Of a stretch of DNA of 41,494 nt, positions 1 through 41,494 are shown one piece after another; the stretch's first letter is position 1, and each line of letters starts with the position of its first letter. The notes under the pieces were generated by a model that was not told the origin of the DNA, ran no database searches, and saw only the letters and a list, made by a program, of their open reading frames with translations. The translations under genes were made by a program, and so were the position numbers. Origin of the DNA: Anaerolineales bacterium (GTDB taxonomy: Bacteria > Chloroflexota > Anaerolineae > Anaerolineales > Villigracilaceae); contig JAEURH010000022.1 in the NCBI GenBank assembly GCA_016789365.1, forward strand, positions 1-41,494. Reading direction: 5' to 3'.

Positions 1-519
1 CAGATACATACCAGAAGAATAACGTTTGACAGGTGTATCAATAAATTGTGACACTTCAGAAAAATCAACAATTTCATCAAATTTGGAATCAATTTCAGAA
101 CGGCGCATTCCGAGAATCGCACCATTCATATAAATATTTTCTCTGCCTGATAATTCAGGATGAAAACCTGTGCCTACTTCAAGTAATGAACCAACACGTC
201 CGCGGACTGTGACTGTTCCAGTAGTTGGTTCAGTAACACGAGAAAGAATTTTTAGTAATGTACTCTTGCCCGCACCATTTCGTCCAACTATGCCAAGCAC
301 TTTGCCTTCTTCTAAATCAAATGAAACGTCTTTCAACGCCCACACATAATTTTGATTCATGCGACGGTCTGATTTGCCAATCATGGCTTTGGCAATTCTT
401 ATCGGTGCCGTGACTGTATCCACAATTACATCACGCAACATGTTATAGCGGAATTTCGTTTCCGCCGCGCCAATCTTATATTGTTTGCCAATGTTCTTAA
501 CTGAAATTGCTGTTGCCAT
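1..519 (-). CDS. wzt: Polysaccharide ABC transporter ATP-binding protein (Wzt/TagH type), 3' end off window
   Basis: Seen: the first 173 residues of an ABC ATPase. It has a Walker A motif (GRNGAGKST, residues 79-87) and ends just after the degenerate signature YSSGM (167-171), which replaces LSGGQ in polysaccharide and teichoic-acid exporters. Walker B and the H-loop lie beyond the left edge, as would any C-terminal glycan-binding domain. A long insert between the first strand and Walker A (about residues 22-58) is usual in Wzt proteins. Known: these ATPases drive export of a finished lipid-linked glycan across the inner membrane through a Wzm permease. The ATG overlaps the permease stop by one base (TAATG), so the two subunits are translationally coupled. 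The family call is firm; the exported glycan is unknown. Confidence 0.93.
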
Positions 520-1364
520 TAAATCGTATCCGCGAAGGTTTTTTCCATGCTTCTAAAATAGAAAAGACCAGAGATGAAAATCAAAATTGATATACCAACG
601 GAAACCCAAAGCGTGATGTCTGGTCCGTTGCCTGTGCCAAGCAATGCCCAGCGGAATCCATTCACTACACCTGCCATCGGATTTAATGAATAAGCAATTT
701 GCCATTGCTCAGAAATCACGGAGGCAGAATAGGCTACGGGTGTAGCAAACAGCCAGAATTGAGTCAGAAACGGAAGCGCTTGGTTTACATCCCGATATTG
801 AACGTTAATCGCAGAGAGCCAAAGGGCAACTCCTAATGCGGTGATAATCGCAAGCAAAAGAAAAAGTGGAAGCGTCCAAATCAAATTCCACGCTGGCACA
901 AATTGATAATAAAACATCAAGCCAACGAGAATAACGAATGCAATTGCGAAATCAACAAGACCTGCAAAGACAGATGACATTGGAAGAATGAGGCGCGGAA
1001 AATAAATTTTCGTGACCATGTTGTTGTGTGCAACAAGCGAGCGACTTCCTTGATTCAATGCAGTTACAAACAATCCCCACGGAAGTAAAGCCGTGAATGC
1101 AAAGATTGGATATGGAATTCCTTCGGTTGGAAGTTTTGCAACGCGGTCAAAAAGAAAAGTGAAAACAAGCATGGTCATCACAGGTTGAATCACAGCCCAT
1201 GCCATGCCTAAAAGTGTTTGTTTATATTTAACTTTTACATCGCGCCACACCATGAAGAAAACAAGTTCACGATAAATCCATAGGTCTCTTAAATTTAATG
1301 AAGATAAACCTTTGGTTGGTTTGATGTAAACAGTGGTGGGTTCGTGTTTGGTAAGTTCAGACAT
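519..1364 (-). CDS. wzm: Polysaccharide ABC-2 transporter permease (Wzm type)
   Basis: A 281-residue integral membrane protein, close to the usual 260-280 of Wzm permeases. After a cytoplasmic N-terminus of about 35 residues it has the typical amphipathic coupling stretch ([13 protein letters not shown], residues 41-53), then about six hydrophobic segments and a short charged tail. Known: Wzm dimers form the channel that moves undecaprenyl-linked polysaccharide to the periplasmic face. It is coupled to the ATPase gene downstream. A 19-bp palindrome sits 12 bases before its start codon, leaving only a weak GAGA ribosome-binding site outside the stem. Confidence 0.93.
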
Positions 1365-1376
1365 AGTTTCTCAATC

Positions 1377-1419
1377 TTACGGATTACGAATTACGTGATG
1401 CGTGATTCGTAATCCGTAA
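1377..1419. repeat. Palindromic repeat (19-bp stem, 5-nt loop) between fcl and wzm
   Basis: Left arm 1377-1395 and right arm 1401-1419 are complementary at 18 of 19 positions around the loop 1396-1400. The one difference is a G-T type pair. No T-run follows on either strand, so it does not look like a factor-independent terminator. It is built from repeated ATTACG/ATTCGTAATCC words, as in dispersed palindromic elements. Its role is unknown. Confidence 0.85.
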
Positions 1420-1427
1420 AGTGCTTG

Positions 1428-2399
1428 CTAACGAATTTTCTCTCGATTCGCTTTGAACCATTCAATCGTTTTCTTCAAACCTTCTTCAAATTGAACCTGA
1501 GCACTCCAATTGAATAATTCTTTGGCACGACTCACATCGAGTCCACGACGAGGTTGACCATTTGGTTTATCTGTTTGCCAAGTGAGTTGGCCTTTGAAAC
1601 CAGTGAGTTTAACAATTAATTCTGTTAAATCTCTGATTGAGATTTCATATCCAGAACCGAGGTTGATTGGTAAATCGCCGTTATATTTTTCAGCACCTGT
1701 GATGATTCCATCGGCGGCATCTTCTACATATAAAAATTCACGAGTCGGTGAACCATCACCCCACACTTGTAATTCTTTATCGCCACGTTCGCTTGCTTCT
1801 ACCGCTTTGCGAATCAAGGCTGGAATCACATGCGATGTTTGCAAATTGAAATTATCTCGTGGACCATATAAATTAACTGGCAAAAGATAAATAGCATTGA
1901 AACCATATTGTTGACGATACGTCTGTGCTTGCACGAGCATCATCTTCTTTGCAAGTCCGTACGGCGCATTGGTTTCTTCTGGATAGCCATTCCAAATATC
2001 ATCTTCTTTGAATGGGACAGGTGTGAATTTTGGATATGCACACACAGTTCCCGTAGCGACAAATTTTCCAACGCCTCTTTTATAAGCGTGGTGCATGAGT
2101 TCTACACCCATAATCATATTGTCATAGAAAAATTCAGCAGGATGTTCACGATTCGCACCAATGCCACCTACATTTGCGGCGAGATGAATCACAACGACAT
2201 TTTTTGGGTCAACATTTTTCAACGCATCATCATACAAACGTTCAATCGCTTCGCGTTGTGTTAAGTCATAATCTTTTTTGCGCGGAATAAAAATATCAGT
2301 TGCACCACGTTCTTTTAATTTTTCAACTACAAACGAGCCGAGAAATCCTCCGCCACCTGTTACTATGATACGTTTATTTTTCCAAAAACTTTCTGTCAT
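1428..2399 (-). CDS. fcl: GDP-L-fucose synthase (3,5-epimerase/4-reductase)
   Basis: An extended SDR of 323 residues with the NADP-binding GGGGFLG at 15-21. The active site aligns with the E. coli enzyme in both residues and spacing: Thr118 in the place of Ser107, Cys120 for Cys109, Tyr147 and Lys151 (YGLAK) for Tyr136/Lys140, and His190 (in TSHVIPAL) for His179. The Cys and His are the epimerisation acid/base pair, which ordinary epimerases lack. Reaction: GDP-4-keto-6-deoxy-D-mannose to GDP-L-fucose in the cytoplasm. The partner GDP-mannose 4,6-dehydratase (gmd) is not in the window. A relative acting on another GDP-4-keto sugar is possible. The gene stands apart from its neighbours, with a palindrome on each side. 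Confidence 0.88.
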
Positions 2400-2415
2400 A
2401 AATTCTCCATTGTTT

Positions 2416-2513
2416 ATGTCGTTGCGAGGAGGATTTTAGTCCGACGAAGCAATCTCCAACTTATCAAGAGATTGCTTCGTCGCAAAGAACAAGAACGCTC
2501 CTCGCAATGACAT
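2416..2513. repeat. Long two-part palindromic repeat (GTCATTGCGAGGAG / GACGAAGCAATCTC type)
   Basis: Outer arms 2416-2431 and 2498-2513 pair over 16 bases with one G-T type pair. Inner arms 2442-2456 and 2468-2482 pair perfectly over 15 bases around an 11-base loop. The left arm reads ATGTCGTTGCGAGGAG and the inner left arm CGACGAAGCAATCTC. From general knowledge, very similar palindromes are dispersed between genes in several bacterial phyla. It starts one base after the stop codon of the upstream SDR and fills almost the whole gap. As RNA it would form a long hairpin that could protect the 3' end or attenuate transcription into fcl. No U-tract is present. Confidence 0.9.
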
Positions 2514-2514
2514 A

Positions 2515-3525
2515 TTATTGAACTATAAATTGCGCGTTTCTGTATCTATCTTCCGTTGGGTTTCTTATCAACCCAGATTTCAATGCAAATAAAACTTCAC
2601 GCACACCATCATCTACATCTAAAGTTGTTTCAAAGCCAAGCACTCGTTTAATTTTTTCAAATGAAACAGTGATGTCGCGCATGTCGCCGCCAAATGTTAA
2701 ATCTTTATATTCCACAATCGTTTCGGGCATACGCTTCAAAACTAAATTCACAATATCACTTTTTGTGTAATTTCCGTTTTCAGTTCCCAAATTAAAAACT
2801 TGTCCACGAATTTTATTTTGCTCCGCTTCTAAGCCCATGATAATTCCACGCACAATATCGCGAATATGAACAAATGAACGTGAATATCCGCGTTGATAAA
2901 TTATTAATTGACGTTTTGTAAATGCTTCCAACACAAATTGATTGACTATTAAATCAAAACGTGTGCGTGGGGAAATTCCATATAAAGTTGCAAATCGAAA
3001 CAACAATGGCGCACAAGATGAATCTTTTTGATTGAGCAAATATTCTTCTGCGGCGATTTTTGTCTCTGCATATAAAGATTGTGGATTTAATGGCGATTCT
3101 TCTGTGACAGGCTTGCCATCTGGACTTAATCCATAATTGCTATAAGTGGATGCAAACACGAATCTTTCCACGCCCAAATCTGCTGACTGTTCGTATGCAA
3201 GTTTTGTCGCCTCAACATTGTATTTCCACGAGACTTGTTTGCCCACCGCTTGACAGGCTGGAAACCCAACAATGCCCGCCAAGTGAATCACAGCATTGGG
3301 TTTATCCCAATCTTTCTTAATCGAATCGCGAATGGCGCGCGCTTCTGTTACATCCGCTTTAATAAAATGAAAGTTTGGATGACTCATAAATGGCAAAATG
3401 CTTTCACCGCCAAAGAGCAAAGAGTCTAAGATAGTTACTTGGTAATTTTGCCGTAACAACTCGGAGGTCAGAATTGAACCGATGTAGCCCGCACCACCTG
3501 TAATCAAAACATGTTTTTGATTCAT
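2515..3525 (-). CDS. NAD-dependent epimerase/dehydratase (extended SDR), likely nucleotide-sugar enzyme
   Basis: 336 residues. A Rossmann motif GGAGYIG lies at 10-16, an FASTYSNYG strand with the catalytic Ser/Thr at 126-127, and YxxxK at Tyr152/Lys156. The fold and length fit UDP/GDP-sugar 4-epimerases, dehydratases and reductases. The substrate cannot be assigned. There is no adjacent Asp-Glu or Ser-Glu pair after the active-site strand, which argues against a 4,6-dehydratase. The start codon overlaps the stop of the wHTH regulator gene (ATGA), so the two are made together and the enzyme may be under that regulator's control. Confidence 0.85.
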   Translation of the reverse strand: MNQKHVLITGGAGYIGSILTSELLRQNYQVTILDSLLFGGESILPFMSHPNFHFIKADVTEARAIRDSIKKDWDKPNAVIHLAGIVGFPACQAVGKQVSWKYNVEATKLAYEQSADLGVERFVFASTYSNYGLSPDGKPVTEESPLNPQSLYAETKIAAEEYLLNQKDSSCAPLLFRFATLYGISPRTRFDLIVNQFVLEAFTKRQLIIYQRGYSRSFVHIRDIVRGIIMGLEAEQNKIRGQVFNLGTENGNYTKSDIVNLVLKRMPETIVEYKDLTFGGDMRDITVSFEKIKRVLGFETTLDVDDGVREVLFALKSGLIRNPTEDRYRNAQFIVQ

Positions 3526-3998
3526 TCTACGCCTTCCAATTTCACTTTATATCCATCTAAAATTAAAGCAGGAATATTTTTTTCATTCACAACTTTAATA
3601 CCTTGTTCCAGACAAGTCAGTTTGCAAATATCTGCCACATCACCCGTGCCAACAATGCGCACACGGTCAAAACCTGCTTTACGAATTTTTGTGATGTTAT
3701 CTTTCACTTTTTGGCGCGTGCGACGATACACCGAAAATGAACGTTCAACATAATCAATGGCAAGGCGGGCACGCAATGCCAAGCCTTCGGGGGTGATGAT
3801 GTAACGTAACTTTTTTCTTTCAGCGCGAGAAACCTTGACAGCACCTTTAGCAATTAATCTTTTCAAATGCCAATTGACCGTGCCAACCGCAACACCGAGT
3901 TGCGTAGCAAGGGTGGCTTGGTTTACATCGGGGTCGCTTTCAATTTGTTCAAGCAGGGAAAGTTCGCGGACTTCTTCGTTTGTTGATTCGACATTCAT
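3522..3998 (-). CDS. Winged-helix (MarR EPS-type) transcriptional regulator with C-terminal Rossmann-like extension
   Basis: 158 residues. The helix-turn-helix lies at about 27-48 (NQATLATQLGVAVGTVNWHL). A basic recognition end and a wing follow (about 53-70, LRYIITPEG). This resembles the short MarR-like regulators linked to exopolysaccharide loci, which are usually only about 100 residues. Here a basic helical linker (80-108) leads to a small domain (110-158) beginning VRIVGTGDVAD, a strand-glycine-loop-helix start like nucleotide-binding folds. Inference: this domain could sense a nucleotide sugar or NAD(P). The gene is divergent from the plus-strand operon and faces a nested inverted repeat, and it overlaps the following SDR gene by four bases. 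Confidence is good for a DNA-binding regulator and low for the ligand. Confidence 0.85.
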   Translation of the reverse strand: MNVESTNEEVRELSLLEQIESDPDVNQATLATQLGVAVGTVNWHLKRLIAKGAVKVSRAERKKLRYIITPEGLALRARLAIDYVERSFSVYRRTRQKVKDNITKIRKAGFDRVRIVGTGDVADICKLTCLEQGIKVVNEKNIPALILDGYKVKLEGVE

Positions 3999-4001
3999 GC
4001 T

Positions 4002-4034
4002 TTATAATTCCAAAATTCAGTGACTGAATTATAA
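4002..4034. promoter_or_regulatory. Nested inverted repeat in a divergent promoter region; candidate operator
   Basis: The outer arms TTATAATTC (4002-4010) and GAATTATAA (4026-4034) are perfect reverse complements. Inside lies AATTCAG-TGA-CTGAATT (4014-4030), another perfect inverted repeat, which shares bases with the right outer arm. TATAAT occurs on the plus strand at 4003-4008 and on the minus strand at 4033-4028, so each arm carries a possible -10 box; no convincing -35 was found. The site is only 3 bases from the regulator start codon and 31 bases from the plus-strand gene. This is the expected position for autoregulation plus control of the divergent operon. Confidence 0.6.
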
Positions 4035-4065
4035 CTCACTTTTTACTGATAGACGAATCACCCAC

Positions 4066-5499
4066 ATGAATCAATCCTTACTTTTTGATGAAGCAGGAAA
4101 ACTTTACCAACAAACCCGAATACAACATTGGGACAAAATTGCCGTTAAACGCGATTCATGGCAAGGCATGGGACGTTGGTATCACAAACGCTTAACAGAA
4201 ATTTACAAATTTCTTGTCAGCCCCAATCAACGCATTCTTGAAATTGGGTGTGGTATAGGGAATTTAATCTCACAATTAAATCCTTCGCATGGTGTAGGTA
4301 TTGATTTTTCTGCCGAAATGATTACACGTGCAAAAAAACAAAATCCGCACATTGAATATCATCAACTTAATGCACATGATTTATCAACACTCACAGGTGA
4401 ATTCGATAGCATCATTTTTTCAGATACCATCAACGATTTATGGGATGTGCAACGTGCGCTTGAACAAGTCAAAAAGTTTTGTAAACCACACACAAGAATT
4501 ATCTTAAATTTTTATAGTCATTTGTGGCAATTTCCTTTAGCCATTGCACAAACTTTAAATTTAGCCTCTCCGTTGTTAAGCCAAAATTGGTTAACCGTAG
4601 AAGATGTGAATAACCTTTTACGATTATCTGGTTTTGAAACCATTCGCAACTCACAAGAAGTTTTGTTTCCGCTTCCATTAGGTGGTTTTGCAAACCGTTA
4701 TCTTGTAAAACTTTTTCCATTCAATAATTTTGCACTTTCAAATTTTATTGTGGCACGCCCTATGCCTACGCCTGCAAACCAACCAAGTGTTTCCGTAGTT
4801 GTTGCCGCACGAAACGAAGAAGGTAATATCAAAAATATTTTTGAGCGTTTACCTAAAATGGGTTCAAAAACCGAATTGATTTTTGTAGAAGGACATTCAA
4901 AAGATAATACCTATCAAACAATTCTTGATGAAATTCCGCTTCACCCCACTACCCCCAGCCTGGTTTTTCAGCAAACAGGCATCGGCAAGGCTGACGCGAT
5001 TCGACTCGGCTTCGAAAAAGCCTCTGGCGATATCTTGATGATTCTTGACGCAGACTTAACCGTTCCACCTGAAGATTTGCCGCGTTTTTATGAAGCAATT
5101 ACATCAGGGACTGGTGAATTTATTAACGGTGTTCGTTTGGTGTACCCAATGGAAAAACAAGCCATGCAAACTTTGAACTTCATCGGCAATAAATTATTTA
5201 GTATGGCATTTTCTTGGTTATTAGGTCAGCCGATAAAAGATACTTTGTGCGGAACAAAAGTTTTATGGCGAAAAGATTATGAACAAATCGCGGCAAATCG
5301 TTCGTACTTCGGCGACTTTGACCCCTTCGGCGATTTCGACTTAATCTTCGGCGCGGCAAAGTTAAACAAAAAAATTGTAGATTTACCCATTCGTTATCGT
5401 GAACGAGTGTATGGCACAACTAATATTTCACGTTGGAAACATGGCTTACTATTATTACGAATGGTTGCCTTTGCGGCAAGAAGAATTAAATTTGTGTGA
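4066..5499 (+). CDS. Fusion: class I SAM methyltransferase + GT2 glycosyltransferase
   Basis: 477 residues with two domains. Residues about 40-230 form a Rossmann methyltransferase with motif I EIGCGIGN (59-66) and the acidic post-motif VGIDFS. From about 241 a GT2 (GT-A fold) domain begins with VSVVVAARNEE. Its nucleotide-sugar/metal DxD is Asp328-Ala-Asp330, and an acceptor-side stretch CGTKVLWR follows. It resembles dolichol-phosphate-mannose-synthase-like GT2 enzymes but has no C-terminal membrane helices. The reading frame is continuous, with a short Pro-rich linker (232-240). Inference: one polypeptide transfers a sugar and methylates the glycan or an acceptor. There is no strong Shine-Dalgarno at this ATG. 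It is the first gene of the plus-strand operon. Confidence 0.88.
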   Translation: MNQSLLFDEAGKLYQQTRIQHWDKIAVKRDSWQGMGRWYHKRLTEIYKFLVSPNQRILEIGCGIGNLISQLNPSHGVGIDFSAEMITRAKKQNPHIEYHQLNAHDLSTLTGEFDSIIFSDTINDLWDVQRALEQVKKFCKPHTRIILNFYSHLWQFPLAIAQTLNLASPLLSQNWLTVEDVNNLLRLSGFETIRNSQEVLFPLPLGGFANRYLVKLFPFNNFALSNFIVARPMPTPANQPSVSVVVAARNEEGNIKNIFERLPKMGSKTELIFVEGHSKDNTYQTILDEIPLHPTTPSLVFQQTGIGKADAIRLGFEKASGDILMILDADLTVPPEDLPRFYEAITSGTGEFINGVRLVYPMEKQAMQTLNFIGNKLFSMAFSWLLGQPIKDTLCGTKVLWRKDYEQIAANRSYFGDFDPFGDFDLIFGAAKLNKKIVDLPIRYRERVYGTTNISRWKHGLLLLRMVAFAARRIKFV

Positions 5500-5510
5500 G
5501 GAAATTGTAA

Positions 5511-6152
5511 ATGATTGAAAAACTTCGTTTATTACCTTACAAAGAATATAAAGGCGTACAAAAAATATATTCCGTTATTTTTTATTATCTGCCAATCTTT
5601 GGAAACATGTACCGCCGAAGAGTTGAATTATGCTTAGATCAATGCCGAGGTGGAGAAACTATTTTGGAGGTCGGGTTTGGAAGCGGGTTAACCTTCCTAA
5701 ATCTAAATGAAAAATATAAAAAAATCTATGGTTTAGATTTAACTTGTGATGTAAATGTCGTCAAACAAGTTTTTGCAACACACAACATTCACCCTGATTT
5801 GCAAAACGGGAATGTTTTGAAAATGCCTTATGCTGACAATCAATTTGATACGGTTTTATTAATTAGTATTCTTGAACATCTCAAGCCAAATGAATTGGAA
5901 CAAGCATTTTCTGAAATCAAACGTGTTCTAAAACCAAACGGGCAAATTGTATATGGTGTGCCAGTGGAACGCCCCTTTATGGTTTTTATGTTTCGCTTAT
6001 TGGGGTATAACATTCGTGAGCATCACTTTTCCACTGAGCAAGATGTGGCTCAGGCGGCCGAAAAAATACTTCAAAAAAAATCTATTCAAGTCATGAAAGC
6101 CACCCCAGCATTTTTGGGGAATGTTTATGAAATTGGTCATTTTGTAAAGTAA
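5511..6152 (+). CDS. Class I SAM-dependent methyltransferase
   Basis: 213 residues of Methyltransf_11/25 type. Motif I is ILEVGFGSG (51-59), followed by the Asp of IYGLDLT. A later motif reads ISILEHLKPNE, and VLKPNGQIVYG forms the typical post-catalytic strand. The methyl acceptor cannot be deduced. A GAGGA ribosome-binding site (5498-5502) overlaps the end of the previous gene and lies 8 bases before the ATG, so the two are probably coupled. The locus context suggests O- or C-methylation of a sugar or lipid-linked intermediate. Confidence 0.85.
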   Translation: MIEKLRLLPYKEYKGVQKIYSVIFYYLPIFGNMYRRRVELCLDQCRGGETILEVGFGSGLTFLNLNEKYKKIYGLDLTCDVNVVKQVFATHNIHPDLQNGNVLKMPYADNQFDTVLLISILEHLKPNELEQAFSEIKRVLKPNGQIVYGVPVERPFMVFMFRLLGYNIREHHFSTEQDVAQAAEKILQKKSIQVMKATPAFLGNVYEIGHFVK

Positions 6153-6154
6153 CT

Positions 6155-6895
6155 ATGGGTATTAACTTACATAATGACTTAATAGAAAAAAATCATAATC
6201 TATGGAGTCGCAAACCTTTATTGCGCATTGTTTACAATGACTTGTATCAAACAATGAAGCAACACCTAAGCAACGCCTCAGGCAAAACGGTAGAACTTGG
6301 TTCAGGCATGGGTAGCATTCGTGAAACTTTACCTGATTGTATTCTGACGGATTTATTTCCATACCCATGGATTGACCAAGTTGAAAACGCATATCAACTT
6401 TCGTTTAAGAATGCATCGGTTTCAAATCTATTAATGGTAGATGTGTTTCATCATTTTCGTTATCCAGATAATGCGTTACAAGAATTTCATCGTGTATTAA
6501 ATTCAGGCGGGCGTGTAATAATGATGGAACCAGCATTAAGTTTGTTGGGATATATTGTGTATGGCTTGCTTCATGTTGAACCCATTGGCAAAGCAAAAGA
6601 TATTACATGGTTTGCACCCGAAGGCTGGGATGTGAATCAAATTGATTATTACGCCGCACAAGGCAACGCCACAAGAATTTTTGTGCAAAAATATTTTTCA
6701 GAAAATTTATCAGATTGGAAAATCGTTAGGGTAGAAAGAATTGCCGCCCTAGCGTATGCCGCTTCTGGCGGATATTCTGGACCTCAACTTTACCCAACCT
6801 TTGCATATCGCTTCATTAAGTGGATTGAAAAATTGTTGCGATTTTTCCCAGCCTTGTTTGCAACTAGATTACTGGTTGTGCTTGAAAAAAAGTGA
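6155..6895 (+). CDS. Class I SAM-dependent methyltransferase (diverged)
   Basis: 246 residues. Motif I is TVELGSGMGS (45-54). The second half has MVDVFHHFRYPDNALQEFHRV followed by LNSGGRVIMMEP, the usual layout of a Methyltransf_11 domain. A C-terminal tail of about 60 residues is hydrophobic and basic (KWIEKLLRFFPALFATRLL) and may associate with the membrane. It starts two bases after the preceding stop codon, so it belongs to the same plus-strand operon. Its stop codon directly abuts the stop codon of the convergent minus-strand gene, leaving no room for a terminator. The substrate is unknown. Confidence 0.8.
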   Translation: MGINLHNDLIEKNHNLWSRKPLLRIVYNDLYQTMKQHLSNASGKTVELGSGMGSIRETLPDCILTDLFPYPWIDQVENAYQLSFKNASVSNLLMVDVFHHFRYPDNALQEFHRVLNSGGRVIMMEPALSLLGYIVYGLLHVEPIGKAKDITWFAPEGWDVNQIDYYAAQGNATRIFVQKYFSENLSDWKIVRVERIAALAYAASGGYSGPQLYPTFAYRFIKWIEKLLRFFPALFATRLLVVLEKK

Positions 6896-8539
6896 TTAAC
6901 GCGCTCTTTCAAAAATTAATATATCTGGATTCACTGCCGTAATTCTTACCTGTGGCAAATAAGTTGGCAATTGATAAGTAAATTCTTTTAGCAAACGATA
7001 ACTTTTTATTTCACCATCAATTAACCTTTTGAAAAAGTCACATTCTACCGGCGTGGTAGCACATACCGAAGGATTACCAAAGCGTGCATACGTAAAACTA
7101 TCAATCACAAAGTAATCGGTATCACGTTCTAACAAACCTTTTTCACCTTGATTATATTCAAAGCGTCCCCCAGTAGGTACATCATCGCCAATCCATTCAA
7201 CAAAATAAATTGGGTAGTTATGCGCCCGCATGAAGCGTCTTTTTTCAATCAATGGCGGATATAACGTGTATTCAATACTTTTTTGATATCCTCGAATCGT
7301 TGCAATATAAGCAGTGGCAGGGATACGTGCATCGTTTATGAATAATAAAGAGATGCTAACCAATCGCAAGGTGGAATAGGATAAGCCAATAATGCAGATA
7401 GAGATTAAAGCAAATTGAAGCCATTTCCAATTTGGTTTAGAAGCAAAATCAATCAGGTCTTTCAAAAATAGCACAGCCAAAATTGCAAAAAAAGGTACGA
7501 AAGGAATAAAGTATCTATCAATATAATTGATAGATACAAGATAGGGGATATCAAAAATCAATAAAGCCAGAATAAAAACGCCTGCGGCTTGAGCAATTTT
7601 TTGTTCAAAAAATATTTTCCTTGTTTTTTGTAAAAGCAATTTCAAGGAAATCCAAATAAAAGATACGATAAAAAGGTAATAGCAAAATACTCCAACCGTG
7701 CTTTTCAAAATACCCCACTGACCAAATAACCCAATCCGCGTGCCGTAATTGAAGCCGTAACTTCGCAAGTTATCAAGAACAATCATAATATTGACGAAAT
7801 AGTTGATGGGGTCAATTAATGATTTTGGCGTGCCGATGACATACCCAACAAAAGCGACAATTCCGCCAAGAATTAATGTACCTACCATACGAAGCCAATT
7901 TGTGCGTATCTCACTCCAATTTATAGTGATATACACAATTACAGGCAAAAACATTAAACTACCACCCGTATATTTGCTAGAAGTTGCCAACCCCACACAT
8001 AAAAACGAAGCATACAGCCAAGTGTTTGTTTTTTGCGATTGATACTTTACAAGACAATACACACACAGAATAGTAAACAACTGCAAATACAAATCATTGT
8101 GAGCAAAACGTCCGTTGGCGGCGGCAATGCCACTAACAATGTAAAGAATGCCCGCCAAGAAAGAATATTTTTTATCTATGCCAATGTTTCTAGCAAGAAA
8201 GTAAATCAATGCACCAGCAATTGCCCCCAAGATGGAAGAGAATACACGCGCTGACACGATAAACGCAAAACTTGATTTTCCCATTCCATATACTACCCAG
8301 CCGATGAAATACATCACATATTTTGGCAAAGATGGGTAATTCCAATCAGGTTCGGTTTCATCAAACTTTAATTCGCCGCGCAAGGCGCTATCTACCCGCC
8401 ACACCAATTCGTCTGGATTCCATAAAGCAGGCGCGCCCCAAGTAATGCCGGGCAAAGAAGCCGCTAGAAATAAAATACATAATATCAGCGGTAAAAAAAT
8501 TTCGTAGTGAGAAAAAAAGTTTTCTAGTTTTTGATTCAT
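6896..8539 (-). CDS. GT-C membrane glycosyltransferase (GT39/ArnT-PMT-like)
   Basis: 547 residues with about 11 hydrophobic segments. The first periplasmic loop carries the GT-C acidic motif in ALWNPDELVWR (Asp43-Glu44), followed by the DWNYPSLPKYVMYF loop typical of PMT_2/ArnT-like proteins. A soluble C-terminal region begins at about residue 410. Known: such enzymes use polyprenyl-phosphate sugars on the outer membrane face to decorate glycans, lipids or proteins. It is the last gene of the long minus-strand operon, about 15 bases after the related 844-aa gene. Donor and acceptor are unknown. Confidence 0.83.
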   Translation of the reverse strand: MNQKLENFFSHYEIFLPLILCILFLAASLPGITWGAPALWNPDELVWRVDSALRGELKFDETEPDWNYPSLPKYVMYFIGWVVYGMGKSSFAFIVSARVFSSILGAIAGALIYFLARNIGIDKKYSFLAGILYIVSGIAAANGRFAHNDLYLQLFTILCVYCLVKYQSQKTNTWLYASFLCVGLATSSKYTGGSLMFLPVIVYITINWSEIRTNWLRMVGTLILGGIVAFVGYVIGTPKSLIDPINYFVNIMIVLDNLRSYGFNYGTRIGLFGQWGILKSTVGVFCYYLFIVSFIWISLKLLLQKTRKIFFEQKIAQAAGVFILALLIFDIPYLVSINYIDRYFIPFVPFFAILAVLFLKDLIDFASKPNWKWLQFALISICIIGLSYSTLRLVSISLLFINDARIPATAYIATIRGYQKSIEYTLYPPLIEKRRFMRAHNYPIYFVEWIGDDVPTGGRFEYNQGEKGLLERDTDYFVIDSFTYARFGNPSVCATTPVECDFFKRLIDGEIKSYRLLKEFTYQLPTYLPQVRITAVNPDILIFERAR

Positions 8540-8554
8540 GGTTACATCTCGTAA

Positions 8555-11089
8555 TTAGTGTGAATCACAAATTAATCCTAGCCACGGCGTTTTGTAAACA
8601 AAATCTTTATCGTTTATTTTTACTAACAACGCTTGAACGCCGCCCGTTTTTGTTTTACACCCAACGACTATTACATCTGCGCTATGCGGAAAAAAGTTTG
8701 GCGAAGACGTTAAAGGAATATAAATTTGACGTTGGGCAGGTCCAATCAGCAAAAATTGTAAACGAGAGATGTCTCGCATTTCAAGCGGATACGAATCATC
8801 ATCGCCCCAAAATTCTCCACTTTTATAAAATGATGGATACAAAGCGCGTCCGTACAGGACCGTGGAGTTGGTTTCTGCTTCGAGAAATTTTGTCAAATCT
8901 GACGGGGTCATGGCTTCACCGTTTTCTAAAATAATATCTTCTACAAAATAAGTTTGAATTAATTCGCCTGAACTTAATGCTGGGTATTTTTGCGGAATGG
9001 CTTTTTCTACAAGCGGAAACGCCAACCCAATGATTAAGAATATACTTAGCACAGGTATTGTTTTTTGATAATTCAACTGAGTTGGGATGGCTTTTGTATT
9101 TTCAATCTTTTTAGAAACATTATTAAACAAAGAGAATATCATTAAAGTTAAATGCATCAAGCCAATGCTAAAGTAGAGGGTCAGCACCCAATCTACGGGT
9201 AGGATGAAGCGCCAACCCGATGTCTTAAATGGCACAACACTTAGGCTATATCCTAAATGAATTAAGAGTGGTAATAATCCAATCCATTTTGCGCGTTGAT
9301 AGGCAATGCCAATGCCAAGCGCAATAATGCCAAGTGTGATAAAAAATAACGGAAGAATTTTTGGCGCGGGGTTTGCAAAAGGCGGATTCCAACCCCACAT
9401 ATTTAACTCACGCACATAACTGCGCGCGTCTAAAAAGTTAAGTGACATGGGTAAATAAATGATAGAAGATATTTCGTTATGCACAAAATATGCAGTATAA
9501 AAACGCGCCACCTCTAAAGGGTTTTCGCGCATGTAATTCAAAATCATAGAAAACATGCGGTCGTCATATTGTTGTACGGTTTCGTTTGGCAATTTTTCAA
9601 TATCGGTGGGGTTATTGGTATAACCACTGGCAATGACGGTGGTGTAAAAAGGTTGATATTCAATAACCATGCGCCCAGAGATTTGATGGTTTCTCAACAT
9701 CCACGGCAACACAACGATTATCACACCTAATAAAAACATAGCGATTTGTATGAAGGCAAGTTTTAGAGTTTTTCTTTTGGCAATGAAAATACAAAGGAAA
9801 ACAATCGGAATAATGATGAGAGATTGGCTTCTAATTAATGCCGCAAACCCTAAAAACACGCCTGCTATGATGCCTACATATAATTTATTTTCTTCATTCT
9901 TAAGCCAATGAATCAAAAAGTATGTAAATGCAATTGTTAATATCATCGTAGGCACATCAGACATAAATAATTTTGAATGAGATACTTCGATGATGTTTGT
10001 GAGCGCGATGGCGTTTTTTTCACGGAAGATAAGGATTAAGGCGGCAATGATTCCAGCAGATTTGCCCCCAAGTTTAGATACGAGAAAATATAAAGCAACA
10101 GGTCCAATAGCAAGAAATAAAATTTGAGCAAAGATAACAGAATCATAATCTTGACCAATGACTGCATGAAGGAAAGCCAGAAAAATTGCATAGCCCGGGC
10201 GGTGAATTAATCCATATTGAACACTTGTGCCAATGATGTAGTTTTGTGCAAACGTATCGTATAAAGCGGCATCAGAGTATGGGTAAATTTCAACATTAGG
10301 TGGCGTGGGTTTGGCAGTGAAGTAACTCCAATCGCGTAATGGTTCATTGAGCCAGAGAACACTTGCTAATAACCATAAAGCAATTGCAATCGCCAAGTCC
10401 GCTTTTTTTAAGTTTGTTATCCACTCCCAATGTTTTGTGATTAAGTAAAAGAAAAAGCCAATGCCCAACGCTATGAAGGCTTGTTGAGGAAGAACAGGTG
10501 TGCCAGGTGGCGCCCAGCCTGTTCTTTCAGGCACAATGCCAATTTTGCTCCAAGTAATTAACAGCCATGAAAAAAATATGACTACAAACGTAAAACCTGC
10601 CGTGAGATAAGCGGTTTTCCATTGAAACAAAAAATTGAAGTTAAGTTTTTTCCCTAGCCAAGCAAATTGAAACAGCAAAGTTTGAGCGGAAAGAATAATG
10701 CCCAATAACACAATTGGTAACAGTCGTTCATAAATCGCATCGCCGATTCTTTGTGAAGGCGTAAGTAAAAATGCAACTCCTAAAAATAAAACAGCGGTAA
10801 GAAACCAAACAACAAATGAAAGACTTTGGCGTTCGCTCATTTCACTTACAGCATTTATTATTTTTTGTAAACGTAAATGTGAAGTTAATACATAAACAAA
10901 AAGTAAAAAAGCAAAAAGAAAGAGAGTAATTACAATGCCAATTAAGATGAGGCGTGCAAATGAAAATCCAAATAACAGAGTATTTTTTGAATCAGCCTCA
11001 ATAGAGATAAGCATAAAAAACGAAAAAGCGGTTTCAATGCTTACTAGTAAAAGAAAAATCTTTAATAAAAAAGGTTTATTGCTTAACAT
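8555..11089 (-). CDS. Large GT-C membrane protein, putative polyprenyl-phosphate-sugar glycosyltransferase
   Basis: 844 residues with roughly 15 hydrophobic segments. A GT39-like loop motif, YPYSDAALYDTFAQ (acidic residue Asp273), is followed by HRPGYAIFLAFLHAVIG, the pattern seen in dolichyl-phosphate-mannose-type transferases. A block of about 260 residues with several membrane helices precedes it and is an unusual N-terminal addition. The C-terminal part (about 690-844) is largely soluble and probably extracytoplasmic. The ATG overlaps the stop of the upstream methyltransferase (TAATG). It could glycosylate the polymer or a surface lipid; neither the substrate nor a polymerase role can be excluded. 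Confidence 0.78.
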   Translation of the reverse strand: MLSNKPFLLKIFLLLVSIETAFSFFMLISIEADSKNTLLFGFSFARLILIGIVITLFLFAFLLFVYVLTSHLRLQKIINAVSEMSERQSLSFVVWFLTAVLFLGVAFLLTPSQRIGDAIYERLLPIVLLGIILSAQTLLFQFAWLGKKLNFNFLFQWKTAYLTAGFTFVVIFFSWLLITWSKIGIVPERTGWAPPGTPVLPQQAFIALGIGFFFYLITKHWEWITNLKKADLAIAIALWLLASVLWLNEPLRDWSYFTAKPTPPNVEIYPYSDAALYDTFAQNYIIGTSVQYGLIHRPGYAIFLAFLHAVIGQDYDSVIFAQILFLAIGPVALYFLVSKLGGKSAGIIAALILIFREKNAIALTNIIEVSHSKLFMSDVPTMILTIAFTYFLIHWLKNEENKLYVGIIAGVFLGFAALIRSQSLIIIPIVFLCIFIAKRKTLKLAFIQIAMFLLGVIIVVLPWMLRNHQISGRMVIEYQPFYTTVIASGYTNNPTDIEKLPNETVQQYDDRMFSMILNYMRENPLEVARFYTAYFVHNEISSIIYLPMSLNFLDARSYVRELNMWGWNPPFANPAPKILPLFFITLGIIALGIGIAYQRAKWIGLLPLLIHLGYSLSVVPFKTSGWRFILPVDWVLTLYFSIGLMHLTLMIFSLFNNVSKKIENTKAIPTQLNYQKTIPVLSIFLIIGLAFPLVEKAIPQKYPALSSGELIQTYFVEDIILENGEAMTPSDLTKFLEAETNSTVLYGRALYPSFYKSGEFWGDDDSYPLEMRDISRLQFLLIGPAQRQIYIPLTSSPNFFPHSADVIVVGCKTKTGGVQALLVKINDKDFVYKTPWLGLICDSH

Positions 11090-11913
11090 TATTGAATAGG
11101 TGTTTCGGCTACTGTATAAATTAATGCAATCGAATCAACAGAAACATCGCCCGTGAAAAATTCAGGTCGAATGGTAGGCTGAGCCAAACGAAACGCCTCT
11201 TCTTCACGGCTGATGACAGCAATATGCACTTTATTAAAATATGTTTCAAAAATTTTTTGATAATCATTGAAGCGAAAACGATTCAAATTGCTGGTGGGGT
11301 TCAGAAAATTCTTCCAAACGTTTTCACTAAACTTCAACATCTCAAACGGATATTTGAAATAATGGTCACGCAAATCAATAAAATGCAAATGAAAGCCTTG
11401 TGGCGAAGTTAATTTTGCAAGCGCTTTTGTAATACCGTTCACATCATCCAAATGTTCATAAACCGATGTGCTTAGAATACAATCCACTTGCGATATTTGA
11501 GATTGAATGGATTCGTCTCGAATATCACCATGCAACAGTGTGATAAATTCGCTTCGCGGCTGGACTTCATCTTGATTCCGTTTCAGATACATTTCATACT
11601 CTGGGAGCAGTTGTGCATTGCGTTCATGGTCGAGCAATACAAAATGGTCGCATAAAATAATATGACTCGCTCCGCGCTTCAATAATTCCACCGCTACGGC
11701 AAAACGTCCGCCATAACCAAATAACAAAACTTTTTTTCCTTGAATCGTTTTTCCATGTTGAGATAAAGTTTTAACATATTGTTCCACCGCCGCAAGCGGG
11801 TCGCTGGATTCAAGTCCAGGGCGAATCAGCCATCTACGTTTGAGCAAATATCTCGCAACAGATTCAGGCATAAAGTGGCGAATGAGGCGCAAAAAGATGT
11901 AGCGAAGGTTCAA
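11089..11913 (-). CDS. SAM-dependent methyltransferase-like protein, TTG start
   Basis: About 274 residues with a Rossmann-type core: KKVLLFGYGGRFAVAVELLKRG is motif I-like, followed by ILCDHF, then DCILSTSVYEHLDDVNGITKAL and a final LHFIDLRDHYFKYP. The SAM motif is less canonical than in the other methyltransferases here (G-Y-G-G-R-F). I chose TTG at 11913 because a GGAG site sits 5 bases upstream and the TTG overlaps the preceding TGA as TTGA. The first in-frame ATG is 42 bases further in and has no ribosome-binding site. Function is inferred only; it could modify a lipid-linked sugar. Confidence 0.75.
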   Translation of the reverse strand: MNLRYIFLRLIRHFMPESVARYLLKRRWLIRPGLESSDPLAAVEQYVKTLSQHGKTIQGKKVLLFGYGGRFAVAVELLKRGASHIILCDHFVLLDHERNAQLLPEYEMYLKRNQDEVQPRSEFITLLHGDIRDESIQSQISQVDCILSTSVYEHLDDVNGITKALAKLTSPQGFHLHFIDLRDHYFKYPFEMLKFSENVWKNFLNPTSNLNRFRFNDYQKIFETYFNKVHIAVISREEEAFRLAQPTIRPEFFTGDVSVDSIALIYTVAETPIQ

Positions 11914-14000
11914 GGTAACTCCACTGGCAATTCGGCAGAACAATCTACAGGTTGCAGTTTTGGAACTAGTAGCTGAACATTAACTTCTCTAAGTGTGGTT
12001 TTTATATCGTAATAACACAATACGGGTATCGAAACCCATTGCACCCAAGCGTTATTTTCTTCACCAAAACGGTCAACAGTATCTTGTATCGTAAATCGAA
12101 GCGGCTCTGAGATAATCAACGCAAAGCGTTTGGTGGCAAGTTCTCCATAAAATCTTTGAAAATAGGCTTGGCGTGAGCCAAGCGCATTGTTCATTAATAT
12201 TTTCTTTTCATATTCTGGTATGAAAGGTACGTTCGTTATATAACCAAAGGTAAGCAGTTGGCGTTGGTCTATAAATAAAACTTCGCCGCCTTGCGCAACT
12301 GCGATATTCACCTCTTCTTGAATAACATCAAGTGCGTTGCTCACTACTGCGTCTGAAGGTATCATATCTAAGGCTTTTTCGTTTGGAGAATCGGTTAACA
12401 CTGCTAACCATGCGGCATCTTCAGCAAATGCAAATGAGCGCATCCCGCCTAATGCAAATACACCTGGCAATACAAAGAATAAAACGAGGTTTGTCTTTAT
12501 CCAATCAGAGGCGGCGTGGATTTGAGTAAACCATTGCTTCCCTGCTTTTTCCCAAGATACAACGCCCGTAAACATTAAACCAATCAAAAACATATCTAAG
12601 TTATGTAAATCACCCCCGCCACCTATTTTGGTGCTGACAATAATACCAACTATTAAAAACGCGGTAAGTGGACCAAGAATTGCTAATTTTTGCCAAAGGT
12701 TAAGTTGCCATTTATTGGTAACGATTAAGTAAATTAATAGAAAAATTAGAGGCAGTGTTGCAATTAATAGACCAAACAAAATTCCTAATGGGTATGTGTC
12801 TGTTGGCAATAACCGATACCATAATAAAGGCTGAGAAGGAGCGGCTACCATGGAAACCGCTTGGTTTACAGAGATAGACGGGCTAAGAGGCGTTTGAGAT
12901 TGTACGGTAATGAGTGAAATTATCGTTTTGCCATACTGCCCACCAATAAAGCCAGTTAAGGCTAAAGTAATGGCTCGAACCCAGGCAGTTTTAGGTAATT
13001 TATTGTTCTGTAAATTAGAACTCATAATTTCGAGCATGCCAATCCACATGCCAGGTGCGAAAACCCATGTAAAACGGCTGGCTTCTGCAAAATAGCTTGT
13101 TACAGCAATTAATGGTATTCCCAACCATAACGGGCTTCGCCAAACAAGGGCAGTAGCGGCAGCACACAAAACGAGAGGAGGATGAATCGGTCCTTGTTTG
13201 AGAAAAATAAATGCCCAAAATGTAGTGAATGCCCATTCTTTTAAGTTTGTGCGAGTAAAACGAAACGCGGCAAGCCCTAATAGTAAGTATGGCAAAACTA
13301 AAGTCAGCGCTATCCAAAAACGTTCCATGTAAATAGTGACGCCAGAAAATATAAACGGCAACCCGCCTACAAATTGTCGCCCAACATCAAGCAAGACTTC
13401 AATATTTTTATCTGACGGGTAATCGTACAATTCTCTGCCAAACATGATGGAATAATCCCACATGCGGTTGCCTTCGGACCAACCCATTGAGAAGGGATAA
13501 TCGGTTACGTTAATAAACGATACGGCGCTAACAAACAAAGCGGATGTGAGCAAGAGCGCGATAAGGCAATATTTCCATTCTATAAAATTAGTATTGCTTA
13601 TCAGAAAAGAAAGTGCCACAATTACGCCAGCCCATACGATGAGCCGAATATACAAATCGTTAAACACTACTCCCCATGCAGTAAATTGAAAAAACCAAAT
13701 CGGAAAGATAAACGTTGCCACAGCGAGCGCAAATCGGGCAGCGCCAATTTTCTTACGAAATGAAATTAACTTCTGAAAAATATCGCCAAAAATTTCTATT
13801 CGCCATAAAAGGAAAGCGATTAGCGCAAGCGATAGCGCGCAAAAGATAGCAAAACCAAACAATCCTAATCCCCATTTCATGGAATAAGTTTGCCACCAAA
13901 AGCCTGTGCCTGAAGATATTTTTTCAAAGGCAAGCATTGCCCTAAAAAAAACATACCCACCGCCAATTATTATTAAAACTTTTATAAAATTGTTTTTCAT
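11910..14000 (-). CDS. Polytopic membrane protein, putative GT-C glycosyltransferase
   Basis: About 696 residues. I chose ATG at 14000 because GGAAG lies 5 bases before it; the longer reading would need a TTG four codons upstream. There are roughly 13 hydrophobic segments up to residue 510, then a soluble domain of about 180 residues with several aromatic and acidic residues. The first large loop (about 150-220) contains MGWSEGNRMWDYSIMFG, an acidic motif placed where GT-C enzymes keep their catalytic acid. I do not recognise a named family. Neighbours on both sides are transfer and modification enzymes. It could also be a Wzy-like polymerase, which the window otherwise lacks. Confidence 0.7.
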   Translation of the reverse strand: MKNNFIKVLIIIGGGYVFFRAMLAFEKISSGTGFWWQTYSMKWGLGLFGFAIFCALSLALIAFLLWRIEIFGDIFQKLISFRKKIGAARFALAVATFIFPIWFFQFTAWGVVFNDLYIRLIVWAGVIVALSFLISNTNFIEWKYCLIALLLTSALFVSAVSFINVTDYPFSMGWSEGNRMWDYSIMFGRELYDYPSDKNIEVLLDVGRQFVGGLPFIFSGVTIYMERFWIALTLVLPYLLLGLAAFRFTRTNLKEWAFTTFWAFIFLKQGPIHPPLVLCAAATALVWRSPLWLGIPLIAVTSYFAEASRFTWVFAPGMWIGMLEIMSSNLQNNKLPKTAWVRAITLALTGFIGGQYGKTIISLITVQSQTPLSPSISVNQAVSMVAAPSQPLLWYRLLPTDTYPLGILFGLLIATLPLIFLLIYLIVTNKWQLNLWQKLAILGPLTAFLIVGIIVSTKIGGGGDLHNLDMFLIGLMFTGVVSWEKAGKQWFTQIHAASDWIKTNLVLFFVLPGVFALGGMRSFAFAEDAAWLAVLTDSPNEKALDMIPSDAVVSNALDVIQEEVNIAVAQGGEVLFIDQRQLLTFGYITNVPFIPEYEKKILMNNALGSRQAYFQRFYGELATKRFALIISEPLRFTIQDTVDRFGEENNAWVQWVSIPVLCYYDIKTTLREVNVQLLVPKLQPVDCSAELPVELP
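11911..11922 (-). promoter_or_regulatory. Ribosome-binding site and TTGA start/stop overlap fixing a TTG start
   Basis: Read on the minus strand, GGAG (11922-11919) is followed by TTACC and then TTG (11913-11911). The last two bases of this TTG are the first two of the TGA stop (11912-11910) of the upstream gene. This settles the methyltransferase start and implies termination-reinitiation. Confidence 0.7.
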
Positions 14001-14030
14001 ACTTTCTTCCAATGCGTTCTAAAATGCTAT

Positions 14031-15131
14031 TTAATTTAAGGTTTTGTTTTTTTCTAAAATTTCATGAAAAAACGAAAATCTTCTTAACTCTTTTGACTTT
14101 TGGTCTAATTGAACAATTTGTTTTCTTTCTACACGATAGCCGCGCATACGATAGGCAAAATCGCGTATTGAGGAAAAATGAGTTTGAATATTATCTTCTT
14201 TGTTGGGTATCTTCAACAGAAAATCATGCTCTTGGGTTGTCAAATCCGTATCGTCGTAAGCGGTGATAAGAGGCAAACCAAAGGCAAGGCATTCTCGGCT
14301 TTTTAATGGGGAGGCTTCTTCTAGTTTAACGCGATGCAACGCCAAAGAGCTAATGGCAACATCCGCCATTGCCAGCGTTTTTTTGTATTGCTCAAGAGTT
14401 AAGTACCCATGCAAGGTAATATTATTGGGCAATGGCAAATACTGCGGAAGTTGATTATATCCAATTATATCAATATGAATATCAGGGGCGAGATTGGCTA
14501 GTAAAATTAATTTATCAACCCCATGCCAATGATTATCTGGACTGCCAATAAACGCTAGGCGCGGAATTTTATTTGAAGCGGGTGGAAGCGTGGGAAGCGC
14601 CTCTAATTCAATACCGTTTGCAATCACGCAAGTCGGTTTTTGATATTTGGCAAAAGCGGAAGAAACTGCCAGTTCCTGCGAAACAGTCACCAATCCAGCA
14701 ACGCGGCGCAAAAATATCCCGCGTGTAAGGCGATTGTATAAACTATATATTCCGCCCAAGCCTTCATGTTGCGTTAAATCATTGGTATTGATTTCTTCCA
14801 CCACGAGCGCAATTCGCATTAATTGATGAGCAGGGTAAACATAAATGCCGTATCTCAAATAAATAATATCGGGTTTGAACGCCTCAATAGATTTGACCAT
14901 TTGTTTTGCGGCGCGGATGCGATTCACCTCGGTTTGAAATTTGTTTTTTGTTTGATAAGGAAAAATTTCCGCCTCGATTAATTCGCTAGGCGGTTCATGT
15001 TGTGAGGTGTGCATGAACAAACGCGCTTCATGCCCCATCTCCTTCCAAATTTTTACTTGGCTTTGAATTTTTTTCCCCACACCAGAATTTTTGGTGCGCG
15101 CCCAATGCAAGCTGACGTATGCAATCCGCAT
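14031..15131 (-). CDS. GT4-type glycosyltransferase (GT-B fold)
   Basis: 366 residues. The N-terminus MRIAYVSLHWARTKNSGVGKKIQ has the glycine-rich acceptor-side loop of GT4. The second domain starts at about residue 195 (PRLAFIGSPDNHWHGVDKL), and the donor-binding region has SSLALHRVKLEEASPLKSRECLAFGLPLITAY, with Glu residues in the E-x7-E region. It is cytoplasmic or peripheral on the membrane. It starts directly after the stop of the amidotransferase gene, suggesting that it transfers a sugar made by the preceding WbpG/HisH2/HisF2 module. The sugar itself is not identifiable. Confidence 0.85.
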   Translation of the reverse strand: MRIAYVSLHWARTKNSGVGKKIQSQVKIWKEMGHEARLFMHTSQHEPPSELIEAEIFPYQTKNKFQTEVNRIRAAKQMVKSIEAFKPDIIYLRYGIYVYPAHQLMRIALVVEEINTNDLTQHEGLGGIYSLYNRLTRGIFLRRVAGLVTVSQELAVSSAFAKYQKPTCVIANGIELEALPTLPPASNKIPRLAFIGSPDNHWHGVDKLILLANLAPDIHIDIIGYNQLPQYLPLPNNITLHGYLTLEQYKKTLAMADVAISSLALHRVKLEEASPLKSRECLAFGLPLITAYDDTDLTTQEHDFLLKIPNKEDNIQTHFSSIRDFAYRMRGYRVERKQIVQLDQKSKELRRFSFFHEILEKNKTLN

Positions 15132-16283
15132 TTATGCCTCAGCCTGATGCGTTTTCTTTTGGCGGTTGCGGTAAACATCACGCGCAATATTATATAAACC
15201 TTTAAATAGCGGTCCTTCCACAATGCGTGTGTAAGATGGATAATCCCAAAATGATTTTTTAGGCGCGGTTAAAATTGCTTCAAACGATTCATCGGTAAAC
15301 CCTAATTTTTTAACAACATATTCGCGGTCTTCTTCTTGCATGGTAGGTGAATAGGTTGGTTTTTCTAATTCTTGCAATGCTATTTCTCTTGTAATTTCAC
15401 CTGAACAAATTAAACTAGAGAGATGGCAACGCCGTTTATCGTACCCAAACTTGGTTGGCAAAATATAACCTTGATAAAAACGGGTATAAATTGATTCGTA
15501 ATGTTTGCCACCATAATAACGCCAGCCTAGTTCTTGTTCTAAAATTTTCATGGCTTCGGCTTTGTTGTAATGTAGATAATTCAAAATGTCCACGCGGCGA
15601 TGTGTGAGTAAGCGACGGTAATAGGTGAAGAACCCAATATGTGGGTAGGTTTTGAGGCGCGTTTTTCCAAATTGTTTTTGAATGCTTTGAATGTATTTCC
15701 AATCAAAATGACCTTGTGACCAAGCGCGCGGTAAATGTGATTCGGTGCGGACATTGAATCCAGAAATAATATATTTCACTTTCAGTTTATCTGCCATGTT
15801 GCCAAGCACTGCCCAAATGGCATGGTCGCTTGGAATTTCAGAATCAGGGGTGGAGGCTTTAAGAAAAGATGATTGTAAATCTCTAAATTCTTCCCAATCT
15901 AGCACTTCTGTATAAAGGTCAATATTGAGGCGTTTGAGGGTTTCTTCAATATTTTTTACGGCGAGTTCAGAGTCCCAGCCGTTATCCATGTGAATGGCTA
16001 ACGGACGTAGACCCATTTTTTTTACAAGATACGCAACATAAGTACTATCTACGCCACCGCTTACGCCAATAATACAATCATAAGGTTTGTTGCGTCCATT
16101 GCGTTTCATTTCGTCCACAATCTTTTGTAAATATTTTTCTCCCGCCGCACCTGTGATTACTTTTTGAGTCATCATGCGGTCATAATCATGACAATGATTA
16201 CATACACCTTGTTCATCAAATTGAATATTAGGGTCGCTGGTATCCATCAAACAGCGCGTACAAATTTTATAGTCTGAAGTCAT
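15132..16283 (-). CDS. wbpG: N-acetyl sugar amidotransferase (WbpG/PseA type)
   Basis: 383 residues. The N-terminal zinc-type cysteines are CTRC (Cys8, Cys11) and CNHC (Cys28, Cys31). An ATP pyrophosphatase loop SGGVDS lies at 75-80, and the family-typical MDNGWDSELAV follows. Known: WbpG and PseA adenylate the acetamido group of a nucleotide sugar and use ammonia from HisH2/HisF2 to form an acetamidino group, as in Pseudomonas B-band O-antigen and Campylobacter flagellar sugars. Here hisF2 and hisH2 lie directly upstream in the same operon, completing the module. The sugar substrate is not known. Mis-annotation as a tRNA thiolase is excluded by the cysteine pattern and neighbours. Confidence 0.92.
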   Translation of the reverse strand: MTSDYKICTRCLMDTSDPNIQFDEQGVCNHCHDYDRMMTQKVITGAAGEKYLQKIVDEMKRNGRNKPYDCIIGVSGGVDSTYVAYLVKKMGLRPLAIHMDNGWDSELAVKNIEETLKRLNIDLYTEVLDWEEFRDLQSSFLKASTPDSEIPSDHAIWAVLGNMADKLKVKYIISGFNVRTESHLPRAWSQGHFDWKYIQSIQKQFGKTRLKTYPHIGFFTYYRRLLTHRRVDILNYLHYNKAEAMKILEQELGWRYYGGKHYESIYTRFYQGYILPTKFGYDKRRCHLSSLICSGEITREIALQELEKPTYSPTMQEEDREYVVKKLGFTDESFEAILTAPKKSFWDYPSYTRIVEGPLFKGLYNIARDVYRNRQKKTHQAEA

Positions 16284-16298
16284 GCCTTCTCCAATATG

Positions 16299-17057
16299 TT
16301 ATGGGATTGCTTTTCGTAATTCTTCTTGTGTAGGGTAACTGATTAATACGCCTCGTAGCGGACCTTGGAATACAAACATGCTCCCCGCTGAAGCCGCAGA
16401 AGCACCCGCTTGTATCGCTTCAGATAAATGTTGAATATTACCCGCACCACCACAAGCGACGAGCGGAATGTTGATTACGTCTGACATACGTTTAATCAAA
16501 GTCAAATCATAGCCTTGCATTGTGCCGTCATGGTCTATGGAATTGATAAAGATTTCCCCAGCACCTTGTTTTTCCATTTCAACTGCAAAGTTCACGGGGT
16601 CAAGTTTGGTATTTTTTTTGCCGCTTTGAATATAGGTTTCATATTTTCCAAATAAAGATTTTTTTATATCAATTGAGATAACAACGGCTTGGCTACCTGC
16701 ATAATTTGCGGCTTCCCGAATGAGAGATGGGTTTTGCACAGCGGTTGTGTTTAACACAATTTTTTCAACGCCAATTTTGAGGAGTTGTTTAATATCATCC
16801 ATATCGCGAATGCCACCGCCATAGCCTAAAGGCATAAAACATTCGCTAGTAATTTTTTCAAGCAATGTGAAGTTAGGTCTTCGATTTTCATTCGTGGCTG
16901 TAATATCTAAAAAAATTAATTCATCCACTTCTTTGTCATTAAAAATTCTGACAATGTTGATGGGGTCGCCTAGATATTTTGGGTCTTTGAATTTAACCGT
17001 TTTGACCAAGCCTTCATTTTTCAATAACAAACATGGGATTACGCGCGGGCGAATCAT
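16299..17057 (-). CDS. hisF2: HisF2: imidazole glycerol phosphate synthase cyclase-like subunit of a sugar amidotransferase
   Basis: 252 residues of HisF (beta/alpha)8 barrel. The start MIRPRVIPCLL has Leu11 where histidine-pathway HisF has the catalytic Asp11, while the second Asp (in VISIDIKK) is kept. The phosphate-binding motifs VACGGAGN and GSMFVF are present. Loss of Asp11 is typical of the HisF2 branch that only channels ammonia to WbpG/PseA. It starts immediately after the HisH2 stop and precedes the amidotransferase gene by 15 bases. It is therefore very unlikely to act in histidine synthesis. Confidence 0.9.
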   Translation of the reverse strand: MIRPRVIPCLLLKNEGLVKTVKFKDPKYLGDPINIVRIFNDKEVDELIFLDITATNENRRPNFTLLEKITSECFMPLGYGGGIRDMDDIKQLLKIGVEKIVLNTTAVQNPSLIREAANYAGSQAVVISIDIKKSLFGKYETYIQSGKKNTKLDPVNFAVEMEKQGAGEIFINSIDHDGTMQGYDLTLIKRMSDVINIPLVACGGAGNIQHLSEAIQAGASAASAGSMFVFQGPLRGVLISYPTQEELRKAIP

Positions 17058-17675
17058 TTATTTACCCTCCGCAAAATTTCTCAAAAATTGCATTCCAAAT
17101 TTATGGCTCTTTTCAGGGTGAAATTGCGCCCCGATAATATTTTCTTTTTGAATCACCGAAGCAAAATTGTAACCATAATCTGTATAAGCAACTACATCCG
17201 ATTCGTTTTTGCAAACAACATGATAAGTATGCACAAAATAAAAACGCGAGTCTGTTTCTAAGCCTGAAACAATTGCATGTTGGCGTTGAACATCAATCCC
17301 ATTCCAACCCATGTGTGGAATTTTTAGATACGATTGGTCAGACTCAAATTTGAATCTGATACTTTCCGCTTCGACCCACCCCAAGCCTGTTTCTGTTCCT
17401 TCTTCACTTTTTTTTGTCATCAACTGCATTCCCAAACAATGCCCTAACACTGGCATTTTTTTCTCTAGCACGAGTTCGTTCAGCAAATTGATTAAGCCGC
17501 GTTCGCGCAGTTTACTCATGCCTGCGTCAAACGCGCCAACGCCAGGCAAAATTAATTTTTCCGCTTGGCGTAACACCTCAGGGTTAGAGGATGGCTCGGC
17601 TTTGTAGCCAATTTTCTTAAACATATTTTTGATGGAACCGAGATTGCCAACTCCATAATCTACAATGACTATCAT
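17058..17675 (-). CDS. hisH2: HisH2: glutamine amidotransferase subunit
   Basis: 205 residues, class I glutamine amidotransferase. The nucleophile is Cys80 in GHCLGMQL, the catalytic pair is His186/Glu188 in QFHPEKSH, and the HisH-type oxyanion loop is PGVGAFD (44-50). It hydrolyses glutamine and passes ammonia to the HisF2 barrel. It overlaps the AsnB-like gene by ATGA and abuts hisF2, so supply of the two subunits is coupled. Position and partner identity argue for the sugar-amidation role. Confidence 0.92.
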   Translation of the reverse strand: MIVIVDYGVGNLGSIKNMFKKIGYKAEPSSNPEVLRQAEKLILPGVGAFDAGMSKLRERGLINLLNELVLEKKMPVLGHCLGMQLMTKKSEEGTETGLGWVEAESIRFKFESDQSYLKIPHMGWNGIDVQRQHAIVSGLETDSRFYFVHTYHVVCKNESDVVAYTDYGYNFASVIQKENIIGAQFHPEKSHKFGMQFLRNFAEGK

Positions 17676-19537
17676 TTATACGTCCTTTGTTTTTCTTGAA
17701 ACAATTTCATCAGTGAAAAGGCTTGCACATAAATCCAGATTTGATGAAGCGTTTGTTCGTTTTTGCTTTGTGTTGCTAAAACAAAATCGCGTTGAATTTG
17801 TTTTCCATTCCAAATTTGTGATTCTTGAAACGGCTGGCTATGAATCACATCTTGCATAAAGGCAATGGCTTGCGGAGAAGTCCACGCTTCGGCTAAATTA
17901 GGGAAGCCAAGCTTGCGTGTGCGCGTGCGAATAGATTCTGGTAGGATTCCTTTTAAGCTGTCGCGAAGAATCTGCTTGGTGAAACGGTCACCAATTTTCA
18001 CCGAAGAAGGAAGCGAAAAAAGATAGCAAACGAGTCGCCAATCCATAAATGGAGCGCGTACTTCAACACCATGTGCCATGGAAAGTCTATCAAAATCGCG
18101 TAAGTTTGTAGGCAGTTGGGTGTAATGAAAATCTGTGTAAAGCGTTTTGAAAAGTTGGTCTCGGTTTTTGATGCAAGGCATATCTTGTTCATAAGCCGAT
18201 GATATAAAATTTGTAGGTGTTTGTAAAAGCCATGTATTTTTTTTGTTTTTTAGTTTGGCGTATAAAGCATTCAGGTTTATCACACCTAAGCCATACATCA
18301 TTGAAATAAGTTTCAGGGTTCGTATGGGTGCAAGGGAAGAAATAGAATCTTTGATAGCGGCTGTGATATACCATGGATAACCCGCAAGAATTTCATCACC
18401 GCCATGTCCATCCAATGTAACCACAACGCCATGTTCTCTTTGTGATTTGTGAATGAGCCAAGGTCCGAGGTGAATATCTGAAATTTCTTCATATTGAAAG
18501 AGAATGTCGTTGTAATGTTTTAGATATAACGAAGAGTCGCCAATGGAATAATGTGGCATAACACCAGTATGTTTGATAACTTCATCAGCATATTTTTTTT
18601 CGTCAATCTCTGCGCCGGGGTAGGTCATAATAAAGGCTTTTTGCCAACTCGCCGCCAAACGGTCTGTGGTTGTATTTTTTTGGTGGATGTAATTCATGCC
18701 ACTCACGATGGCGCTTGAATCTAAACCGCCGCTTAAGGCAGTGCCGATTGGCACATCGCTTCGCATACGAATGCGACAGGCATCTAAAAATAATTCTTTG
18801 AAATATTCTGTTTGTTCAGTATAGGTTTGAGGAACTTCTTGCAAATGGTCGAGCGTGTTCCACCAGCGGCGGATTTTTGGTTTTTCGCCTTTTTGTAAAG
18901 TAAGGCAATGCCCACCCAATAAATGATTTAATCCTTTTATGAGGCATCTTTCATCGCCTTCGATTAATCTCTGGTTGGTTAAGGCTTGCGTTATCATGGC
19001 GGGGTCAAATTCTAAGTTAAATGAATCTAACGCTAGAAAGGCTTTCATTTCGGAGGCAAAGGCAAAGCGGTTTTCATTGTAAAAATAGATAAGCGGTTTT
19101 ACGCCAAATCTATCTCGTGAGAGAAACAATTTTTTTTCTGCGCTATCCCAAATTGCAAATGCCCACATGCCGTTTAGTTTGAGTTGAAAATCTTCGCCCC
19201 AATGATGATATGCGGCAAGCAATACTTCGGTATCTGATTCGGTGCGAAATGTAAAGCCTGCGGTTTCTAATTCAGCTTTGAGTTCAATAAAATTATAAAT
19301 TTCGCCATTGAAGATAATCCAATATCTTTGGTTGGCAAATGGCATAGGTTGTTTGCCGCTATCCGATGTATCAAGAATGGCGAGGCGACGATGCCCAAGC
19401 CCAAGATTGGCAGAGGCATCTATGTAGAATCCATTTCCGTCAGGTCCGCGATGCGAAATAGAATCGGTAAAACGATGTAATTCCGCTTCATCCACGGGTT
19501 GATTGTTTAAGTTCCAAAATCCAGCAATACCACACAT
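17672..19537 (-). CDS. Asparagine synthetase B-like glutamine-dependent amidotransferase (WbpS-like role)
   Basis: 621 residues. Cys2 (MCGIAGFWN) is the N-terminal nucleophile of the glutaminase domain (about 1-215). The synthetase domain has the ATP loop SGGLDS at 269-274 and a downstream GHGGDEILAGYP. Full-length AsnB proteins are 550-640 residues, so it is intact. Known: in polysaccharide loci such paralogues (for example WbpS) convert a uronic-acid carboxyl to an amide. Its coupling to the hisH2/hisF2/wbpG block supports that role. Ordinary asparagine synthesis cannot be ruled out from sequence alone. Confidence 0.88.
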   Translation of the reverse strand: MCGIAGFWNLNNQPVDEAELHRFTDSISHRGPDGNGFYIDASANLGLGHRRLAILDTSDSGKQPMPFANQRYWIIFNGEIYNFIELKAELETAGFTFRTESDTEVLLAAYHHWGEDFQLKLNGMWAFAIWDSAEKKLFLSRDRFGVKPLIYFYNENRFAFASEMKAFLALDSFNLEFDPAMITQALTNQRLIEGDERCLIKGLNHLLGGHCLTLQKGEKPKIRRWWNTLDHLQEVPQTYTEQTEYFKELFLDACRIRMRSDVPIGTALSGGLDSSAIVSGMNYIHQKNTTTDRLAASWQKAFIMTYPGAEIDEKKYADEVIKHTGVMPHYSIGDSSLYLKHYNDILFQYEEISDIHLGPWLIHKSQREHGVVVTLDGHGGDEILAGYPWYITAAIKDSISSLAPIRTLKLISMMYGLGVINLNALYAKLKNKKNTWLLQTPTNFISSAYEQDMPCIKNRDQLFKTLYTDFHYTQLPTNLRDFDRLSMAHGVEVRAPFMDWRLVCYLFSLPSSVKIGDRFTKQILRDSLKGILPESIRTRTRKLGFPNLAEAWTSPQAIAFMQDVIHSQPFQESQIWNGKQIQRDFVLATQSKNEQTLHQIWIYVQAFSLMKLFQEKQRTYK

Positions 19538-19553
19538 AATTTAGAGTTACCTT

Positions 19554-20804
19554 TTATTTCAAACGAATAGATTGTATTTTTTCAACAAAATTTTTAAAAT
19601 TGAAGTCGGCATTATAACTTTCTTGCCAAACTTTGCGGCTTTCTATTCTCATTTGTTTTGCTATATTGGGGTTATCTATCATTTTGAAAATAGATTGGGC
19701 TATTTCTTCAGGCGTGGGGTTTGGGCTAAGCAATATTCCGTTTCGTTCTGAGACGATTTCAGCGTTTCCGCCGACGCTTGTAGCGATGACGGGAACCCCG
19801 CATCGTATTGCCTCCATCACGGCAACAGGCGTGCCTTCGGTTTGGCTGGCGTTAATAAAAACATCTATTGAATTGTCTTTATAAAATTTGACAAGAGTTT
19901 CTTTATTTTCATAAGCGAGAAATTGCGCTTTGGCGTTTGGTGGAAAAGCAGTATTCGCTTTTTTTTGCAATTCTTCTCTTCGACTACCATTGCCAACATG
20001 ATGCCATTCTATGTTTTGATGCGGGCGTAATGAAGCGGCAGTGGCGATTCCTTCAAGGATTAAATCAACTCGTTTTACATCTACCAGCATTGAGCATGAG
20101 AAGATGCGAAATACACCATCATCAGACGACTTGGTTGTAAACCCAGAGTCGGTTACACCTAGCAACATCGCTTCATACATGGACGAGAAATCTGGATATT
20201 TTTTTTGCAGATAATTTAGCCCTGCAAGAGAATCTGGGTATAAGCCATCTAAAAAAGATATGGATTTTTTACGAAGGGGCCAATAAGGCGGGTTGTAATA
20301 GTATTCTTCGTAAAGGTCATAGCCGTGTGTGCGAGAGACGATGCGTATTTCTGGATATTTTTGTTTTAACAAGCCTATGCCAAATGAGGCTTGGTCGAAC
20401 CAGTAGGTATAAAATAAGCACTGGGCAGGGTCTATCTTATTTTTTGCAAGCCAAGATTCAACCCAATGATTTGTGAGAGAAGCGCCGAGAAAGAATGTAA
20501 ATAAACGCTTGATTGCCTGAGGGTATAAAAGCAGTGAAGGGCGAGCGAGAATCTCTGAAAAAAGAGCAGGAAAAAATTTAATGCTCCTCAATAACGACAA
20601 TAAGTTGAGGCGTTCAAACATCGCGGCGTACGTTTCATCTACTTCAATAGGGGCGGTAAATTTGTGGAACGCGCCGTTACATTTTCTTGGAACCAAAATA
20701 ACGCGCTCAAATTTTTCGCACAAATACTGCACTTCTGTATCAAGAAAATTATTTTCTCCTCCCCCGTCATACGGGTAAGAGGCGGTAAACAACAAAAGAT
20801 TCAA
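19554..20804 (-). CDS. GT4 family glycosyltransferase, TTG start
   Basis: 416 residues, GT-B fold. The donor domain has FRIFSCSMLVDVKRVDLILEG and the diagnostic FINASQTEGTPVAVMEAIRCGVPVIAT with Glu residues spaced E-x7-E. This retaining GT4 motif set is clear. The start is TTG at 20804: AAGGAG (20815-20810) lies exactly 5 bases upstream and overlaps the stop of the preceding nucleotidyltransferase gene. Donor and linkage are unknown; it may use the NDP-6-deoxy sugar made by the genes just upstream. Confidence 0.9.
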   Translation of the reverse strand: MNLLLFTASYPYDGGGENNFLDTEVQYLCEKFERVILVPRKCNGAFHKFTAPIEVDETYAAMFERLNLLSLLRSIKFFPALFSEILARPSLLLYPQAIKRLFTFFLGASLTNHWVESWLAKNKIDPAQCLFYTYWFDQASFGIGLLKQKYPEIRIVSRTHGYDLYEEYYYNPPYWPLRKKSISFLDGLYPDSLAGLNYLQKKYPDFSSMYEAMLLGVTDSGFTTKSSDDGVFRIFSCSMLVDVKRVDLILEGIATAASLRPHQNIEWHHVGNGSRREELQKKANTAFPPNAKAQFLAYENKETLVKFYKDNSIDVFINASQTEGTPVAVMEAIRCGVPVIATSVGGNAEIVSERNGILLSPNPTPEEIAQSIFKMIDNPNIAKQMRIESRKVWQESYNADFNFKNFVEKIQSIRLK

Positions 20805-20809
20805 CTTTT

Positions 20810-20815
20810 CTCCTT
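20810..20815 (-). promoter_or_regulatory. Strong ribosome-binding site AAGGAG deciding a TTG start
   Basis: AAGGAG, read on the minus strand, precedes TTG (20804-20802) by 5 bases and includes part of the upstream TAA stop. No ATG competes nearby, so TTG is the start of the GT4 gene. Confidence 0.75.
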
Positions 20816-21530
20816 AAAGATTCTTTGTATATAAAAACTTTTCGCGGTTGTTTGCAAACTCTTCAATCGCTCGCTCATAATCGTCATGCCGACCAATATC
20901 CAGCCAGTAGCCATCAAAGTTAAATACATTTACTTTTTTGTTGTCTTTCATTAACTTAAGAACCAGTTCGGGTAAATCTAAGCGTTGATTTTTTTCAATG
21001 TAATTTAACACTTGCGGCTCAAATAAATAAATGCCCATACTCACGGAATAATGATACGTTGGCTTTTCAATGTAATTTGCAACCCAATTATCAGAATTTA
21101 CTTCAATCACGCCTAAGTCAATTTTCACATCGCGTTGATAACATGCCACTGTTGCGATTGCGCCGCGTCCTTTGTGATATTTCAACATGGCGCTGTAATC
21201 TATGGTGGTGAGCAAATCACCGTTCATCACTAAAAAGGTGTCGTCTAAATTTGGCACAAGAGAAATGGGACCTGCCGTTCCGAGCGGCTGTTCCTCTCTT
21301 GAATAATTTAATTTGACGTTGAATTTACTTCCATCACCGCAATAAGCCATGAGCAATTCAGCCAAATAACCTACAGCGAGCGTTAAATCATTAAAGCCAT
21401 GTTTTTCTAATTGACGAATCACAATTTCCAAAATTGGCATTTCGCCAATGGGCATTAATGGTTTTGGTAAAACGGTTGTGTAAGGCGCAAGGCGTGTGCC
21501 TTTTCCACCAGCAAGAATCACTGCTCTCAT
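20814..21530 (-). CDS. Sugar-1-phosphate nucleotidyltransferase
   Basis: 238 residues. The N-terminal nucleotide-binding signature is LAGGKGTRLAP (6-16), with LPKPLMPIG (21-29). Further on are the metal-binding Asp in VMNGDLLTT and the sugar-binding ENYIEKPT-type segment (NYIEKPTY). It lacks the C-terminal hexapeptide or mannose-isomerase domains and the N-terminal CBS domains of some relatives. The base used (GTP, CTP, TTP or UTP) cannot be read. It sits directly after a 4,6-dehydratase and a 4-keto reductase, so the three probably make one NDP-6-deoxyhexose. Confidence 0.87.
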   Translation of the reverse strand: MRAVILAGGKGTRLAPYTTVLPKPLMPIGEMPILEIVIRQLEKHGFNDLTLAVGYLAELLMAYCGDGSKFNVKLNYSREEQPLGTAGPISLVPNLDDTFLVMNGDLLTTIDYSAMLKYHKGRGAIATVACYQRDVKIDLGVIEVNSDNWVANYIEKPTYHYSVSMGIYLFEPQVLNYIEKNQRLDLPELVLKLMKDNKKVNVFNFDGYWLDIGRHDDYERAIEEFANNREKFLYTKNL

Positions 21531-21534
21531 GTCA

Positions 21535-22524
21535 TTACACCGTGTACTCGGCGGGGCGATACAAATCTAAATGCTTAGATATCCACTCGATGGTGAGTGC
21601 CAAGCCTTCATCAAGTGAGATGCGAGGTTCCCATCCAATTAATGATTTCGCTTTTTGATTCGATGCCCACAATTTCATCACTTCGCTTTTATTGGGTCGA
21701 ATGCGTTGCGGGTCAAGCGATACATTTGGAGTTTTACCAATAATTTCAAAAATTTTATTTGCTAAATCGCCAATGCGAATGGTGTTGTCATTTCCTAAAT
21801 TCACTTCTTCACCTAAAACATTTTCGGCTTCCGCAACTTTCAAAAAGCCATTGGCAGTATCATGCACAAACGTAAAATCACGTGAAGGGTCGAGGCTTCC
21901 GAGTTTTACTTCATCACGCGTTAAGGCTTGCGTAATAATTGTTGGAATCACAGCGCGAGCAGATTGTCGCGGACCATACGTATTAAAAGGACGCAATGTA
22001 ACCACAGGTAATTCAAATGAACGATAAAAACTTTCAGCGATTCTATCTGCGCCAATTTTGCTAGCAGAATATGGCGATTGTCCTTGTAATGGATGTTTCT
22101 CATCAATTGGAACATATTGCGCTGTGCCATACACTTCACTTGTTGATGTATGCACCACACGTCGCGTTCCAAAATCTCGCGCCGCCATTAACACATTCAG
22201 CGTTCCCATAATATTCACATCAATCACTTCGCGCGGGTTCACATACGAATATGGAATGGCAATCAATGCGCCTAAATGAAAAACAGTATCCACACCTTTC
22301 ACCGCGTTTCGCACGGCTTCATTATCGCGCAAATCACCTTGTATTATTTCAATTTTTGAAAACGCATCAGATGAAATTAATTTCAACATGCCGTAATCAT
22401 TGCGCGAGTTATAACGCACAAACGCGCGCACGTCTGCGCCTTCGCTTACCAATCGTTCTACCAAATGGCTGGCGATGAATCCGCCTGCGCCTGTTACCAA
22501 AACTTTTTTATCTTTCCAATTCAT
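21535..22524 (-). CDS. NDP-hexose 4,6-dehydratase (extended SDR, LegB/GMD-like)
   Basis: 329 residues. The active-site strand reads HTSTSEVYGT: Thr128-Ser129-Glu130, the Ser-Glu arrangement of GDP-mannose and LegB-type 4,6-dehydratases, with Tyr152/Lys156. The Rossmann loop is TGAGGFIA, where the third glycine is Ala18. The N-terminus with AFVRYNSRNDYG strongly resembles LegB-type dehydratases. Reaction: NDP-hexose to NDP-4-keto-6-deoxyhexose. Neighbours are a reductase gene before it and a nucleotidyltransferase gene after it, 2-4 bases apart. No LegC aminotransferase or LegI synthase is present, so a legionaminic-acid pathway is not shown. Confidence 0.85.
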   Translation of the reverse strand: MNWKDKKVLVTGAGGFIASHLVERLVSEGADVRAFVRYNSRNDYGMLKLISSDAFSKIEIIQGDLRDNEAVRNAVKGVDTVFHLGALIAIPYSYVNPREVIDVNIMGTLNVLMAARDFGTRRVVHTSTSEVYGTAQYVPIDEKHPLQGQSPYSASKIGADRIAESFYRSFELPVVTLRPFNTYGPRQSARAVIPTIITQALTRDEVKLGSLDPSRDFTFVHDTANGFLKVAEAENVLGEEVNLGNDNTIRIGDLANKIFEIIGKTPNVSLDPQRIRPNKSEVMKLWASNQKAKSLIGWEPRISLDEGLALTIEWISKHLDLYRPAEYTV

Positions 22525-22526
22525 GT

Positions 22527-23453
22527 TTACTCCACATTTGATTTTACTCGTTCACGCCAATCATTTAACAAATCTGTTAAAGATTTTTTCAAAGAAATTT
22601 GAGGACTCCATCCGCAAGCCTTTTTGATTTTTTGATAACTCCCGACTTGAATTGGAATGTCATTTGTTTGGATTTTTTCCGCATCAATCCTAGCCGATAA
22701 TTGTTTCTGCGACTGAGACATCATCTCACCCAGGCATTGTTTTAGCGAAACTGCTTTCGCTGAACAGACATTATAAATTTCGCCCGCTTCTCCGTGTTCA
22801 ACAATCATTTCAAAGGCACGGACAGCATCGCGCACATCTACAAAATCTCGCAAAGCATCTAAATTGCCTGTGACAATTTCATCTGTATTATTTTTTTCTG
22901 CTAGTGCAATTTGTTTTGCAAAAGCAGAACAAGCCAACGCAGGGCTTTGACCTGGTCCCAACAAATTAAACATGCGGATAATTTTGACGGGCAGTAAGCC
23001 TGCGTCAAAATATCTTAATGCCACTAACTCTTGCGCCACTTTGCTGACGGCATAATGTGTAACAGGGTGAATGGGCGATTTTTCATTAATTTTCTTTGTA
23101 CCAGACGTTAATCCATACACTGCGCTTGAACTTGCCAAAATAATTTCAGGTTTCAAATTTGATTCGACCACTGTTTCTAAAAGGGTCACAGTCGCTTGCA
23201 CATTCGAAGCATATAACTCTTGTGGCTCATTTGATTTAATCAACCCAGCCAGATGAAAAATAACATCGGGCTTAAATTCATTCAGAGCGTGCGCAATTGA
23301 GTCTTTATCGGTCAAATGACCTTGATAAAAATGTTCAAGCGTATTATCAGAAAGAATATCGAAGCCAGCAACCTGCCAGTTTTGAGCAAGCAGATTGCGG
23401 GTCAGGTGTGAACCGACAAAACCAGAGGAGCCAGTTATCAAAGCGCGAGTCAT
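22527..23453 (-). CDS. NDP-4-keto-6-deoxyhexose reductase/epimerase (extended SDR, RMD-like)
   Basis: 308 residues. The Rossmann motif is TGSSGFVG (7-14), the active-site strand ASSSAVYG (Ser109/Ser110), and YxxxK is Tyr134/Lys138. The size and the HYAVSK/GLLPVKIIRMFNLLGPGQ segments resemble GDP-4-keto-6-deoxymannose reductases. It overlaps the CgeB-like gene by one base, and the 4,6-dehydratase follows two bases later. Inference: it reduces the 4-keto product of that dehydratase. Confidence 0.8.
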   Translation of the reverse strand: MTRALITGSSGFVGSHLTRNLLAQNWQVAGFDILSDNTLEHFYQGHLTDKDSIAHALNEFKPDVIFHLAGLIKSNEPQELYASNVQATVTLLETVVESNLKPEIILASSSAVYGLTSGTKKINEKSPIHPVTHYAVSKVAQELVALRYFDAGLLPVKIIRMFNLLGPGQSPALACSAFAKQIALAEKNNTDEIVTGNLDALRDFVDVRDAVRAFEMIVEHGEAGEIYNVCSAKAVSLKQCLGEMMSQSQKQLSARIDAEKIQTNDIPIQVGSYQKIKKACGWSPQISLKKSLTDLLNDWRERVKSNVE

Positions 23454-24508
23454 TATTTCAAGACCTCAAATATTTTTTTGAGTCGTTGTTGGTAAGTATG
23501 GTCGCGGATGACACGCTCATATCCGCGTTTTGCAATTGCTTTTCGCTCGTCTTCATGTTTCAAGTAGTATTCTGCTAATTCACGAAAATGCTCTGGAGAT
23601 TGATAGACGATAATTTCTTTACCTATTTCAAAATGTTCTTCCATGCCTTCAACATAATCTGTAATTTGAAAACCACCCGCGCCAGGGATTTCAAAAGTAC
23701 GCATGTTGAGTCCGCCTAAAACGCTTTGCGCGTGATGGGCATTTGGGCAAATTTTTATAATGTTATAAGCGGTTGCAATTTGATGCCCGTTCAGCGATTT
23801 GCCACGCAATGTGTGAGTGGGGTAGTTTTTTAATTTGAGGTATTGCTTCCAACCCATGCCCCAAACAGCAACATTGAATCCATGCGTGGCATTTAATAAC
23901 TCGCCGCGTTTATCGTAATAACTAGCAATCATGCCAATATCGCATTGATATTTTTTAATATCGGCTGGCGAAATTTGTTTTGGATGATACACATCAGCAT
24001 CAAACGCGCAAGGCAAGTATTCAACTTGTTTTGCTCCGAGTTGTTGTAGTTCTTGAAATTTTGCGCGGTCAAACATAAATAATATATCTATATATTGAAG
24101 TTGGGCGCGCGCTTGCGGATGAGTTGGAAAATATAGAATAGGGTCATCTAACCACCATGAGATAATATGCTTAGAAAACTTTTTCATTTCCGCTAAAGTT
24201 TCAGCGCGAAGCGTTTCACCTTTGAGAATGAAGATTAAATCCGCTTTGGCGTTTTGGGCTACCGAAAGCAGTTTGCGATTCATATTTTCTTCCCATGCTG
24301 TTCCTATTTTTATGGCGGCGGGTTTTATATATTGCTGTAATTTTTTTGGCACATAACTGGAAACTTTAACAAGATTGCTAGCAATGGTGGGAGCGTTGGG
24401 GTAATCATAATAAAACGAGATAACTCGATGATTAAGTTGGCGAAGAGGGTTGAGAACGCCTTCTAACCAACCTCCCATCCATTGGGGACCAACAATTAAA
24501 ATCTTCAT
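23453..24508 (-). CDS. CgeB-like glycosyltransferase (GT-B fold)
   Basis: 351 residues. The N-terminal domain begins MKILIVGPQWMGGWLEGV, then has an aspartate-rich segment SWWLDDPILYFP typical of the CgeB/DUF3880 group. The C-terminal Glyco_trans_1_2 half contains NMRTFEIPGAGGFQITDYVEGM and a final YERVIRDHTYQQRLKKI. These features define the spore-maturation CgeB-like glycosyltransferase family, common in glycan loci outside spore formers. Donor unknown. It starts one base after the rmlA stop, so it may transfer a dTDP-linked sugar. Confidence 0.85.
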   Translation of the reverse strand: MKILIVGPQWMGGWLEGVLNPLRQLNHRVISFYYDYPNAPTIASNLVKVSSYVPKKLQQYIKPAAIKIGTAWEENMNRKLLSVAQNAKADLIFILKGETLRAETLAEMKKFSKHIISWWLDDPILYFPTHPQARAQLQYIDILFMFDRAKFQELQQLGAKQVEYLPCAFDADVYHPKQISPADIKKYQCDIGMIASYYDKRGELLNATHGFNVAVWGMGWKQYLKLKNYPTHTLRGKSLNGHQIATAYNIIKICPNAHHAQSVLGGLNMRTFEIPGAGGFQITDYVEGMEEHFEIGKEIIVYQSPEHFRELAEYYLKHEDERKAIAKRGYERVIRDHTYQQRLKKIFEVLK

Positions 24509-24509
24509 T

Positions 24510-25382
24510 TTATACGTTTAACTCAACCAATCTACGAAGATACTCTCCATAATTTGTATGAATATGTTGCTTACTTAGTATTTTAAGATGTTCTTTATCA
24601 ATAAATTTCATACGATAAGCAACTTCTTCTAGACAACCTATCATTAGCCCCTGTCTTTCTTCAACGGCTTGTACAAAATTAGAAACCTGTAAAAGTTTTT
24701 CGTGCGTACCTGCGTCCATCCAAGCAATGCCACGCCCCAATGGGGCTACAACCAACTTATTAATAGATAAATAATAACGATTAATATCTGTAATCTCAAT
24801 TTCCCCTCTATCTGAAGGCTTTATTTTTTGTGCAATTTCACTCACATCACTATCATAAAAATATAAACCCGGCACAGCATAAGAAGAACGAGGATGAATA
24901 GGTTTCTCCTCTAAACCAATTACGTTTCCATCCGAATCAAACTCTACTATGCCATAAGGAGATGTTTCTTTAACGGGATGTGCAAAAATTAATGCGCCAT
25001 CAGTTAAGGCAGAGGCTTGTTTAAGTTGACTACTTAATCCTGTGCCATAAAATATGTTATCACCTAAAATTAAGCAAGATGGCTCTCCATTGATAAATTC
25101 TCTACCGAGGATAAACGCATCAGCCAACCCTCGTGGCTGGTTCTGCTGTGCATACTCAAATCTCACCCCCCACTGTTCTCCGCTCCCCAACAAACGTCGA
25201 AACTGTGGCAAATCTTCTGGCGTACTAATGATTAATATCTCTCGAATATTGGCAAGCATTAACAAAGATAACGGATAATAAATCATTGGTTTGTTATAAA
25301 CAGGTAGTAATTGCTTGCTGACAGCCAATGTAAGCGGGTATAGTCGCGTGCCACGCCCACCAGCCAGGATAATTCCCTTCAT
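24510..25382 (-). CDS. rmlA: Glucose-1-phosphate thymidylyltransferase
   Basis: 290 residues, the exact usual size of RmlA. LAGGRGTRLYPLT (6-18) with VSKQLLPVYNKPMIYYPLS is the invariant RmlA N-terminus; GDNIFYG provides the metal-binding Asp, and the C-terminal allosteric helices are present. Reaction: dTTP plus glucose-1-phosphate to dTDP-glucose. Its start overlaps the rmlB stop (ATGA). RmlC and RmlD are absent from the window, so the product may not be rhamnose. Confidence 0.96.
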   Translation of the reverse strand: MKGIILAGGRGTRLYPLTLAVSKQLLPVYNKPMIYYPLSLLMLANIREILIISTPEDLPQFRRLLGSGEQWGVRFEYAQQNQPRGLADAFILGREFINGEPSCLILGDNIFYGTGLSSQLKQASALTDGALIFAHPVKETSPYGIVEFDSDGNVIGLEEKPIHPRSSYAVPGLYFYDSDVSEIAQKIKPSDRGEIEITDINRYYLSINKLVVAPLGRGIAWMDAGTHEKLLQVSNFVQAVEERQGLMIGCLEEVAYRMKFIDKEHLKILSKQHIHTNYGEYLRRLVELNV

Positions 25383-26452
25383 TTTATTTCCTCTTGATTC
25401 TGATATTTTTTATTTAACCAGTTTTGATAATTATTTTGAGACATAATCAAATTGACCCAATCAATATTTAAAAGATACCATTCAACAGTTTCACGAAGTC
25501 CATTTGCAAGTGTATGTTTGGGAGACCAATTAAGTTCCTGCTTAATTTTCTCAATATTCATTGCATAGCGGCGGTCGTGACCAGGTCTATCGGAAACATA
25601 TTGAATCAGTGAAGCGTAGGGTAAGGAAGCAGGTTTTAATTCATCCAAAATTGCACAAATCATGTTTACAATCTCAATATTTGTGGGTTGATTTTCTCCA
25701 CCAATGTTATATGTTTCACCTAGTTTGCCTTTTTTCAAAACCAGATGAATTGCATCACAATGGTCTTCAACATACAACCAATCTCGCACTTGTTTGCCAT
25801 CTCCATATACAGGTAAATGCTTTCCTTGCAAAGCATTTAATATGATTAAAGGAATCAATTTTTCAGGGAATTGATAAGGACCATAATTATTTGAGCAATT
25901 GGTGATTGTAACGGGCAAGCCGTATGTATGATAGTAAGCGCGTACAAGATGGTCTGAAGCGGCTTTAGAGGCAGAATATGGCGAACGCGGGTCGTAGGGG
26001 GTAATCTCAGTAAATGTTGGGCTATCAGGCAATAATGACCCAAAAACCTCATCGGTTGAAATATGATGAAATCTAAAATCGTTTTTATTTTCCGATTTAC
26101 CCCAAGCATTATATGCGGCTTGCAATAAAGTAAATGTACCAACTATATTTGTTTGAATAAATGGTGTAGGACCCGCAATGGAACGGTCTACATGTGACTC
26201 AGCCGCAAAGTGAACTATTGTATCAACTTGATATTGCTCTACTATTCTTTCAACAAAAACAGAATCGCAAATATCACCTTGAATAAAAGTATGGCGAGTA
26301 TTATCAGGTAAATGCTCAAGGTTTGCTAAACTTCCTGCATATGTTAAAGCATCTATATTGATAATTTGCACATCTGGTTCGGCTTTGAGCAAATAACGAA
26401 TAAAGTTTGAGCCGATAAACCCAGCACCGCCTGTTATTAATACGTTCTTCAT
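25379..26452 (-). CDS. rmlB: dTDP-glucose 4,6-dehydratase
   Basis: 357 residues. GGAGFIG at 8-14. The catalytic triad Thr133-Asp134-Glu135 in HHISTDEVFG falls at the same residue numbers as in E. coli RmlB, with Tyr159/Lys163 in PYSASK. Other family hallmarks are AAESHVDRSI and NCSNNYGPYQFPEKLIP. Product: dTDP-4-keto-6-deoxy-D-glucose. It is the start of a coupled rmlB-rmlA pair. What converts the keto sugar further is not visible here. Confidence 0.96.
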   Translation of the reverse strand: MKNVLITGGAGFIGSNFIRYLLKAEPDVQIINIDALTYAGSLANLEHLPDNTRHTFIQGDICDSVFVERIVEQYQVDTIVHFAAESHVDRSIAGPTPFIQTNIVGTFTLLQAAYNAWGKSENKNDFRFHHISTDEVFGSLLPDSPTFTEITPYDPRSPYSASKAASDHLVRAYYHTYGLPVTITNCSNNYGPYQFPEKLIPLIILNALQGKHLPVYGDGKQVRDWLYVEDHCDAIHLVLKKGKLGETYNIGGENQPTNIEIVNMICAILDELKPASLPYASLIQYVSDRPGHDRRYAMNIEKIKQELNWSPKHTLANGLRETVEWYLLNIDWVNLIMSQNNYQNWLNKKYQNQEEIK

Positions 26453-26464
26453 AAATAAATTCCG

Positions 26465-28444
26465 CTATACTGCTTTCATATTGAATACATCTTTTTTATC
26501 AAGCCAATTATAAAGTCTAGAACTGGCTTTCCCATCTAAAGGGGTGCATAATGTTTGAAGGTCCTTCTTCCATTGCGCTTTTTTCTGTGTAAAAATATCG
26601 CTTTGGGTAATACATTCGTTTATTGCTTTTTGAAGTTCAGATTGATTGGTATAAAGAAACGCACTCTCTTCAACATCTTGTATGCGACCAAAATCATAGC
26701 GGCGAGTAGGTTTGTATGAGATAGGCATACAGCCAGACGCGATTGCCTCAATGCCTACCGATGATGTGCCTGTGACCATAAAGTCTGAAGCGAGCAATAA
26801 TTCATGCAAATCGCTTTCGACAATTTGATAATTATTAAAAGAATGGAATCGGGAGGCATTGTGTAATTCATTATGTAAGACTGCCCAATAATGAAAGCGG
26901 ACTAAAAAATATATATGTGGATATTGTTTCGCAATGGAAAACGCCCAGTTCATTATCATCAACGCTTCTTCTTTGAGGCTAGGTAATGCTAAAAGTACAA
27001 GAACCAAATCTCCGTTAAGATTGAAGCGGTTTTTTATCTTTTCTTTTGCAATGCCACGCTCCATTTGCGAATCGATTTTCAAATAGGGGTATCGAATCGG
27101 TCCAGTTAATTGCACTCGCTCGCTTCCCAATTTTTTCGTTAGCAGATGATAAGTGGTTTCGCCATACGTGGCGACATAATTTGGCAGAGGCGCAAATGGT
27201 GGAAGCAATTGATTTGTTTGACTAATTTGTTCTGGCAAAAAATAATATCCAAGGTGACTTTTGCCAAGCAGAGAAGTTTGCAAGCCAATGAGTTTTACGT
27301 TTGGGTTTGTTGTTTTTACGCCTGCGGCAAAGGCTTTTTCGATAGGCTGAAATTCAAATGCAAAAATTGCTGAAGAAATATTTTTTATTTTTCGGCTGGC
27401 ATAAGCGATAATGAACGGTTGAAGTAAATCTGGATTCCATTGTTCATGTTGCAATTCTCGAAGCAATAGTTTTTTTACATCAATAGAATCAATTCGTACA
27501 TCTAAAGAAGATACGTTCTTAATTTTGTCAGCAAGACGCTTGCCCCAGCCAACGCGAAAACAGATTGCGAATAATTCGAGCAGGGGAATTAAAGCATGTG
27601 AAAATAAAATACGATTTTCATCGGTAACCTTTTGCCAATGTTTTATTTCTTTTATAAGGCTACTTGGTTTCATGGTGGGAATAGCCAGATAAGTTAGGGC
27701 TTTGTTATGTTTGTTTAATTCAGACGGAAAATCTCCAAAGGCGAGGTTTTCTAACTTGCCTGCATTATTTTTTGACCATAACGTAGGGAAAATGGTTAAG
27801 CCAAGTATTTCACTGACGTTTGATTTTTCTTTCCCAATGTTAAATAAATGAAACATAAGCCAATAAGACAATGCAGTGAGACACGCCTTCCACCATGTTG
27901 TTAATAGCGAAAGTTTGTTTTGATAATAGGTATGTTTATTATTTTTTATTCTTTTTACTTCAATAAACTTTACGTTGCGGTTTTGGCAAATTTCGCGCAC
28001 AGGCGTTTCAAGCAATTCATCATCGGTGACAAATAAAATTTTTTGATAATGTTTTTTTTGCAAAACTTCTCGTAATACAAATAGCGCGTATAACTTATCA
28101 ATCAACGGGGTTCGTAAAATACTCATTTCAGAAATGGGCATCAGCCAATATAAACTGATTTGTTTATCTAAAGCCGTAACATTTAATAAATCCGAATCTT
28201 TTGCGATGTTATATAAAAAACGCGGATAGAGTTCACGAATCTGCTCGCTCACTTTGTCTGAAATTTCTTTTATGTTTAGCAACACGCCATCTACATCGTC
28301 TTTTGGCGGTATGGATTCGCCAAGTGATAAGAGATTCACAACCCGCCCTTGCGATGTAGCGGTTTGGATATATGCGCTTCGCTCCCACGCTTGGGCTTGG
28401 TCAAACACTTCGACAATTAACTCGGCTTCAACTTTTTCTGTCAT
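26465..28444 (-). CDS. Large unrecognised GT-B-like protein (surface carbohydrate biosynthesis candidate)
   Basis: 659 residues, mostly soluble, with one hydrophobic stretch near 190-205. The C-terminal half looks like a GT-B donor domain: GLQTSLLGKSHLGYYFLP, then VQLTGPIRYPYLK, and a late SDFMVTGTSSVGIEAIASG with Ser561 and Glu566, a pattern found in capsule, Kdo and glycerophosphate-type transferases. The N-terminal half has no clear family. It recalls the large proteins called surface carbohydrate biosynthesis protein in Leptospira O-antigen loci, but I cannot confirm this. It overlaps the HAD phosphatase gene by ATGA, so the two are made together. It may transfer the product of the CMP-activation module. 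Confidence 0.65.
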   Translation of the reverse strand: MTEKVEAELIVEVFDQAQAWERSAYIQTATSQGRVVNLLSLGESIPPKDDVDGVLLNIKEISDKVSEQIRELYPRFLYNIAKDSDLLNVTALDKQISLYWLMPISEMSILRTPLIDKLYALFVLREVLQKKHYQKILFVTDDELLETPVREICQNRNVKFIEVKRIKNNKHTYYQNKLSLLTTWWKACLTALSYWLMFHLFNIGKEKSNVSEILGLTIFPTLWSKNNAGKLENLAFGDFPSELNKHNKALTYLAIPTMKPSSLIKEIKHWQKVTDENRILFSHALIPLLELFAICFRVGWGKRLADKIKNVSSLDVRIDSIDVKKLLLRELQHEQWNPDLLQPFIIAYASRKIKNISSAIFAFEFQPIEKAFAAGVKTTNPNVKLIGLQTSLLGKSHLGYYFLPEQISQTNQLLPPFAPLPNYVATYGETTYHLLTKKLGSERVQLTGPIRYPYLKIDSQMERGIAKEKIKNRFNLNGDLVLVLLALPSLKEEALMIMNWAFSIAKQYPHIYFLVRFHYWAVLHNELHNASRFHSFNNYQIVESDLHELLLASDFMVTGTSSVGIEAIASGCMPISYKPTRRYDFGRIQDVEESAFLYTNQSELQKAINECITQSDIFTQKKAQWKKDLQTLCTPLDGKASSRLYNWLDKKDVFNMKAV

Positions 28445-29079
28445 TTTGAAAATAAAGCGCTTTCTAATTCTTGAAAACTGCGGATAATAGTTACGTCCTT
28501 AGAAAAGCCACCATTGCCTTGTAAAACATACCCATAAAAAGGCGAGTTTGTTTCTAACGCGGCTTTGTAATCATTAATCGCATCGCCTATAAAAGGCATT
28601 TCTTTTGTTTTGATATTATGGCGTTCTACAATATCTCGGATAATTTCGGGCTTGCTTCGCGGCGTGCCATGTATTTCTTTGAAATAATTTGTTAAGCCAC
28701 GTTTTGCTGTGATAGTTTTTAACTCATCTTGCGGGGTGCCAGAAGCAATAAATAAAGGAATTTGTTTTGAGTATTTTTGTAAAAATTCTAATGCGCCGGG
28801 CATATATTCGCATTCAATCACTTTTTGCATTACCAATTTGGAAAATCTTTCGCCAAGTTCTTGTGAAAACTCTTTGGTAAGTGGTTTTTTCAAAATATCG
28901 CGGTATATAATTTCAAACTTAACAAAACGAGACATGCCTCCGTTTGCTAAATGAAAATTGAGAATGGTTTGCAGATGTTCTTTTTCGTTTGAAAAAAGTT
29001 CACGAAAGGCTTCAGTTTTGACATTTACAGAATCAACAATAACACCGTCAAAGTCAAATAGGATGGCTTTGATGGTCAT
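28441..29079 (-). CDS. HAD-superfamily phosphatase
   Basis: 212 residues. Motif I is DFDGV (Asp9, Asp11), motif II Ser in IASGTPQDE, a Lys in RSKPEI, and motif IV FIGDAINDYKAA. The cap is the helical insertion of beta-phosphoglucomutase-like (subfamily I) HADs. It overlaps genes on both sides (ATGA each), between an SDR and the 659-aa protein. Inference: it removes a phosphate from a sugar or sugar-acid phosphate intermediate before activation. A mutase role is also possible for this subfamily. Confidence 0.85.
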   Translation of the reverse strand: MTIKAILFDFDGVIVDSVNVKTEAFRELFSNEKEHLQTILNFHLANGGMSRFVKFEIIYRDILKKPLTKEFSQELGERFSKLVMQKVIECEYMPGALEFLQKYSKQIPLFIASGTPQDELKTITAKRGLTNYFKEIHGTPRSKPEIIRDIVERHNIKTKEMPFIGDAINDYKAALETNSPFYGYVLQGNGGFSKDVTIIRSFQELESALFSK

Positions 29080-29966
29080 TCTTTTTTACTCTGACCTGAT
29101 TGATAAATTTCATCTAAACAATCTAACAAGCCTTGTCCCATATCTACATAATAGTTATTGACAAGTTTCTTGCCAATTTTCGGGTGAAAGGTATAAGGCG
29201 TCAGGCTGTAATGACCCGTTGTCCCTGAGTCAAGAGGCGGTTGTAAATCTAGTTGTACGTCTGCGCCAACCATTTCTCGAATCATTTGCATCAAATCACG
29301 AAAACGCATCGGGTGATTGCCCGTCAGGATGACGTTTTGGTTTTCAAACTCTTCAGCCAAAATTTGCACGCTAGCACGCGAAGCATCTTCTACGTGAATG
29401 TATTCGCGCATTTCATCGCCTGTGGCATGGACAGAAATTCTTCTTTCGGTTAATGCTTGTTTGAGATAACGATACACACTGTTGCGCGAATCGGCGCGGC
29501 GACCATATAACGTGCCATATCGCAAGATGGTGTAATTCAAACCAAAGCGGCGTTGATATTCTTCAATGTAAGATTCGCACGCTTGTTTACTCACACGATA
29601 AAACCCGCCCGCTTCAGAATAGACATAAATGGTGGAGGCAAATACAAAACGTTTTATGTTTACATGGCGGGCGGCTTCTAGCAAATTGACACAACCCAAA
29701 ACATTCAAACGAACTGTATCAACTGGGCGGGCAAGTGCGTCATCTAAATCGGCTAAACCAGCAAAGTTATAAATAACATCTTGATTCGCAATGGCTTTTG
29801 TGATGGCATCCACATCAAGAATATCGCCTTGGATAAATTTTTGACTCGCTTGTAAATAAGGCGAAGGCTTCATATCAAAAATAGTCACTTCATGCCCTGC
29901 GTTTGTAAGCGCATCGGCTAAGTGTGAGCCAACAAAACCTGAACCGCCAAATACGATAATTTTCAT
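29076..29966 (-). CDS. NAD(P)-dependent epimerase/reductase (extended SDR)
   Basis: 296 residues. Rossmann motif GGSGFVG (7-13); active-site strand FASTIYVYSE; the catalytic Tyr-x3-Lys is YRVSK. The segment between strand and Tyr is short (EAGGF), unlike most sugar epimerases, which have 20 or more residues there. Its start overlaps the stop of the cytidylyltransferase/dehydrogenase fusion and its stop overlaps the HAD gene start, so the three products belong to one coupled set. Substrate unknown. Confidence 0.82.
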   Translation of the reverse strand: MKIIVFGGSGFVGSHLADALTNAGHEVTIFDMKPSPYLQASQKFIQGDILDVDAITKAIANQDVIYNFAGLADLDDALARPVDTVRLNVLGCVNLLEAARHVNIKRFVFASTIYVYSEAGGFYRVSKQACESYIEEYQRRFGLNYTILRYGTLYGRRADSRNSVYRYLKQALTERRISVHATGDEMREYIHVEDASRASVQILAEEFENQNVILTGNHPMRFRDLMQMIREMVGADVQLDLQPPLDSGTTGHYSLTPYTFHPKIGKKLVNNYYVDMGQGLLDCLDEIYQSGQSKKE

Positions 29967-31735
29967 ACATTATTTCCTAAAGCGGCGATTTGATATTCAC
30001 TCTCTGGCACAATACTTTTGAGTGTTTCACCTTTCAAAAAACGCACGGCTTCTTCGGTGGCTTCAATTTCCATGCGTGAGCGGCAATCGGCAGACATAGA
30101 ACCCATGTGGCAAGTAAGCAAACAATTTTCAAGGGTACCTAATTCACCGGCGTAAGGTTCGCGTTCAAATACATCAATTGCCGCACCAGCAATGCGTTGA
30201 GAGCGTAATGCTTGGGCAAGGTCTTTTTCATTAATCATATTACCGCGTGATGTATTTACTAATAAAACATCTTGCTTCATTAAGTTAATTTCATTGGCTG
30301 TGATTAACGCGCGCGTGAGTGGCGTTAAAGGAAGATGTAAAGAGATAATATCTGCAGAACGATATATTTCCTCTTTTTCAACCCATTCAATATTATGTAA
30401 TTTTCCAAATTCAATATCGGGGTTTAAGTCATTGGCAAGAATTCGCACAGATGGAAACCCGCCACGCAAGTGTTTTATAACTAATTTACCAACTCGTCCT
30501 ACACCAATTAAACCGACTGTCGTTTCAGAAAGTCTGCGCCCCATAAAACGATGCCAAACGCCATTCCGCATATTTCTATCCGAAAGTGAAATGCCTCGTA
30601 GTAATGCCAACATTTGACCAACTGCTAATTCAGCTACAGCAGGCGATGGCGCATCTGGTGTATAAGTCACTTGCACGCCACGTTCACGCGCCGCAATTAA
30701 ATTGACGCTATCCAAGCCAATGCCAACACGGGCGATCAAGCCGAGGCGCGGCGCAGAGGCGATAACTTTTTCAGTAATCGGCTCGGTGCCAGCAATCAAA
30801 ATTCCAAAATCAGGAATCATTTCAATCAATTCTTCTTCTTTGAGTCTTCTGCCAATTGGATTAATCATATATTCGATTTGATTCGACTCCAATAAATCGA
30901 GCGGATACCGTTCCGCTTCACCAAACGGGACAGTTGTTATCAGCACCCGATGCTTTACCTCGCCTGAGGCTTTGACTCGCATGGGCGAAAGAATTTCAAT
31001 TTTCTTTTCGGCTTTTACATCATACGGTGTTTGTGATTCGGTAAACCCGCGCCGTTTGAGCCATTCTTCCACCATCGGAATTTGCCATGGATAATCTACA
31101 TCGCCATAACCTTCATGTACTAAGGCGGCTACTTTTTGTTTAGCAACATCTACAATGGTATTGGATATTGTTTGTTGAAAATTTTTGAAAAATTTTTCTG
31201 GGCGAAGTACAAATAAAAGCGAATCAGGAAAGTATGCATCTGTTTTCGATGTTTCAGCAACGCCGCTATATTCTTGCAGTAAACCGTTTTGCGTTAATTG
31301 CAACGCCAAATGCGGATGATATTCATTATGTTTTGAAACAGAAATGACTGCATCTAATTCTGGTTGTGAACGTAGAATTTCAACGCCTTGATTGATTAAT
31401 TTATCTGTCACAGTGGGGGCATTGGCAATCATTACTACTAATGCTTCAATCGGTTCGTTGAATCGTTTTTTTATTTCTTCATAACCATTTTGAATCACTT
31501 GTTCAAGCGTAAAGGCTTCATCGTTGTTTTTTCTTTCAATGACTTGTGCGCCAGTATGCTTTGCAACACGCGCCATACCAGCATCATCGGTGCTGAGATA
31601 AACCTTATTTACCTGAGCAGAGTTTAACGCCGCCAAAATTGGGTAAACCATTAATGGTCTACCTAATAATGGAAATGTATTTCTACCGGGGAAAGGCTGA
31701 TTTTCCGCCCGCCCGCAGATAAGAGCGACTATCAT
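29963..31735 (-). CDS. Fusion: NeuA/KdsB-like cytidylyltransferase + D-2-hydroxyacid dehydrogenase
   Basis: 590 residues in one frame. I use ATG 31735, which aligns with the start of the paralogue at 34109; a TTG four codons upstream is the alternative. Domain 1 (1-241) is a CMP-sugar-acid cytidylyltransferase fold: CGRAENQPFPGRN at 7-19 and a metal-type Asp212-Val-Asp214. Its nucleotide loop is changed, with Glu-Asn-Gln-Pro where GSxG is expected and Arg18 for the usual Lys, so activity is uncertain. Domain 2 (262-590) is a complete 2-hydroxyacid dehydrogenase: GxGxxG at 411-416 and catalytic Arg497, Glu526 and His543 in SRG, EREP and CHMG. Inference: it activates and reduces (or oxidises) an acid in one polypeptide, like the Bcs1 and TarI/TarJ pairs for CDP-ribitol but from different families. 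Confidence 0.88.
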   Translation of the reverse strand: MIVALICGRAENQPFPGRNTFPLLGRPLMVYPILAALNSAQVNKVYLSTDDAGMARVAKHTGAQVIERKNNDEAFTLEQVIQNGYEEIKKRFNEPIEALVVMIANAPTVTDKLINQGVEILRSQPELDAVISVSKHNEYHPHLALQLTQNGLLQEYSGVAETSKTDAYFPDSLLFVLRPEKFFKNFQQTISNTIVDVAKQKVAALVHEGYGDVDYPWQIPMVEEWLKRRGFTESQTPYDVKAEKKIEILSPMRVKASGEVKHRVLITTVPFGEAERYPLDLLESNQIEYMINPIGRRLKEEELIEMIPDFGILIAGTEPITEKVIASAPRLGLIARVGIGLDSVNLIAARERGVQVTYTPDAPSPAVAELAVGQMLALLRGISLSDRNMRNGVWHRFMGRRLSETTVGLIGVGRVGKLVIKHLRGGFPSVRILANDLNPDIEFGKLHNIEWVEKEEIYRSADIISLHLPLTPLTRALITANEINLMKQDVLLVNTSRGNMINEKDLAQALRSQRIAGAAIDVFEREPYAGELGTLENCLLTCHMGSMSADCRSRMEIEATEEAVRFLKGETLKSIVPESEYQIAALGNNV

Positions 31736-31736
31736 T

Positions 31737-32606
31737 TTATTGTTCAAGGCTCCAGTTTAAATCTTTTTCATATCCAACATCAATTAGATGTTGTCCACAT
31801 TTTTCTTTGAAATATTGAACGTGACGTTCGCTAAAGTGATTACGCCAATCACCAACTATCCCTTTACGGGCTGTGCTTTTATTTTGCCTTTTTTGAAAAT
31901 TTTGTTTTAAGTCAAACTTTGTTTGACTAGCAATTTTTTGTACAATTTGCTCAACTTGCTCGTTAGAAAGTTGAATTCCATAAAAACTTAATACACCAGC
32001 AAGGGTGCCACTTGGGTCTGCCCTTAATGTTTCATATCTGACTTCGTAAAAACGGTTAGGCTGTTTTTTTATCTGGCTTAGCCAATTTTCAATCCAACTC
32101 AGGTAGTATTCAAGAGAAATTTCAAGGTTATGTGTCATCCCTTCTTCTTTAGACAAAGTATTGTACAAGGCATAATGACGATGTGTTGGATCATTTAATG
32201 CATGAAAATAACGAGAGACACATTGGTCGCGTAAATCACGGTACATAATAATAGGGTTTATATTAAATTTATCCAAAACTTGCATATTCTCAGGTGAGTA
32301 ATGTGTATGTAACTTCATAATGTAATGTCCGTTTTTAGGAATATATGAAAAAATATCATTACAAATATTATGAAGTGAACTACATTCATCTGGGTCATAA
32401 ACATAAGCAGGTTGATAACCAGGGACTTCTTGCATTAATTGCGCCAGCCATGTTGTGCCAGATTTAGGTAAACCAGCAATAAAAATAAGATTAGGATATC
32501 CAATATAAGTGGCTTTTGATAAAAAAAGATTTCTTAATTGCAATATACTAAGGCGATAAAATAGTGAAAGAGATTTTAATGGTTTCTTGATAAACATTTT
32601 ATTCAC
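31737..32606 (-). CDS. PAPS-dependent sulfotransferase
   Basis: Up to 289 residues. The 5'-phosphosulfate loop is PKSGTTW (47-53). The 3'-phosphate site YRDLRDQCVSRY has Arg123 and Ser131, and the nucleotide loop RKGIVGDW lies at 247-254. All three Sulfotransfer_1 elements are intact. Known: these enzymes move sulfate from PAPS to a hydroxyl or amine of a glycan. The start is uncertain: GTG at 32606 overlaps the preceding TGA (GTGA) but is only 3 bases from a GGAGG site, while ATG at 32597 is 12 bases from it. It lies between two nucleotide-activation genes, so the glycan is probably sulfated. Confidence 0.9.
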   Translation of the reverse strand: MNKMFIKKPLKSLSLFYRLSILQLRNLFLSKATYIGYPNLIFIAGLPKSGTTWLAQLMQEVPGYQPAYVYDPDECSSLHNICNDIFSYIPKNGHYIMKLHTHYSPENMQVLDKFNINPIIMYRDLRDQCVSRYFHALNDPTHRHYALYNTLSKEEGMTHNLEISLEYYLSWIENWLSQIKKQPNRFYEVRYETLRADPSGTLAGVLSFYGIQLSNEQVEQIVQKIASQTKFDLKQNFQKRQNKSTARKGIVGDWRNHFSERHVQYFKEKCGQHLIDVGYEKDLNWSLEQ

Positions 32607-33358
32607 TCACCTCCGCTCACCGCAATCGTTTGGCCTGTCATATAAGTATGCGAAAGCAGAAAGCAAATCGTCGCAGCCACCTCTTCGGGAGTTGCGCTTC
32701 TTTTTAAGGGGATTAATTTTTTTCTCGTTTCAATTTCTTCTTTCGTTTTATCTTGCCAAAAGGCGGTATCCGTCATACCTGCTCGCACAGTATTCACTAA
32801 AATATTAAATTCTGCGCCCATCTTTGCCATTCCTACCGTTAAAGTTTCTAATGCCGATTTTGCCATAGCGTAATGAATGGTTTTCGCAGAACCTCCATAC
32901 TTAACGCCTATAGAACTGACATTTACTATTTTTCCGCCACCTTGAGATTGCATCACTGTAAACGCTTGTTGAGATAAAAAGAATGGCGCTTCAATATTTA
33001 AGGCAAAGGTTTCATCCAATTCGGTTTTTAGAATATTGGGAAAAGCATTCTTCCCTTGGGGCGCGCCAGCATTGTTGACTAAGCCATCTAAGCCACCAAA
33101 TTTTTTAATAAATGCAGGTATCAAAGCGTCTCTTTCTTGAGCATTGCTTAAGTTTGCTTGAAAAATTTCGGCAACTCCACCAGATGATTGAATTTCTTCT
33201 TTTATAGTTTGTGCTTCTTTTAGGCGTTGATGATAATGAATCCCAATAATTGCACCCGCTTCACTTAACAAGCGGACAGTTGCTTCGCCAATGCCAGAAC
33301 TTGCTCCTGTAACGAGGATTCTTTTTCCTTGCAAATCGTACTTGATATTATTTTGCAT
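32603..33358 (-). CDS. Classical short-chain dehydrogenase/reductase (FabG-like)
   Basis: About 251 residues from ATG 33358; another ATG at 33385 would add nine residues. TGxxxGxG is complete (TGASSGIG, 17-24), NNAG at 95-98, and catalytic Ser149, Tyr163 and Lys167 (YAMAK). A C-terminal MTGQTIAVSGG closes the family pattern. It overlaps the end of the second cytidylyltransferase gene by 11 bases. Inference: it reduces a keto group of the compound that the cytidylyltransferase activates. A fatty-acid role is unlikely in this context. Confidence 0.88.
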   Translation of the reverse strand: MQNNIKYDLQGKRILVTGASSGIGEATVRLLSEAGAIIGIHYHQRLKEAQTIKEEIQSSGGVAEIFQANLSNAQERDALIPAFIKKFGGLDGLVNNAGAPQGKNAFPNILKTELDETFALNIEAPFFLSQQAFTVMQSQGGGKIVNVSSIGVKYGGSAKTIHYAMAKSALETLTVGMAKMGAEFNILVNTVRAGMTDTAFWQDKTKEEIETRKKLIPLKRSATPEEVAATICFLLSHTYMTGQTIAVSGGE

Positions 33359-34109
33359 AAGGGGTTTGTGTTTCTGAAAAGCCATGTTTCTTTAACCAGA
33401 ATTCCACTTGTGGAATTTGCCATTCATAATCTACATCTAAACCACCCCATTGATGAATAGGCAAAATGTTTTGCCCCATCCATTTTTGAGGTAATAAGCC
33501 TGCATGTAAATTTTCTAAACAATGTGGGCGAACAATGGAGGTGCTCATATCTGCAAAATAGACATCGCCTTGTGAGTCGCGGTCACAATTCAAAGTAGCA
33601 GGGTCGCCAAATACTTCAAATGGTACGAAAGGATGAAGATAGCCATCTTCGCCTAATTTACGGGCGCGAAGCGGACTCCACATGTTGTAAATAGAAACTG
33701 TCACAGCAGAATCAGCCTTCGGGTCAGCACGAAGCGCAGAAATTCCTTGCTCCAATAAATCTGCATTAATCGTTGCGGCGTTTGCAAAGAGCAAAATCAT
33801 TAATTCAATTTTTTTGCCTTCTTTGGCAAGTTCATCTTTTATCACTTGATAGCCATGCACATAAGCATCCTCGCCGAGGGCTTGCTTGGTTGCCAAATGA
33901 GGCGGGCGGTCAATAATCTGTGCGCCATATTGTGTCGTCACCTCTTTAATACGTGGCGAATCTGTAGAAACATAAACACGGTCAACCGATGGTGCATTGA
34001 GCGCCGCCATTAATGGATAAGACATTAATGGGCGACCAAAAATTGGATATAAATTTTTACCGGGGAAGCCAACGCTTCCCTCACGGCCTAACAATAAAGC
34101 AGTTATCAT
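33348..34109 (-). CDS. NeuA/KdsB-like cytidylyltransferase (stand-alone paralogue)
   Basis: 253 residues. The nucleotide loop LLGREGSVGFPGKN (6-19) keeps the Arg, GSxG and Lys of CMP-sialate/Kdo synthetases, and Asp225-Val-Asp227 matches the metal-binding pair near the C-terminus. It shares its start (M-I-x-A-L), PIFGRPLMSYPL and C-terminal GFSETQTPY with domain 1 of the fusion protein, so the two are paralogues. In both, a WQIP motif follows the Asp pair in place of the usual acidic residues. No NeuB or KdsA homologue lies in the window to supply a 2-keto sugar acid. It overlaps the methyltransferase gene (ATGA). Confidence 0.88.
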   Translation of the reverse strand: MITALLLGREGSVGFPGKNLYPIFGRPLMSYPLMAALNAPSVDRVYVSTDSPRIKEVTTQYGAQIIDRPPHLATKQALGEDAYVHGYQVIKDELAKEGKKIELMILLFANAATINADLLEQGISALRADPKADSAVTVSIYNMWSPLRARKLGEDGYLHPFVPFEVFGDPATLNCDRDSQGDVYFADMSTSIVRPHCLENLHAGLLPQKWMGQNILPIHQWGGLDVDYEWQIPQVEFWLKKHGFSETQTPYAK

Positions 34110-34993
34110 TTTTTAAACTCCATTACAGCAAACAAAGTATCACATTTCCATTGTTTTTTTAATGCCTCTGCGTAAGCAATTTCAAGTTCGGGGGTGAATA
34201 TTTCTTTGAAACGCCCTGCCCCACCTGGTTTGCCTTCCATCATCCAAACCATGTGATTGGATAAATCATAGCGTTGGGCAGGAATCATTTGCACATCATA
34301 CCCTGCACGTATTAATACATCTTTTAAAGTTTTATGCGAGAAATTATAGTAATGTGCTTTTTGCCAATAAAATGGGGCAAAGTTTGGAATGTCGTATGGG
34401 CTTAACAATATATCATCCACATTAGGAACTTCAAGCAAAATTCTGCCGTTTGGTTTTAACCAATTTGATAATGAACTCATATATCCAATTGGGTCGCGTA
34501 AATGCTCAAGTACATAGTATAAAAACAAAACATCAAACTTTTTTTCTGAAAGTTCCTCTAACGAGTTATAGGTTTTTATACCAATGCTATTTGCATAATC
34601 ACGATAGGCTTGGCTGGGTTCCAGACCAGTTACAGAATTCACATAACCGCGCAAATCGTCTAAGAAATAACCTGTAGAACTGCCAATTTCTAAAACATCA
34701 TCTTCTGGTTTTAAGAATGGACGCACCAAAGGAAGCCTGCGCTCACCTTCGGGTTGATAGGAACGAAAATGTGATTGTGGGCTTTTCCAACTTGCGCCAG
34801 AACGTCCTGCCATATATTTTTCAAATTCAGCGCGATAAAAGTCGGCTTCTTCTTTTTCATTCATAATTGGAAAAAGATATACAATGTCACATTGACGACA
34901 TTTATATTGCTTTGATTCTGGCGCATCGGCAACTGTTTCGCCGATTAATTCTGCATCTGCTGAACCGCATAATCTACATATTGGTTTACTCAT
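34106..34993 (-). CDS. Zinc-knuckle class I SAM methyltransferase
   Basis: 295 residues from ATG 34993, chosen because GGAAG is 4 bases upstream and the ATG overlaps the preceding TGA; a longer TTG reading exists. CRLC (Cys6, Cys9) and CRQC (Cys32, Cys35) form a zinc-ribbon. Motif I VLEIGSSTGYF lies at 100-110, and YVLEHLRDPIGYMSSLSNWLKPNGRILLEVPN is the typical Methyltransf_23 block. This architecture occurs in sugar C-methyltransferases and in O-antigen loci. It is coupled on both sides, to an SDR and to a cytidylyltransferase. Confidence 0.87.
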   Translation of the reverse strand: MSKPICRLCGSADAELIGETVADAPESKQYKCRQCDIVYLFPIMNEKEEADFYRAEFEKYMAGRSGASWKSPQSHFRSYQPEGERRLPLVRPFLKPEDDVLEIGSSTGYFLDDLRGYVNSVTGLEPSQAYRDYANSIGIKTYNSLEELSEKKFDVLFLYYVLEHLRDPIGYMSSLSNWLKPNGRILLEVPNVDDILLSPYDIPNFAPFYWQKAHYYNFSHKTLKDVLIRAGYDVQMIPAQRYDLSNHMVWMMEGKPGGAGRFKEIFTPELEIAYAEALKKQWKCDTLFAVMEFKK

Positions 34994-35922
34994 ACAACTT
35001 CCTTTTTTGCCCAAGCAACCATTTTGCTTAAGCCGTCATATAAATTCATTTTTGGTTTCCAATTCAAATCTTTTTCAGCTAGCGAAATATTTGCTGTTAA
35101 GCCAAATTGGTCAAAGGCAGAGCCTTGTAATTCTTTAATTGGATGGTTGGTGTCAAGTTTCATTACATCTATCAAAGTTTTCAATAATTCTCGCACCGTG
35201 GTTGCTTTGCCTGTGCCGAGGTTATAAATTGATGATGGCGTTTGTTTTATTTGTAAAGCATTCATCCAAGCATCTACTATATCGTCAATATAAATAAAAT
35301 CTCTAAATCTTTCAAGCGAGCCAGTCACAGGCACTTCTTCGCCACGCAATAAATATGCCATAAAAATACTTGCCATACCTTGTTTTAAGTTGCCTAAATT
35401 TTGACCAGGTCCATACACGCTAAACATGCGAAATGAAGTGACGTTCAAACCTTCTAATGAAGTTAAGCGTAACAAATGTTCAGAAGCCAATTTTGATACG
35501 CCATAATAAGCAATCGGTTCGCAAATCGCATCTTCTGAAACGGGTGAGGCATGTTTATTTCCATATACAGTCATTGAGCTGGCATATAAAAATCTTGAAA
35601 CATTATTTTCTAAACACCAACGCGATAATAACAAAGTAGAAGCAGCGTTTACTTGCAAATCATAATATGGCATTTCAATGGAAGCGGGTCCTGATGATTG
35701 TGCGGCGAGATGACAAACCGCATCAAACTTTCCTGATGGAAGATGTTCAAGGCAATCTGCTTTTGCTAAATCATATTCGACAAATTCCGCTTCTTTCGGG
35801 ATGTTTGCCTGTTTGCCCGTAGATAAATTATCTATCACCGAAACATGATGCCCTTCGGCAATCAGGCGATGTGCTAAAGCAGAACCGATAAAGCCCGCGC
35901 CGCCAGTAATTAAGACTCTCAT
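34990..35922 (-). CDS. NAD-dependent nucleotide-sugar epimerase/dehydratase (extended SDR)
   Basis: 310 residues. GGAGFIG at 7-13, DNLSTG at 31-36 as in UDP-glucose 4-epimerases, active-site strand ASSMTVYG (Ser115/Ser116), and Tyr140/Lys144 in YGVSK. The overall pattern is closest to UDP-hexose 4-epimerases such as GalE or WbpP. There is no dehydratase acidic pair. Overlaps at both ends (ATGA) tie it to the Gfo/Idh/MocA dehydrogenase and the methyltransferase, which suggests consecutive steps on one sugar. Confidence 0.85.
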   Translation of the reverse strand: MRVLITGGAGFIGSALAHRLIAEGHHVSVIDNLSTGKQANIPKEAEFVEYDLAKADCLEHLPSGKFDAVCHLAAQSSGPASIEMPYYDLQVNAASTLLLSRWCLENNVSRFLYASSMTVYGNKHASPVSEDAICEPIAYYGVSKLASEHLLRLTSLEGLNVTSFRMFSVYGPGQNLGNLKQGMASIFMAYLLRGEEVPVTGSLERFRDFIYIDDIVDAWMNALQIKQTPSSIYNLGTGKATTVRELLKTLIDVMKLDTNHPIKELQGSAFDQFGLTANISLAEKDLNWKPKMNLYDGLSKMVAWAKKEVV

Positions 35923-37001
35923 TCCGCCTCTGTGATGTATAACTTAGCAAGTTTTTCATCAGGCTTGCCAAGTTTATTTGAAGCAACACCTTCATCTAAA
36001 AATACTTCGCGGTTATCTTCTGCAGAACGGTATAAGGCGTTAAGCAAACGTATCGCACGCGTACCCTCTTCAAACGAGACAGGATGCGGTTTTTTATCTT
36101 GTAAATCAGCAACTACATCGCGGAAAAAATTCCAGTGACCAAATCCATAGGCATCTGGAAAATCTTCTGAGTAATTATTTGCATGTTGAGGGTCAAGCGT
36201 GTATGTGCTTAATTGATTTGAGGCGATGCCCGTCAGAATGGCTGTGCCTTTTTCTGCTAAAACAGAAATTGACGCTTCGAAATCATCGGGGCGGGCGGCG
36301 GTGGTGACTTCGATAACGCCTAATGCGCCGTTTTTGAATTTCAACGTTGCCACAAATGTATCTTCTACTTCAACATCCACAAGTTGAGTAGCGGCGCGCG
36401 CAGTAACGGATTCAATATCACCAAGCATATATTGAAGCAAATCAATATAATGAATGCCCTGATTGGTTAATGCACCACCATCCATTGCCCAAGTACCACG
36501 CCATGCATCGCGGTTGTAATATGTTTGCGGGCGGCACCAACGTAAACGCACTGTTCCCAATACAGGTTTACCTAATGCGCCTGTAAGTAAATCATCACGT
36601 ACTTTTTGTACGGCTTTGTTATATCGGTTTTGATAGACAGGAAATATTTTTACGCCATTTGCCTCAGCAGTAGATTTCATTTTTGCTAAATCATCCCAAG
36701 CCAATGCCATTGGTTTTTCAACGACAACATGTTTTTTGTAACGTTTAATAACATCTATAGTATGTTGAGGATGGATTCCGCTAGGGGTGAGAATACAAAC
36801 CACGTCTATATTTTCTTTCTTTAACATGATGTGGTAGTTTGTATAGGCAAGCACATTATATTTTTGAGCATAGCCTTCGGCGCGTTCTGGAATCAAATCA
36901 CATACGGCTACAAGTTTCGCACCTTGAATTTCTGTTAAGGGTCCAAGATGGTTTTTGGCAATCCGTCCGCAACCAATGAGGGCAAATCGAAGTTCTTTCA
37001 T
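35919..37001 (-). CDS. Gfo/Idh/MocA family sugar dehydrogenase
   Basis: 360 residues. The N-terminal NAD(P) fold has IGCGRIAKNH (9-18). The signature EKPMA holds the catalytic Lys96, and DGGALTNQGIHYID supplies the conserved Asn180/His184 pair of the C-terminal domain. In polysaccharide loci such enzymes oxidise C3 of a UDP-HexNAcA (WbpB, WlbA) or reduce keto sugars. No adjacent aminotransferase or oxidase is present to confirm the 3-amino route. It follows the acyltransferase with no gap and overlaps the SDR by ATGA. Confidence 0.87.
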   Translation of the reverse strand: MKELRFALIGCGRIAKNHLGPLTEIQGAKLVAVCDLIPERAEGYAQKYNVLAYTNYHIMLKKENIDVVCILTPSGIHPQHTIDVIKRYKKHVVVEKPMALAWDDLAKMKSTAEANGVKIFPVYQNRYNKAVQKVRDDLLTGALGKPVLGTVRLRWCRPQTYYNRDAWRGTWAMDGGALTNQGIHYIDLLQYMLGDIESVTARAATQLVDVEVEDTFVATLKFKNGALGVIEVTTAARPDDFEASISVLAEKGTAILTGIASNQLSTYTLDPQHANNYSEDFPDAYGFGHWNFFRDVVADLQDKKPHPVSFEEGTRAIRLLNALYRSAEDNREVFLDEGVASNKLGKPDEKLAKLYITEAE

Positions 37002-37580
37002 TTATGCTCCGCGTTTTTTTAAGAATTTAGCTGGTACACCACCGACAATTGTATAAGGTTCAACATCTTTTGCTACTACTGCGCCTGCGGCAATTACTGC
37101 CCCTTTACCAATCCGAGTACCTGCCACCACAACACAATTTGCTCCAATCCAAACGTCATCTTCTACAATAATTTCTCCACCAGTATGCCCTTGCTCACGG
37201 ATGGTTTGGTCTGCGCGAGTCGTAACATGGTCACTGGCACGTAATACGGTATTGGGAGCAATCAAAACGTAATTACCAAGTACAATTTTTCCTTTTTCAC
37301 TGGCATTCACTGTTACATTTTCCGCTATACTGACGTTGTCACCAACAATCAATTCTCCATTAATAGCACCAAGTGTGCTATTTCTACGAATTGAGAAATT
37401 CTCTCCAATGCTAATATTTTGCGGGTCGTACACTAATAAGCCCATTCCTAAATGAGATTTCGCGCCCAGTTTCTTAAAGCGCTTAGAAAAATACCATTGA
37501 CGAAAACGAAGTCCTGTTTGCCCTGGTATAGAAACCGCGAACTCATCCGCGTAGGCGAAAAATTCTCTTTGTCCAAACAT
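37002..37580 (-). CDS. Hexapeptide-repeat acyltransferase (WbbJ/maltose O-acetyltransferase-like)
   Basis: 192 residues of left-handed beta-helix repeats ([LIV]-G-x4), for example IGENFSI, VGDNVSI and VLGNYVLI. The terminal block is DDVWIGANCVVVAGTRIGKGAVIAAGAVV, ending in VGGVPAKFL. This is the CoA-dependent acetyltransferase pattern; the His of the active site is probably in RASDHVTT. It likely O- or N-acetylates a sugar. A strong AAGGAGA ribosome-binding site 7 bases from the ATG suggests high, independent initiation in this otherwise overlapping operon. Confidence 0.9.
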   Translation of the reverse strand: MFGQREFFAYADEFAVSIPGQTGLRFRQWYFSKRFKKLGAKSHLGMGLLVYDPQNISIGENFSIRRNSTLGAINGELIVGDNVSIAENVTVNASEKGKIVLGNYVLIAPNTVLRASDHVTTRADQTIREQGHTGGEIIVEDDVWIGANCVVVAGTRIGKGAVIAAGAVVAKDVEPYTIVGGVPAKFLKKRGA

Positions 37581-37586
37581 TTTGTA

Positions 37587-37593
37587 TCTCCTT
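37587..37593 (-). promoter_or_regulatory. Strong ribosome-binding site AAGGAGA
   Basis: Read on the minus strand, AAGGAGA lies in the 18-base gap after wzx, with GGAG 7 bases before the acyltransferase ATG. It confirms that start and marks one of the strongest initiation sites seen in the operon. Confidence 0.75.
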
Positions 37594-37598
37594 AAACC

Positions 37599-39179
37599 TT
37601 ACGTTTCATGTTTTAAGCCTAACGCTTTTTTGAGCGTTGTTAAGATTTTGTTTGCGTTTTGGTTCATTTCATCTTTACCAATACCTAATAGATTAGGCTT
37701 AAACAAAGCAATGGTAGCAATTGCTATAAAATAAATAATAGTCGATATAATAAAAATGATAAGAGGGGCAATGTTGAATGTTGCTAAAATCTCGCTTACC
37801 TTCGTTAAAGCCAACCAAGCAGATAAAAACACCAACACAACCACACTAAGTTTTTGAATAAGGGTAGAAAAATAATTTAACCCAAAGGTTCGGTGGCTCA
37901 TCCATTCATAAGCCTGCACACTGATTAATCCATATATCACCATGCGAATGGCAACGCCCATTGCGCCTAAATTTAAGCCTGGCAAAGGTGCATTTGGAGA
38001 AGCCAATAAAAAGTAACTTAACGCTACATCTGGAATAGAGATGAGGATTCCTACATCTCGAATTTGTTTTGTCTTTTCTGCGCCTTTTAATGCGGCAGTG
38101 TTAATTTGGCCATACGTTTGTTGCAATGGGTAAAACGCCATAAGAGCTAACACAGGAATAGCGGCTTGGTATTCATCGCCGACTAGAATATCTACTAACA
38201 AATGGCTGGTGAAAGAAAGCCAAGCGCACAATACTAATGCTACAAAAAATAAAAAGTTAGTAAATTTGTAATAGGTACGGGTGGCACGTTCTTGTTCTCC
38301 GTTTGCCATAGCATTGGCAATTTCTCTCCAAAAGATAGACAATGCCGAACTTGTAAACACCAATACCAAAGCAGACCATTTCGTGGCAAGAGCAAAGTTC
38401 CCTTGTTCTACTGAGCCGTACCAGCGTTGGAGCAGATAAATTCCAAGATAAGCCACAATTGGTTTATAGTACTCAAGCAGAATTAAGGGCGAAGCGTAAG
38501 CCCACCAGCGGTTGATATATCTTGAAACGTTTTCGGTCAGGTTTCCATCCCATGTTAATGTTCGGTTCACTATCAAAAGCCAATAGCCCAGCACAAGCCC
38601 AATTAAGAATGTAGTAAATAAATTTAACCATACATAAGTATAAAAATTTAATATTTCAAAATAATTTAAGCCAAGTAAGCCAACAATATTGATAAATGCT
38701 GTCATTAAGACAATGGCTTGTGTACGGACAGTTAAACCTTTGCTATCACCTAATTGTCTTAATGAAGCGGTTACAAATAAACACCATTCTAAAATCGTCA
38801 CCCATAGAATTTGGTCTAAGGCTTGATGGGGCCAAAGTAAGTTGGTGGATTGTAAAAAGGTTAAGATTCCAATTAGCCCAAAAACAATAACAATTTGGAA
38901 TAACAATAATAAAGCATAAGTTTTTGTTAATGAACCACTTTGCCTTTGTTGTGATGAAAATGTAAAAAATGCTTGGTTGGCGCTTGGGTCTAAAAAACTG
39001 CGAATGGTGCTGGCGGTATTTAATAAAAAATTATAATTTCCAAATGCGGCGGGACCTAACGCACGCGGCACAATACCACTCGTGATGATAGTTGCTATTA
39101 ATTGTATAAATTGCGTGAATAATGTAGCAATATAACGGCGACGCACGCTTTCGGCAGGTTGAGTAGCAGTTAAAGTCAT
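37599..39179 (-). CDS. wzx: Wzx-like polysaccharide flippase (MATE/MVF superfamily)
   Basis: 526 residues with about 12-14 hydrophobic segments. The start MTLTATQPAESVRRRYIATLFTQFIQ is the charged N-terminus with the first helix, then GIVPRALGPAAFGNYNFLL, the characteristic loop after helix 1 in PST-type Wzx proteins (usually G-xx-LGPxxYGxY). I use ATG 39179 rather than a TTG three codons earlier, since GAGG is 10 bases from the ATG and touches the TTG. Role: flips undecaprenyl-linked repeat units to the periplasm. It coexists with an ABC exporter in this window. Confidence 0.9.
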   Translation of the reverse strand: MTLTATQPAESVRRRYIATLFTQFIQLIATIITSGIVPRALGPAAFGNYNFLLNTASTIRSFLDPSANQAFFTFSSQQRQSGSLTKTYALLLLFQIVIVFGLIGILTFLQSTNLLWPHQALDQILWVTILEWCLFVTASLRQLGDSKGLTVRTQAIVLMTAFINIVGLLGLNYFEILNFYTYVWLNLFTTFLIGLVLGYWLLIVNRTLTWDGNLTENVSRYINRWWAYASPLILLEYYKPIVAYLGIYLLQRWYGSVEQGNFALATKWSALVLVFTSSALSIFWREIANAMANGEQERATRTYYKFTNFLFFVALVLCAWLSFTSHLLVDILVGDEYQAAIPVLALMAFYPLQQTYGQINTAALKGAEKTKQIRDVGILISIPDVALSYFLLASPNAPLPGLNLGAMGVAIRMVIYGLISVQAYEWMSHRTFGLNYFSTLIQKLSVVVLVFLSAWLALTKVSEILATFNIAPLIIFIISTIIYFIAIATIALFKPNLLGIGKDEMNQNANKILTTLKKALGLKHET

Positions 39180-39180
39180 G

Positions 39181-40998
39181 TTACTCAATCCTCAAAATTT
39201 GTGCAGAGGTGGTTTTTATTTTTTGAGGGCTAGCTGGTAACAAATATTTGTTTGCGAAACTATCATCACGTTTAATCGGTAAGCGCCCTTCTAAACAATC
39301 TGTAATGCCTTGTTTCATTTCTGAAAGCGTATTATAAAAATGAACGCGCTTGGATAAGAGTTGATATGCCGTTGGGTTGAACGGTAATAATGGATTCGTG
39401 AGTGATAAAATCTCTGCATCAGTTTTCAAACATTCAAATAATGGCGAAGATGGAAATTCACTAAGAATGACACGTGTAGGATATTCTTTTAAGACATCAA
39501 CAAGCGAAGGTCCCTCTAAAACTTTTATATTTTTTAAGCCACGCAATAATTCAATAAAAGCACTGTTGGTATAGTCGTACGCTGGAAAAGGTTTTACAAC
39601 CACACGCAAACTAGAGCATTGATTCAAAAACTTAAGCAATTCACGCTGGTATTGAGCTAATTCATGTAACAAAGGGCGCGGACCTTCTCTATAAAATGAA
39701 GCCGCATTGGAGATAGGGAAAAGAATATCTATTTTTACACGCTTAGAAAACCGATGTGAATTAACTGTTACTTTTTCACCTGCTGGTATGATTTCACAAC
39801 GGGGTTGTAAATCAGGTGAAGTTTCTAACAAATCTTCTTTTGTAAAACCGTAACTTAAATAATGCGTACTCCACCAAAAATCTGAATCAAAATGTCTGGG
39901 TGGGCTTACTTCAATTCCATAATTGCCACCATGTTGACGGCCAATAACAGGCACTCCACATTTCAATAGATATTCAACTAAGAAAGATAGCCCATTCATT
40001 GCCACAGGTGGGCGAATCCATATTCCGCCAAGTATTTTTTCTTTGCTTGCAAGATTATGTAAATTCTTAACGGGAAGAATATAAGTGAAATAGTTACGGC
40101 AAAAATCATCCAAAATGATAGCTCTTAAGACAGCGGTAATTTCAATCTCATTTTTTGATAGGATTTTTTTAACCGCTTCTTGACTCGCTTCTTGCAGTCT
40201 CTGCGGCGGGAGCATTTTCTGCGCTGACAAGTTTTCTTGCAAAGAAATACTCTCTGACGGCAAATCTTTATGAGGTATTAATTCGGCTGAATATGAACCA
40301 TTTATTAAGACTAGCAAGCCACGAGCATTCTCGAGCCACAAAACTAGTGGAGCATCTTGAAAGTCATTCTTCTTAACAACAATGTTGTATAGTTTGCTAA
40401 ATCCGCTTCGGATACCATTTGCAAAAATTTTGTTCCACTTTTGCCGCCTGCTAATTTTTTTGCTTTGTGCCAAAACCTTTTGTGAAATTGGAGAAGTGCT
40501 TTTTTCAACTGCAAGTGGTGTGTGGCTTAAAATCAACTCCATAATATTAATTGTGGTCTGAAAAAACGAAGGGGCATTTTGAATGCCGTGTGGCATAAAC
40601 AAGATTGCTTTCTGCGGAGAAAACTTGCTTACTAAATGTTGAAATGCAATGATGGATTTTGATATATTCACATATTCAAGTTTGAGACGATAGCGATATA
40701 ACGTGTAAAAGAATTGAAGCGACGGGGTGATTTGTAATTGTTGATTCAACTCATCAGCAAATAAAGAGTCAAGGTGGTTCAATAAATCATCTGTTTTGGG
40801 TGGCGCTTCTTTATAGAGTTTGATTAAATCTGTTATGGTCAAAAAAGAGGATAGAGGCGTGCAAAATAAACCATGAGCCTCTAAGTAATCATCCACTGCG
40901 GCATGGGTAGAGATTAAAGTCATGCTATCAAATTGTGCGCGATGTTGAACTACATAATCGGCATCATGCACGTCGTTCAAAATTGCAATTGTTTTCAT
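39181..40998 (-). CDS. Large unrecognised GT-B-like protein (putative surface-glycan transferase)
   Basis: 605 residues, soluble. The first strand-loop is MKTIAILNDVHDADYV. The central part has GGIWIRPPVAMNG followed by GRQHGGNYGIEVSPP, a His-Gly signature like those in capsule-type transferases. Near the C-terminus LSEFPSSPLFECLK places Ser517 and Glu522 as in GT-B donor sites and in the same relative place as in the 659-aa protein of this operon. It may belong to the LIC12162-like putative transferases of Leptospira, but that is memory of the family, not a search. It ends 1-2 bases before the wzx ATG. Confidence 0.62.
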   Translation of the reverse strand: MKTIAILNDVHDADYVVQHRAQFDSMTLISTHAAVDDYLEAHGLFCTPLSSFLTITDLIKLYKEAPPKTDDLLNHLDSLFADELNQQLQITPSLQFFYTLYRYRLKLEYVNISKSIIAFQHLVSKFSPQKAILFMPHGIQNAPSFFQTTINIMELILSHTPLAVEKSTSPISQKVLAQSKKISRRQKWNKIFANGIRSGFSKLYNIVVKKNDFQDAPLVLWLENARGLLVLINGSYSAELIPHKDLPSESISLQENLSAQKMLPPQRLQEASQEAVKKILSKNEIEITAVLRAIILDDFCRNYFTYILPVKNLHNLASKEKILGGIWIRPPVAMNGLSFLVEYLLKCGVPVIGRQHGGNYGIEVSPPRHFDSDFWWSTHYLSYGFTKEDLLETSPDLQPRCEIIPAGEKVTVNSHRFSKRVKIDILFPISNAASFYREGPRPLLHELAQYQRELLKFLNQCSSLRVVVKPFPAYDYTNSAFIELLRGLKNIKVLEGPSLVDVLKEYPTRVILSEFPSSPLFECLKTDAEILSLTNPLLPFNPTAYQLLSKRVHFYNTLSEMKQGITDCLEGRLPIKRDDSFANKYLLPASPQKIKTTSAQILRIE

Positions 40999-41004
40999 AA
41001 ACCA

Positions 41005-41494
41005 TTATTCTCGATACTTAAGCACTTTGGCTGGGCTACCCACAGCAATGGCATAAGGTGGGATATCTTTCGTAACAACGGCATTTGCACCAATCACTGC
41101 ACCATCGCCAATCGTCACACCTTGCGTTACGGTGACATGCCCGCCAAGCCAAACATCATTGCCAATAAATACGGGTGAACCGTAATATCCTTGCTTGCGG
41201 ATGATTTGGTCTCGTTTACTGTGGTGTTCAGATGAATTTACATAAACAAAGCCAGCAAAGACACAATCTGAACCAATGGTAATGCCGTGTCCGCCATTAA
41301 AAATGCTATAACTGCTTAAAGCAGAATTTTCTCCGATGATAAATTCCGCTTCGTTGGCAGTTACCAACCATACGTCAGTACCAAATGAAGCGCCGTTCTT
41401 AATCAAAATACGCCCGTTTTTACGCATCCGAATATATAGCTTGCCACCAAGTGAAACATTATCGCCAATGATTACGTTTTTTAGAGACGCACCA
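41005..41494 (-). CDS. Hexapeptide-repeat acyltransferase, 5' end off window
   Basis: The reading frame is open to the right edge. Upstream of the first internal Met the residues [20 protein letters not shown] continue the hexapeptide rhythm, so the true start lies beyond 41494. At least 163 residues are visible. [27 protein letters not shown] and [13 protein letters not shown] form the left-handed beta-helix, with a possible catalytic His in SSEHHSK. The end, [13 protein letters not shown], is typical of O-acetyltransferases of the NodL/LacA/WbbJ group. It is the first visible gene of the long operon; the stop is 6 bases before the next start. Confidence 0.9.

Follow-up and report, generated by a model that had tools for sequence, protein, structure and literature searches.

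To our knowledge, the CMP-activated acids known so far all come from PEP-dependent synthases (NeuB, KdsA), and the substrate activated by KdsB is a 3-deoxy-2-ulosonic acid. As described in an excerpt of PMC2901514, the NmNeuA dimer has an active site built from residues of both subunits; Arg12 and Lys21 are important for the nucleotide in the E. coli enzyme, Asp209 and Asp211 bind the metal, and Gln104 contacts the sugar. In a Vibrio nonulosonic acid cluster, an SpsF-like cytidylyltransferase is fused to an aldo-keto reductase, with a predicted role (PMC7371886, in part). This protein resembles the one described here in uniting a cytidylyltransferase and an oxidoreductase in one surface-sugar protein, but its oxidoreductase is of another family and its cluster is of the NeuB/Pse type. 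An earlier note on the present DNA had missed that such fusions of other families exist. The CDP-6-glucitol and CDP-mannitol pathways (HS5.18/HS5.17 and Mnp1/Mnp2), as far as an excerpt of PMC10918830 describes them, combine cytidylyl activation with NAD(P)H-dependent redox chemistry and a PF01370 extended SDR, as in the gene set considered below; however, they use a PF01128 transferase on a sugar phosphate and, in that excerpt, no 2-hydroxyacid dehydrogenase. In PntC, FrbH and Fom1, a cytidylyltransferase domain is again fused to a pathway enzyme, but the domains are PF12804 or PF01467 and are tied to PEP mutase (PMC6697681, in part).

Here, we describe a fusion gene in a 41,494-nucleotide stretch of DNA from a member of the Anaerolineales (Chloroflexota), the whole of which is referred to as the window. 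The gene lies at positions 29963-31735 on the reverse strand, as do all of the features given below, and encodes a CTP_transf_3-like domain followed by a D-2-hydroxyacid dehydrogenase. The single frame of 590 codons has zero internal stops and starts at the ATG at 31735; an alternative TTG at 31747, giving a 594-aa form, is possible. All Pfam domains scored over their curated cut-offs, namely CTP_transf_3 (PF02348) at 40.4 bits (cut-off 22.6; aa 8-140 in the numbering of the 594-aa form), 2-Hacid_dh at 82.9 bits (24.6) and 2-Hacid_dh_C at 161.1 bits (25.1), which bears out the earlier claim of one continuous frame joining a cytidylyltransferase to a complete dehydrogenase. The residues singled out with that claim, G411-x-G-x-x-G416, R497, E526, H543, E11-N12-Q13-P14 and R18, are present at those positions. 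Alignment of the fusions places a variable linker of about 18 aa between the domains (30962-31015). Given that the upstream sulfotransferase-like gene stops 1 base ahead of the fusion ATG and that the fusion stop and the downstream EPI gene (an extended SDR) overlap by 4 nt, the fusion gene is part of a tight operon.

Fusion orthologues were found at loci L017, L025, L026 and L089. An intact copy with 75% identity is carried by G005, a genome that is complete in a single contig and belongs to the genus of the window, and identities of 95, 65 and 43% were obtained for L025 (=G501), L026 and L089, the last from a Deltaproteobacteria MAG. The earlier note had allowed that relatives might split the gene by a frameshift or stop; the G005 copy, together with L025/G501, L026 and L089, rules out a frameshift or assembly artefact, and the two-domain fusion is real. 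For the window against L025, dN/dS was 0.057 in the N half and 0.079 in the C half, and both halves are under purifying selection; in comparisons with more divergent copies, dS was saturated.

The N-terminal domain (aa 1-240; 31016-31735) is a diverged CTP_transf_3 domain on a long branch of the cytidylyltransferase tree. With NeuA/KdsB synthetases it shares the fold family, the nucleotide-loop Arg and the metal-binding Asp pair, but the loop Ser and Lys and most acceptor-half positions are changed. Alignment of the altered nucleotide loop GRAENQPFPGRN (aa 8-19; 31679-31714) showed that Arg9 and Asn19 are retained and that Ser12 and Lys18 are replaced by Asn and Arg in the four Chloroflexota fusions, the loop of the L089 fusion being more changed. 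The counterpart of the Asp pair is Asp212-Val-Asp214 (31094-31102), with D212 and D214 conserved in all five fusions. At the Gln104/Gln98 sugar and metal contact site of NeuA/KdsB, placed here by alignment to NmNeuA and by the LQPTSP motif, the fusions have Ile or Leu. The four Chloroflexota fusions retain 32 of the 73 positions that are invariant among 19 stand-alone enzymes, distributed as 7/10 in the nucleotide region, 10/17 in the middle, 8/38 in the acceptor half and 7/8 in the C-terminal region; the L089 fusion retains 25/73, with 1/10 in the nucleotide region. Among the NCBIfam NeuA/PseF/KdsB equivalogs, PseF scored 71.6 bits (cut-off 205.7) and the KdsB models were far under cut-off, and the fusion search at E 0.001 gave no match to the PF01128 transferase (IspD/TarI type, CDP-alditol).

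A stand-alone paralogue, CMPA (33348-34109; PF02348, 59.5 bits), is encoded two genes upstream of the fusion. In alignment, CMPA retains the loop Arg, Ser, Lys and Asn (corresponding to NmNeuA Arg12, Ser15, Lys21 and Asn22) and the metal Asp pair. Stand-alone relatives at 70 loci have the loop Ser, Lys and Asn and both Asp residues in 70/70 cases and the Arg in 69/70; as the loci were retrieved with two peptide patterns, of which one spans the metal Asp pair and the other the nucleotide loop, the 70/70 for both Asp and Asn19 is partly built in, Ser12 was not covered by the patterns, and the loop pattern accepted Lys or Arg at position 18. Given the intact CMPA, CMP activation need not fall to the fused domain.

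Both domains of the fusion could nevertheless be catalytic on one substrate, with the fused cytidylyltransferase activating the acid of the attached dehydrogenase and CMPA serving another acid. For this reading, which we consider possible but doubtful, the retained Arg9, Asn19 and Asp pair of the four Chloroflexota fusions and the dN/dS of 0.057, which implies constraint on the domain despite its changed positions, have to be weighed against the loss of Ser12 and Lys18, both conserved throughout the stand-alone set, and against the low retention in the acceptor half and in the nucleotide region of L089. The pairing itself is natural, given that unfused cytidylyltransferase and dehydrogenase genes adjoin each other in L016, L094 (4-nt overlap) and L101. 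Judged on the alignment and on the intact copy found at each fusion locus, the fused domain has probably been rewired or serves as a partner without catalysis, and the doubt cast on it earlier gains ground in that nucleotide loop and acceptor half are both altered.

The C-terminal domain (29966-30961) is a complete D-2-hydroxyacid dehydrogenase, sharing both Pfam domains, the GxGxxG motif and the Arg/Glu/His residues with enzymes of the 3-phosphoglycerate dehydrogenase/2-ketoaldonate reductase type. Its best PDB match was 1wwk. It differs from the 3-phosphoglycerate dehydrogenase type in scoring below the equivalog cut-off (TIGR01327, 211.6 bits; cut-off 454) and in belonging to a clade of its own that is tied to surface-glycan loci. 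The module dehydrogenases are separated in the tree from the other three dehydrogenases of the genome (94/90), which scored 255-272 bits against the threshold of 300. Enzymes of this family usually work in the direction of the hydroxy acid.

The search for CTP_transf_3 and 2-Hacid_dh in one protein, suggested in the earlier note, found both, and the fusion is known from five genomes, comprising three of the window's genus, one other Chloroflexi MAG and the Deltaproteobacteria MAG. Full-length matches were obtained in 2/400 phylum and 2/400 order genomes sampled (three candidates being scored per genome in the rows shown), an N-domain search of family genomes gave the fusion in 3/152, each in a frame of 597-607 aa, and it was present in 1/297 genomes sampled from the phylum of the L089 genome; the phylum, order and family samples overlap, and diverged copies may escape detection. 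This rarity would suit a chance or neutral fusion of neighbouring genes with no functional meaning, an explanation made improbable by the maintenance of the fusion over 43-95% identity with both halves constrained and by the clustering of the partner genes in many phyla. In the cytidylyltransferase tree, which took in 26 of 64 stand-alone enzymes, the fused domains cluster on long branches beside the stand-alone clade (90/65, not firm). The dehydrogenase tree joins the Chloroflexota fusions, four in number, at 89/79 and all five fusions plus the unfused L085 at 96/90, consistent with one origin of the fusion and a loss or with two origins. Near-duplicates, short loci and kin were left out of both trees and of the ORF clustering described below. 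A viral origin was rejected, as the IMG/VR scan gave no relative; 27 phage records match the fusion, in no case over more than 80% of its length, and among the matches listed all 15 cover the dehydrogenase half only.

The gene order in the window is CMPA-SDR-sulfotransferase-[cytidylyltransferase-dehydrogenase]-EPI-HAD-GT and, since it already includes CMPA, the fused cytidylyltransferase domain is an additional copy. By Pfam, the neighbours comprise the short-chain dehydrogenase (SDR; 32603-33385), a frequent neighbour in other loci, the sulfotransferase-like gene (31737-32606), EPI (29076-29966), the most frequent partner after the anchor cytidylyltransferase, and a HAD-family phosphatase-like gene (28441-29079). 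The sulfotransferase-like gene is not core, given that only fragments of it were matched in G005. They are followed by a putative glycosyltransferase (26465-28444) with sub-cut-off TIGR04326/BFO_1060-like similarity, a possible user of a CMP donor. Beside CMPA, accessory methyltransferase, epimerase and Gfo/Idh/MocA oxidoreductase genes (34106-37001) have similar counterparts in several loci. ORF clustering gave no HpcH/HpaI aldolase of the module type in the window; one partial aldolase match of 55 bits was obtained in the loci fetched from its own genome, and the HpcH/HpaI genes of that genome were rejected as module aldolases, not being close kin.

The 70 loci of the stand-alone enzyme came from a GTDB scan with the cytidylyltransferase subfamily and represent Chloroflexota, Omnitrophota, Nitrospirota, Elusimicrobiota, Bacillota, Cyanobacteriota, Planctomycetota, Pseudomonadota, methanogenic archaea and others. 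The anchor exceeded 300 bits in 68 of them, the other two being left out of the neighbour counts, and some of the 68 are near kin (e.g. L045/L086). EPI was found in 45 of the 68, the dehydrogenase in 35, HAD in 30 and SDR in 23. For the 43 loci that span 15 kb or more, the corresponding counts were 35, 26 (>300 bits), 21 and 17, with all four partners together in 11; all four were missing at the thresholds used in 11/68 anchored loci, many of them short, and in 3/43 long ones. Clustering of 953 ORFs from 65 loci without near-duplicates recovered the anchor in 61 loci, EPI in 42, the dehydrogenase in 29, HAD in 26 and SDR in 24. A first run with other settings had split the anchor family into small groups; where the edge threshold matched, the partner counts of the two runs agree.

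Viewed from the dehydrogenase, 1.5-kb flanks at 19 unfused loci, which leave aside four order-scan matches without an assigned locus, contained EPI in 9/19, an HpcH/HpaI aldolase in 7/19 and either or both in 13/19; the EPI gene of L132 is truncated by the locus end (262 bits). HpcH/HpaI enzymes form or cleave 2-keto acids with pyruvate, and such an aldolase lies near the set in eight other loci. In L142 and L146, the operon reads aldolase-cytidylyltransferase-dehydrogenase-EPI-HAD, and its cytidylyltransferase passes the kdsB equivalog cut-off of 155.2 bits (166.3 and 156.5, respectively). An Acuticoccus plasmid has the order aldolase-cytidylyltransferase-dehydrogenase-HAD-EPI, and the aldolase is also nearby in G676, G691, G884, L020 and L021. 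Gemmobacter carries the cytidylyltransferase and dehydrogenase genes back to back, G232 carries dehydrogenase-EPI-cytidylyltransferase-HAD as four separate genes, L040 has cytidylyltransferase-SDR-dehydrogenase-EPI-HAD-GT, and L047 (Methanolobus) has cytidylyltransferase-SDR-dehydrogenase-EPI-MT-HAD. The module is present in many phyla, and two of its parts are united in the fused protein; given that the two genes are usually separate, the fusion represents the form that a wider module takes in one lineage. The earlier note was right to pair hydroxy- or keto-acid redox chemistry with CMP activation, as genes of both functions adjoin in many unrelated genomes, but it overlooked CMPA and the separate-gene module. 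In the open-licence PMC literature, the matches listed contained neither a description of the cytidylyltransferase-dehydrogenase pairing nor a pathway name for the set, in line with what had been noted, and the widespread gene set appears to be uncharacterised.

The relationship of the module to NeuB and KdsA was assessed by profile searches with curated cut-offs. In G232 (99% complete), the single PF02348 gene is located inside the module, and neither NeuB nor KdsA was identified. A single gene accounts for both its NeuB match (36.7 bits; Pfam cut-off 22.1) and its KdsA match (131 bits; cut-off 314); by TIGR01361 this gene is a DAHP synthase (405.9 bits; cut-off 267.75), and it scored 26.8 bits for the NeuB equivalog (cut-off 399.65). 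From this genome and from the operons combining the aldolase with a KdsB-family enzyme, we infer a NeuB/KdsA-independent route to a CMP-ulosonate.

The gene set might instead serve an ordinary nonulosonic acid, with a distant NeuB making a Leg/Pse-type sugar, CMPA activating it and the dehydrogenase making a hydroxyacyl substituent. NeuB does exceed 200 bits in 17/19 module genomes and, in G005, lies 16 kb from the fusion; PseA-like and HisF/HisH-like genes were also read among the ORFs of the window, and NeuB, absent from the window contig, is present elsewhere in its genome. This alternative is nonetheless unlikely in our view, because a further CTP_transf_3 gene lies about 1-4 kb from each of the strong NeuB genes of G000 (two) and G005 (three), G232 carries the module without NeuB or KdsA, and the Gln104 site is Gln in just 1/70 stand-alone enzymes. 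Control NeuB loci L121-L124, a small sample of four loci from G000 and G005 (9-14 kb each, 46 kb total), lacked EPI, the dehydrogenase and HAD alike at the module thresholds.

Taken together, we cautiously favour a placement of the fusion in a conserved surface-glycan module whose product would be a 2-keto (ulosonic-type) sugar acid, CMP-activated and formed without NeuB/KdsA, the diverged cytidylyltransferase copy docking or activating a different acid. The module part of this reading, taken alone, is likely, and the gene set probably makes a cell-surface sugar that is acidic and unusual. The carbon skeleton would come from a sugar acid already formed or, in loci that have it, from the HpcH/HpaI pyruvate-type aldolase. 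The D-2-hydroxyacid dehydrogenase would fix the oxidation state at C2, most likely yielding a 2-oxo acid, the ring form of which would bear the hydroxyl that accepts CMP; that the step runs in the oxidising direction seems to us an evenly balanced proposition. The HAD enzyme may remove phosphate, EPI and SDR may tailor the chain, and the stand-alone cytidylyltransferase would form the CMP donor, pulling the unfavourable oxidation forward, with the TIGR04326-like transferase as its putative consumer.

In the present lineage, a second, diverged cytidylyltransferase copy has been joined to the dehydrogenase. Given that its acceptor half is rewired and that each of the five fusion loci also has an intact stand-alone copy, this domain would most likely act as a partner subunit by which the dehydrogenase docks to the active synthetase, or else activate a different acid; docking rather than catalysis seems to us about as likely as not. 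The fusion points to two steps that are likely coupled. More speculatively, the module could constitute a third route, besides NeuB and KdsA, to CMP-2-ulosonic acids across bacteria and archaea, in which a dedicated D-2-hydroxyacid dehydrogenase, often with a pyruvate-type aldolase, forms the 2-keto acid; in the window's lineage, a pseudo-cytidylyltransferase fused to the dehydrogenase would tether it to the active CMP-synthetase and so couple oxidation to trapping. If a conserved set does without NeuB/KdsA, acidic surface sugars would include a class so far overlooked, in many phyla, archaea among them and many still uncultured, and the module offers a compact five-gene operon. A hexulosonic acid has a precedent in the 4-deoxy-2-hexulosonic acid of the E. 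coli K3 capsule (as cited in PMC10433991); no tie between the K3 capsule genes and the module could be made.

Other partners also occur around the stand-alone enzyme. A HisC-like PLP enzyme is present in 25 loci, and in L039 a cytidylyltransferase of the same family is fused to one. Such a fusion, and the CMP-tethered small acids and fused cytidylyltransferases that are common in phosphonate clusters according to part of PMC6697681, could suggest cytidylyl activation of a phosphonate or phospho-acid as in PntC/FrbH/PhpF. This explanation is very improbable, as the phosphonate enzymes named in that part of the report are PF12804 and PF01467 rather than PF02348, and PEP mutase was over cut-off in 0/19 module genomes (five sub-cut-off), a search for which the 0/14 passing control genomes give no positive control. 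Radical SAM/SPASM genes were found in 25 and 18 loci by family and, if merged, in 43/65, more than the dehydrogenase, which indicates that the chemistry around the stand-alone enzyme varies.

Among the 65 neighborhoods of stand-alone relatives of the fusion's cytidylyltransferase domain (the L025-L094 set), ORF clustering revealed two families of radical SAM/SPASM genes, present in 25 and 18 loci, respectively, and B12 radical SAM genes were located near the cytidylyltransferase in 20 of the 65. A HisC-like family was found by ORF clustering in 25/65 loci, a count that includes a fusion at L039, from a Nitrospirae MAG, where a HisC/CobD-like PLP enzyme is joined to a cytidylyltransferase of the same subfamily (7347-9251, + strand). 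At L016 (9998-11593), on a Gemmobacter plasmid, 2-hydroxyacid dehydrogenase and cytidylyltransferase genes abut in the same frame, with a single stop codon between them.

Two further loci, L020 (4929-12579) and L021 (2595-9591), each contain a cluster of cytidylyltransferase, aldolase, dehydrogenase, GmhA-like, SDR, dehydroquinate-synthase-like and Gfo/Idh genes. These clusters resemble a pathway to a carbasugar or a cyclitol.

Within the window, we read the genes at 15132-17675 as a PseA-like amidotransferase gene with HisF-like and HisH-like genes, which likely constitute a sugar-amidation set; Pfam matches for the PseA-like gene were limited to weak PP-loop hits. A putative glycosyltransferase of 605 amino acids (39181-40998) gave no Pfam match at an E value of 0.001. 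In G005, a complete genome from the window's genus, the sulfotransferase-like gene preceding the fusion has no more than two fragmentary matches, which lie in separate frames at the fusion locus (L017:12372-12651).
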